Origin: Owenia fusiformis
Taxonomy: Eukaryota > Annelida > Polychaeta > Sabellida > Oweniidae
Assembly: GCA_903813345.2 (NCBI GenBank)
Contig: CAIIXF020000001.1
Location: 44,471,885 to 44,535,884 of the forward strand
Reading direction: 5' to 3'
Length of the DNA stretch: 64,000 nt
Every line of letters begins with the position of its first letter. Within the stretch, counting starts at the first letter, position 1. The notes beneath the pieces were generated by a model. It saw nothing but the letters and a program-made list of their open reading frames with translations. It was not told where the DNA came from and did no database searches. Below are positions 1-64,000 of the stretch, one piece after another. Position numbers and translations under genes: made by a program.

Positions 1-107
1 AGCGTAAAAATGTACGTATACCTATCCCTATCCGTATGTTTGCAACTGTTTATAAACATACGGATAGGGATCTAACGTACAAATACGTACAATTTTACGC
101 TAATCTT
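1..107. repeat. Small hairpin (palindromic MITE-like repeat)
   Basis: Positions 1-41 and about 62-107 are imperfect inverted copies, with the outer ends reading AGCGTAAAAATGTACGTA and its complement around a short loop. The left boundary is the window edge, so flanking target duplications cannot be judged. No coding potential was seen. Confidence 0.65.
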
Positions 108-515
108 AACCTCCCTATTTAGATGAAATTCCATGAATGATATGATTATCCCACCGAGCGAAGTTCGAGGGGGATATAGAGAAGCCGTCCGTCCGTCCGT
201 CCGTCCGTTCGTTCGTTCGTTCGTTTGTCTGTGTTTCCGGGCAAAAAGTCCGGTTGACGAATTTGATTCAAATTTTTTAGGTTCATGCCTTATGGGGCAA
301 AACCTCTGCTTGAGAAGGAATTTTCAATATGGCAACTCAATTCAAAATGGCCGCCATTTTTCGTAAAACTGTTATCTTTGATAACTCAAATACTAGTAAA
401 TGGATTTGGATCAAATTTTATATGCTGATACCAAGGGACTAGGAAACTTTGATCGAGAAGAAATTTTCAAGATGGCCGCTGATTTTCAAAATCGCCGCAA
501 TTAAAAATAACTTAA

Positions 516-1478
516 GGTAACGGTAAAGTTAATCAAAAGTACAAAAAATGGCAGTCATATTTATTTGACTAAGTCACAAGATTTTGTATTCTGTTTTCCT
601 TATATGTGATGCATTTCCTGACTAAAGAGACTTGTCAAAGAAAACTTCACATTTAGACGCATTTTTTATAACTATGAATCGGAGGTGCATGGGTCCCTAA
701 AGCTAGCATGGAGACAGTGAAGTGAGGATAACTTTTTAAAATTTCAAGGAGTAGGATTGCAATGGAGACACATTTGTAAGTTTTTCCACAAATCATCTTA
801 CCTTACCAAGGAACATCAAAGGATCATGATAACATGTACTTCTTGTATAATAAAGCTCAAACCATTGTAAATTCTAAATATCTCATGTCCACCATTTTGT
901 TTCCTGGGACTATTTTCTAGTCCAAAGTAATCCTCACTCATGTCACATCAATTAAGTATCTATCATGATTAGTATACTGTTATAGATAAAATATATTAGT
1001 GATAATCCATGCCACTTGGTGAAGTCACAAAAACTTGTATGAGGATTAATCAGGAAGTCTAGAAGTAGTTCCGCCAAACAAAATGGGGGACATGACATAT
1101 TTATAAGAAACTATGGTTTGAGCTTTATCATACTCTAACAATGCAAGAAGTGCAGATTTTCATGCTCCCTCAATGTTCCCTGGTAAGGTAATATGGTTTG
1201 TGGAAATTTTGGATTCTTGCAAATGTGTGACTTTAGCAAGGCTACTCCTTGAAACTTTCAAAAATTAGCCTCATTTCACGGTCTTTATGCTAGCTTTGGG
1301 GACCCATGCACCTCCAATTCATAGTTGTAAAAATGCGTTTAAATGTGAAGTTTTCTTTGACATGTCTCTTAAGTCAGGAAATGCATTCACGTATAAGGAA
1401 AACAGATACAAAATCTTGTGACTTAGTCAAAAAATAAGGCTGCCATTTTTTGTACTTTTGATTAACTTTACCGTTACC
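516..1478. mobile_element. Foldback DNA element flanked by TTAA
   Basis: A 963-bp imperfect palindrome. The arms (about 516-915 and 1065-1478) begin GGTAACGGTAAAGTTAATC and end with its complement. TTAA lies on both sides (512-515 and 1479-1482), the target duplication of piggyBac- and Kolobok-type transposons. Removing the element and one TTAA restores an uninterrupted unit of the surrounding array (ATAAC-TTAA-ATAATAC), which supports insertion. It has no transposase, so it is nonautonomous. Confidence 0.85.
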
Positions 1479-2046
1479 TTAAATAATACTTGTAAACGGA
1501 TTTCAGTCAAATTGTATATGCTGATGCCGAAGGATATAGTAGCTCTGTTCAAGAAAGAATTTTCAAGATGGCGGCTGGATTTTAAAATGGCTGCCATTTT
1601 TTGCAAAAATGTTATCTTTGATAACTTAAATACCAGTGAATGGATTTGGCTCAAATTTTATATGCCGATGCCTAGCGACATAGTAGCTCTGTTCTTGAAA
1701 AAAATCCGTAATCTTTGATAACTCAAACACCAGTGAACGGATTTGGTTCTTTTATATGCTGATGCCTAGGGACACGATTGTTCTGTTGACAAAATAATTT
1801 TCAAGATGGTGGCCGATTTCAAAATGGCTGCCATTTTTCATAAAAGAATATATTCGTTGATAATTCATATGTCGATGCCTGGAGACAAACAAGCTCTGCT
1901 CACGAAGGATTTTTTAAGATGGCGGTTAAATTTCAAAATGGCTGCCATTTTAACTTAATCTTTGATAACTCAAATAACAGTTGACTGATTTGGTTCAAAA
2001 CATATAAGCTACTAATACTACCTAGGGACAAAAGAGCTCTGTTTAA

Positions 2047-2648
2047 AGGAATATTCCTTGCCAAACCATCTCTCTCCTCATATGGTAGCTATAACCATAT
2101 ATATGCTTGCCATGTTTAGCAAAACACGCAAAAATGTTTTGATATGGTCAAATTTGATCACTTAGAAATGTGATGCTCAATTCCAGTAAGCTGCCATCTT
2201 TTAGAATTTCACACAGGAAGTGATGTCATCGACTCTCACCTTTGCATATAGCATTAGGTGAGGAGCTATTAAGAATTACAAAACCAGCTAAATATTCTTT
2301 TTCAACTTTGTATCTTATTTAATCCTTCTGAAAATCTCTTCTTTTATTCTAAGTTGACAAGCCCTGAAAATATTTTTGCAAAGAAAGTAATGATCACTTG
2401 TCTAGAAGTGATTTTGTGCTACTTTCCTATACTGTTATGGGCAAGGTTATAGAAGTTGAGAGTTGATGACATCACTTCCTGCAAGAAATCTTAAAAGATG
2501 GCAGCTCACTGGAAATAAGCACTAGATTTTTAAATGATCAATATTGACCATATTAAAACATTTTCCCATGTTTTGCTAAATATGGAAACTATATATATGA
2601 TTATAGCTACCATATCAAGAGAGAAAGGATCTGGCAAGGATTATTCCT
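2047..2648. mobile_element. Second TTAA-flanked foldback DNA element
   Basis: A 602-bp imperfect palindrome with termini AGGAATATTCCTTGCCA and its complement. It is flanked by TTAA at 2043-2046 and 2649-2652. The arms run inward for roughly 230-250 bp, passing a matched pair around AGTGATGTCATC. The host array unit (GAGCTCTG-TTTAAGAAGAAG) is continuous across the insertion. Its terminal sequence is unrelated to the element at 516-1478, so it is a different family with the same target preference. Confidence 0.85.
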
Positions 2649-3021
2649 TTAAGAAGAAGTTTTCAAGATGGCAGCTGAATTTCAAAATAGCCCCCATTTT
2701 TGGAAAAATAAATCTTTGATAACACAAATACCAGCGGATGAATTTGGTTTAAATTTTATATGCTGATACTTTCTTCTTTAATTAAACACAAGAGAGTGCT
2801 ATGCTTCGACGCGCCTGCCTGTTTTTTTTTAACTCACTCGGTCCGTTTGTCATGCAGCTGGTACCAACCTTTACATTCTCCGATAATATGAACACCACTA
2901 TAGCCAGAGCGGTCGACCTTTAAGCGCTACCTGTTGTAGGCACTGCTCTGCCCTTGATGGTAAAAGGGATGGTGAACAAACTCTCGGTGAATGTACTTGC
3001 AATTGTCAAATAAGTCATTGA

Positions 3022-4212
3022 TTAATGTTGTCTCCCCTGTGCCCATTTGTCATTTCTCCTCAACCAGAGCCAGCGAGAGGCTTCCTCTGCTGCATATCCA
3101 ACTGCTTTATTTGCTCTCTTAAGCCATTGGGGCGGTAGTCCTACATTCTTGAACATTCGGTTTAGAGATGTCGATTGGAATCCTCTACAACCTACTTCAA
3201 CAGGATAGTAGTGAACTTTCCAACCTTTGGTCTCTATCTTCTCAATTAGCGCTTTTGAGTTGGTGCTTCTTCAATACGATCTTCCCAAGGTACGGTAAGT
3301 TCTATCATCACAGCACTTCTTTTATCCTCTGAGAATAAAAGCATATCTGGTCTTTGGTTTGTTGTAGTGATACAGTTGGGAAATGTGAGTCTTTGGTGTA
3401 GATCTCCTCTCAGCTCCCAGTCCTGTGCTTGTTGTTGTAAGATGCCAAATCTTCCTCGAAAGGTGTACCTGCTACCGCTAGGCAAAACCTTTCCTTTAGG
3501 ATTTGTTTTAGCACCCACAAAATGTCTTTCTAAGGGTTACAACTGCTTTTGGCGTGATGTTGCAGTTAGATTTGTTTTGTTCATAATTTTTGCTTGAGCC
3601 ACCCAGTGAGAAATCTTTTGGAGAACTTTGTCGTGTCTCCATGTGTACTCGGGATATGTTGGATGTTACTTCTCTGAGCTCCACAGTGAATACATGACGC
3701 GTCTCCATTCCCCAAGTCCCCAGATCGTGAAATTGGCAGGACATGGTAAAAGATCAGATATTGCTCTTACTAAGAAACTGATCTTGCCCTGAGAGAACTG
3801 AAAGCTGCTTCCTGAGACTGTCTCTTAAATCTTTCAGTGCCAGTTTTTCCAAGTCAGGGACATGCTTCCATCTCCATGTGAGCCTTCTCATATCTCTTTT
3901 TAGTGCAGCTTTTCTCCTCCGTCTCCTACTTGGTCCAGTTTTACCCTCATTCTTGCTGTTTGTTCCCTTCTCTTGGAATCTTTCTGCACACATGGTGTAC
4001 ACTTGTCTTGTCATTGATTCCATCTTCTCACAAGCTGTCCCTTTCAAGGAGTTCTCTAGAATATTGTCAATTTCATCATCAAGTTCTTTCCACACTGTCT
4101 GTTGTTGCAGGCAAGCGCAGTCTTGGCTTCCTTTCGAGAAGTGGCCCATCGTTCTCTTCTCTACCAATTTAAGTTGGGTTAGGTTCAACAGTAACTTGGA
4201 GGTCTTGAACAC
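3022..4212 (-). pseudogene. Decayed LINE open reading frame (linker and C-terminal parts)
   Basis: Reading the minus strand from about 4212 down gives a basic helical segment (RRRRRKAALKRDMRRL, then LKDLRDSLRKQLSVL). It resembles the linker ahead of the reverse transcriptase in invertebrate non-LTR elements. Further on are RPDMLLFSEDKRSAVMIELT at about 3290-3350 and, in another frame, YYPVEVGCRGFQSTSLNR with WLWLRRNDK and a stop at 3022-3024. These resemble the C-terminal region of the same kind of element, as remembered rather than searched. The reverse transcriptase catalytic core is missing and the surviving frame is broken at about 3246 and 3510-3750. It is a fossil; the LINE clade is not assigned. 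Confidence 0.55.
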
Positions 4213-4706
4213 TGTTCAAATCCTGTATTTTACGGACAGGGGACTCCTTCCTACACTGTTTCTGCTTCTCGTGACACTTCATATTTCCCTTGTGTATGGC
4301 TACTCCTCTCATATTTTGAAAAGTCCACCACAACTGTCACATCTTGCCCTTGGCTCTACGGAGTGCTTTGTTCGAAAATTTCCAAGATGGCCACTAATTA
4401 TCAAAACAGGTTCTCGTTATTTATTACTATATGAGTCACTGTATAAACTTTATTTGAGGAAAACTAAATATTTTTACAATAATGCATTCATTTGTTTATA
4501 AATATGGTTGCCATTTTATTATCTGTATATGGGAGAAAATAAACATGTTAGCACAGATCTTTTGGGAGATAATATATTTGAGCTTGTAAGGAATACATTG
4601 GTAAGGAATACGACAAGGTACAGTAAAAAAATATACCGTAGTACACTTTAGATGTACGATGTTTAAAATATACCGTAGTACACTTTAGATGTCGATGGTT
4701 ATGCGT
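4213..4706. other. Noncoding spacer with repeat scraps
   Basis: No gene was recognised. A scrap of the AAGATGGC repeat lies at about 4378-4400. A 33-bp direct duplication containing ATACCGTAGTACACTTTAGA occurs at about 4633-4690. Confidence 0.5.
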
Positions 4707-5935
4707 GGTAATGTAAATCCAGATTTTCTCAAGAGCTCTCGGGTAAGAGCGCTTAGCTAAAACGTTTTAGGACCCTAGTCATAGCCTGTTTAAACGTTTT
4801 ACAAGCGAGTGTAAATCCATCGGTTTTAGCTAAGAGCTCTTGCCCGGTTTTTTGCGTTGCGCTGAACGAAAAATTTGAAACTTTCTGTTTACGTGTGTCT
4901 GGTCATTTCTTTTCTCTTATCCCTTGTTCCCAATAGCATCCCAAAATATCGAGAAGATCTTGTTTGCCTGGCTATCTATCATAACCCTAATATATGCACC
5001 ATATCTTCATTCTCTCTTTCATGCTTTTAACAATGCTGTCTTTAGGACATATTTTTGTAAGACCGATGCATTCTTTAGCACAAAGTATAGAAGCGGGAAA
5101 GGAATAGCTATATTGACTGAACCGTCATTCAACCAGTACAGAACTGCTTTTTTCATTTTACATGTATACCTACATATCTCTAAGACGTTTTAGAAAAACA
5201 GTTGTAAACTCAATCATATTTCGTAAGACGTCTTGAAAATGGTGGTGTAAACTCAACATAATTTTTCTAAAACGTTTTAGCCAAGACGTCTTGGAATGCC
5301 GTGTGTAATGTAAATAGGGCTAGGTGTTGGATTTACACTAGCGCCCTAAGACGTCTTGGCCAAAACGTTTTAGCGTTAAAACGTTTTACAAATGTAATGT
5401 AAATCCAGATTTTCTCAAGAGCTCTCGAGAGCGCTTAGCTAAAACGTTTTAGGACCCTAGTCATAGCCAAGACGTCTTATAGTTCCTGATTTCATGTGTA
5501 GCATGGTTCTTTCTCTTGTCTCATCCCTTTATTACCAATATCATCCAAAAATATCGAGAAGAACTAATTCGCCTCGCGTTCTATCATAATACTAATATAT
5601 GGACAAAATCTTCCTAAAAGCATGAAAACTTTCATGCTTGTAACAATGCTCTCTTAAGGACATTTTTGAACCGATGCATTCTTTATAGTACGGGAAAGGG
5701 ATAGCTATGTTGACTGAACCATCCTTCAACCAGTGTTGAACTGCTTTTTTCATTTTACATGTATGCCTAGGCCTACATATCTCAGTCTAAGACGTTTTAG
5801 AAAAACATGTGTAAACTTATTCATATTTCGTAAGACGTCTTGAAAATGGTGGTGTAAACTCAACATGCTTTTTCTAAAACGTTTTAGCTAAGAAGTCTTG
5901 AAATGTCGCGTGTAGTGTAAGTAGGGCTACTGCCG
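4707..5935. repeat. Duplicated block packed with 14-bp palindromes
   Basis: Two diverged tandem copies (about 4711-5390 and 5397-5935) share the opening ATGTAAATCCAGATTTTCTC and most of the following sequence. The block carries 15 palindromic words with an ACGT core. CTAAAACGTTTTAG is perfect at 4757-4770, 5267-5280, 5439-5452 and 5874-5887. CCAAGACGTCTTGG is perfect at 5281-5294. Variants lie at 4792, 5182, 5225, 5348, 5362, 5378, 5469, 5789, 5832 and 5890. AAGAGCTCTT-like palindromes also occur. The frame at 4924-5193 looks incidental. Function unknown; possibly a mobile-element subterminal array or bZIP-type sites. Confidence 0.7.
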
Positions 5936-8114
5936 AACCCCCGGGCGCCATCATGATCATTGCAATAAACTTGAACGGCGGTCGGGCAATGTCTTATATG
6001 AAATGGCATTATAGTGTTTCCACGATTATCTTGTAATATTACTTTTTATGTTATGATTATCGGGATTTATGGAGGAACCATTGATGTTCTGGTGGACCCG
6101 GTGTGATGAGAAATTATGGTCCCCAGGGCCCGCCCCAGGGATTATGGTCCCGCTTTTTAAAGGCCCTTACTGGCCCTGATTGTGTATAAGATAATAAGGG
6201 AAAGAGGTCACCATATAAATCAATGGAGAGTAGGACCATACATTAATAGGACCTCCTAACCTTTTCACACGGTTCTGAACGACCAAGGTCTTTCTTTAGT
6301 TGGCGTGCCTCTCATTAGCATAACGCGCCATTCCAAAACGAGGCACCATTTTAAAATGGCAGCGCCCATGGGCACATTTGTTTAGGTAAATATTTTGAGT
6401 CTTTTTCACGGTTTTCTAGTTGTATAGTCCAATTTATATACATATTTCGTTCCCCTGGTATTAATGATTTAATATCCTCTGATACTTACCTTTATATGAG
6501 ATGCGATCTGGCCATTTAGATGGTATAACTCGTCGAACGATCGATTTTTTACTTTTTTTCAATTTTTTTCTTACACTTTCGTCGTTTCGATCCGGAGTTC
6601 ATTCTCTCATTGTCAAAAACAAATTAAGACATAAGTATTAATTATATTAATTGTATAACATGTCTGAACAATAGGGAATACATCTATTCTATAGGAGCTA
6701 ATTTTTACAACGTTTTGACCATTTTATACATTGGGAGACATTATAAATCGCCATGTTTGTGATCCAAGGAGGATTGACTCCCAGAAATGCAACATCAGTT
6801 AACCTTATTTACGAGTGACAAAATGCCGTTCTGCCATTTTGAAAGCTGGCACGTGTCATGTTGCATTCTGGGAGCCAATCCTCTTTTCGGCGTAATCAGG
6901 CTCCAAAATTACCTCAACATTTGAAGAGTAGGCATTAACATGTGAATATCCACTTCAAATTTTTAAGTTTCTATTTGTCAATATGGACACAAATTCCACA
7001 ATATTTGGACTTACTAGGACGGAGAAAATAGAGCACTGAATACACTGAGGTAAGAATTTATTACATGTGCGACAGCATGTAATTTTCATAGCTTTTGTAA
7101 TTCTTTATGTTCCCCACTGTAGTTGGAATCGAAGAGCCTCTTGAACAGCAATGAACCTTTTACCTGATGATACACAGCTTTGAAGTCAATTATATTCCCA
7201 TGCTATAAAGTCAACAACCCTTGCTGAAATCCTCATTTTCCCAGAAGAACTCGAGTTTATTGAGTCTAAGCAAGTAGATTCATGTGGGACAGTATTGCTA
7301 GAATCTATTTCAATAGAAAGAATAGGGGTTGCATAAACAGTACATGGGACTTGCCCTATTAGAACTTTTTGTTGGTTCTTTCTGCTCAGGTGTCAGTTGA
7401 ACCATTTTGCAGGCCTATTTTAGAATAAGTTCAGCGTTTTGCCAAACCTTTTTTCGAGAGTTACTCAGTTCCAAGTCCAGTTCAATATGGAAAGCCTGTC
7501 ATCTAACTTAATGTAACAGAAAAAAGAATACTTAAGCCAATTACACATCAATTGCCACACAGGAAGGTAACTTGGCATAGTGCTAATTTTACCACCTCTC
7601 ATTGTGATCAAGATTGCTCAGTCATACATGACAGTTACAAAATGATATTGGTACCATTTGATGGAGAATAAATCAGGCTTTTTACTACTACTTTTATATT
7701 TAAAAAAAACTGCTTAGGATTCTAGTAGTTTGGATTGGAAGTTGGTTATACTTTTTTGTGGACACCCTGTAGATTAGTCAACGCCAGGCAACGAAGTATC
7801 GAGTTTGAATAACAGCTTCCAATTCTCTTTGGTACTTTTCAAGCAGTTCATTAGCTAGACTTCATGTCAGTTAGATCTCTGATTGAACTGGAATCTGTTT
7901 TAGAATGGTGGAGCAATATTTTCAGAATGACCTGACATGTCTGCGAACGTCAATGTCAAATCCTTCCCTTCAGCATTGCCAGTATCTGCCTGCGTATTGT
8001 GCCATACATGTATAGATGCGGTATATTTTAAGAGGAATCACTTCTTCCTCTTGTAGTGGCTGCTCTAGTTGCAATCACAGGTTTTGTACTGTCACATATT
8101 TCCTGTATTTTCCA
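5936..8114 (+). other. YEATS2 upstream region; promoter and 5' UTR exon not resolved
   Basis: No coding exon was seen. The first coding exon has a splice acceptor, so at least one noncoding exon should lie here or further upstream. Candidate donors follow TTTGTTTAG at about 6392 (GTAAAT) and CACTGAG at about 7050 (GTAAGA), neither decisive. Inverted copies around GATTGACTCCCAGAAATGCA (about 6773) and its partner (about 6865-6892) mark a MITE-like insert. A dispersed repeat starts at about 7206. Confidence 0.35.
7206..7325 (+). repeat. Dispersed repeat, copy 1 (CTTGCTGAAATCCTCATTTT)
   Basis: This ~115-bp segment recurs in YEATS2 intron 2 at about 8587-8710, and a truncated copy lies at about 47808-47840 in intron 12. 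All three are on the + strand and share CTTGCTGAAATCCTCATTTT. The first two also share CATGTGGGA and TATTGCTAGAATC. Family not recognised. Confidence 0.6.
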
Positions 8115-8236
8115 GAGGCCTTCCATATGCCATAAGATGGCAGCCAAGAGATCTGTTGACATTGATCCTGACTACCAGGACCCATGTGATGTCACTGTCA
8201 GGGAGAACAAGCGGCAAAGAATCATAGAAACAGATG
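8115..8236 (+). CDS. YEATS2: YEATS2 coding exon 1
   Basis: The acceptor TATTTTCCAG precedes 8115. Then come 22 nt of 5' UTR and ATG at 8137, followed by [14 protein letters not shown]. The donor follows GATG at 8236 (GTATTT), phase 1. The open frame extends upstream only through the intron, so 8137 is the likely start. Confidence 0.88.
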
Positions 8237-11200
8237 GTATTTATACTTATTTAATATTAGTAGTATTACACTTAAACTTGCATACATGCTTTAACACATA
8301 TTCATAACAGCAATTGACTGGACATTCTATATGTCCTGGATTATACTGAAAAGTATTATAAAATTAAAATGCAATCATACTTATTTCTTCAGGCCGTTCT
8401 GTAACAGAGAGTCGCATACGGAGGATAATTGATGAACAATTTAATCAAGAGACTCTCAATAAAGAGACTGAAATAAACAACATGGATAAGGTATGGAACA
8501 TAAAAATCATATTTTTGATTCAATGTTCATCAGTAATGTTAATGTGTATTACTAATGTCAACAATCAATATGGTTAAGTTAATGCACCCTTGCTGAAATC
8601 CTCATTTTCTCAGAAGAACTCAAGTTGATCGAGTCTCAACAAGTACATTCATGTGGGATCGTATTGCTAGAATCCATTTTCAATAGTAAGAATATGGGTT
8701 CTTAAACAGGACATTGCTCCTGTAAGTTACGAGAGTTATGATATAAATAATGAATTTCTCAAGATATTCTCCGACAAACTATCGCAGAAATTCAACTTTA
8801 AACTGGCAGACATCATGGTATCGAGCCCATGGCAATTTCCCCCAAACTTGTAGACATTACCAGTTGTTCATATAAAATGCAAACAATTTTCACCCAATGT
8901 GTTCAAGGGAACTGTATTGTGAATATAAGGATATTGGTGTATGTGTGTGCAATAAAAAAATGAAACTATGTTGTTAACAGTACCATATTTTGTTTTAGAG
9001 ATTACACCAAGCCAGACAGATGTTGGACAGGCTAAGAGGGTGTATAGTCGCAAATTATTATAGTGGGGCAGGTCTACAACCTAACCAGGTACAATATGTC
9101 TCTCCATTTGCATATTGTAATTCATGTCTAGACTTCTCTATACATTATGGCTTATTCATTATGGCACAAATCTCCTTGTATCTGTCCTGAGTCACTATTG
9201 CATTGTGGTATATCCCATAGTAACTGTTGCCTTTTGGTATATACATGTATCTTATGTTTATAGGGTAAAACAGCCAGCCAACAAGTGCCTTCTATTCATC
9301 CAACAGTGAAGAAACATCTTGGTAAAACGACCAAAAACTACTCAGGGAACACACTGAACAATTCAACAACTCCAATCATTAAGACAGAAAATGGAACAGG
9401 CTCAAAACCTATTGATAGCATTGATAGCAAAGATAATGCCATTGATGAGAAAGCAAATGAACTTTTGGTAATTATAAAGATCATGTAATGTTTATACATA
9501 TACTCTGTTATATGAATTATGACATACACTCCCCTCCATAAGTTTGGCAACCTTTTTCCCCCATTGAACTACGTGTAAAAGCCTCTTTACCTTGGAATTT
9601 TTATTTACTTAACCTGCGATAGAAATACTTATACTATTGATGGAAACGTAATTTGACTTCATTTCCAATACCTCCAAATTTTCTCAATTTTTTCCTCAAT
9701 TACAATAGGTCGAAAATTGATGATAAATTTGATGAATTTTTGAAAATCGACATTCCCATGTTAACCAATGGGAAATGGTAGGTTTGCCGCAAGTCATATG
9801 ACAGAATATCCATCCATCCGAGTCCTTGCAAAAAATATGAGTAAGGCAGGCAATTGAATTTGCTAACTTTATTTAACCAAAAATTGATATGTTTCTTCAG
9901 GTTCAACAAAGTTATAGGGCTTTAAAGTCAAAATTTGTTTTTCAAAAAAACTCTCCCATTGAAATAACACAGGAGGCGAAAAATTATTTTCAAAAATGAC
10001 TTTAAAGCGTGGTAACTTTAATATTCATCAAATAAACTAAACACTTAGTGTTCAAAAAAGCTAGACAATTCAATTTTCTATATAAAAATATTTTTTGCTG
10101 AATCTTTTACTGAAAAGATATCCTGATTTCTGATTTGCCCCGAACCCTCCATTTCCCATTGGATTACATGGGAATGACGATTTTCAAAAATTCATCAAAT
10201 TTATCATCAATTTTCGTCCTATTGTAATTGAGGAAAAAATTGAGAAAATTTGGAGGTATTGGACATAAAGTCAAAGTACATGTCCATCAATATTATAAGT
10301 TATTTTATCTCCAGTTAAGTAAATAAAAATTCAAACGTAAAGAGGCTTTAACACGTAGTTCAATTGGGGAAAAAGGTTGCCAAACTTATGGAGGGGAGTG
10401 TACCATATTCTTTCTAATGAGCCCAAAGTTCCAATGAGCACTCATGGGACTTTTACGTTGAATATGGCCTCGAGAAAACATGACATTTGATGCATTGGTT
10501 TTGATTATTTACACAGCAAGATATCAATTGCTGATTCTAGCTTTAAAGAATGTGAACCTTGTGATAACAACTAAAAAGATTATTGGCAATATTTGTTTTC
10601 TAATTTTTTTTGTATGTGTGCTTATCGGAATCTGTCAATATCTTACCCTTTTAAATTTCGATTTGGAAACCACACTGCACTCATTACATATCATTTCACC
10701 ACTTTTCATATAAAGGGATGTTGTCCTCATGTCAACTGTTGTAGACAAACAACAAAGTAATTCATTAGAGTTGAGTAGGTTATTTATGATTTATTATTGA
10801 AAAATATTGGTTTTCAATTCTAATTCATGTGAGCATTTTAAATTATGACAAAATTAATTTTGATTCTTATCTTTACTTTCTTGAGTCCATTCTTATATCA
10901 GTCAGACACATAAATTAATATTAAACAAATACTGGATGATCAGGAGCTGGATATGGCAGAATACCTATTCGAGAAAAAATATTGGGCGAGGCGGCAGCCG
11001 AGCCCAATATTTTTTCGAGGATAGGTATTCTGGCCATATCCAGCTCCTGATCATCCAGTATTTGTTTTATTATGCACCTCCCAATCAAAGTTAAGTGGAG
11101 TACTTACTTACTCACCTCATTTACAGGCTTAAACTGTTGTTTAGTTGACATTATTTTGACATTTATTTATTTTTTCTTTCAAACTCAGACGACTTCCGGC

Positions 11201-14200
11201 CAGTTTATTCGCTACACTGGACGAAAATATTTGCCCCGGGAATTTAATTTTTATTTATTCGAGACGTTCTTGCAGAATTATATGTAACTTTTGAATGATA
11301 AGGGTAATTATCCCAACGAACGAAGTTCAGTAGGGATATAGTGAAGCCCTCTGTCCGTCCGTCTGTCCGTCCGTCAGTCCGTCAGTCAGTCCGTCCGTCT
11401 GTCCGGAAGATAACTCAAATATGAGTCAACGGATTTTCTTCATATTTGGTGGAAAGATGTATATCGATGAACAGTTTTACGCAAAAAAAAATTTTTCAAG
11501 ATGGCCGCCGCTTTTAAAAATGACGGGACCTTTTCGCAAAAATCATAAATTTTTCATTCTAAACCAAAGTAATTAATATTATTGTTTGAAATTTCGGTAG
11601 TATATTCGCAACATCTATCTATTTCACATATATTCCGTGTTTTTCATCCTGACCCCCAGGGGCCGTGTATGGGGGGTCAGGAAAACATAAATTATCGCTA
11701 ATTTTTAGATCTTTCTGAAGTATAGCTTTATTATACTCAAATGAAAGGCAATTAAGAGTAGATTGCAAATATTGTATCTTTTTTCTAATTCGAGCGTCGT
11801 AAAATTCAAAATGGCCGTCTAATGTACGATTTCGCAATAATTTTTCGATCCCTTCAAAGTATGGCTATATTATACTCAAATTGAAGGAATTTTGGAGTAG
11901 ATCACAATTATGGTATTATTTTTCAGATTTGTACCTTAGAAAATTCAAAATGGCTGCTTTGCAGGAATTTGCAATTCTAAAATCTAAATATTTCAATTTT
12001 AACCATAGTTATGCGTATAATTGATTGGAATTCGGTAATTGATATTTTGTTCGTTGGGATTTGCTACTCCGCGGAGTTGCCGTTATCTAGTTGTGATTGA
12101 TTAAGTACATTTTTTTCTTCTATTTTCCGTCAGTTTCAGATGTAAGCTTTAAGTAGTACTCCAGTTATTAAGAAATAAAACTCTGAAGTGGGAATGTTGC
12201 AAAAACATTGAAAAAAATATCCGACCCTTTTCTCGAAAGGGTCGGATATTGAAAAAATATCCGGCAGTTTTCAGAAAAGAGCAGAGTATTGCCAAATTAC
12301 AAGCAACTAAGAACCAATCAGATTTGGGTATTTTAATGAGGTGCATAATAATTATATATCTGTGATACACATACTCATTGTTGCAGTCCACGCCTGTTAA
12401 ACAGAAAAACAAGACTCTTAACCCTAGCAGCACAAGTCCTGGGTATAGAGGGTCACGCTTCAAAATGAAGAAAAGAATCATTGTGGGGAATGTATCAAAG
12501 TAAGTACTAAGTAGGTTCATATATGTAAGGCAGCATGTATGTTCCTTTTTTCTGTTACCATGAATTCTCATCTGCTAGCCACTGTACCCTTTTACAAGTG
12601 GTGATGAGATCTTACTATTATCAAATGTCACTTTGTTTCGACCTTTTGTGAAATTTGTATGTTAAATGAAATGATAGCAACTACAAGGCAGAAAATTATT
12701 GTTGGAGCATAATTCAAGGTTCACTGATATGGAGATTTATGGTTCATACTTGTAGTCAGAATTAACCTTTTTGTTGAAATAGGTATATACCTGTTGACCG
12801 TCGTGAGGAGAAGGATCAATCAACTCACAAGTGGATGGTGTATGTACGCGGACCTAAGAATGATCACAACATTCAACCATTTGTCAAGAAAGTCTGGTTC
12901 TTTCTTCATCCCAGCTACAGACCAAATGACCTCGTAGAAGTCACGTAAGTTGCTCTCATGTTTTCCCGGAAAGGATGCTCAAGTGAACATGTAACCCCTT
13001 TGGGCCACCTGTATGATTACCACGATATACCACTCATGATTTTTTTGGTGGTGGTGTCATTAAATCAGATTTTTCTCAATAACCTGATTCGAGTTCAACA
13101 TGAAATATTTAAGCAAATTTTGTATTATAGTAACTAAGTAGGAGATGCCAATGATGTGTATATAGTCTGGAATATAGTTCATGATTGTTTACAGCCAATT
13201 TGGCGTGTATAGTATTTAGCACTATATAATTGTTTGTATGTACATTCAGTGAGCCTCCTTTTCACCTTACAAGAAGAGGTTGGGGGGAGTTTCCTATTAG
13301 AGTTCAGCTGCATTTCCAAGATGAGCGCAACAAGAGAGTTGATATAATCCACCAGCTTAAGGTAGGCTAAAACAATGAGTTTACTATGCAATTATTGGTT
13401 GAGAGTTCTGTGCAGATCTGCCAGTAAACCAATTAAACCAATAGATAGCAACAGTTTTGTACACTGAAGGACAAAACAGATGGTAGGATATCTTTAAAGA
13501 AGCATTTAATTTTATTGCAACGATTTACAATTTAAACTTAATTATCAAGCTTTATGCTTGTATCCTGCAGCACATTAACCTCATAAAAGAGTAGAGTGAT
13601 GCCAGTCATTTAGAGTATCAATTGCATTTCCATTTAAATTAAGAATTTGACATATTTATTTTCAGTTGGACCACACCTACACTGGGATACAGACTTTGGG
13701 GAGTGAAACAGTAAATACACTTTTTAAATAGAAATCTTATACATCAAAACTATTAATGTTTAAATACAGCACTGGCCATTTTGATCTAAATAGATAATCG
13801 AGGAAAAAACATTGTATGGTCGGTAAGTTCTTTTAAGGTGAAACTGGGCTGAGCCAGTGTAGAAACATGGGCTGGTATGGTCCAGGTGAGCCACTTAGCA
13901 AGTTCACTCACATGAAATCATGGAGTGTTAGCTCTGTTAGACCTAATTTCTTGATATAGTGCAATTCTCAAAAATGCAAATTGGTGCAGGTTCAAAAGTA
14001 CAAACTGTATTTCCAAAAAAATGTATAAAAGATACACAATCAGTCATCATTGTTAACCTTTACCATGCTGCCTTATTTCAGCAAATATATCTCACGCAAC
14101 TGGCTTATTTTTCAAAGAGTGCAAAAAATGATATGCCTGGACTAAATAATTAATATCTCAATAACTACTGAATGAATCTGGATAAAATTTCACAAAGGGA

Positions 14201-17200
14201 AGATACAGTGGCCTGGCTCATGAAAAAAATGTTCTCATGAATTTTTTCGTACATTAACCACACCATCCCCAGCCCCTTAACATATGTATCACTTAATCCC
14301 TATGCAGAAAGAAACATGATACTGCCTACTTAATATTTAATTAGCTTGTTGCTGCTAGCAACTGCAGCATCAAAATGGCAGCCTGCTTACTTCCTCTCTG
14401 TAGCTAGGAAAGATATCTTCACTTTCTACCTCAATTACACATCTTTGCTTTGATCCTTAACTCTTAGTTTGTCAATTTATATACTCTCAATACTCAGGAA
14501 TTGAACCAGATAAAGTGTGCAGCCCATCTGTAGACAGGGAATCTTGTTATATAAGTTCAAACTTTGAAGTATCAAATCTATCTCTATCTCTCATTAACTT
14601 AATGGCCATTAACATTATCCCCTTATAAGTAAATTTCCTGCATGTCAAGCAGTATGCAAATTGTACCAAATATAAGTTAAGACCCTCCCCTGTAGGAATA
14701 AACAGGTCTGGGGGTGCTTGATATGCCAGATTTCTTGAAATCCTGCTTCAAATATGCCTTACTGAAATCAATATTTTGAAGTACACATGCGGTAAAGGAT
14801 GCATGCAGACACAAAATGGATACAAGTGATCATAGCAGTTATCATCAAAAGGCTTTAGAAAAGATATGTAGACTATGTGGAGAAAAGACAACAGTATATA
14901 GAAAAAAATACAAGCCATTGTCAATTACAAAAGTACAAGAATCAATTCAAAAAGCAATTCCCGGATTGAAATTTGATAATGACAATCCATTGTACCATCC
15001 TGCAAACATATGCCAGAAGTGTTACAATTGTGCTAAACATTATCAGTATAAGGATGTATTTAATTCAAATTTGAAGGACAAAATCACCAACATAAATGAA
15101 AAATGGATATATCCCAAAGAAGCCACAAGAGAAAAGTGTGCAATATGTATAAATTATAGTGACAATAAATGTCTCAAGCCGAACAAAAGAAAATATTCAG
15201 AAATTGCATTGGATACATCGGAAATTAGCTTTAATGAAAATGACATTTCTGATCAACACAGAAGCACCCCTAAAAAACAGAAAACACCCAATAAGCCCAC
15301 TAATAGGAGTATTGACCTGGGTATGACACCTGGACGTGGCCGTGATCAAAGTATCAGGGAGTTATTCAAGAAACCTATTAATGAAAGATTATCTGTACTT
15401 GAAGAACAGCTATTGACATTCCTTGTGAAAAGAAAATTAAAAGCCCATAATGACCCTGAAGAGCTCATTGTAAACAACAAAAGAGGAAAGGTAATTATCT
15501 TATTGTGATATTCACTTAATCCCCATTGAGATAGTACTTGTAATTATCTATGCTTAATTGCCGCATCAACCCCTTACAAGGTATTTTCTTTAGTTGATTG
15601 GGAGGGGGGTAAATAAAGATTGTTTATTTTATTAAGAATACCAAAACAGATATAAGTAAAACTACAATTTCAGTGCCTCAGATTTGTCCTAGTGCCAGAA
15701 CCAAGGGTAGGCAGTGATAAGGCCTCATCACCATTGAAAAGAAAACGAGCCAGAAAACTGCAGAAAATAAGAGAAAAAATAAGTGGCAAGGGCAGTGATT
15801 CATCAATCTCTCAGCTGTCAAAAGAATGGCTTGTTCAACGGAGAAAAAAGAGGGCCAGGGAGCGTTTGGAGTTTTTATGTAAATTAAAACCCTCTGTCAT
15901 GAATACCCGCAAAATAATGGCCATGAAAACAAAAGCTAAAATATCATGGGGACAGTTAAAGGAGATATCAAGGTTTTTACGTTCATTTAATGTAAAAATG
16001 GAAAGCCAAAACAAACAAAGGGAATATAAAAAGAAATTACTGAGCAAGATAAAGCTAAAAGCCAAACTAAAACTTCTCAGAACTAGAGATCCCAATGCCC
16101 CAGATAGTAAGAAAGGAATGGTTTATAAAAAACTGCCAATGGCCTATATTAGTAATCTGCCAAAGTACCTTGGAGACCACCTCAGCATGATGTCAGAATT
16201 CAGAACATTGTGTCTGGATCATCCAGTTATTCCAAAAAACGAAATATGGGTAAAATTAGGTGCAGACCATGGAGGAAATAGTTTCAAAACGACACTACAA
16301 GTGATAAACACTGCATCACCCAATAACACAAACAATTGCTTAGTTTTTGCCATGTTTAGAGCAAAGGATACAAGGGATAATTTGGATACAGTTCTTAAGA
16401 GATTTAAGCCAGACATAGATCAGATTAACAATATGACATGGCGGGGTAAAAAAATCAAGCTGTTCATGTGTGGCGACTATGACTTCTTGACGAAGGCAAT
16501 GGGCTTATCTGGGCCATCTGGTTCCTACTCGTGTCTATATTGTCATATTCGTCATACACAATATAGTATTCCTAGAAAAGAAAGAGAATCACTCGGGATC
16601 ACAGAGAGATCACAAATGACTTTAAAAAGTGATTATGATAAATTTATCGATGAAGCTGAAAGTAATATTTCCAAGGCAAAACACTATATGAATGTAATCA
16701 ACGAACCTTTATTTGACATAGAAATCAGTCGGATTTGCCCTCCATACTTACATATTTTGTTGGGAATTGTTTTAAAGCATCACAATATCCTTCTAAAAGG
16801 CTGTAATCAAATTGACCGTGCCTTGGGTCGTGCTATTGCCAAGGACAATAGATTGCCAGATAATAAGAGGGATACACCCTTTGGTGAATATGTAGAAAAG
16901 TGGGAAAAAATACATTGTCTCAAAAAAAAACTGAGATGTGAAAATTCCAAAACATTAAAAAATGAAATTAAGGAAAAAATCAAAGAAGAAAAAAGTGAAT
17001 TGGAACTAAAATCGACCAAGGGACCAATTGGAGCCGAAATGGACGTTGTACTCAAAAGACATCATATCAAGCGTGCGGCTTATTTTGGTGGAGCGTTTGA
17101 GGGCAACCATGCGAGTCGTTATTTAAAAAGAGATGTCATTGAGGATGTGGCCAATGAGGTTGTCAGAAAAACCCATTCACTATCAAGCACCTTAAGTTGT

Positions 17201-20200
17201 GAAGACAAACTTCTAGACAAAGCCCATGTATTAAAAAATAAAGTGATCAAAATCAATGAAGCTTTTGCCATTGTGCATAATTACATTGGACATTGTGAGC
17301 GCATCGAAGAAGCCCAAATTCAATCAATACAGCTGAGTATTGACAATTACCTGGCTATATATAGGAAAGAGTTCCCGGACATAAAAGTTATCCCCAAACA
17401 GCATTTGTTAGAGGACCATATTGTCCCATGGATAAAAACTTACAAATGTGGCATGGGCCTTGGGGGAGAACAGGGTGTTGAAGCTGTCCATAAAGTCTTC
17501 AATCATCTGGATCGTCGAATGTGTGGAATACGGCATGAGGTAAATAGACTCGCTTCAACTCTCTCAGAACACCTATTGTCCTGCCAGCCTGAGATAACAA
17601 CCGCTACTCCAATAATAAATAAAAGAACACCCCGCTGTGTGAAGAAATTATTAGAATAACTTCTGTTTGGTAAGTCAAAATATGTTTTATATGCTGTATA
17701 TGTGTTTAATTTGATGTTTCTTAAACTTAATCTGTAATGTTCTCTCAAATTTTAACATACAATGTTAAAGTCATATGAAGACTGTTTAAAATTCTGTTTT
17801 AAGTAATTTTCATCAAATTAAACATAGATACAAAAGACTTTCCATCTAATAAAATTGATACTTCATAGCTTGAATTCTGTCAGGTGTATCTAACAAGTGC
17901 TTTGTACCCCGAGAAATACTAATTTCTGAACCTTTTGTTACCTGGGCTGCTACTTTGTAACTCAATGATAATTACTTGATATAAGAACAAGAGATTAGGA
18001 ACAACAGTACTTTGCCATTATTTAGAAAGATTAATACATTTTGCCCATGCTGCATGCTAAATGAAGTAAATATCATTACATGTGCATGTGGAAAAGTCCA
18101 TCATTCATGATAAAATCAAAGGGTTTATAGCAATACCATACTAATCCCAGACTAACATGTTTAAAATAATAATTCTGGCCTGTTTTAAAACAATTTAGTA
18201 TAGTTAAAGATGTGCACACATTTGACAGTGGAGAAGAGGCTAATTACTTTGATAGTGATAGTAACTGGCCTTAAAATAATCACTGCATAGTATCTTATTA
18301 CTGACTACTGGCTAGACATAGCCTCTCTGCATAGGGATTAATTAAGTCTTGCGCCTGTGAAGAAGACTAATTGCTACTGCAGCACATCTGGTGCTGAAAA
18401 CATGAACTGCCATTAAAAGTTCACTTGAAACATGGTGTGTAACACGACTGGGCATAAATATACCATGAATACTCCTCCGGAATCCGCCGCTCCGCCTCTT
18501 CGTCTGGTCAGAATCCAAATCTGAATTTGCAGCGATCGAATGTTCAATTTTTCAATTCAGAAAATATTCTAGTTTCTATTTTCGATAACCGTTATCGGCT
18601 TCCAAGAGCCTAAAGAGCTCGAAATCGTAATCCATTTTCTCCACATTTTCGTTGTGATCGTATTTGTCCACCATTTTGTACGATTCGTTCACTAAAAACG
18701 ACTAAAACACTGTTTAAATTGTTGAATTGAGAATTATTTATCGAAATATCGCCATTTCTAGGTCAACAGGAGGTCATGTTAGGCACTGAATAAATCGGGC
18801 AATCTAATTGGACAATACGAATGGCGCGAAAAAGTAAAGTTTTTAAAAGTTTGAAATCGGGCGTACGGGTCCGCCGGCAGTTGTGAGAGACATTTTAGTC
18901 TCGGCGGACGAGTCCACCGGCAGCACGCTAAGGGTTAAGGTACTCCTAGAACCGTACCATCTCTGGATGCTTCCTGTCCGATGCCCCAATCTCTTGAAAT
19001 CAACAATTTATAAAATTATTTTCAATCCACTTGGTGAGTATCCATCATCTATGAGTGAATGCATAAAAATTGAATTTTTTTCTTGTTTTGCAGGTTGTTG
19101 ATGTTGAGATTGAAAGAGACACTTATGAAGAAATGCCAACTCCTGTTAGCCCACCACCCACCCCTACCACCACTGACGCTACCAGAGAAACACCTCAATC
19201 TAGTGCGAAAAAGAGAAAACGTAAAACAATAAAATCTGAACCATTATGCAGCAATACTGTGATAGCTCATGATAATGTGAACCAAGACTCAGTTGAAGTT
19301 CCTGCCATGTCCCCTATGGGCAGTGAACCAGGGTTAGATAATTCTGGAAAACTAGTGAATTTTACCCAAGGGTCGAGTGTGTATACAATATCAGGGGGCA
19401 GGTTGTCACATAGGGCCCATAGCTCTATGAGCATGGACTCTGATTCCATGAGTAGCATTTCCACCAATAGATCTAACACAACCACACCAACTAAGTTAAA
19501 TGAATCAATAGGACTTGACGCATCCTTGAGGTCCAACACACCAACTCCAACAAAGCAACTGGATAGAGGAACACCCACTAAGATCATAATAGGTGGTGCT
19601 ACCATCAAGCAAGAAGGACAGGATACAGGTTATGAGACTGCAAGTAATGATTCATTTGGATCTGGATCAACTGGGGTCCATATGGGTAGTAGTTCTGGGT
19701 ACAGCACTGTGAGGATAGCAGGGGGCTTGGTCCAGCCTGGAGTCAAGTCTGAGAGTGCTCCCCCTTCCCCCAGTGGGAAACGAACCAATACATCTACACC
19801 AACTTTCCTAGGCCCCAGTCACACAGTCCCACCCTCCCCTGGAAGGCCAACTCCTGGGTTAACAAGCCCCATCAAAACAGAGGTGAAAACTGAAATGGGT
19901 GCCCCACAAACTGCAACTGGTTTGGCTCCATCTACAGTATATGTTAAAATTATGGATACTCAGGGAAAGACATATCTCATACCACAACATTTGTTACAGA
20001 CTACTCCAGGTGGACAATTGATTTTGCCTGGTCTGAAGACACCTACCCCTGCAGCAGCAACACAGGCTGGGAAGCCAGGGGGGAATATTCTCCAGCAAGC
20101 TATGCAAAGTGCTGCCATGGTTAAACCTTTGGCCCCTCCTACCTCCAAGCCTGTGGCCAGCCAATCTGGGGGTGCCACTAACTTAATACTCTCAGGAAGC

Positions 20201-23200
20201 CACATGAATACCCAGCCACACTTGACAAAAAGCGTGACAAAAACTAAACCAGCTCAGACACCTGGAATACATCTCATTCAAAGTGGGAAGAATTTATCGG
20301 GCTCTCAACTTCGCCTCACTGCTCCTCTGCCACAGCCTATAGGCAAACTGGCAAATCATACAGGATCAGGTTTACTCCTTGGCAAACCTGGCACCTCTAC
20401 TGCTCAATTTATACCTCTCGTGGCTTCTAGTTTACCCTCAGGATCTGTATCAGCGTTTGGCAACCTTCCACGCACTGTCATGAGTGTTATAAAACCAGCA
20501 ACTTCAACAGGTTTGTTGTCACCTGGTAACATAACCAATAAGCCCTCTGTTGGCCCAGGTGCGGTATCTTTACTGACAGGCTCCTTAAAAGGAGCAAATC
20601 AAAAAATGAACATTCAGGGAACAAATATTGTGTCATCTGCTGAACAAATGCGCATAATGTCATCAACTGCATGTGTATCCATGACAAACGTATCGAGTAA
20701 TTCCAAACTGGTAACTCGTGTGTCAACTGCCAAAGCTGGATTGAGACCCGGAGTGGCAGTTAATAGAATCTCAGGCTCTACCCCTCTCCCAGTAGCTCCA
20801 ACGAGTGACTCCCAACTCCTTCGAACAATACTTGACAACAAAGCTCTTCTTGGCTCACATTCCCTCATTCATCCCACTGCTGTTAAGTCCAAGGTGAAAG
20901 ACAGGGCACCATATAAATACAGAACTCCTACCCCTCCCCCTCAGGGAGATAACCATGTGGTACCTGCTAATGATAAGGAACCTAGTCATACTAAATCCGA
21001 TACAAAAGTTCAAACCCCGACTCCAATGTTAACAGCTAGTGTGGGTAATCAAACATTAGTTTTGAAACTACTACCGGATCAACAGAGTATCAATTCAGCA
21101 ACCAATCAAATCGTCCTCTTGCCAACACAAAGTAACTCGGGCAATAAGTCACATGTTATACACAAACCAGCTGTGTTAAAACCTAGCACCAATCAGGCGA
21201 CAGCTCCTCAAAAGGGGACGTTGAAACCTCAACAGACCACATATGTGATAGCCAACTGTGGCGCTCCACCTGTGCATGTTAAACAAGAACCTAGTTATGG
21301 AGAGAAGATTAACAAACTCAAGGAGAAGATGGAGTTAGAGGCAAAGAAAAATGCAGTTCATATTCCTAAACCCAGGGACCAAAGTCTATGGTGAGATATT
21401 ACATTGCCTTTTAGTATTGTGATATTGAAGGTTATTAAATAGGAGGGTTTATATAAATGATATACTTAACATGTATATTTTCAAAGGATGACTTACTTTA
21501 TATGTACAAAAGCACCCATTATATATAACGGTAACTGATTTATCCCATAATTATTGAAATCAAGAATGAGATATTATAATTGAAAAATCTCAATTGGAAA
21601 TATTTTCCACACCATAAATGTTTTACACTGATGTACATATAACACTGGTGTACATATAACACTGTGTTCATATTATGCTGGCTTTCATTTCATGTTATTT
21701 CATATTAGTGTTCTGTTTACCTTAGTGTTCAACATACATTGATGTCCAGCTTATACATGTGTCCAGCTTGTACATGTGTCCAGCTTGTATATGTGTCCAG
21801 CTTATACACGTGTCCAGCTTATACATGTGTCCAGCTTATACATGTGTCCAGCTTATACATGTGTCCAGCTTATACATGTGTCCAGCTCATACACGTGTCC
21901 AGCTTATACATGTGTCCAGCTTATACATGTGTCTTGCTTGTATATGTGTCCAGCTTGACCATGTGTCTAGCTTATACATGTGTCTAGCTTATACATGTGT
22001 CCAGCTTATACATGTGTCCAGCTCATACATGTGTCCAGCTTATACATGTGTCAAGCTTTCAATGTGATCATTATGTATAGGTGCTTAATGCCAAATCTTT
22101 CTTTATTACAGCTTACAAAATGTTGAGAACATGGAATGTCTTGTAAAGATGCTTGTGAAACAACACCCTCTCATAGATCCTGAAGCAAACAAAGGTGAGG
22201 GAATTTTTTCACAAAATAAAAATAATAAATAATAAAAACAGCTTCAAATAATTTTTATGTTACTACCACAAGTGATGACATATTATGGTCTCCAACTTTT
22301 TTGCGGATGGTGTTCCGCGGTCAGCATCTATTACAAATGGCGGGTAGTGACATTTTGCATGTTACTGTCTTGTTTATTTGAGTATTCTAGAAGGGGGTCT
22401 GTTGTGAACTCATTGGCGATAATGCTTATTTGCATTTTACTTCCTTTCAGAATACAGTTTACACCCTTATTGTGCTGCTACTAAGGAAATGTTTTTCAAA
22501 TGGAATGTTGGGAAACGACGTGCTGCAGAGGTAGGTCTATGTTTTGAATGTCCAGGAAGTCCGTATCATAATCGTCACACATATACACTATTATAGCCAA
22601 ACCTTGTTTGCAACCTTTCTCAAATATCTTGCCTATATTGATGTATATTACAGCGAAACATTTGGGGTGATTGGCCATGGGCCTTTTATTTTCTACATTT
22701 TAAAATAATAGTTTTCGCTCTTTTACTCCAGTGGCATCGTGCTGTGTTTGTCCGTAAAAAGATCTTGATGTTGTTAAAAACCCAACCAAACCCTCGTGAA
22801 CTGAATGGAGAAAGTATCTGGAAGACATATAAAATTGTGAAATGGTGCAGGCGCCATCTATTCACACCTCTTGATTATGGTGAGTACTATTTTTTTGTTT
22901 TTAAATGGTACTGCACTTATTAAAATAGTGTCAATGTGTCTTATATGACCTCCATAAACAGTTTTTGCATATTATTACATTGAGCTAACGGTAAAGATGG
23001 ATACTTCTCAGTAATCTCCCCAGCATTAGAACTACCATGTGCAGTACCATGTTGAATATCTGTTTGGACCATGTGAAGACAAACGGTGGTTACTCCTCAT
23101 TTGGTAATCATAAGTACAGTGATGTATGAGATGTGAAACACAGGGTTTCTTTCTATATACTGTTACAATAATGGAGGATGAGAAAATGTTTGCAATTCTA

Positions 23201-26200
23201 TTTTCCTATTACCATCTAATGGAATGATTATTGTTTCATTTAGAGAATAATGAATGCAAAATTGATGATTGTTGTCTAATTATGCGTATGAACAAGTGAA
23301 ATTCATTTGTGCCAACCGGCGATGGATGAAACCAATTTTGCATTTATTATTGTAAATCAACTAGGCAATTCATGATGAATGCAAAAGTGATGAAATCTAG
23401 TAATCTGAGGAACAAAGCTAACATGTCGATTAATTCTAAAAGTACTTAGTTTTCACTGGGAAATAATGAGTTTCGACTTGGAAAACATTGTATTGGATGA
23501 AATATTTCTGGTCAGAATAACGCAGATGCGAGAAGTTAGTTACCAGATTCCCCACCAGGTGGCTCGTACGGGTCAGATAGCATGTCGGGTATGGTAGAAA
23601 GTTCCCTTTTACTTAAATTACATCTATTTGCGTGGTTCAATTTTCATATAACCCTTATGTATCTAATAGTTATAAAAATTAAAATATGTCCAGTAAAAGA
23701 AAATGCTGTAAGTCCAATACGAGAAAAGATATTTCTTTTTTTGTGATTTTGTAACATGGGGTCTATGGGGGATCAACCCGAACAAGAAGTCACATTTTTA
23801 AAAAAATTAAATTTTCAAAGTTGATAGACAATTTTCGAAACCATATTTCTTGATGAACTTTTACATGCAGATTTCAAATATGACATCGCTTTGACTGAAT
23901 TTTGAATTCTGTGCCATGGTTGAACTTAGAGTTCTGTGCCATGGTTGAACTTTGAACTCCTCTTGATTGTTGAAAGTTGTTTTCGTGGGAGCTCTGAAAC
24001 AATACTTTAGTATCATATTGAATAAACATAAAAAACAAATTAACAAATAGTATTTTTGATATATATTTCTTTATAAAACTAATTATAAGTTGATTGTTCT
24101 ACATGGATTAAACTGATCTTTGCATATAACACCACTTTCGTCTTATGATGATTATTACAATTTTCTTGGGATTTCTATCCAACTGAGACTAATAGCCATA
24201 CATTTGTTGTTTATGAATTTTATGAATAGCAAGGTTTATCGCTCCAACAGAGCTACAATTGTTGGTTGTATAAGATATATTCATTGTCTGGTACCAACTA
24301 TTCTCTTGAAGGGATATTATAGGCTTGTATACCACAATCTATAAAATGGTATTCTGGTCGCCATGGTTATTAATTCATTCAAGATTTAGGGACCGTGTCA
24401 ACATTTTGATTTTCCAAAGTATAATTAATTACATTTTGGATTAAGCTCCTTCCTCTCCCAGTAAAGATAACATTTTTTGATTTCATCAAATTAACCATTT
24501 AAACACAGATGGAGACTGACACAATGTTATGGATCTTTACTTTCTCCTATGAATTGTAATAAATTATGTTTGTTGAATATCAATGTTATATTGGAATATC
24601 AATACCTCTGTATGGAGCTTGTCTGTAGCTTGTTTGTATTGAGAAATATGAAAAACTCAATGTCAATAAAAAGTGCATTGCATCTACTTTCCTTGTATAT
24701 TTTCATTATAATACTATAATGGCATGAGTACAGTTTGCATATACTGTGAATTGATTGCATAGCTTTTTGTAAAGATTTCTAATGTTATCTTATGATAATG
24801 AATTTAACTCTTACTATATATTTACATGTTATGATTATGTGATTTGCTAAACTCCATAACAATGCTTTAAAGTGGCATCAAAGGGTAGAATGTGTAAAAT
24901 GTTTGGAGCAATCTTTTCAATAACCAATGTAAATGTTTACAAATGTTACAAATCCAAATTTCAATATTTGAAACAGGATTTAGGATATCTGATCAAAGGA
25001 GGTAATTAAAGATATAGAAATTCCTTAATGCTTGAAAATTGAAAAATATCAATTTGTTTTAGAATGAATGCAAGTTAACATTAAACTTTTGGACTTAAAG
25101 GAAATTATAACTTTTGGATTTATTCTATCCTTTAGTGCTCCTTTATGGCTAAACCTAGGAATACATGTTATGGTAATACTAGACTGTAAAGTTGGTGTTT
25201 GATTGCCATTCTGATTTTAAGCCCTTTGTGTAACATAAGTTTCTCTCACAGTGCTGAAATTACAATCTAAATGCTAATATAATATCATCTTAATAGAGTA
25301 TGTGTTTGACAGGAACAAAATAAACGTTAATGCAATATTAACCTCTTGGATACCAGCGACATAACAAAAAGTGTAGCACTATTTTTCACCTGAGTTGCTT
25401 TGGCCTTTTCAATGTCTATTCAATTCACATAATTTTTGATTTAAAATGTGTGTATTGGGTCTGTGTTTACCATAACCATTCTGAACATCACAAATTGTTT
25501 ATTCAGTGAAAAAATGGGAATCGTGGCAAAATTTTAAAGATGCCCAGCTGGTATCCAAGGGATTAAAAAGTCACAGTAAACCCTTGAAGCTGCATTGTTA
25601 GGTCATGCCTAATTGTACCAATGTTGGTGTTTATAATCCTGTTTCTAAAAGATAGGTGGCAGTTGGTTTTGGTTTTGTGACAATGTGTGATTTAGAAGGC
25701 ACTGGTGGTTTTGCTATAGTTACAGGCCTTTTCGTAGGTCCTGGTGTATCATACGTCCTGATTGGCTGATCATAATCCATACAGTCTGTGGACATTGGGC
25801 CCTCGTAGTATTTGAACACTTTGATGTTTTTGCCATCCGAAACAACCAGCTCACCCTCGGAGTTGATTGCCACATCTTGGGGCTGCCGGATTCCATCATC
25901 TGCAGTCAAGACGTACCCCTTGAATTTACCATCTGTGGTTATGATATGGATCCTGTGGTTGTTGTAGTCAGCCACGAGGATATCTCCATTCCGATTGGTG
26001 CAGATTCCACATGGTACATCTAACTGTTGAGGGAGGAATCCCCAACTGCCGTACTGATACAGAAATCTCCCCTGGGAGTCAAACACCTTGATAAAGTGAC
26101 CCTCAAAATCTGAGACAATGATGTCGTCATTTTTGTTGACGCAGACATACTCTGGACACATAAATATCTGATCTTCCCCTGGTTCGGGGATCGAGTACAG

Positions 26201-29200
26201 GAGGCCTCCTTCGGCATCATGGACCTTGACACATTTCTCTTCAATATCAGTGGTGATGATTTCACCTTTACGATTGGTTGTGATGCCCCAGGGGGTCTTC
26301 AGATGTGGGCACAATGTCTCAATAAACTTCCCATCCAGATTGAACACTTTGATGCCACAAACTCCATGCGCTCGATCTGTCACAGCTATATGTCCATTTT
26401 TCAAGACACATACATCCCATGGGTCTATGAGTTTATTAGAACCTTCTGGAGCTAACTCATTGATAAGTCGTCCCCGCTTGTTGAATATTTTGATCTTTTT
26501 ATTTATATCGTCAATAGCTATAATCTCATCTGTATCAGTGACTGTGATACTAGTTGGCTTGCACCCCATCTTGTCATTCAAAGTCTTTGAAGTAAAGTTA
26601 GATACTTGTTCAGACTTCAATGTAGACCCCATTGGAGATAAAGGGGATGGTAAAGGGGACTTGGTTTGGACAACAACTTTTGGTACTGCAATCTTTGTCT
26701 CAATTATCCGACCAGAGAATTTCTGTAGATCATTCTGTGTGATATGAATGTGAGAAAATTTCAGTGACAATTTACGGTTGATTTTCTCTGGATTGCAAAC
26801 TTCGAAATGTGGATTTCTTTCAAGGATATATTTCTTCATGTGGACTATTTCATCAGGTTTTCCTTGTTTGACTAGCCTGTCAATAAAAGCCTCCGTTGCA
26901 CGTAAAGATGCCAGCTGACTGTCATAGGCCTCCTTGTATGATTCTATTTGACTTTGTTCCCGAGAGCAGCACGAATCTAGTTGCTCTATGAGTGTCTGTG
27001 AACATGCATCAATCATCTGATGCATCTTTTGATTTCTATTGTTTATCTCTTTAAGAAGATGTTCTTTGCTATCCTGAATGTCACTTTCATATTTTGTTAT
27101 GTTAATAATTGCATCCTGGTAAGCTACCACTTTTGAGTTGACACAGTCTCGTGAACTTTTGATGAAATCACGGTCTCTTTTGGCAGTATCTTTCAGTGGT
27201 ACACATCTGTGTAGGGTATGATCAATTTCTCTACATTTGGCACATATTGGTTGGTCGCACTGCACACAGCACATGTCTATAATATCATCTGGGTGTTCCC
27301 AGCAGGCAGAGTCCTGATTTGCTCGCGTTTCATCCACGTATGTTTTCCTTAAAGATGTCCGTTTAGCTGCTCTAGAATGTAATGACACCACTTTGTGAGA
27401 ATTTGTTATCTTCAAACTGTCATGGGCGCGACGACAAAATCGACACAGATTGTGGTTACATTCATGACATTCATACATAGCAATGTCAGACTCACAATTA
27501 TTGCACTTCTGAGGAACAACTATACATGGCATGTCATCAACATTACTCAATTTAGGATCAAAGTCAGGAGTTTGTAAAGCAATCAGGAATATATTATCTG
27601 GTATTTCATCCAGTCCATGTTCGCTTAGCTCAACTTCATTGCTACATATCGGACATTTCAATTGACCAGGTTGTTCTGAGATGACATCAGATGTGTCCTC
27701 ATAATGAATACAGGTTTCAAGGCAGTCATGACAGAATGTATGCAGGCAGGGGAGAAGTTTGGGCTGCATGAGCGGCCCATGGCAGATTGTGCAACACAGC
27801 AGTTCATCTTTTGTCTCCTTCTGGAGAATATCAGGCAGGAAACTATCCATAATACTGGTTTGTTGCTATGGTATCATCAGCTGGTTGCTATGGTAGCACC
27901 TGAAAGTAAACAGTGATATTAATTTTAGTTGACACTTTTTCATACTCAAGTAAATTAAGAATTTGACAGTATGTGCATGTTTTAGGATAAAAAGATATGC
28001 ATTTTCTATAGATATTTCAAAATATTTTAAAGAGGCCACCCATTCAGATCAATTTACTAAAGCGTTTCAAAGAAATGTGGCAGCTAAGATTTTTATCATT
28101 ATAGATCAAATTAGGTTTTTCAGTGAAGGTTGTTCTTGAAAAAAACCCAGTAAAATGTTGCATGTAAAGTAAAACTAACACAGTCTGTTTAGCTAAATAT
28201 TAAGTGTCCAGATACCATGTGAGGAGATTTTGTAATTTAGAATGTCATATATTTATTTCTTTGCTACTTTACTTTGACACTTTGTATATTGAATGCTAAT
28301 GGATACACTGTTGTAAAATACTTGATGAGGAATGTCTGAAAATCTGTAAGATATCATGGCTTTAGGGACCAATGCAAAGGTTCCATGTAGCAGAGCTAAC
28401 TAAATTTTGATAGTTAACACCCAGAACCCCTTCCCCCCTCCCCCTGTTAACTAAATATGAGAAATATTGATCCTCGCAGCATTTTCAAAAGTATATCCAA
28501 ATGCACTTGAGTTCATCATATCGGCCTAATGTGGAGTAAACTGAGATAAATTATCCATGTCAAAATGGGTAAAAGTAATCCTTTAGGTAGCTTAAAGTGA
28601 GAAAGAACCTGGTGGCTTCTCACTTTGAGAATTTGGTTGTGGTTTTGTGGTTAAATATGCCATATCTTATTAATTAAATAGAGTGAATATATGACATGTG
28701 CTTTAGAAAAAACATTTTGGTACACTATACTGTTGTTGTATGTATTTGACATGTTTGTGATTTATTAAATTGATATTGTCAAAGCAGTAATTTCATTTTT
28801 GAGCTAGATTTCAATCAGGAGCTATTGTCCTTAAAATTGCCCTTATAAGTGAATCTATGCAAAGCAAAGGACTTATATTTCAATATTTCAGGACCTTTAA
28901 TCCCAGGACCTTATGCCCTTCAGCCTTTTGCTGAATTTAGCATTAAGTGTTTTCTTCAAGAATAGCTTGTTAAGAACCATACACAATATAATGTCTTATC
29001 ATGTGGTGAGTCATACAATAATACAATCAATCGTTTCGTATCAAGGTTCACAGCAGTGAAATTTTAACATCATATAAATGATAAATTTTATATGGTTTCA
29101 TTGTTATTGTTGATTTTATACTGGTACCTGATTTTTTGTAACATTTTTTACATTGTACATCATTAGATAAATTGTTAATACCATTTTTATATACCTACAT

Positions 29201-32200
29201 GTAACATAATATAGGTGTTTTCTTTTATATGTAGTCTAGATGTCATTTTAATGATTTCTGTTAAACCGCAACATATACCCACTAGGGTGTCTAGCGGCTT
29301 GTTTTTTATAGTGTATATTATATAAGAATTATGAAATAAATAAAAATTGAATTGATTTTTTGTGCTATTCCACTTCAAGCAAAATGTAGATTCATAAAAA
29401 ATATATTTGATTTGATATCAGGTGTTATTATACAGATTCATGAAAACAACAATATTAAAGGAAGCTGTGAATTATAGTAACTTTAAATCACAATACTTCA
29501 TTTAAAAACATAAAAGGTAGCACTTAGTCAACCCATACTTGCATTCCAGTTTGATTTTCAATCAAAATCTATACATCTGAAATCCAAGATGTCGTTATCC
29601 ATAATACTGGTGACAATTATTGAAAAATACATTTACACATACCTGATGGTGGTGTCTCTGCTCAATTTATGCCAGATATAAGTACAGTTTTACCACATGC
29701 AGGAACAGTTATATTATAATGGCATTTTCCCATTACATTATCCATGTGCTTATTAAGGTCTACCTATGTATTATAAGTGTATATGCATTGTTGACTCACT
29801 AAAGCTTTACTCAGCATGGTAGCAGCGTGTGAAAGTTGTGGATTTAGAAATCAAATCCATGTTTCAGTTTCAGTAAGAACTGTTTCAGTTTTGTATATTT
29901 GTTCCCTATGCTATACAATGTACCAGACTACAGGTTTATTGTTGTAGAAAATCACATGTTATTGATTGGTAGACTCTATGTTTAATGTGAACTTTTGTAC
30001 CTAGATGTCATATTGAAAATCAATTTATATAAATAGTACGAGTTGAGAGATTTAATACTTAAGCCTTGATAAGATAAAGGATGATTATTTGGGTCACTTT
30101 AACTAACCTAAGATAAAAAATAACATTAGTCTCAAAATAGCGATCTTACGCAATCTTTTAAAATGTTGATCTGAAAGGTTCGTATTGCTATAAATCTTCT
30201 ACCTATGCTATACAGTCTGATGCAGCCCTTTTGACACAGTCAGTTTTCTTTTATGTTTACATGATTATCATTTGAATGGAATTTATATGAAAAAACAATA
30301 TATGAATGATATCCTTCTAAAGTCATTACGGTCCACTAGTTTGATGTTTAATATATATGTTTTTCTGCCTTTAATTATAATTTGTGTCATGTTTTAAATA
30401 TGCAGAGCATTTTGGCTGTTATGGGTGGAAATTGAAAGGAAATTAAGCTTATAGCAATCATCAGGGAAAACAGTGATTATTTAGTTATTGAAACCTATGT
30501 ATATCTCACAGAGAACAAATCGCTTAAACTTACGAAACCCAGAGGAAATGTTTCTTTAGAAGTTAATATAAACATCAAAAACTTGAACACAATATCCCTC
30601 TCTGGAGCCATTCTCCTGTCAAAATTACAAAGTGTTTAGACCCGGGTAGTGTCAGATATATCTACTGTCAGATTACTCTTTCTAATAAACAATATCTTGT
30701 TTTGTGTCCTTCACATCTTGATGTGCATTTTTGCTATTTGAACAGAATAGTAGTTTATTGTGTTATTAGCAGGTATATAGTATATACAGGTGTAAATGAG
30801 ATCATTTTCTTTGATTATTAAACATATACCATATACATGTACATGTACTTTTTATTTGTTTGTTTATGAGAGAATAATACTGAGCCTATAGTGTACATTG
30901 ATTCAATAAAAAACTCTTACCTTATTGCTATTGTCACATGAACATCTTAACAACGACAATATTAGGACATCATCAATATACTATTATGTCTTTGGAAGTA
31001 AGGTGCATGTAATATTGCAGATAAGTTAGTATGCACGAAGAATAATTCAAACATGACCGTGCTCTATTTGAATTTCTAAACCAATCAGAATGCAGCATAG
31101 CCAATAATGAACATTCATTATTTCTCCATACTGGCACGACTGTGCTCTATTCAATCCCCAATTCTCTGAATGATTTTTTTTATGTTTGAATTGGAATAAA
31201 TAATGATAGGCGATTCAATATGGTGAAATTCTACACTCGTTGGACAGAATGTCAGTACAAATGCACTCACCTTTGGTTCATGCTTTATATGATATTCTTA
31301 CCAACTCATACTGAATTTCACCATATTGAATGTCCTATCATTATTTATTTCTTAAGGAATTGATATTCACATCAAATTCACATGAGTCATCATGGTTATG
31401 AATGGAAGTATATATTAATCCAATATATAAAATCAATGTTATCCTTCGTGGACTTTAAGGTACAATTGCATTAACATTGAATTATAAATCCATAATTTTG
31501 AAACATTCAGTGAAAAACACCAGTTCTCCAGATTAATGAATGTGCTGTAGATCTTAAATTGTGGCTAAGTTTGTGTTTATCTGATTATTTTTGTTCACTT
31601 CTTGTATATGTTTTCTATCATTACTACCATCTGTTGATACTTTGAATTTATGTTTTAACTGACAGAGACTTCTTTGAGTACTTATTCGACTTTTATTAAC
31701 TTCTTATTCACATTTTTTAAAATTCACATTTTTTTACAGAATTTGTTTTTTTCTTTCATTTTTTTCATTCATAAAATGAAATAAAACTGATGCTTAAAGT
31801 TGCAATAAAGAATAGAGAGCATAAAATAGTATATGTCAATTTTCCCCTCCAAAATCATTCCCAGATAATATTAAATGGCAAACCTTGATATCAAATGATA
31901 ATAATGAATTAGAGCCAGTGTGTTAGGGCTTTTATTTTCGGAAATATCATGCTGTAAGTAAAAAAAAAAATATATATATAGAATAGCAGCATTATATAGT
32001 AAAATATTTTTAAAAGTTGCCATTTGCTCATTTATCTTTGTTACCCCTTTAAGTTGAAAGTGAGCTTGCTTTTTGTGATAAATCCTTGTTAACACTACCT
32101 AGCATTGTTCTTGCTTGACAGATCCTTTGCACAGCTTCTTACATGACTCAGATTCCTTTGAAATTGAAACATTCCAAAACAAATATATAGTCCAGGAGTA

Positions 32201-35200
32201 AACAACTGAAACACATTAAATTCTCAGAAATTTAGCTGGCCATAAATATTGTGTCAATGACAGAACAGATTATCTTAATGTTTCAGTTTGAAATTCTATA
32301 TCTCTGTTCATATGAGTATACTAGTAGATAGAATATCTGTATCAGCTATTTGAATGTGAAAGCAACTTTTAATAAGTGTAGTTCAATGCAGAGTTTTTAC
32401 ATTTCAATTAGACCATAGGCATAGCCATGGGGGGGGGGTGCAATTGGCGATCGCACCCCCCCCCTCCCATAACCAATAAAATATAACCATGAGAAGAAAA
32501 GAGCTTTGGAATGCTTTTTATTTGAAGCTTCTAGCTCAATTGATTATGAAGGAAAAATTCAAGATACAGTAAATCTTAATTATTGGCTTTTTATGCCACA
32601 ATCGCATCCCCTGACTGAAAATAGAATTTTTTGGGCGATTCTGTAATGTTTATTTTATTGAACAAATTGTTCCTCCAATTGATAATTTTGTGCAAAAAAT
32701 TTCACTGCAATTTCCACAGGAAAGTAGTACATCATAACAGACTGACTTCTAGTCAGTCTGTTGGATACATACTACCCCCCCCCTGCACTGACTGAAAGCT
32801 GGCTACGCCCCTGTAGACATTTCCATTCTTAAACTTCATATCCTGCAAATTCCTATATATTAGGCAATAAAAGCGGCTGGTTTTTATAGTGTATATTATA
32901 TAAGAATTATGAAATAAATAAATTGAATTGAAAATTAGGCAATAAAATAAAATAAAGTTCTATCTGCATAATATCACATTGTGATCTAGATAGATAACTA
33001 GCTTGACTGACTGATATTCATTTGCCTTCATTATGTTATTTGGCTTACAATAGCCAGGATTTTGTGACTGGGAGGGGGTGGTTCATTTGTTAAATTCATG
33101 CAAAAATACTTCCCCACACTCAAATTACCTCATATTACATTAAGTAATAAAGGTATCATAATTTGATCATTGTGGAATTTATTTTATGAAAGTTTAAGAT
33201 GCAGAAATTGGTCATTGGTCTTTAATTGGTCTTTAAAAAATAAAAGTATCTTGTATCATTATGAAATAATATCACAACCATTTTTTAGGGATAAACATGA
33301 AGTCCCATGCGCAAAAGTATTCAAAACATTTTCATACTCATAACACATATCTAGACTTAGATACCCTTTGAGACAGTAATCCATTTAGGCTCATTCTATT
33401 TTCAAGATGACATCTGAATTCAACTTAGTTTTGAAGTGTGAACTAGGCATGAAGTATTAACTACCCTAATAAATTAATAATCTCATGTTTATTTGGTTTT
33501 AACAATGGCCATTTTCTCTATCAAAAAATATAATTATACCAAATGAAATTTGGTACTCCATATTCCATTTTAGAATATTTAACTTGAAACTGGAGTAAAT
33601 ATTATATCTGTCTCTGGGTAGTATAGTACATGTATTGTATACTAGTAACATCTTATTTAGTCTTGAATACTTCAAAGAACACCAGATATTTGCCTTTAAA
33701 AATACATTGAATCAGACTGCAATCTGTCTATGAGTGGAGGACAGTGAATTCACTCTAGACTAAAACCAAGAAGACAAACCCATAACTTACATCTTATCTA
33801 AATAATCTGTCAACTTAAACACTAACGAGTTTTCCAGAGCTGATCAGATTTGATCAGAACTTTGCAGTTATCTGGAGGACTATATATACGTTGGCAGTTG
33901 TACTATACATCCCACCACATGTGTCTTGTATCCTATACAGGTGTATGGTACACTCTCCCTGGGTTAACTGTTTTACACTCTAGGCTATCTGCCATAATTA
34001 GACCCATAACACCTACTTGTTCTATACATCTTTTCTAGACCTCTTTATCACTTAGTATGGTAGACAGTTGAACCTTTGTTTTCTCTATCTTCCTGTTAAT
34101 TGCTTATATGGCAGGCATGGCCTGTATTTAATTAAACAGATTTTGGTTCATGATTTTTAGACTTTACTCTCCATTATCTCGGTATCTTGACTTAATTATT
34201 GCTAATTGTGTGATAGATTGCTTGATTAAGTGTGAATAATTTTGATAGATAAGTTAGTCATCTCTAATATGATACAGTACAATACCATGCTCTGGCAAGG
34301 ACTTGATGCATGCACATGTAAAATATATATACATGTATGTTTAAACCCTGGATATTTCAAATATATTTACCATGATTATGGGCTTTCAACAGAATTGATT
34401 TGAAGAATTTTCAGATGATGTCTGTTAATCTTGACTCTAATACTTAACCTTTCTTATATAATTGTTTAATGTTTAAATTAAAATCTACCTGAAAATTAAT
34501 TAATTTTGCTCACCTTTAACGAGTGAAGTCAACATCTTTGAGTAGCTACCTGTAACCTACTGAACATGATTCTGCGGTAACACGGGGTGCCATCGAATAA
34601 TTTTGGCAACGTACCGGAGAACGACATTTTACTAAGAAATGGCAATAATTTAGCACAATATATTTTTAACTAGAGTTCTATTTTGATTTTGACAAAAGTA
34701 AGTATTCCATGCAATAACTATTTCATTCATGAGTTTGTAGGAATTCTGTTGGAACCCAGTTCTGATCAAGTACGAAGTTATTGAAATCGGCGCAGACGGA
34801 CTTTACTCCGAAAGATGGTTTTTCGATTATAACTTTTCACAACATTTAGGTATAGACTTTTGAAAAAAGTACAGAATAGTCCTTATACTTTTGAATAATT
34901 CTGTTATTTCTGATTCACACGACTCTGATTTGTTTAATTAAAAAAAAAGTTTTAAAGATATTACTTAGGAACGTAACCGGAGCTGGGAACGTAACCGGAG
35001 CAGATCAGTTGAATTATTTAATCAAAAAAATTAAAATATATGATTTGTAACATGGTCATTTTCACATTGTTTATATTTCTACTTTTCATATTGACCAATC
35101 CCCATCCATGTCATTTTAACAGGTCCCTTCATTACTTTACACCAGTGTTTCAAATATTTAATTCCAATGTTTTCAATTCTTTTGTATACTTTCTACTATA

Positions 35201-38200
35201 TCTTCCTCTATTTAAAGCAATTTTTAGCTTTTCATGGTGTGATTGTTTCGTACTGTTTTTGTATTCCATATAATAGCATTCACTCACATGTAGCTGAGTT
35301 TGGGTGTTGGCCCAGCCTAAGTAGTTGCTTAGAGTTAGATGATAATGTAGATTGTACAGAGAACGTTTGAAGTTTATTTCAAATAGACTATTTTATATAT
35401 TTTAACTTTAGTTATCTGTTACTTTTATTTGCCACCCACGGGCCTTACACTCGCCCCGTTACAGATTTAAAGCACATATACTAATTTAAAAACATACGGG
35501 ATTGTTCGAATGCGTATTTATTACATTTAATTTAAAGAAAAAAATGTATCCATTGTGAAAAATTAAATTTGGTAATTTACCATGCATAAGTGCACTTACC
35601 TTAGAAAGGCTATCAGACATAGAACAATCATTGTATGGAGAATGAAGTGATTAAATGTAGTAAGCAAATAATTCCATTTGATTTCACCCATTGTATTTGT
35701 TCAGCAAACTATTAGAACCCACTCTGTTATACTAATTTCTAATTAATTTCTAATTTATACTAATTGCCATGCATTGATTTTCCTGTAAGTGAAGGGTAAT
35801 AAATAATGCTCATTTTAACATTCATATGTGTTTGTAAATAATATATATGCTTTAAATCATATATTGTATTTTTTTAAATTATATAATTCAACTGATCTGC
35901 TCCGGTTACGTTCCCAGCTCCGGTTACGTTCCTAAGTAATATTTTTAAAACTTTTTTTTTAATTAAACGAATCAGAGTCGTGTGAATCAGAAATAACAGA
36001 ATTATTCAATAGTATAAGGACTATTCTGTACTTTTTTCAAAAGTCTATACTTAAATGTTGTAAAAAGTTATAATCGAAAAACCATCTTTCGGAGTAAAGT
36101 CCGACTGCGCCGATTTCAATAATTTCGTACTTGATCAGAACTGGGTTCCAACAGAATTCCTTCAAATTCATGAATGAAATAGCCATTGCATGGAATACCT
36201 ACTTTTGTCAAAATCAAAGTAAAACTCGAGTTAAAAAATATATTGTGCTTAATTATTGCCATTTCTTAGTAAAATGTCGTTCTCCGGTACGTTGCCAAAA
36301 TTATTCGATGGTACCCCGTGGGTAACTGGAAATGTAACAGGACAACCTTTTGCCCTTAATCTCGCAAGCTTTTTGGTTTTTGTTTTGTATTATGATAGTG
36401 CTCTGACAGGGCAAGTGTCTTATAGGTAGATTAAGGTACAGAGAACAAGACCTTTTAACATCTAGTATTCCCCATAAAACACTGAATGAAAAAATATCCT
36501 AACCAGGCTGTTAACCTTTGACAGGTGCATGTTAAATGTCTTCCAAACACGAATGTGTTAAGTTAATTGATTTTGCCTTGCTTCTGCGAGTTAAAAAACT
36601 AACAGATGTTGGTCCTTGAATTTGTAGATTTTGTAAAAAACAATAGACTTTCAGAAACAATTATGGTCTATTAGGAACATGCTGGTTGACTGAAAGAATA
36701 AATCTTTCTATCCCTTGCGAAATTTGAGAAAGTATCAGTATCTAGGGTGGATTGGTATACTGCAAGGAAGAAAAAACAGAATCGTGCATCATGTCTCACG
36801 GTCACTCATATCTCATTACCAATTCTTGTGAGGACCAACTTGTGTTATAGAAAGTTTGGTACAAGGCAAGAAGAAATTTGAAAATTCTCAGATGTCTTCA
36901 TTTTCATTCATGGTAGTGTCTAAATCGCAGTCTATTATACAAACAAGAATTGATCCCATATACAAGTAGGTCCATATTTAAAAAATGTCTTGATCCAGGA
37001 ATTAAACTGTGATGTTTACATAAGTTGGTGCCAAGAACTTTGAATGTAATATCAGATGTGCTCAAATTCTAAGGAGTAAAGTAAGTTAATATCTTGACAC
37101 AAGTTGAAATTTTGTAAATGGTGAAGGAAGTTCATATATTGCTTTTTTAATCATAAATAAGTTACATATCATTATGATTAAAAATATACATATTTTTATC
37201 AATGCCTGTGAAGAATAAAAGGATACCAAATAAAAGGTAATTTGTAGTATTTGTTTCAGGGTAGCATAAGGGATATATGGTGTTCTCCAGCTTCTTTTTT
37301 GCAGTTTCATTGAAAATATTTAGTCTGTAAAGTGAAACAGGATTATGTTGATTGGTTGCCTTGGTGACATATCGTTCATTAAAGAGGTGTTGATTTCTTA
37401 AACAACATATAGTAAATTGTCAGTAGTTTCATAAATGCCAGGTTATGATGGCTTGAAAGCTCCCCAGTTCCTAGTGTAACTTTGAATGACATCTACTTTT
37501 TTAACTCACAATTTTCTGATGGGTTTGAATTATTGAGGTACATGGAGACTATCGAATCTAATGGTCCTTTAAATTTGTAGAAGTAATTGTTATGTGATGT
37601 TGTAAATGTTTGCTATAATCCTTTTAAGACTTAAGACTCTGTATTAAAACTCTGGCTGATTTATTCTTGAACTGTTCAAGTTTTGTTTATTTTAACATGT
37701 GGCTATCACTACAGTTAGTCTTATAGTTCTCATTGTTCTTTTTTCTTAAGTTCACTAGTTTATCAACGTCTAATTTGTTTATGACTTCTTTTGAGTTTTA
37801 TGACATTTTCACATACTAGTCACGTTATAACAATTAAACTGTAATAAAACAAACATCGCTAATCCATCAAATGTCACTCTTTCTTTTGGTATATATGCAT
37901 ACCTGCCAACCTAAGACCAAAATTTTGCGGTAGATTTTTTTAAAATTGCTGTATTTTTGCGGTAGATTTTTTCAAAATACGGTAGTTTTTGCGGTATTTT
38001 TCAACAAAATTGCGGTAGTTTTTGCGGTAGATTTTAGAAAAAACGGTAGTTTTTGCGGTAGATTTTCGAAAAAACGGTAGTTTTTGCGGTAGATTTAAAA
38101 AAATACGGTAGTTTTTGCGGTAGATTTTTAAAATATACTGTAGTTTCAGAGGTTTGGGGTAGATTTTTGAAAAAAGTGTAATTTTGCGGTAGAAATTTGA

Positions 38201-41200
38201 AAAAAACGGTAGTTTTGCGGAAGATTTAGAAAAAATGCGGTAGTTTTACGGTAGATTTAAAAAATGCGGTAGTTTTTACGGTAGTTTTTTTGAAAAACCG
38301 GTAGTTTTGCAAAAGATTCTGAAAAAATGCGGTAGTTTTACGGTAGATTTTGAAAAAATGCGGTAGTTTTTACGGTAGTTTTTTGAAAAACCGGTAGTTT
38401 TGCGGAAGATTTTGAAAAAATGCGGTAGTTTTACGGTAGATTTTGAAAATTGCGGTAGTTTCTACGGTAATATTTTAAAAAACCGGTACTTTTGCGGAAG
38501 ATTTTGAAAAAATGCGGTAGTTTTACGGTAGATTTTGAAAATTGCGGTAGTTTTTACGGTATTTTTTTGAAAAACTGGTACTTTTGCGGAAGATTTGCCA
38601 AAATGTGATATTTTTCGGTAGATTTTGAAAAATGCGGTAGTTAAACCTTTATACAATGCAGTTTTCTATATTAATACAATGTTTACGTGGTCATATTGTT
38701 TTTGTTATTGTGAATACATATTTTACTGCAAGAGTGCTTTTGATAATTACAGTTTGTAAAGCAGAACTACCACCTGAGAATTATACGAAACTATTATTTT
38801 CAAGAAAAATAGATACTATTTTCAAGAATAAATAGAGACTTAACACTTTTTATTCTTCATTTACCATGCCTACAATGGACTGACAGCAACTTTGGATTTT
38901 AATGTTTCAGCAAAATGTACATGTATATGAATACAACTCTTTTACAACTCTTTTACAATAAATCTAGATTGATTCAAAATACGAACACAATATTCATATC
39001 TCCACTTTCATTCACCTTCTAACCAGTTTTTTTAGATATCAGGATGTTTGGAAATACCAATGAAACATTTACTGAAATACAAAATATGGATTTTGCAAGT
39101 TTTTACTCACCATCTTAGATGATCTATCACTTTAACGAATTGAAATGACAGACATAATGTTCATATAACATTGGAATCATATGGTATTAAATATTGATTT
39201 GTTCACTCGCAAGTCTCTAATGATATCAATGTGTTTGTCTGGCACAAATAGAAAATAAGTACAGATCAATTGTCTTTCAAAAATAATCTGTTATGAGCAT
39301 TTGCTGAAACCTTTCCCCTGAGACATCGTTCAGATTCGGATACCACAATACTTTTATAATGAACCAAAATTCAATGCTTTATTTTTTAAATATGTATTTG
39401 TTACTGATATAATGTGTTCTGATGGAAAAATACAACATTTTATCGTACTGTAAACAAATTGATTAAACTATGTATAATGTATATTTGGCGTTCATTACTG
39501 ATCATAACAAATCAAACTACGCATATTTCATACGCTAAAACAAATAGTTTTTGTCATTTCCACTCATTTATTTAGATGAAGAGCAACTAAAATCATATTT
39601 TTGTTGCATTCGGAATAAAGATCTGTGTACAAAAGGGTTTGGTTAACTACAAAACTCATGGCAGAAAGAATTCTTTCTAGCCTTGGTAGTTGGTGTTTGG
39701 ACTGATTACACGCAAGCTTACTTAGATAAATGCGCAATAACCTGATAACCACAGACCTGCCGATACCTATTTATATTCGGGTTGGTGAAGGAATATTACA
39801 GGGACAGTACAGGAAGACTTCAATTTTTCAGCATTTCCCAACAATAACGGGAAATTTTACGGTAGTTTGAACAAAAATACTGTTGATTTTAGCAGAAATA
39901 CGGTAGATTTTCGAAAATCTACGGTAGATTTTCACAAATTTACGGTCGATTTTACGGCCTTTCTCGTGGAATAATCGAGTTTTTTAAAAAAAAAATTACG
40001 GTAGATTTCGAAAAAAATACGGTAGATTTTTTTACGGGCGTTTTTACGGGAAAAAATGGTATTTCTTTTACGGTAGTTTGTCATTTTTTTACGGAAAAAC
40101 GAAAAATTTACGGTAGATTCCCGTAAAAATACGGTAGGTTGGCAGGTATGATATGGTATACTCAAACGAGATTTCTTGGACCTTCCAAAAAGGTTCATAT
40201 CAGGTTTTTACCCTATAAGGGCTTGATGGATTGTAATGTAGTAACTCCTCTATAATTAAATTTTGTAAGAATTCATTGCATGTTCATAAACTCACATAGT
40301 ATGTTTTGTATTTAATATTTTTTATTTTTTTATTCAGTTAATCTTTATACTTTAGGCATGTATTTTTTTCACAGTAGACTTATGTAATCATGTTACGGTA
40401 TTGTAAGCTGATGTCAGTAAAAGATATATTTACATGTATTACATACCTAGCGAAGCATTTGTATGGAAGTCAATGGGAAAGTTAGCGAGCTATATCCACC
40501 GATATTGCCCGATTACCCCGATATAGCCCGCTTACCTCGTTTTGATATTAGATTTCTTTAATAACCATGATAATATCATGACGTCACGTCATTGATACAA
40601 AGTAACCATGGGAACAAAGGCATGTAATACATCAGTTATGTCACTATGACGTGAAATATGCCTTCGTTCTTGCCCAAATATAGGGCCTCCCAAGGTCGGC
40701 CTATATTGGGAGAACTCAGGCATATTTCACGTCATAGTGACATAACCTCTAAGTATATACATAAATAAAAGAATAATGTTCTATATTATATTTTCTTCAA
40801 ATCTACTGGTAGTATATCATTTGAAAAATTAATCATTTGTAAATGTCTAAATGAACATAACAAAACATGCAAAAGGACACTTTGACCCAAATAACATAAA
40901 CCTCTATACTGTAACATATCATTGTGACAAAGGTTATCAATCTTTAACTAATGAAGTTAAAGTGTTTCATATGACAGACTATTAGTGGTTTCATTGGTTT
41001 TTTTCGGACTGTTTTTATGAAATAAAACTATGATGGTGTTTTTAATCATTTTAATCAGTATTACATTAAATTGTAAAATGTTGACTGGAATATTACATTT
41101 TCAAAAAAGAACACATCCTTTGCATGGAATCCATAAATGCATTCCTTTGACATACTGTATAAGTGGTATTTAATCCGAGTGGTTAATTTTCCGAATGGTC

Positions 41201-44200
41201 AAATTTCATCATTTTCCTAATTTTAATTTTCCTAATGACAAGAAACCTCCCATTGAATAACATTATAAAGACAATATTTCCGACATTTAATTTTTCGAAC
41301 CTGGCAAAAATTAGGAAATAGGAAAATTAAATGATTAGGCAAAATTACCACTTATACAGTATTAGAAGTTCATCTTTAGAATTATTGGATGTACATAATA
41401 TATACCAGTCTGCGTGTGCACTATAACTGTAACATACATACAGTACAAAAATCTTTTGAATTGAATTCTGTGGTTCTGAAGTTACAAACTACACTAATAT
41501 ACGAAACAAGAGTTCAAGTTGGTACACTTACCAATATTTTGTTTTTCAGTTTTTCCAGTTTTTTGTACCTTAGTCTACCTGCTCACTATTAACCTGTCAG
41601 ATTCCCTTAGTTCTTTCTCCAGTACTATGATAGAATTTTCACCCTGTGCCCATCCATTTGTTCATTTGATTATATATTATATTCGGATAATAATAATCAT
41701 TGCCTGAATTATTTTTGGTCAAAAAAGAATGTCAGAACTTTCCTATTTATTCCTTGTTTATTTATTTTTTGGTTTTATTTAAAATGCCAAGTTGAGTTGT
41801 ATGACATCAAATCGTTTGTAAGTGACTCAGTGATCACCATTCTTTACCAGTACATTTCCTCATATCACAATGACCTCGTGAGTATACATACCTTTTAATC
41901 CAACGAGCATTTCATTGCCGGCTTTAAGTTGTTATTGACTTGCTTTCATTTGATGGGAAAACCCTTAGGACACCTCAATGGTGTTAACTGCTTTAACCTG
42001 GTGGCCTGAATAAATTAACATACAAGGCTAATATGCTTGACCATTTTTTATTGCAGTTTATGTCTAGTTTGATTTTATCAGGTCATGTAATTGATTCAAC
42101 ATTGTTTTTTTAGTGAAACATATTTGTGGCTTTGTATTACAAAATACGTCATATGAGTCAGAATTTTATCTCCTTGTATACATTTTATTTCACATTATCA
42201 GGTGAAGTTTAATACATTTTTATGTAGCTTTTGAAGCTGTTGAAAGTGGCATTAACACAAATAAATAAAGTTTTAGGGGAAATGCTTCAAACTTTGACAT
42301 ATGAGATTATTTCGGCATGGTGATATTTCAACCATGGGGCTATTTCGCCATTGGCTTATTATCTCATCAAAAGAAGTTTAGGGAGATATAGAGAATGCCT
42401 CTGTCTGTCCATCCATACGTAAGACACCTCTACGGTCAATAACTTAAAAAAGGTACCATTGGTACAATATCATTTACATTTTATAAGTATATGCCCCATG
42501 TGAGTGTAAGTTTGCTTGAAAGCTGATTTTCAAAATGGCCACTGGATCCAGTATTTTAGGCATGATATGAATTAAAATTTAATTGTATTTTAAAAAACCG
42601 GTGGCCATCTTGAAAAATGGTGGCCGTTACACAATATTTTACTATTCTTGCTGAAAAGTAGTGGAGCGATTGTGTTCATATTTGATATCTGAATTCTCAT
42701 AAACATGGTTTAATAGGCGAAGATCTTATTTCAAGATGGGTGACCCCAGAAAGGTCCATGTGCAGTATGGCAAGTGATTTAAGACAGTCATATCTTTCAC
42801 CATGAGTACTTTGTGGGCATAAATACGTTGGTTTTTATTAAAACAATATGTTTTCTTTCAAGTGAAGTACACATGATGATAAAAATATCAATCGAACAAT
42901 TCGAAAAATTATGAATAGGGACCCCATATCAACAATTTTTTCAAAATGTTGAATCTATGTACTCAAAAGAGGATCTTCTTTTTCTGATTTTTATTGCATG
43001 AAAAAATCATTCAACAAGGGGTCTAAAACTTCTTCAAAAATAAAATGGTATTGAAAGTCTAGTTTTGAAGATATCAATTTTCGATGACCAAAATTATGCT
43101 GAAAAGAATGGATAGCACTAGTTTTCCCAATGGGAAAATAACATGGGATATGTGATTTTTAACTTTAACACATTTCAATACCCATCCCCTTTTCAGAAAT
43201 TGTTAATAAAGTGCAGAACTTTCGATATGTTTAAATTGAGAAAAACAAGATCCTCTTTTTCGAAAATAAGTCTAACATTTTCAAAAAGTGCCAAGGTGGG
43301 GCCCTAAACCATAATTTTTGGAGAGTTGGATTGATATTGTACTATCATGGGGACTTCACTTGAAAGAAAACATATTATTTTAGTAAAAGCCACTGTATTT
43401 ATGCCCAGGAAGTACTCATGGTTAAAGATATAACCGTGTAAACCCAGTTGCCATACTGCACAATGCTAGTAGCCAGACTAACCCTGGGCCACTTGGCTGA
43501 CATTTATGTAGCACCTTGCCTATTGCACTTCACTAAAGCTGATGGGACATTGAAATGTCAATCCTGTGTTCATGTTTGCCCCATATAGTCTAATATAATA
43601 AATTACTCATTAGAAGTTGACATTTTTACTTGGCCTTTTACTTTTACACATTTAAAAGCTAAAATATTTTTGGGATTTCTCATTGTTCAATAATATGAAC
43701 CGTATATATACAATCTTTTCCACTTTCATGCCATCTATATGAGAGTTTGATAAGTATTAACAAACAATACATGCAACATTGCAACACAATTTTTATGCAT
43801 TAGTCTTTATTACATTAAAACTCTACATGTTCCTCTCTCGTGCACAGTTTGCAGATAATTAGGTTGCATTACTATTTTGATTTTATTTTCATGTAATAGC
43901 TGCTTGGATGAAAAGTTGTGCAATATTTGTAATAACTTTCTCAAATATGATAGGATCTCTTCATGGTTTGGATCTTCGTGGTGCAGTCATATTCTATCAA
44001 TGACTGAGATTAACAGAAATCACTTTTTTCATATACTTTCATACCTTTTAACAGCCAAACAGGATAGGATTCTACCTTATTTGAGAAAGTTATTTGAAAA
44101 TAAGATGGTAGTATTTTTGAGGGTACCGCATATATAATACATCTCTGGTATTACTCCCTGTCTATAAACCTGATGTTAAAATCACCAAGAGGGGTACCAC

Positions 44201-47200
44201 CATATTGAAATTTTAGTTTGTCAGGGTAAGGTGATTCACCGACATTCTCCATTTTGTACATTTGAATTAGGGAAGTCAACACTATAAACACTGCCATCTT
44301 TGTCATATGTTTCCCCAAGCATGCGCGATGACCTGGAAAAAAATATTGTACAATATAAACTCAAGTTGTGCAAAAAATCACACTATGCATTTGTCCTGAC
44401 AAAAGTTGATCTAACTTGTAAATTATTTTTATTTTCAAGTAGTACAAATAATTTTGCAGGTGGGCTTAAGCCTATTTTTTTTTTAATCTCATGTGTGTGC
44501 AGCAACCATTTACTTCAATGCTGGTGATACCAACGAATACTTTACTGAGCCAAGGCACTCTGTATGATACAAAATACTAGTGCTAACATTTGTATACATA
44601 CCATATCCAAATGTGGCAAATGTGTCTGGAACTGTCACCTTCAAGCCATCTGGGGCCAGAAATCTCTCTGGATGGAACTGACTAGGATTCTCCCATGATT
44701 TCTCATCGTGTAACACAGAGTATAGATTGAAATATATCTTTGCTTTCATCGGAATGTTGTATCCATTTAGTGTTACACCGTGCTCCGTGACACTGTGTTC
44801 TGCAGTGCCACCACCTATCCCTCTGTGACGCAGAACCTCCAGTATAAATGCTTGCGTCAATGGCATGTCCTTTCTCATATCTAGGTTCACAGGCCTTTGA
44901 TTGCCATCGGTGGTTTGTGTGATTTCATCAAATATTTTATCTTGGTAGTTTTGAAATTGGGCGGCATACAGAATTAACCATTTTAGTGTGCTAGGGACCT
45001 GTTCCAGGAGGTCGGGATAGAAGATCACAAGCAGAGAGCGAAATTGTTCCAATTGTTCTGTTTTCATGGATAGTTTTTTAGTCTCTTCTTTTTGTTGATC
45101 ACTTGCCTCTATTAGAAGGGAATCTACAATATCTCTAGGGTCATCTGGTATCAAAGTCTCTTCATGGTCTATCAGTTTCTTGTCTAATAGATTTTCTATG
45201 TCAGCTGTGATACGATCAATACGTTTCTTGAGGGGTAAAAATGGAACATGTCGTACAATTGGTCCTATAATTGGACCAATCAGCTTGATATTATTGATTG
45301 CGACCATTTTCCAAACTGTAATGAAATAATCTTTGACCAGTTTGATTTCTTGTTGTACTTTGCTCTGTGAATCTTCCCAGTCTAGGTGTTCATTGAACAT
45401 TGTGGCATACATTACACTTGCAGCTATCATTCTACAGAATGGGTCTATGCTAATGCAGGCGCTGTCCTCTTTGTCGATGAAGGTTTTAGCTGAGTTCATT
45501 GTCTCCTGAAGCTTGGAGTCAAAGGATTTCGAGCGTGTAGTGAAGTTTCGCATCATCTGGGCCATGAGTTTATTTTCTCTTTTGAATTCTTCTGTATAGG
45601 ACTTACCAAAAAATGCTGGAATTGAAACATATGTTACAGCGTTCACTGTTATTTGATTGGTTCTTAGTAATTATACATTTTTCTAAGTCTATCTCTTTAC
45701 ATATATTTTGCATATTTTTTTTGACCACCGACATTCTTTTGGTCTTCGTAAATTGAAAAAAACATCTTGTTTTTGTTGAGGTTCATGATAGATAATAAAC
45801 AAGTTGTGTAATCCTTAGGATTTATACAGGCTGACACAAAAATTGCAAATCTCTAATTTATTTTACCAGGAAGGTGAGCTCTTTTACCAAGGGGGCAGCC
45901 TTTGTTAGGGGGAGCTTTTTGACAGTTTTGGCTTATGAAAATCATGTGAAAAGTGCTCAGAATGGTGAAAACCGCAAAAAGGCATTTAGGTTTATGAAAT
46001 ACAATAGATACAACAAATCAAAAATCAAATTTGTCTCTAAAGATTGTGTATCATAAAATCACATGTTATTATCAAAATGATTTACCTTTTCTGAAGAGTT
46101 TCCATCGATTGAATGAGTTGTGTGGGGGTCTCCCTGCGAACACATTAGCATTTTGTACCAATGCCTCTCTTACTGCCCTTGGACCACTTATCACAACCAT
46201 CAACCTAGAAATATTTTTGCATAATTGTCAATGAATATCATTTTGAATTTGTACATTATTTGAGCTCTTCAGGCCTGACATAGTCACCCAAATACATTAA
46301 TGTCTGTAGTTAAAGTTTTTTCTTTTGACCATGTCTTTTTAAATGTGCAAACTACACCCAGCTCATTTATACCAGTACAGAAATTGAGAAGGATTTATAA
46401 AATATTCAGTAGGGTACAAGCCACTGTTATACATGTACTCACATTTCATTTACATACATCGATGTTACATTTCCATATTCCTCATACATTGACTGAAAGT
46501 CCATGTGCTCTCCCCGGATTCTCTTTATACTGCCAAATATGGGTATAGGGAGAGGTCCTGGTGGTAGGTTTGGAGGCAGTCTGAGGTACCATATTAGGAT
46601 CAGTATTGATGCTATGATTATTACTTGAACAATGGCATCATACAAACTGCCAGGTAGAGCAAAGAATATAAAGAAATTCATCGCCTCAACTGCGTCTGAC
46701 AGTGAAAATGCCATAATCTAAAAAAGAAACAAGCAAAATTAGGTTTATTCAGTTTACATGAAGTATGAACAATACCTTTTCTTTCAATGTACCTCTGTTA
46801 CCATATCTTTCTCAACATGTTGTTGTGGGATATATCATTATAATGGTAAGGTTTGCCATAACATTTGTGAGATCTGTATTTGCATTATCTCTCTGTATGC
46901 TTCCGTTCCTATTTGTAACCATGATTTTTCATTTAATTTAATTAAAGCACTTTCATTTTCTGAACACTCTGTGCTGTTACATCTCAACATTTTACAGGTT
47001 TTATCTCGACATGCTTGCAATATACGTGTGTAAATGTTATACTCACCAATATATGTTTGTTTGTCTGGAGTGAACTGTGTACTGACTTACTGTGTAAACA
47101 GAGACAGCTTTTATCTCAGCTGAAGCATGTAAAATAATAGTAAATATAATGATGATGTATAGCATTATATGAATCATGTTGACCTGTGTGTTTTTGATAT

Positions 47201-50200
47201 GATTGTCTGATTTGTTAACTATACTCTAGATAGATAACTCTGTTGATTCATCAGACCAACTTTATATTCTGTAGCAGATCTCTCAAAATTAACATGTGAC
47301 CCCTCTGCATTAAATGTTCCCAAAATGTCAATGCATTGTATAGCATAGTGGTATTTACCTCCACTGATTTAGCTAAACAATTTTTCATTGTGTGTAAAAT
47401 CTCTCTCAATTTGTTCTCTATATTCTATTCTATGAAATGTGCTAAATACCTCAAAAGTTCAAAATTATTTTGGAAGGGTATTTTGCCTATACAGGGTGCC
47501 ATTTATCATATTACAATTGTGAATTATAACAACTGCTTAGCGCCATGAATTTAAATGTAAATGGTGCCTGCAAAGTAGTTCACACATTCAAAATTTTCAG
47601 AAAGGCTAAAAACCTCCTGTTCAAGAACCCCCATTTTAACCAATTAGAATTGTAAACACGTATCCAGTAACAAAATTTTACTGGTTTAGACTCAATCAAT
47701 CAATGTTCTTCTAAGACTATGAGGATTCCATGATATCTCCATGGTGATAGCATTGGGATATGATGATATCCCCATGTTAAGTCAATAGTACATATCCCCT
47801 TAAATATCCTTGCTGAAATCCTCATTTTCTCAGAACCCTAATGTATTGATTTATAACTTATTAATGTCAAAACATGATATATTTAGTCCAGTATAATTGG
47901 TGAGTGACAGAAAAATCCTAAGACCCACACTGTAGTCTGAAAAGTCCTGACTTTCTTCCCTGCTGGTTTATATAAAATAGCTACTCAAAGCAAAATGAAA
48001 TGAATGATTTGTTTTTTGTGCCAAGGGCTACTCTGATGAGTTAATATTCCTCTATCTTCATTTCTTGCATGACCTTTCGCCATAATGGTTCATTTGAGAA
48101 TGAGAAATTTATATTATGTGTCTTATGTGTTTTCAGGTTTGAGAAAATCTTTAGAAAGAAAAAGACAAAAATATTTCTCTGCCATAGATTTTGATACCAT
48201 TCCCAGTGAATTCTCCAGCTACAGTGCCAAACAGGATATAGATGTCGCCTTAGACAAGTGTGAAATTATTGATGATGGTAGTGACAGTGATATTGAAGTG
48301 GAAATCATTAACACAGGTGAATATGTGTGGCCTTTGTGAGAGCTCTACTTGGGCCTACACTCTTTAAATAACAAATGATTCTTAAATCAAGCCAATATTC
48401 AGTCAGAATGGATAGTCAGATTTAGAGGTTCTTGTATGCGTACCTGTGCAACATCATCCATTTGTGATGAGATAATATATAGAGACTTTGTCAAAGTGAA
48501 TCAAGAATGGACGATCTTGTACAGGTACGAGTACAATAGTTTTTCTCATATTACTCTGTATAATGCCATATGACCTTGACATTTTAATGTGCCCTTGACC
48601 TTCCAACATAAATGGATGTCCAGGGAGACTTGAATAGATTTATGCAGCTCTATTTTTACAGGTAACCCAATTCCATCAGCAAAAATCAAAGTGGAACCAG
48701 AGTCTGAAGATGAAATAGAATACAAACAACACATTCCTTCATCTAAAGATGTCACCACAGTCAGTCACATTGCAAACCAGGTATACAGCTGTAGTGATTT
48801 TCTTTTGGGGTCTCCAGGTTCATTGTAGTTTTAGTGACGAAAACATTTGAAAAATTGTTCAATATTAATACCCTTTTTAATCCAATGAAGAAAATTCAAT
48901 GGGATATATAGTCCTCTCGTTCTATCAAAATGTTTCAGAAGGTTGGTTTTTGGGATGTTATGCGGACATCACAGACATGAAAGAATGAACATTTTCCTCG
49001 AGTTTCCATATTGTAGCCTAACATTTGATCATTTTGTTTTTTGTAATTTCAGGTTGGTGTTGAGATAAGGCCTGTGGAAGTGGACCTGGGAATAAGTGCA
49101 GATGCAGTACAGGAGATGATATTCTCGGTAATTCTTGAAACATTAAGTGTTTTCATACTGTTGGTGGTTGAACAGAAATTACTGAGGCACACTAGATAAA
49201 CCATACATATTTCAGCATTTAGATTTGGTTTAAATGTAATTCAGTTTTCCAGTATGGAATTCTGTTGCAACAATTGAAATCATGCTGTTTCACAAGAGCA
49301 AAATCTTTATTGTCTATTTACAATGTATCAGACCTTTTATGAAATATATCTATTGCTTTATATTTTCTGATTCCTGTATAATAAGGATTTTATTTTATTT
49401 GTACGATGCCCTCTTAGGGCCAAATGTACATCCAACAATTACAATTTTCAATTACAGTAAAAATAGCAATAAAGTTAAGAAAATAAGACTACATTCTTGA
49501 AATGACATATGTTTCTTTGATATAAGATCCTGTCTCTACCAATCATTAGATAATTTATCATGTCAGCCAGTTCTTTTAATATTTTCCCCTCACTCGTCAA
49601 AAGAATAATTGTCTTGTATGTATGTATTGCTTGTGATTTTGCTACGAGTCATAGATAAATTGATGTGTAATCTAGGTAGATCAGGAGTTTAAAACATGAA
49701 CCTTCTTTCGTGTAAGTGGGAAAAAATGATTTCTCGTGGAGTGCCTGAAATAATATAGATGGAGCTGCTCAATATAATTAATAAATTCAAGTTGTAGTTA
49801 TAAAATGTACTCACCTTAACACAGTGTAATTTTGTCCTATTGTTTCAGGCAACTCGTCAGTTCACAGATGACTTACTCAGGGAAGCATGCTCTATCCACA
49901 TAGCAAATAACAGGTAAGGCCTTAGTTAGCTGTCTTCTTCAGAAAAAAGACCACATGGCCATGTTTCTTTTCTTTTATTCCAAAATCTTAAAAAGGGCTT
50001 GACAATGAGTGATCAGGAACTGCTAAACAGATACATGCATATGTTTTTATGTCACTACCAGAAGTGGTGACATAAGGTTATATAGTTTCCAACTTTTTGT
50101 GGATGGTGATTGGGATCTGGGGGGGGGGTCGGTGTCTGTAACTAATGGCAGGTGGTGACATTTTGCATGCCAATGCCTTGTTAACTTTTTTAAATTACTA

Positions 50201-50605
50201 AATTAGGCCGATGCACAGCTTCAGAAAAGTGCCTCTTGTAATGTAGGCCAATTACCTTATTGGACTAATTTTCTTGAGTCTATGTACCAAAAGAACAAAT
50301 AGAAAAACATGTTTGGTTTAATGTAAATTATTTCATGAATTCAAGATGGAGTTACAAATTGAAGCAATTGATTTGATGAAGTATTTTAAACATTTAATTT
50401 TCTTTTACATACGACTTTAAAATGTTTTAAACATATGATGCATTAACGAACGTCCATTTCTTATTTCAGTTATCCAGAGGAGCTAGGATCTCTTGATATA
50501 TACAGAGCGATTAATTCAGTCGCCAAATTTGACTTTCTAAGCAATAAAAATCTTGGGAGTCAAATCAATGACAATCACCATGGTGACATGAAGGACCCAA
50601 CCTGA
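8137..50605 (+). CDS. YEATS2: YEATS domain-containing protein 2 (whole gene, 17 coding exons)
   Basis: YEATS2 is the acyl-lysine reader subunit of the ATAC histone acetyltransferase complex in the nucleus. Seventeen coding exons, each with GT/AG borders, join in frame to 4,107 nt, about 1,368 residues; the human protein is about 1,420. Residues 39-90 match the conserved N-terminal helix region ([18 protein letters not shown]). Residues about 190-310 are the YEATS domain, with the aromatic cage residues Y247 (HPSYRPND) and W267 (RRGWGEF), equivalent to human Y262 and W282. Residues about 310-1075 form a long Pro/Ser/Thr-rich linker with several psi-K-x-E sumoylation-type motifs. Then come a conserved block containing [14 protein letters not shown] and a C-terminal histone-fold-like region ending near [13 protein letters not shown] at 8137 is chosen because the following residues match the family N-terminus (DPDYQD). 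Intron 12 hosts two antisense genes; intron 8 hosts a transposon. Confidence 0.96.
8393..8490 (+). CDS. YEATS2: YEATS2 coding exon 2
   Basis: The acceptor is TTATTTCTTCAG and the donor AAG/GTATGG. It encodes [17 protein letters not shown] and the start of the conserved N-terminal helix region. Confidence 0.93.
8587..8712 (+). repeat. Dispersed repeat, copy 2
   Basis: About 80% similar by eye to the copy at 7206-7325, in the same orientation, inside YEATS2 intron 2. Confidence 0.6.
8999..9088 (+). CDS. YEATS2: YEATS2 coding exon 3
   Basis: The acceptor is TTTTGTTTTAG and the donor CAG/GTACAA, phase 0 at both ends. It encodes [20 protein letters not shown], the most conserved N-terminal stretch of the family. 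Confidence 0.95.
9264..9467 (+). CDS. YEATS2: YEATS2 coding exon 4
   Basis: The acceptor is TTATGTTTATAG and the donor TTG/GTAATT, phase 0. It encodes a variable Ser/Thr/Asn-rich spacer containing IHPTVKKHL and a psi-K-x-E motif (IIKTEN). Confidence 0.9.
9527..10400. mobile_element. Foldback Tc1/mariner-like MITE with TA target duplication
   Basis: An 874-bp element with long inverted arms (about 9527-9790 and 10150-10400). It begins CACTCCCCTCCATAAGTTTG, ends with the complement, and is flanked by TA on both sides. No transposase is present. Its internal sequence is homologous to that of the element at 59860-60758, although the outer ~100 bp differ. Confidence 0.85.
10401..12386. repeat. 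Intron 4 repeat composite: hairpin, CGAACGAAGTTC element, paired ends
   Basis: Positions about 10923-11066 form a hairpin with arms ACAAATACTGGATGATCAGG and complement. At 11068 and about 12352 lie inverted ATTATGCACCTC words that may be the ends of one larger element. Between them, about 11306-12060 is a ~750-bp repeat with TIR ATCCCAACGAACGAA, a TCCG-rich run and AAGATGGCCGCC words, related to the array at 143-2790. Another short hairpin around TATCCGACCC lies at 12218-12258. No gene was seen. Confidence 0.6.
12387..12499 (+). CDS. YEATS2: YEATS2 coding exon 5
   Basis: The acceptor is CATTGTTGCAG and the donor AA/GTAAGT. It encodes the spacer end and the entry to the YEATS domain ([11 protein letters not shown]). 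Confidence 0.94.
12783..12944 (+). CDS. YEATS2: YEATS2 coding exon 6 (YEATS domain)
   Basis: The acceptor is TTGAAATAG and the donor AC/GTAAGT. It encodes the YEATS core, including [11 protein letters not shown] and [14 protein letters not shown] with cage residue Y247. Confidence 0.97.
13250..13361 (+). CDS. YEATS2: YEATS2 coding exon 7 (YEATS domain)
   Basis: The acceptor is TGTACATTCAG and the donor AAG/GTAGGC. It encodes [18 protein letters not shown] with cage residue W267, and the following beta strand. Confidence 0.97.
13666..13710 (+). CDS. YEATS2: YEATS2 coding exon 8 (small exon)
   Basis: A 45-nt exon with acceptor TTTATTTTCAG and donor ACA/GTAAAT, phase 0. It encodes [15 protein letters not shown], the conserved end of the YEATS domain. 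Its size hides it from a simple ORF scan. Confidence 0.94.
14816..15490 (+). CDS. Transposase exon 1: RAG1-N-terminal-like zinc-binding module
   Basis: The first 225 residues of an 886-residue protein, from ATG at 14816; donor AAG/GTAATT, phase 0. The cysteine/histidine layout follows the zinc-binding N-terminal region of vertebrate RAG1 (importin-binding region). It has CRLCG (C18, C21), then [16 protein letters not shown] (H61, C66, C69, H75), then a conserved-position Trp (W97) and CAIC (C108, C111) followed by a basic KPNKRKYSE stretch. In RAG1 the equivalents are CRFCG, HPTEFCHNCW and CDIC followed by KRK. The rest is Lys/Ser-rich and may carry nuclear localisation signals. The module probably mediates DNA or protein contacts of the transposase; that is inference. 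Without the splice, the frame ends 6 codons into the intron. Confidence 0.8.
15674..17659 (+). CDS. Transposase exon 2: DDE-type transposase core
   Basis: The acceptor CTACAATTTCAG joins AAG to TGC in phase 0 and the frame runs to TAA at 17657-17659 (residues 226-886). A Lys/Arg-rich region (about 235-370) is followed by a transposase-like core. Candidate catalytic acids are D423 (KLGADHGG), D493 (CGDYDFL) or D573 (LFDIEIS), and E824 ([12 protein letters not shown]). [18 protein letters not shown] carries a CxxC and resembles the RAG1/Transib zinc-binding insert (GLEASGSVYICTLC). Related uncharacterised proteins are widespread in cnidarian and other invertebrate genomes, from memory. Which acids are catalytic needs a structure-based alignment. 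The intron is only 183 bp. Confidence 0.8.
   Translation, partial: CLRFVLVPEPRVGSDKASSPLKRKRARKLQKIREKISGKGSDSSISQLSKEWLVQRRKKRARERLEFLCKLKPSVMNTRKIMAMKTKAKISWGQLKEISRFLRSFNVKMESQNKQREYKKKLLSKIKLKAKLKLLRTRDPNAPDSKKGMVYKKLPMAYISNLPKYLGDHLSMMSEFRTLCLDHPVIPKNEIWVKLGADHGGNSFKTTLQVINTASPNNTNNCLVFAMFRAKDTRDNLDTVLKRFKPDIDQINNMTWRGKKIKLFMCGDYDFLTKAMGLSGPSGSYSCLYCHIRHTQYSIPRKERESLGITERSQMTLKSDYDKFIDEAESNISKAKHYMNVINEPLFDIEISRICPPYLHILLGIVLKHHNILLKGCNQIDRALGRAIAKDNRLPDNKRDTPFGEYVEKWEKIHCLKKKLRCENSKTLKNEIKEKIKEEKSELELKSTKGPIGAEMDVVLKRHHIKRAAYFGGAFEGNHASRYLKRDVIEDVANEVVRKTHSLSSTLSCEDKLLDKAHVLKNKVIKINEAFAIVHNYIGHCERIEEAQIQSIQLSIDNYLAIYRKEFPDIKVIPKQHLLEDHIVPWIKTYKCGMGLGGEQGVEAVHKVFNHLDRRMCGIRHEVNRLASTLSEHLLSCQPEITTATPIINKRTPRCVKKLLE
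18342..19093. other. End of YEATS2 intron 8, repeat-like
   Basis: No exon was seen. GTCCGCCGGCAG and GTCCACCGGCAG form a direct pair at about 18869-18922. They sit next to CACGCTAAGGGTTAAG, which looks like one end of another DNA element; its partner was not located. The rest is unremarkable AT-rich sequence. Confidence 0.4.
19094..21390 (+). CDS. YEATS2: YEATS2 coding exon 9 (large low-complexity exon)
   Basis: A 2,297-nt exon; acceptor TCTTGTTTTGCAG, donor TATG/GTGAGA. It starts with [13 protein letters not shown], closing the YEATS domain, then encodes about 760 residues rich in Pro, Ser, Thr and Gly. Repeated psi-K-x-E motifs are seen ([29 protein letters not shown]), as in the vertebrate protein. 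An unusually long exon here also fits vertebrate YEATS2's long disordered middle. It ends near [10 protein letters not shown]. Confidence 0.95.
21743..22060 (+). repeat. 17-bp minisatellite (TACATGTGTCCAGCTTA)n
   Basis: About 18 head-to-tail copies of a 17-bp unit with few substitutions (TACACG, TATATG, TCTAGC variants). It lies in YEATS2 intron 9, ending about 50 bp before the next acceptor. As 17 is not divisible by 3 and the unit lacks a stop in most frames, all three + frames are open. These are not genes. Confidence 0.92.
22112..22194 (+). CDS. YEATS2: YEATS2 coding exon 10
   Basis: The acceptor is CTTTATTACAG and the donor AAAG/GTGAGG. It encodes [20 protein letters not shown], aligned with the human block around HLETIQQLLTAVVKKIPL. 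Confidence 0.93.
22255..22390 (+). repeat. Dispersed TATGTTACTACC repeat, copy 1
   Basis: A ~130-bp repeat with GTCTCCAACTTTTT and GGTAGTGACATTTTGCATG. Copies are at about 50047-50190 and 53832-53975, all on the + strand. Inside YEATS2 intron 10. Family not recognised. Confidence 0.75.
22451..22530 (+). CDS. YEATS2: YEATS2 coding exon 11
   Basis: The acceptor is TTCCTTTCAG and the donor GAG/GTAGGT. It encodes [13 protein letters not shown], nearly identical to human GWNIGKRRAAE. Confidence 0.96.
22732..22879 (+). CDS. YEATS2: YEATS2 coding exon 12
   Basis: The acceptor is TTTTACTCCAG and the donor TATG/GTGAGT, phase 1. It encodes [15 protein letters not shown] and [16 protein letters not shown], matching human HIAHWCRCHGYTPPD. 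Confidence 0.95.
22880..25497. other. Start of the 25-kb YEATS2 intron 12, noncoding
   Basis: AT-rich sequence without a recognisable exon on either strand. A tandem duplication of GTTCTGTGCCATGGTTGAAC lies at about 23908-23952. Otherwise nothing notable was seen up to the TRIM-NHL gene. Confidence 0.5.
25498..25503 (-). terminator. Candidate polyadenylation signal of the TRIM-NHL gene
   Basis: AATAAA on the minus strand, about 130 bp beyond the stop codon. The cleavage site was not determined. Confidence 0.45.
25631..27850 (-). CDS. TRIM-NHL RING E3 ubiquitin ligase family protein (single coding exon)
   Basis: A 739-residue tripartite-motif protein. A C3HC4 RING occupies residues 20-69 (C20, C23, C35, H37, C40, C43, C66, C69), implying E3 ubiquitin ligase activity. 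Two B-boxes follow, at about 114-150 (CNNC...CHEC...CRFC) and about 185-220 (CWEH...CCVQC...CAKC...H). A helical coiled-coil region spans about 225-345, and about six NHL repeats (about 425-700) form a predicted beta-propeller that binds RNA or protein in TRIM2/3/32/71 relatives. No filamin domain is evident. The tail is Pro/Lys-rich. The coding region is uninterrupted; a 3' splice site (TTACTTTCAG) just 5' of the start at about 27903 suggests a spliced 5' UTR. AATAAA lies at 25498-25503 (minus), about 130 bp past the stop. The gene is antisense within YEATS2 intron 12. The precise paralogue is unresolved. Confidence 0.93.
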   Translation of the reverse strand: MDSFLPDILQKETKDELLCCTICHGPLMQPKLLPCLHTFCHDCLETCIHYEDTSDVISEQPGQLKCPICSNEVELSEHGLDEIPDNIFLIALQTPDFDPKLSNVDDMPCIVVPQKCNNCESDIAMYECHECNHNLCRFCRRAHDSLKITNSHKVVSLHSRAAKRTSLRKTYVDETRANQDSACWEHPDDIIDMCCVQCDQPICAKCREIDHTLHRCVPLKDTAKRDRDFIKSSRDCVNSKVVAYQDAIINITKYESDIQDSKEHLLKEINNRNQKMHQMIDACSQTLIEQLDSCCSREQSQIESYKEAYDSQLASLRATEAFIDRLVKQGKPDEIVHMKKYILERNPHFEVCNPEKINRKLSLKFSHIHITQNDLQKFSGRIIETKIAVPKVVVQTKSPLPSPLSPMGSTLKSEQVSNFTSKTLNDKMGCKPTSITVTDTDEIIAIDDINKKIKIFNKRGRLINELAPEGSNKLIDPWDVCVLKNGHIAVTDRAHGVCGIKVFNLDGKFIETLCPHLKTPWGITTNRKGEIITTDIEEKCVKVHDAEGGLLYSIPEPGEDQIFMCPEYVCVNKNDDIIVSDFEGHFIKVFDSQGRFLYQYGSWGFLPQQLDVPCGICTNRNGDILVADYNNHRIHIITTDGKFKGYVLTADDGIRQPQDVAINSEGELVVSDGKNIKVFKYYEGPMSTDCMDYDQPIRTYDTPGPTKRPVTIAKPPVPSKSHIVTKPKPTATYLLETGL
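27904..31194. other. YEATS2 intron 12, noncoding
   Basis: AT-rich sequence with no recognisable coding exon. A candidate TRIM-NHL 5' UTR exon could lie here but is not identifiable by eye. A LINE/SINE-like 3' tail copy lies at 29292-29356. Confidence 0.45.
29292..29356 (+). repeat. Retroposon 3' tail copy (TATAGTGTATATTATATAAG)
   Basis: A ~60-bp segment starting AGCGGCTTG and ending in AATTGAATTGA. A near-identical copy in the same orientation lies at 32872-32931. Simple tails of this kind are typical of non-LTR retroposon 3' ends. Confidence 0.6.
31195..31350. repeat. 156-bp hairpin MITE
   Basis: Inverted arms AATAAATAATGATAGG and TTCAATATGGTGAAATT with their complements surround a short spacer. 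No coding capacity. Target duplication not certain. Confidence 0.75.
31351..32415. other. YEATS2 intron 12, noncoding
   Basis: AT-rich sequence with a (TA)n stretch near 31971. Nothing else was recognised. Confidence 0.4.
32416..32815. mobile_element. hAT-like nonautonomous element (GGGGCGTAGCCAG ends)
   Basis: The right end is CTGGCTACGCCCCTG. The left end is a diverged counterpart (TAGGCATAGCCATGGGG) next to poly-G/poly-C runs. Flanks TAGACCAT and TAGACATT could be an aged 8-bp duplication. Ends of this type are common in hAT MITEs. No open frame. Confidence 0.5.
32872..32931 (+). repeat. Retroposon 3' tail copy 2
   Basis: Nearly identical to 29292-29356, starting AGCGGCTGG and ending AATTGAATTGAA. 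Confidence 0.6.
32932..34575. other. YEATS2 intron 12, noncoding
   Basis: AT-rich sequence without recognised genes or repeats. Confidence 0.4.
34581..36320. mobile_element. Large foldback element with GGTAA flanks
   Basis: A 1,740-bp element with ~450-bp inverted arms (34581 to about 35040 and about 35870-36320) around a ~830-bp loop. The termini are CACGGGGTGCCATCGAATAA and complement (GTACCCCGTG), with GGTAA directly repeated at 34576-34580 and 36321-36325. The arms' inner ends carry two copies of GGAACGTAACCGGAGC. The hydrophobic frames in the loop (35040-35370) have no family resemblance and are not called genes. Superfamily unassigned. Confidence 0.82.
36326..37892. other. YEATS2 intron 12, noncoding
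   Basis: No exon or repeat was recognised. Confidence 0.4.
37898..40150. mobile_element. TIR element with two CGGTAGATTTT arrays
   Basis: A 2,253-bp element with ends CATACCTGCCAACCTA and complement, directly flanked by ATATG (37893-37897, 40151-40155). Subterminal arrays of GCGGTAGTTTT/ACGGTAGATTTT words lie at about 37925-38645 (dozens of copies, with a longer composite period in the second half) and 39858-40135 (about ten). The ~1.2-kb centre (38650-39840) has no transposase-like frame. Dense subterminal motif arrays suggest transposase-binding sites of a nonautonomous transposon. That is inference. Confidence 0.75.
40636..40745. repeat. 110-bp hairpin repeat
   Basis: Arms TTATGTCACTATGACGTGAA and complement, with a second inner stem CCAAATATAGG/CCTATATTGG. 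Related CGATATAGCCCG sequence just upstream (about 40480-40530) may belong to the same larger element. Confidence 0.7.
41155..41360. mobile_element. 206-bp TA-flanked MITE
   Basis: Ends CTGTATAAGTGGTA and complement flanked by TA on each side, as in Tc1/mariner-type MITEs. Internal words such as TTTTCCTAATTTTAATTTTC are partly self-complementary. Confidence 0.75.
41363..42370. other. YEATS2 intron 12, noncoding
   Basis: AT-rich sequence without recognised genes or repeats. Confidence 0.4.
42371..42759. repeat. AAGATGGC-family repeat segment
   Basis: It contains GGGAGATATAGAGAATGCC, TCTGTCTGTCCATCC and CAAAATGGCC/AAGATGGG words, related to the arrays at 143-2790 and 11306-12060. It is interrupted by the foldback element that follows. 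Confidence 0.55.
42760..43461. mobile_element. Foldback element (GTGCAGTATGGCAA ends)
   Basis: A ~700-bp imperfect palindrome. Outer words GTGCAGTATGGCAA and complement are followed by long matched arms (AATATGTTTTCTTTCAAGTG at about 42847 against its complement near 43350-43380). The arms include a matched AAAGAGGATCTT region. Target duplication not clear. No coding capacity. Confidence 0.75.
43462..44150. other. 3' flank of the P450 gene
   Basis: No exon recognised. Minus-strand AATAAA at 43882-43887 is a possible P450 polyadenylation signal about 265 bp past the stop. The + strand frame at 43877-44137 has no family resemblance. Confidence 0.4.
44151..44332 (-). CDS. P450 coding exon 4 (haem-ligand exon)
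   Basis: The acceptor on the minus strand is TTTTTTTCCAG. The exon begins GTCATCGCGCATGC and ends GAGTAA, 60 residues. It encodes [12 protein letters not shown] and the C-terminus [13 protein letters not shown]. It is short enough to be missed by a length-limited ORF scan; without it the P450 would look truncated before its haem cysteine. Confidence 0.92.
44151..46714 (-). CDS. Cytochrome P450, CYP1/2-type (four coding exons, 528 residues)
   Basis: A haem-thiolate monooxygenase, probably anchored in the endoplasmic reticulum. Four exons join in frame to 1,587 nt: 46714-46443, 46204-46086, 45615-44602 and 44332-44151 (minus). An N-terminal hydrophobic anchor (about residues 25-45) is followed by the proline hinge [17 protein letters not shown], typical of microsomal P450s. 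The K-helix ExxR is E390-R393 (EVLR), PERF is at 446-449, and the haem motif FGYGHRACLG ends at residue 475 with C473 as thiolate ligand. The haem motif is split by the last intron. The I-helix is odd: where family members have AGx(D/E)TT, this protein reads DLLEQV (acid E335, but no Thr). Substrate unknown. The gene is antisense within YEATS2 intron 12. CYP1/2-clan placement rests on the K-helix to PERF region. Confidence 0.93.
44602..45615 (-). CDS. P450 coding exon 3
   Basis: The acceptor is TTCAATTCCAG and the donor TATG/GTATGT. It encodes residues 131-469: [15 protein letters not shown] through the I-helix, ExxR, PERF and FGYG. A GTAAGT word 10 nt into the exon is read through as coding. 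Confidence 0.93.
46086..46204 (-). CDS. P450 coding exon 2
   Basis: The acceptor is TATTTCTAG and the donor AAAAG/GTAAAT. It encodes [18 protein letters not shown] and the conserved F-x-GRPP region. Confidence 0.92.
46443..46714 (-). CDS. P450 coding exon 1
   Basis: ATG at 46714 follows the acceptor CTTTTTTTAG and ATT. It encodes the membrane anchor, the PPGP hinge and [13 protein letters not shown]; donor GAAAT/GTGAGT. Confidence 0.92.
47047..47110 (-). other. Candidate noncoding first exon of the P450 gene
   Basis: On the minus strand, CATATATTG/GTGAGT at 47047 is a good donor, and the first coding exon has an acceptor directly before its ATG. The upstream end is arbitrary. Confidence 0.35.
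47111..48136. other. End of YEATS2 intron 12
   Basis: Noncoding. A truncated copy of the CTTGCTGAAATCCTCATTTT repeat lies at about 47808-47840. The intron closes with GTGTTTTCAG. Confidence 0.5.
48137..48316 (+). CDS. YEATS2: YEATS2 coding exon 13
   Basis: The acceptor is GTGTTTTCAG and the donor ACAG/GTGAAT, phase 1. It encodes [20 protein letters not shown] and an acidic [12 protein letters not shown] stretch. The splice from exon 12 spans 25,257 bp but keeps the frame. Confidence 0.92.
48662..48780 (+). CDS. YEATS2: YEATS2 coding exon 14
   Basis: The acceptor is ATTTTTACAG and the donor CAG/GTATAC. It encodes [13 protein letters not shown] (another psi-K-x-E motif) and [10 protein letters not shown]. 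Confidence 0.93.
49053..49127 (+). CDS. YEATS2: YEATS2 coding exon 15
   Basis: The acceptor is TTGTAATTTCAG and the donor TCG/GTAATT. It encodes [20 protein letters not shown], matching human IGITLQPVALHRNVYASVVE. Confidence 0.95.
49849..49913 (+). CDS. YEATS2: YEATS2 coding exon 16
   Basis: The acceptor is CTATTGTTTCAG and the donor AACAG/GTAAGG. It encodes [16 protein letters not shown], part of the C-terminal histone-fold-like helix set. Confidence 0.95.
50047..50190 (+). repeat. Dispersed TATGTCACTACC repeat, copy 2
   Basis: It shares CACTACC-GAAGTG-TGACAT, TTTCCAACTTTTT and GTGGTGACATTTTGCATG with 22255-22390 and 53832-53975. It lies in YEATS2 intron 16. Confidence 0.75.
50470..50605 (+). 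CDS. YEATS2: YEATS2 coding exon 17 (last)
   Basis: The acceptor is TTATTTCAG. It encodes [20 protein letters not shown] and [10 protein letters not shown], matching human SNIHQAICNIPFLDFLTNKHMG, and stops with TGA at 50603-50605. Confidence 0.96.
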
Positions 50606-50929
50606 ATATATAATGATACAACATAGGATGGAGTGATAACCTTTATTTATTTAAACTACACGAGCATTGTTCCTGACATCTTAAGATTGGATTCTATCAT
50701 GTATTCTTTGCAAATACTGTGAATGTTACAAAAGGTGGTGTGCATTTTCAACATAATTTTAAAATTACTGTGCATGTATAGTTTTAGGGATATTGGGACA
50801 ACTCTTATATTACACATGAAAAAAGCAAAACTGTAGCTCTTCAAAAACTCTTTCAGTGAATATATCTTTCCTGTATTCTGTACCAGATAAAGTTGTAGTC
50901 ATTTTACAAAGAATTGGTCAAAAAATCAC

Positions 50930-51980
50930 TCCTATAAAGTTTCAACCATTTTGCCTTATATTGTAGTCTTACTCAATGTTATCAAAATGTGATATAATGT
51001 GAAACTTTGTTATATATATAAGTTGTTTTGAAAGAAATTTTTGTACAGAAAACTTTTTAATTTTGGTTATCACACACATCTTTTAATAAGAAGTAATGTA
51101 TATCATTGCATACTGTACATCTTACACTATTTTGTGTTGAAAAAATTAAGAGGATTAGTTAAAAAATAAGGGAAATTAACTTTCAAGTGCAGAAAAGTTT
51201 AAAGATATGTTTTGTGGAATTTTTTTTCAAATATTCAAATTTCCCGCCATTTTTCAAATAAAAGTTTAAATTTTTAATCATCAAATATTCCTCTATTCAG
51301 TGCTGAACACATAAAAGGTGGAATGCTGATAACTGGGCGTTAATATATATATCGTCTTCTTGATGAGACACATATTGGAACTTGGGATTCATAGCCATTC
51401 AACTAAGCCACAAAAAGTATGTAAATTAGTTGTTCAATATGTTCAATTGTGTTAATAATCTCGATATTATTCTTTTAACTTTTTAACACGACTGCGAAGA
51501 AAAAACTTTTGCACCCTAAATGACATCTTCGTGATGTCATTTTGGGTGCAAAAAATGTTTTGGAAAAAATTCAAATCTACTCAATTTTTTTCTAATTATG
51601 CCTAACTTTCAAAATAAACCAATGAATGTTGATTGTCTAACAAAGTTGAAAAGAAGAATATATTGTGTTCCATTGGTTTCTATGAGAATTAAAATTTTAT
51701 GATGCATTTTTCTCTGAACCACTTTCATGCATGGATGAGTTCATTCTCGCTTATTTATGGACCGATTTTCTTAATTTTTTCTACAAAAGACCAGTGAGGT
51801 TGAATGCTACTCATTCATGTTTTAAATAAATTCATGATTTTTCAAACAAAAAGTCCTTCAAAAAACACTTTGAAATTTAAAAACAAATTTTCATATAGGC
51901 CTATCACATTTTGATAACATTGGGTAAGACTACAATATAAGCCAAAGTGGTTTAAACTTTATATGGAGAAAACATATTTT
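50930..51980. repeat. Foldback repeat just downstream of YEATS2
   Basis: Left arm at about 50930-51005 (TATAAAGTTTCAACCATTTT, CTTATATTGTAGTCTTACTC) and right arm at about 51897-51975 are inverted copies. Weaker matches continue inward. A further hairpin around CACCCTAAATGACATC/complement lies at about 51512-51552. Ends and target duplication were not resolved. Confidence 0.65.
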
Positions 51981-53831
51981 ATCAACTTAGTAAAGTTTTG
52001 TTACAGAAAAAACTTATGAATTCAGAAAATAAATTGTGTACCCTAAATGACATCAATGCCTGATGACATCACAAATTCTTATCAACAATTAAATCTAATT
52101 TTCTAGTATGCCTAAAAGGAAGTTGAATTGTTAAAATTGATCTGTAGGAGTGCAGGAAATAATTTATTTACAGTTTACATTGTATAATGTATATGATGAT
52201 CTAAAAATTGAAATTTTTGTTATAGAAATGGCGAGAAAATCAGATATTGTAAAATTTAAAGAACAGCATTTTTGGAAAGACCACTTACTTTTCGAACAAT
52301 TTTCATGACATATAATATTTGGATGATTAAACAATAAGTTCATGTTTGGGGGTGTACTTTGCACATGTTAGACTGTGCTGAAAAGAAGTTATAAAATTGC
52401 ACATTTGAAAACTAGAAAATGTATTGCCATTCATATTTTTATAGAATTATTAACAATTAAACACAATTGTAAAATACAAAAAAGAAAATAAATATTATTT
52501 TTCTATGTGTAAGTAAAATTAAAATGTGAATTTAAGTCAAATTCTGGGGCTCTAGAAGAGTGTTCGAATGTACACACATAAACTGTACATGACTACATAT
52601 GTGTATACATATTTCAATTATTTATTCCATTTACATACATAGCACCATGTATTCCAATGTGGTTTGAAATAAAATAAATAAATAAAATAAATAATTCTTG
52701 AAGAATTTGGAACTTCGTTTTATTGTTTTTAGACTATCAGGTATGAGTACAGTTAGGCACCATGAACTAATCACTAACTTTTAGATATTCAATCCCATTG
52801 ATGTGTGAGTATTAATATTTACCATTGAATTAGTTGCTAATCCCATTTCACAACAATTGCTTGTTTTCTTTTTATTAATAAACTATTTAGGATTAGACCA
52901 AGAATCAATTGAGGTTAGCATACATGATCTGTATTTAAATTCCAAGTTCAACATACAAATAACTTGTTTCTATTTTCCCAAATTCAATTAATAAAATTTT
53001 CCCATTTTAGTTTTACAAATTCGATTAGGATCAATTCCAAACCATTTCACAAGAGAAAACACATAATAATTCTTCATTTGTGTTAGTAATCCTTTGTTAA
53101 AAAGTGTATAGACTTTCAATGTTGAATAAATCATAATCCTATTGAAGGTGAACAAACTGAGGTGTATGTGGTTGCTAGTTACTCTCCAAAGCAATGCATT
53201 TTTATGCTAATTAGCTCAAGTTGAAAACGAGGCTGCACTAACTTCCCTCAAAGTCGGCCATATTGATCGCTATGTAAATCATCTTCGGTAACTACGTTAT
53301 TTATAACCAAAGATAAGGATTAATCTTATGATCTAACATGCTTGACATGTAGAGTAAGTATATATATTTATTATCTGAAAGTTCTGTGAAAATCTTTTAA
53401 ACAGAAATCGTTATTTCTCATGGAGTAATATTTGAAATTTTTATACAGAAAATTCAATTTTTGAAAAAGTTCAAAACAAGGTTTGATTTATTAGTTGGTT
53501 CAGGTACTCGAGTAATGCGACTATAATATATAATCCTGGTATCGGATAAGGGTCAGGTTCATGTCTGTTCATGGGTGTAGTTGGATTGATTGGATAGGCT
53601 GATCAAAATGATGTGCGTGTATATTTACGTTACATTGCACCTTTTATACACTTTGGATAGAAGATCAATGCCTCTGTCTGTAAACTAAACCACTTGTGTC
53701 ACATGTTATTTCTTTCCTAACTATCAATTTGAAGATATTCTCCGTGTTTTTCTCTTCCATTACAACCATGGGCTTTCTAGACAGGATATTAGACTTTTAA
53801 GTCTCATAGCCGTATGGAATCCCAGTTTATT

Positions 53832-53975
53832 ATGTCACTACCAAAAGTGGTAACATATTGTTGTCTCCAACCTTTTTGTGGACAGTTGTTGGTGTTTGAT
53901 GGTTGGTGTTCAGCTTTCGACATCTGTTACAAATGGTAGGTGGTGACATTTTGCATGGTAATGCCTTGTTGATAA
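53832..53975 (+). repeat. Dispersed TATGTCACTACC repeat, copy 3
   Basis: Same family and orientation as 22255-22390 and 50047-50190, with GTAGGTGGTGACATTTTGCA near its end. Confidence 0.75.
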
Positions 53976-55459
53976 CTGTCCTAAATAAATTAAATTGGCA
54001 TTTAACTTGTACACTACAGTATTATGAGGTATTCTTTAAAGAATAGACAGAGAATGTACATTTCATGGAATCTGTAAAATATAAATGCACTCAAAAATGT
54101 TATTTCCTGGGAACTTTAGGAGCAGAAGATCTTTTGCTATAAACCCCTTCAGAGCTTCCTGCAGAATCTCTACAAGAATGGTTTATCTGTAATGACTTTC
54201 CCAAGCTAGCTTCAAATTCATACATATATATTGTAATATTCTTCATATATTCCCGGACTGCTACAATGTTGCAAAATTGCTGTTAAATTATATATTTAAC
54301 ATTGTTGCTTATGACAATGTCTATAAGTGTTATATTGTTACTTTGTGTATTTGTTTTTGACAATATTGCTTGATAGAATAATAATTGTAAAACCTGACTA
54401 ATCCGAACACCCATGGAACCAGCCAAAAGCGTTCAAATTGGCAGGTGTTCAAATTTCGAGGATTTTGTTGGTCGGGGAGGGGGATTTTCATTGTTCAGTC
54501 CACTATATTGAACACTTAATAAGTCAGAAAAGAATACATGTTGTTGATGAGTTTATTCTACAATAGGCCTATAGCCTATATGCTATGTCTGAAACAAATC
54601 TTTCAATAGAGTGAACAAACACATTCGAACATTCTGAAACATAATTTAATCTTTATTGTTTTTTTACACAATTCCTGTTTTTAGAAATATCCTATTAAGT
54701 ATCAAAGTCAGAAAACTATAATTTTCAAAAGTCTGCCTAATTTGATTCTCGTTTTCAGTCTTAGAAACTCCTCAAAGACTTAAATTTTCAAAAGGATGTT
54801 TCATAAATCGCTTTGTCTTACATCAATTCCTTATCTCCCTCTCGATGTCATTTCACCAATCATATCATTGATAGAGAATGGAGGATGAGGGGGAGGGGCA
54901 AAACAAGGGCTGAAAGTACAATTATTTAATTAATTGGCATTGTCTGTGGTCTTTATAATGTTTTCCATTGTGCTTTTTGTGATCATTTCCCAACACTGCT
55001 CATTGCTTGGTATAGTAGTACTTTTCAATGTAACAAAGTTATAAACAGTTATACTCAAATGTCCTTCAAATTATTGTTAACCTGAAGCTTATCATTCTTT
55101 TACACCATTTATGATAAAATTACAATGCTACGCGAGCATGTATGTATACAATTTTGTTTACCAAGAACTTGACCTCAAATTCTACTTATCTGGCAATGAA
55201 TTGCTTTGATACACGTTAGTTAAACTGTACAAGTGTATATCACAGATACTGATTATTAGTTTTACAAACTTTCACAGATATTTTCTCTATCAAAAAGTTA
55301 AATCATCAACAAGTGTATTCCTCGAAAGAAGAAGTAAGATTTATCTATTTCATTTTCTATTTTCTATATGCACTCCTATATTCTAGGAATTCTATCCAAT
55401 TACCCTTTCCAATCGTTTGATGTGCCTCTATCCACATTCTTTATAGTCGTTTGATCTAG

Positions 55460-55727
55460 GGCAAAGGGGTGTAATGTCGACGTGTGGGGTAATGTTGAGA
55501 TAATAGACGGGGTAACTTCGACACTTACGTATTAGAAGTAGAATTTCCGTTTTCCGCCATGTTTGATTTCTGGAAAAATTAAAATCTCGTGAGATCTCGA
55601 TCCATGCGAGAAAAAAAACATGGCTTCCCCCTAGATCGGAAATTAGAGCAAATAAACAACAAGGTGTCGAAGTTACCCCACATGTCGAAGTTACCCCAAA
55701 ATGGTGTCGACGTTACACCCCTTCACC
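55460..55727. mobile_element. MITE with AAGGGGTGTAA ends and CTAG flanks
   Basis: A ~268-bp element with ends GGCAAAGGGGTGTAATGTCG and complement (CGACGTTACACCCCTTCACC). CTAG lies on each side (55456-55459, 55728-55731). Subterminal GGGGTAACTTCGACA words recur in inverted orientation. The short frame at 55589-55795 is part of it. Confidence 0.75.
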
Positions 55728-56150
55728 CTAGCCATTACCATTTAGAATGCATCAAGAATATGGTTGATAAATATCTAGCTGCCCAATCAAAATAGCATTC
55801 ACTAAATTGTAGAGGTGTCATGGAACAAAAAATATTGGTTCGGTTTGGTTCAGAACATTTGGTTTGGGAACTGAACAATTTCGGAACAGAGTGACTGCGT
55901 GTATAAGATTGGAATAAGTTCATTGACTAGGTCTATCAGAAAGTGAAAAGCTCATCTTTCTCGAGTGAGGAGTGAAAAAATGAACTTCTTATGTTGCAAA
56001 AAATTGAAAAAACAATGCTGTTTCCGCTAATTTGTGGGCCAAATGCTGTGAAAAGGTAAGATTTTCTTGTTCCAGAGCTGAACCGAAATGTTGAATTTTT
56101 GTTCCATGTTCCGATCTGAGAGCCCAATTGTGCAGTTAAGAACAAAATCA

Positions 56151-57426
56151 GGGAATGTACTAAAAACCCTTCGACCCTTCGACCCTGCAACCTACGACTT
56201 ACAGCGTGTCAAGAATTTTTGAAATATATTTTTATAAAAACCCTTCGACCTTCTAGATATTTCTCAGTCCATATGAAGTTGCTGGAAATATTACTTTGTG
56301 TATAGAACTTAAGAATCTGTCCCAAGAGAGTTAAAGATATTTAAAGCTGGACTTCGATCGGAGCTGGCGATATGATTTTGGAAAGGTTTCTAAGTGAAGA
56401 ACGTGAAGTCACTTCCGAATCGTAGCATTCAAAATAAGTAGCGTTTAATTACTTCCGCCATCAAAAAATCACGGTGGTCTAGCGGAAGAATGCTTGCTTA
56501 GCACGCGGGAGGCCCAGGTTCGAATCCCGCATTTGCCTTTTTATTTTTTTAACTAAATGATTGTTCTTTGACATTACGCAGATAATTTTTTTTTCATATA
56601 CATAAACTTTATTTTAGGGCTTGAAAATGTAAAAACAATATATGTCAACATATTGCGTTTTGGAGCGATGTGCAGGTTTAATGTATTCAAGAACATTCGA
56701 ATCGAATGTGAACGTTTCTTACCTCCTCAGTAAAAATATTTGTGCTTTTCCCATCACATTGTAACAGTGGCGCATCATGCATATTTTCAGGAGGTCAAAT
56801 TTTTTATATAGTTTAAAGAGAACCGTCTTTTGATTTTATCAACTTTGATTCAATTTGGATTTGTATAGTTAAGAATCTAATGCCAACTAAATAAGTAGAT
56901 TCTTTGTTTTGCATCCTACAAAATCCAAAGCATGCAAGGGTACAAGGAAAATAAACACAAACCGTCAAGAAAAAGCTTGAAAGCTAGGTCATATCATGGG
57001 CCATGGTCATATCAGGTTCGTATAACCAGCTTTTGCCAATTTAAGTTTTTCAAAAGGATCAAGGGGTGAACATTTGACAATTTTCAAGTGGCCCAGAAAT
57101 CTTGAAAATGCTCAGAATCGTGAAAAATTGTACTGATTTTGAGAGAATATTTGGCCAATGGAGTGGTCCACTTGAACCCACGAATGTCCCCCCCCCTGAA
57201 TATATACATTTTCTACTGAAACATTTTTGCTTGACAATTACCAGGTAAAATGCGTATTTGCGTGCACAGGGAGCTCAAGTTGGAACTATACGTAATCATT
57301 TAGTAAACTGGACTGGGAAATCAGAGGTCGAAGGGTTTTTCAATAAAATATATTCCAAAAATTCTTGACACCCAGTAAGTCGTAGGGTCGAAGGGTCGTA
57401 GGTCGAAGGGTTTTTAGTACATTCCC
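56151..57426. mobile_element. Nested TIR element carrying a tRNA-derived sequence
   Basis: A 1,276-bp element with ~100-bp inverted ends starting GGGAATGTACTAAAAACCC and containing repeated CCCTTCGACC words. AAAATCA is directly repeated on both sides (56144-56150, 57427-57433). It is inserted into the element at 55810-57452, so it is younger. Apart from the tRNA-like segment at 56468-56538 there is no gene. Confidence 0.78.
56468..56538 (+). tRNA. tRNA-Gly-derived sequence, probable pseudogene or SINE-type head
   Basis: The internal promoter is well preserved: A box TGGTCTAGCGG and B box GGTTCGAATCC, with a T-run terminator (TTTTTATTTTTTT) just after. CACGCGGGAGGCCC matches animal tRNA-Gly(GCC), but the anticodon position now reads AGC. 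The acceptor ends (ATCACGG and ATTTGCC) do not pair and the T stem has mismatches, so it is unlikely to be a working tRNA. Confidence 0.55.
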
Positions 57427-57452
57427 AAAATCAGGTATCCGTGAGACCTCTA

Positions 57453-57988
57453 CTGAATTATATGCATCATTATGAACTGATCATCCTCAAAACTATATAT
57501 TTATTTCTCCCATTTATCATTCTGATACTCATCTAGAAGGCAATGATCTTTTACAAGACTGCAATATCTTTCTGACACAGTGTTACTTTTTGTTTATAAT
57601 CAAAATATATTTCATCTCTACATGCAATGTGCTTCTTCAGGGAATCGGTTCATTCTCTTATTAGTCTCAAACTGATACTTAATACAAACATTAACTTATT
57701 TTTTGATTGACAATTTATTTTATTATGAGAAGAAAATGAAAAGAAGATCATTTAAAGGTGTCTACTATTCTTTGAAACAACTCTTGAATGTAAACTTATA
57801 CAGTGCTGTTTGTTGTCTTTATGAATAAGGGATGTAGAAAAGCTAAATAAGGATTCTTTAGGAGACGAATGCTTTGATAAGTTGATGCCGAAATTTAGTC
57901 AAGGTTACAGAAGAGACATATGAATTATTTATATTTCAGTGCTCAGTGCTATGTGATATTTTAATCTAATGATGATGCCTTCTTTCAG
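57453..57988. other. Intron or 5' flank before the doublecortin exon
   Basis: Noncoding AT-rich sequence ending in the acceptor GATGCCTTCTTTCAG. Confidence 0.45.
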
Positions 57989-58449
57989 GTAAACCCTAAC
58001 GATGTGAGCAATACGATATATGGTTTCAATGCCTATGCCACGTCAACAACTCAGTATGACAGACACAATTGCCAGTCATCGTCTTCGAAACTTCCAAGGT
58101 CTCCCATCAACACATCATAAAGATGTTACTCGGGACAAATACAAAGACTTACGTCGGCCACGTCGGGTTCGATTTTTCTGCAATGGCAATCGCTACTTTA
58201 AAGGGAAGAAATTGTATATTACACCACACAGATACTTAACTTTTAATGATTTATTAAATGATTTGACTGGGAAGCTGCCAACCCAGAGTACATTACCCTA
58301 TGGGGTAAGATCAATATATACACCAGTAGGGGGACACAGAGTAACAGATATTGAACAGTTACAAGATGGAGAATCCTACGTTTGTTGCGGTTTTGAAAAA
58401 TTTCAGCCTGTTAAGTATGGTACGAATGCTTTGGAGCCATGGAACTCAG
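57989..58449 (+). CDS. Doublecortin-domain protein, first coding exon (partial gene)
   Basis: The acceptor CTTCTTTCAG precedes 57989. ATG at 58020 is supported by an in-frame stop just upstream at 58005-58007. The exon gives 143 residues and donor TCAG/GTAAAT, phase 1. Residues about 47-135 form one doublecortin domain: RRVRFFCNGNRYFKG, TFNDLLNDLTGKL, LPYGVRSIYTPVGG and DGESYVCCGFEKFQPVKYG. Such domains bind microtubules. A second doublecortin domain and any kinase (DCLK) or HELP/WD40 (DCX-EMAP) part would lie beyond the window. Neither was found by 64000, so the paralogue cannot be named. Confidence 0.88.
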
Positions 58450-59857
58450 GTAAATTATGTTTTTCAGAAATATTTTTGCTGTGATACATGTTTCTTTAAT
58501 GATATAAGACATAAAATATTAGCCTTATTCTCAAGGCGCATGTCTAAAGTCACAAAATATTCCTATGTACGTATAACCATGTTATTTTCAGGTTCAAAAT
58601 GAAGAGAATGCACCAATGTGTTTATGCTTTATTTTGAATCAGAAAATAGCAGGTATACCAATATATATATTTATCGTATGATATGTAAAATGAAGCCTTC
58701 TGATTGGTCAGTTCTTGTACTGTACCAAGCTGTATTGCTATTGAGATTGTCCCCATTGATCATCTCCGTCGCAATACAGAAAACATTGGTACGGAGGGAA
58801 CATTCTCAGTAGCAATACAGAGGATCACACAATAAAAACGTTATAGAATGATTTGAAGTGCAATACAGGATATATTCTGCTCTCGATATTCTGTATTGGC
58901 ACTCGACTTTGTATCGTTCCAATACAGAATTTCTCGAGCAGAATATATCCTGTATTGCACTTCAAATCATTCAATAACTTATAACCAAGGTATATAATTT
59001 TAATGTGAATGAGTCATGTGCAATATATAAAACAAAAATTATATTATAATCAGATATACATTTACTAATTTACATGTTTATATTTTCAGTATTATGGTAA
59101 GGTTAAAGTAGACTTGTAGCAGATTGCATATTAAATTACTAATAAAGTAGTACATTAGTAGGAAATATTGTACTTCTACTTATTTTGGCATTTTGATTTA
59201 TTCATTCGAATTGTTGGTGTCTTGAGAATTCTGAACAATTGGCAAAAATATAATTTGGCAGATTTGTGATTAGTCAAAGAGACTGAAAACAAACAATTTT
59301 GGGACATGCTAGTTGATTATCAATCTGTCTTTTTAGTTTACTTTGATTCATATCTAATCAAGTTCACTGTGAAATTTAAAAAAGGTCATATTAGCAGACT
59401 GCCAGTTTGAATTATGTACATCAAACAAATTCTTTGAGAATCAATCAAGCAGGATTTGCAGCCATTATTCAAACTCAATCTTTCATTGCTTGGTGTGGAA
59501 CAATTTAGTAATAATTTCTGTATAGTTCATCATTAGACAAAATGTTTCATTTGAAGATGGACATAACGAGGATGATGATAGCAATTAAAACTCCCTTCAA
59601 CATATGGGTAATATTGTCACCAAATTGTCCCATGCTAGGCAATGAAAGATCGAGTTTGAATAATAGCTGCCAATCCTCCTTGAGAATCAATGGATTAATT
59701 GGCATGGCTTTAATTTATTTCATTTGCCAATTCATCAAAATGGGTGTAAAATTAGTTAGAAGTATAGTATTTGATCTAAATCCTTTTTATTTCAGAAGTT
59801 ACAGGTCATCATGGCAGCTAGATCTCAAATAAAATAGAAAACTGTTCCAAAAGCAAA
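58450..59857. other. Downstream of the doublecortin exon, probably intron
   Basis: No further exon was recognised. It contains the hairpin at 58840-58978, and at about 59460-59690 a pair of inverted words (CATTATTCAAACTCAATCTT and complement) related to sequence at about 7795-7835. Confidence 0.45.
58840..58978. repeat. 139-bp hairpin repeat
   Basis: Arms GAATGATTTGAAGTGCAATA and TCTGTATTGG with their complements around a ~20-bp loop. Repeated GCAATACAG words upstream (about 58735-58820) suggest it is one end of a larger element. Confidence 0.75.
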
Positions 59858-59859
59858 TA

Positions 59860-60758
59860 TACTCCTCAAAAAAAGTTAAGGACCAGTGGTTTTCCTCATA
59901 GGTTTACATGTTAAATACATATTTGTTTGAACGACTATTTTCTACTCGTGGAACAAAAGAAATCCCAATAAAGAAAATAATTCTGTACCTTGATTCTATT
60001 CCCTATAAAGTCCGCAACATTTCAATGTTATATCTCCATTACATTGGGTCAAACTTTGATGTCAAAATTGATGAATTTCATGAAATTTAACAAAAATGAC
60101 TGATCCCATGTTAAACAAATGGGGAATGGTTGGGTTGCCATAGGTCATATGAGGAACGATCCATCCATCCGATTGCTCTCAAAATTGAAATTGTAAGAGA
60201 TAATTAAATTTGCTAAATTGTCCACTCAACAAAAATATGATTTAATTGTCCAGGCTTAACAAAAGTTAATGGTTTCAAATTCAATAATTTTTTAATGATC
60301 CTCTTATTGAAATAACACAGGTGGTTCAGTGAGGTGGTCAAAATTACTTTAACGCTCCGTATCGCTAATTTTAACAAAATAAGCGAGACATTTAGCATGT
60401 AAAATCATTTAAATTTCTACTTAGAAAGTATTTTTAATAAATGTTTTACTGAATAGATATTCCGAAATCTGAGTTGCCCCTAAGCCACCATTCCCCATTT
60501 GTTTAACATGGGATCTGCCATTTTTGTTAAATTTCATGAAATTCATCAATTTTGACATCAAATTTTGACTCAATGTAATGGAGATATTACATTAAAACGT
60601 TGCGGACTTTATAGGGAATAGAATCAAGATACAGATTTATTTACTTTATTGGGATTTCTTTTGTTCCCTGCTTAGAAAATAGTCGTTCAAACAAATATGG
60701 GGGTTAACATGTAAACCTATGAGGAAAACCACTGGTCCTTAACTTTTTTTGAGGAGTA
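59860..60758. mobile_element. Foldback Tc1/mariner-like MITE, same family core as 9527-10400
   Basis: An 899-bp element, TA-flanked, with ends TACTCCTCAAAAAAAGTTAA and complement; inverted arms about 270-290 bp. The interior (about 60070-60510) aligns along its length with the interior of 9527-10400, including CATCCATCCGA, GAAATAACACAGG and CATGTTAA. The open frame at 59908-60090 is noncoding arm sequence. Confidence 0.85.
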
Positions 60759-60760
60759 TA

Positions 60761-61709
60761 TTTAGTCTTATTACCACACCGACCCTGTTTAATAATATAA
60801 ATGTAACATGCACTTGATCTTTATATCAAACCAAATCATGATGTAAATAATATTTAAAGTTGAGTTCCACGTTATTTACTTGTTGAATAAATAAAAAATG
60901 AACCTCTTCAATCTTGAAGTATTTCCCAAGTTGTTATTTTTCAATTATTTTCTTCATAAGATTACTTCTCTATTCTTATCTTTCAATAAAGTCAATTGAA
61001 ATTGTGAACAGTAACCTTTGGGCACCATAGTGACATCGTTTTAATAATAAAAGTGAATTGAAAAAAAATATTTAAACTGTATGAGTCAATTTTTACCTAA
61101 GTCAATGGAGATCTATTATTATCGCTGAGACTAATTTTACTTTCAAAAATATTGTGATTGTGACCTAGTCAATAGCAAAAAGACTTATTTTGTTTTTTTT
61201 ATGATGGTAGTACGAGTTTAAGACCTAGTTGCTTGGTTACAGATATTGATGTTCAAAAGATATCATAACAAATATCAATTCCTCACTCAATATAAAACAC
61301 TGCGTTATGACTAACCAACCTGGTAATTTCACGTGTTAAAATATCGGAGTCTATAAGTGACTGCATTTCCAACATCGGAGGTCATTATCATGTCAATATT
61401 TCTTTAATGGTTTAAAAGACTCAAAACATATCATTTTAAGGACTTTTGCCTCTAACAGGTCATTTAGGGTGGTACAATATATGTTCCTTGAAACACAGTT
61501 ATATTATTATGGTGTGCTAAACTATCTTCAGGAAAAACTGAAATATCTTTGTATCAAATGGGAATAGAATGACGTTTAATACATGCATTTCACTGCCATT
61601 TGTATTTTTTATATTAGTTTATGTTATATGGGAATTGGGTGATTAATGTTGATATTTCAATGATGATGAAGAATTAGTAAAAATGGGTAGGGGTTGGGTA
61701 GAATTTACC
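60761..61709. other. Noncoding, probable intron of the doublecortin gene
   Basis: AT-rich sequence without recognised features. Confidence 0.4.
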
Positions 61710-62424
61710 CCCGGGGGTTCACTGTATATAAAACTCGACGGGGGTCCTAGGCTGAAGCCTCAAATATCAATATGTTCCCATACCAATCTGTCAAATTTCA
61801 ATATGTTCCCATACCAACCAAAATAACGCCAAAAGGCCATACCAAATGTCCAATTATGGGACCAATGCCATACCAAATGTCAAAATGTAGGACCAATGCC
61901 ATACCAAATGTCCAAATAGGGGACCAATGCCATACCTTAATAATTCAAAGTAAATGAAATATAGGATCAATGTCATACAAATGTGCAAAAACGTGTATTA
62001 TTTAAACGATTTGAAAATGTTGATTTTCAATTTTAATTTTTGTGTTGAAATCACGAAAAATCTCGTGAGACTTCATCAAAGCCTATGATTGGTCCTCATT
62101 TCCCGGGAAAAGGGCTAAAATTCAAAAGTTGAAGAAGGCCCTGGAAAAGGAGATACTTCGGGAAACGATCCAAAACAACTTCAAATTTGCAACTACTGGA
62201 CCAATGCCATACCACGATTGTTAGGTAACGTATCTACAACGACCATTCTCATACCAGAAGAGCAATTTAGTCCGACCATTGCCATACCTCAGAAGTCAGA
62301 TATTTCCGGGCATTCCCATACCAAATCCTAAAATATGGGTCCATTGCCATACCAAACGTTGAAAAAGGTACCCCACATGCGCCGAGGATCCCCGTCAAGG
62401 TTTATATATAGTGAACCCCCCGGG
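61710..62424. mobile_element. TIR element with 8-bp duplication and internal tandem repeats
   Basis: A 715-bp element. The ends CCCGGGGGTTCACTGTATAT and complement (one G length difference) are flanked by a perfect AATTTACC duplication (61702-61709, 62425-62432). Inside are at least eight diverged ~30-bp units around CCAATGCCATACCAAATGTC. An 8-bp duplication is hAT-typical. No transposase. Confidence 0.82.
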
Positions 62425-64000
62425 AATTTACCATGATGATGAGAGTACACAGAGGTGCTCCATCTTGAGCCAATGTCTAATAAGGGAGTGAATATTAGAG
62501 AAAATGTCATATGATAAAAGAATACATTATGTGTTAATTATATGCTTAAAAATCTGCTCTAAATTCCTTATACCCCATATGTGAAGTCCATAAAAAGCAC
62601 TTATCTATTAAACCTTGTTATTCTCGTACTAATCACAATCTTCCGTGTATGAACTTCATATGATATGAAGAGAAGCATTAAATTAATCCCTTAATATGCC
62701 CAGGAACTGTTAATACATGGACTTGAAGTATCTATCATATTAAAAGCAATCAATAGTTCTATTAATTATTCATTCGACTTGTTCTTCTATTATTTGTTAG
62801 AAGAAAGCCTCTTGCCTGATAGCTTCTGTAAGACTCTATCTTGATCTGTAACAAAGTCCATGTACACTCAAGTACTTAGTATAAGAGTTCTGAAAAACTG
62901 TTTTTGTTTTTTGGATGTTTTTATTTTATTAATTTCACACACTAACAATTACTTGAAAATAACAGCACATGCCCAAAATATCTATGATTTAAAAGTATTT
63001 GGGGCTTGTGGAGTCAAATTAGGAAAACCCCTGGGGTCAACAACTTCTTAGGTAATAAATGTAGCATGACAAACGTGACATCGAATGTTTGATATATATG
63101 GATTGAATATGAGATCCTGGTCAATGACTTCTTTATCAGGACAAATAACAGAAATTAATCATAAGAAAAATTGTGGCAGTAAGTACTATCAATTTAAGCT
63201 ATAGGCATCTGATAATGTTTCTGAATGAATAATTGCTTAAGACCCATTCTGGCTCAATGGCTACAAATAGGCCCTGACAAATGTCATTGGATTCCTTTTA
63301 CATTTGTGTATATTCTGATGCATAAGACAGTAGAATACAATTTAATTTGTAATACCAACTCTTGAAAAAGATCTACACATCGCTTCCGTTTAAAGTAAAC
63401 ATAATACCAAAATGATAATTTCTTAGTTTGAATTGATTCGTAGGACTTCTATATTTGGTTGCAGCAATCTATAGGTGACACAGTTTCAGTTGTTATCACA
63501 TCCTGTGATAATGTATTTCCAGAAAGCTTCATCAATCAGTTTAATATAGAAACATGGAATTAATCAATCTGAAATATTGATATTCATGTCCATAAAACAT
63601 AAGCTAATGAATAGATTCCTGTTTGTTCTTTTAAAGAAAACAAATTTACTAAACTTCAGTCAATTTAATGATTTTTGCCAATTTTAGATTTTTTCACAAG
63701 ATTACTTGAGAACATTTAATCACGGAGTTTTGGGAGAAAGCCTTTCCATGCTATAAATTATTAGGCCTTTTCTGAGGCTTCATTGGAAATACATAGCTGT
63801 GTATTCAGTGCCATATCCAACTCTTTATTTGGTCAAATCATAATATGTTGACTCTGAGACCCAGAAGCTAACAATGTCTTATATCTACTCTAAGGACGGA
63901 AATATTCCCGTCAATATGACTCTTATGAACTTCACCTTTGTCACCTTAGTGATGTCATAATAACAAGAATTGTGAGCAATGTTTGATTCTTTAACCAACT
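62425..64000. other. Noncoding right end of the window
   Basis: No exon, repeat or RNA gene was recognised. Probably still intron of the doublecortin gene. Confidence 0.4.

Follow-up and report, generated by a model that had tools for sequence, protein, structure and literature searches.

A well-preserved Chapaev-type DNA transposon whose N-terminal zinc module is related to that of RAG1

To which family of mobile elements belongs a transposon that encodes a zinc module resembling the N-terminal region of RAG1, and where in the genome does it begin and end? The question is raised by a locus in a 64-kb stretch of the Owenia fusiformis genome (the window), for which a sequence-only reading had proposed terminal inverted repeats of 12 bp with TTAA on both sides and, hence, a RAG1-like module paired with TTAA integration. 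The data described below identify this locus, almost certainly, as a probably recently mobile, autonomous-looking cut-and-paste DNA transposon of the Chapaev type (CMC/CMCT), 4181 bp long, with one gene that is open throughout. Chapaev, a known family of cut-and-paste elements, has a distant relative in the enzyme by which antibody genes are rearranged.

The whole element occupies positions 14259..18439 on the plus strand, and its homology to C9 and C3, two further members of its subfamily, ends at both of these coordinates. Its left and right terminal inverted repeats, CACACCAT (14259..14266, plus strand) and ATGGTGTG (18432..18439, plus strand), are the true ends of the element; the terminal repeats of this subfamily are short, at just 8 bp. 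Directly outside them lie the two copies of a 4-bp target site duplication, TAAC, at 14255..14258 and 18440..18443 (no strand assigned), and other 4-mers are found in this position at the other copies. In total, nine copies in the genome display nine different 4-bp duplications, none of which is TTAA. Those of the window element (TAAC), C9 (CACT), and C3 (CTAC) flank ends that were first read from the shared flanks, whereas scans that demanded a matching 4-bp duplication gave TGGA and TAAT for the C4 pair, CATA for C7, CGAA for the second C9 copy and, from the scan alone with no second copy aligned, TGTC for C2 and ATTA for C11. As a control, in all but one of the nine copies, the left end was slid by 1 to 30 bases, and the 4-mers agreed at 1 of 480 placements. 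Seven of the eight other copies start with CAC and end with GTG, the only ends sought in the scans; C3, which was not included in them, starts with CAT and ends with GTG.

The 12-bp repeat itself is genuine. A perfect inverted repeat, TCCCTATGCAGA, is located at positions 14297-14308 and 18326-18337, as part of a longer repeat (19 bp, 95% complementary) whose outer side contains TTAA; the left arm of the latter, TTAATCCCTATGCAGAAAG (14293..14311, plus strand), was earlier taken for the end of the element, and the right arm is at 18323..18341 (plus strand). The 64-kb window contains just two matches to the 12-bp repeat at up to one mismatch, a count equalled in 1 of 100 shuffles. This perfect repeat, with TTAA on each side, is what speaks for a transposon that ends at TCCCTATGCAGA, targets TTAA, and joins the RAG1-like module to TTAA integration. 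However, C9 and C3 remain homologous to the window element past TTAA, as far as CACACCAT...ATGGTGTG: by eye, the three copies can be followed past TTAA for 34 bp on the left and for ~98 bp on the right before they diverge. These shared flanks refute the TTAA-ended transposon, to which we assign next to no probability, and the 4-bp duplications that adjoin the true ends vary from copy to copy. The TTAATCCC repeat was not found in the three sister copies checked (C4a, C4b, and C2). A genome-wide count of copies with the proposed ends and TTAA does not favor them either: TTAATCCCTATGCAGA occurs 5 times in 498 Mb, with four occurrences inside the three copies (window, C9, and C3), and the fifth, on C10, has flanks that, by eye, share nothing with these copies, and it is missing from the DNA matches of the element. 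Thus, the TTAATCCC repeat is internal (subterminal) and not a terminus; the repeat and its TTAA are present as described but are neither transposon ends nor a target site, and the proposed TTAA integration fails because the ends and duplications of the other copies lie elsewhere.

The end scans covered 22 loci, in rounds of 17 and 7 with two loci in both, and found good ends at eight of them (L026, L034, L035, L038, L040, L054, L055, and L056). One of these, L040 (TTCA, CACTGGCTGCCAGC), is not counted among the nine, since it was not compared with a second copy and has ends unlike those of its sisters. The ends at L039 (7/8 first bases, 9/16) and L041 (6/8) were set aside as weak, and the remaining 12 scanned loci, which were broken, cut, or outside the criteria, yielded no ends. 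On the left, the alignment of the C4 pair coincides with the named ends to the base, and on the right, it runs 15 and 12 bases beyond them; the C7/C9 pair aligns from 7 bases before to 1 base past its named ends. The subterminal motif CACTTAGT is located 21 to 32 bases inside both ends in C4a, C4b, and C2. CACTTA, CTTAAT, and CTTAGT are all missing from the first 200 bases at either end of the C7, second C9, and C11 copies, so this subterminal motif is not universal among the copies.

Between its ends, the element carries a two-exon open gene of 886 codons plus a stop, as the sequence-only reading had correctly noted. The predicted exon 1 (14816..15490; residues 1-225), delineated by its open frame, is followed by a predicted GT...AG intron (15491..15673), placed by frame continuity, and by exon 2 (15674..17659; residues 226-886 and the stop), which encodes a DUF1280/RNase H-like transposase core; all three are on the plus strand. 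In tblastn searches, exon 1 matched 16 of 28 loci (L026-L053) across much or part of its length, and matches to the core start at core residue 1 or 2, separate from those to exon 1, at L026, L034, L035, L038, L041, and L043. The C9 sister copy has a stop codon in exon 2.

The core scores well above the cut-off for the Pfam domain DUF1280 (E value of 1.9e-17; 64.1 bits versus 25), which Majorek et al. (2014) assigned to the Chapaev transposase and grouped with RAG1 (PMC3985635). The published hallmarks of Chapaev are CAC/GTG termini, 3- to 4-bp duplications, and the C(2)C, LH, and H(4)H motifs (PMC4079192), and the window element displays CAC...GTG termini, 4-bp duplications, and all three motifs. 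In alignment A2, the putative first and second catalytic Asp residues, D423 (GADHGG; 16265..16267) and D493 (CGDY; 16475..16477), and the C(2)C motif C512-C515 (CLYC; 16532..16543) are invariant in 6 of 6 rows. The H(4)H motif H802-H807 (HLLEDH; 17402..17419) and the putative catalytic Glu E824 (GEQGVE; 17468..17470) are kept in all 5 rows that reach them, and E824 is the likely catalytic residue because it is placed after H(4)H. All these features are on the plus strand, and the LH motif corresponds to L584-H585. With regard to the fold, a Foldseek comparison of the low-confidence core model (mean pLDDT of 55, with large rmsd) to the PDB returned RAG1, BbRAGL (amphioxus RAGL), and HzTransib as the top 12 matches, 10 of them at E values of 0.001 or less (best, 3.2e-7), with HzTransib at ranks 11 and 12 (E values of 0.034 and 0.069). 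The modeled fold thereby agrees with the earlier description of a DDE core of the RAG1/Transib type. At the sequence level, exon 2 alone retrieved nothing relevant from the PDB, and the exon 2 profile did not retrieve RAG1 from the PDB sequences.

The N-terminal zinc module (residues 10-111; 14843..15148, plus strand) consists of H10, C18xxC21, H61P62, C66xxC69, and C108xxC111; along the protein, CxxC motifs are found at residues 18, 66, 108, and 512. A profile of six such modules (A5), picked without regard to RAG1 similarity and free of rows chosen by PF12560, ranked RAG1 first among the PDB sequences, with an E value of 1.1e-6 for the whole sequence that sums two stretches, the better of which alone scores 0.0049. 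The fuller profile A4 gave RAG1 an E value of 3.7e-11, a score that is partly circular because some of its rows were chosen by PF12560; here, the homology spans residues 96-213 of the full-length RAG1 chain. Judged by these profiles, the module is homologous to the N-terminal zinc region of RAG1 at the level of the family. The RAG1-like module postulated earlier holds at this level; exon 1 of the window element alone did not match RAG1, and its PDB sequence search gave nothing relevant. Similarly, the Pfam domain RAG1_imp_bd, representing the RAG1 importin-binding family, matched 3 of the 6 aligned exon 1 sequences at an E value of up to 1 (best, 1.5e-9), but the sequence from the window was not among them. 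Such a module joined to a transposase has a precedent in print: Kapitonov and Koonin (2015) described it in Chapaev transposons under the name "Chapa" domain (PMC4411706).

With RAG1 and Transib providing the best fold matches of the core and an N-terminal module resembling that of RAG1, one could place the element not in Chapaev but in the RAG-like/Transib superfamily proper, as a ProtoRAG or a Transib. This assignment is very improbable, given that the duplications are 4 bp and not 5 bp long in nine copies and that Pfam identifies the core as DUF1280 and not as RAG1; besides, the Pfam RAG1 domain PF12940 had no match in the genome at an E value of up to 1, in a search run without a positive control. 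Even less credible is domestication, in which a Chapaev transposase would have become a host gene. The frame is open, and there is strong constraint between subfamilies (exon 2 of the window element and five copies of other subfamilies differ with pS of 0.81 to 0.86, which is saturated, and pN of 0.27 to 0.37), but the ends and duplications are intact around the gene, and a second copy elsewhere in the genome, with a different duplication, is 99% identical to the window element. This near-identical copy and the excess of pS over pN also speak for mobility of the element.

We therefore regard the window element as an ordinary, well-preserved Chapaev transposon, because both the Chapa domain and the grouping of DUF1280/Chapaev with RAG1 are already in print. 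Its RAG1/Transib-like DDE transposase would bind the CACACCAT ends and the subterminal blocks, excise the element, and then join it across a 4-bp stagger, which would produce the 4-bp duplications, while the Chapa zinc module might function in dimerization, nuclear import, or targeting. A wrong lead, the TTAA-integrating RAG1-like element, is removed, and the sequence search of solved structures confirms a Chapaev homologue of the RAG1 N-terminal zinc region. By itself, the window element does not change the account of the origin of RAG1. Several well-preserved Chapaev subfamilies, some with near-identical copies at different sites, provide material for studying the role of the module outside RAG1.

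The main new lead that remains, albeit a weak one, is the link of the module to ZAD, a dimerization domain of arthropod zinc-finger proteins. The best match of Pfam zf-AD (E value of 1.9e-5; 25.3 bits) is under the cut-off of 28; ZAD came up at rank 4 with the fuller module profile (E value of 0.015) but only at rank 10 with the unselected one (0.24), and it was the first of 14 matches in a Foldseek search (E value of 0.73; probability of 0.84). In the literature searched for ZAD together with RAG1, Chapaev, or transposase, none of the papers listed contained, by term counts, both ZAD and a RAG1 or Chapaev term. These matches are suggestive only, and we consider it rather unlikely that the Chapa module of Chapaev and RAG1 is related to ZAD by descent and has also become joined to a non-Chapaev (DUF6589) repeated gene of this genome. 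If this relationship were true, the RAG1 N terminus would be part of a lineage of zinc domains moving between transposase cores and host transcription factors.

Superfamilies such as piggyBac and Kolobok prefer TTAA targets; in contrast to their TTAA target site duplications, the TTAA of the window element lies inside it. With Chapaev (CMC/CMCT; Pfam DUF1280), it shares the CAC...GTG termini, the 4-bp duplications, the DDE transposase with C(2)C, LH, and H(4)H motifs, the DUF1280 core, and the Chapa zinc module, and differs in having the internal 19-bp inverted repeat, which is missing from the three sister-subfamily copies checked, and in having no apparent RING after the Chapa module; RING is reported for two Chapaev subgroups (PMC4411706). 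Chapaev is expected to have the RAG1/Transib core fold, too. RAG1 and ProtoRAG RAG1L are similar to the window protein in the N-terminal zinc module, homologous at the family level, and in the predicted core fold, but have 5-bp instead of 4-bp duplications; the core gave no significant sequence match, and RING is again not apparent in the window protein. Transib (HzTransib) matches the predicted core fold, whereas the window element has 4-bp duplications and an N-terminal module not present in canonical Transibs (PMC4411706). Finally, N-RAG-TP from Aplysia, as described in PMC8355894, likewise combines a RAG1 N-terminal-like sequence with a mobile element, in this case a molluscan one.

The transposon is a Chapaev element that occupies positions 14259-18439 of the window. 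The sequence-only reading had set its ends at 14297 and 18337, with TTAA as the target; the inverted repeat, the adjoining TTAA, and the two-exon open frame that it described are all present. In the same genome (498 Mb, 525 contigs), the proposed element used as a DNA query gave 36 matches, among them a second near-complete copy with 99% identity on contig C9 and a further copy, in several pieces, on contig C3. Comparison of the flanks of these three copies does not bear out TTAA as the end or target: beyond it, the left flanks stay similar for another 34 bp and the right flanks for about 98 bp, and 4-bp duplications sit farther out. The limits of similarity are CACACCAT on the left (CATACCAT in the C3 copy) and ATGGTGTG on the right, and the 4-mers just outside them on both sides are TAAC in the window, CACT in the C9 copy, and CTAC in the C3 copy. 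Genome-wide, the left end CACACCATCCCCAGCCCCTTA occurs with up to 2 mismatches in exactly three places, which are these three copies.

Kin subfamilies show the same pattern. Two copies on contig C4 (C4a and C4b) have the duplications TGGA and TAAT, a C2 copy has TGTC, the C7 and C9 members of a pair with 99.7% identity have CATA and CGAA, respectively, and a C11 copy (locus L056) has ATTA, giving 9 copies (3 of the element's own subfamily and 6 kin) with 9 different 4-bp duplications. The ends of the six kin copies come from a scan that required a matching duplication. For the C4 and C7/C9 pairs, alignment breakpoints differ from the scanned ends by no more than 15 bases (C4, left exact and right 12-15 over; C7/C9, left 7 and right 1), and the C2 and C11 ends, without a second copy, come from the scan alone. 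When the left end was slid by 1 to 30 bases in 8 of these copies, the duplication matched in 1 of 480 placements.

The C4a, C4b, and C2 copies, all three of which lack TTAATCCC, carry CACTTAGT near both termini, 21-32 bases in from each end; at the equivalent position on its left side, the window copy reads CACTTAAT. This C4/C2-type subterminal motif was not found in the C7, second C9, and C11 copies. We infer that the TTAA in the window is part of a subterminal block of the kind that transposases bind. At 1693-6365 of locus L040, a possible further subfamily has a 15/16 terminal repeat (CACTGGCTGCCAGC), the duplication TTCA, and an interior sequence matching the transposase core.

Elsewhere in the window, the region immediately after the element contains a 775-amino-acid open frame (19067-21394) that has no Pfam match at an E value of ≤0.01. 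Host-like genes encode a RING/B-box/NHL protein (25631-27865, minus strand), a cytochrome P450 (44510-45670, minus strand), and a doublecortin-domain protein (58008-58484, plus strand), and a tandem array at 37923-38642 has repeat units of the TTTTGCGGTAGA type, roughly 31 and 92 bp long.

Exon 2 (15674-17659) matches the Pfam family DUF1280 with an E value of 1.9e-17, and the genome contains at least 39 DUF1280 matches at an E value of ≤0.001, many of them within long open frames and some forming identical-score sets. According to Majorek et al. 2014 (PMC3985635), DUF1280 represents Chapaev transposases and shares one clade with RAG1; the window copy also displays the Chapaev hallmarks listed in PMC4079192. 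An AlphaFold model of the core, built from 6 sequences (1 of them partial), has a mean pLDDT of 55. Among its Foldseek matches, RAG1 or BbRAGL fill the first 10 ranks (E values of 3.2e-7 to 2.5e-4), and HzTransib takes ranks 11 and 12 (0.034 and 0.069); these 12 alignments are long, yet their rmsd is large (13-26). A core profile searched against PDB sequences did not find RAG1. Substitution patterns indicate that exon 2 is under constraint: in comparisons with five kin copies (two on C4 and one each on C2, C12, and C7), pN is 0.27-0.37 and pS, which is saturated, 0.81-0.86, and dN/dS against the C9 sister copy, which has one stop within this exon, is 0.09.

The RAG1-like N-terminal zinc module claimed for exon 1 (14816-15490) holds at the level of the family profile and not for the window copy by itself, which Pfam RAG1_imp_bd (PF12560) does not match. 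A profile of six modules chosen independently of RAG1_imp_bd, searched against 177,635 PDB sequences, found RAG1 first at 1.1e-6 (0.0049 for the better of its two stretches alone), followed by the next RAG1 entries at 0.013 and the first non-RAG1 protein at 0.12. A ten-row profile, partly chosen by RAG1_imp_bd, gave 3.7e-11 over residues 96-213 of the full-length RAG1 chain, and kin locus L047 as a lone query found RAG1 at 0.00056. RAG1_imp_bd itself has 9 matches in the genome at an E value of ≤10; 5 pass the cut-off alone, 3 only with neighbouring stretches, and 1 is below it. The best of these is followed ~700 bp later by the top-scoring DUF1280 match, and window exon 1 aligns to that copy with 34% identity over 93 residues (E value of 3.4e-9). 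Single copies at L047 and L046 score 4.5e-10 and 1.1e-9; among 10 kin proteins scanned, L034 comes near the cut-off (22 of 23.3 bits), and L038, L043, and L054 have no RAG1 match at an E value of ≤0.5. The module and core of the C11 relative form a single uninterrupted 904-amino-acid frame (L056, 561-3275), with ends CACAGTAG next to its ATTA duplication.

The module (window 14843-15148 and kin) also bears a weak likeness to the arthropod ZAD domain by Pfam, PDB profile, and fold; a relation between the two is not secure. Nor is the similarity to the Chapaev/RAG1 module of a zinc module that is joined to DUF6589 (1.2e-9) in a 1,034-amino-acid open frame at 451-3552 of L058 (C3:4985500-4989300). 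A shorter L058 frame scores 0.0018 with RAG1_imp_bd, below the cut-off, which L058 passes in the genome search only together with its neighbours; the RAG1 family is not listed for the full frame at an E value of ≤0.1, and the L058 module did not find RAG1 in the PDB. The C-terminal part of the L058 frame has 32 genome matches, counting itself and many short ones. PMC4411706 placed the Chapa domain in no other known mobile element.

Kapitonov and Koonin (2015; PMC4411706) named this N-terminal part of RAG1 the Chapa domain, after Chapaev, treated Chapaev as a clade within the Transib superfamily, and described the addition of a RING in two Chapaev subgroups. CxxC pairs occur in the window protein at residues 18, 66, 108, and 512, and therefore a RING is not apparent. 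PMC12730594 unites Chapaev with EnSpm, Mirage, and Transib as CMCT, with mostly CA..TG termini and duplications of 2-5 bp. The element therefore matches a kind of transposon already in print.
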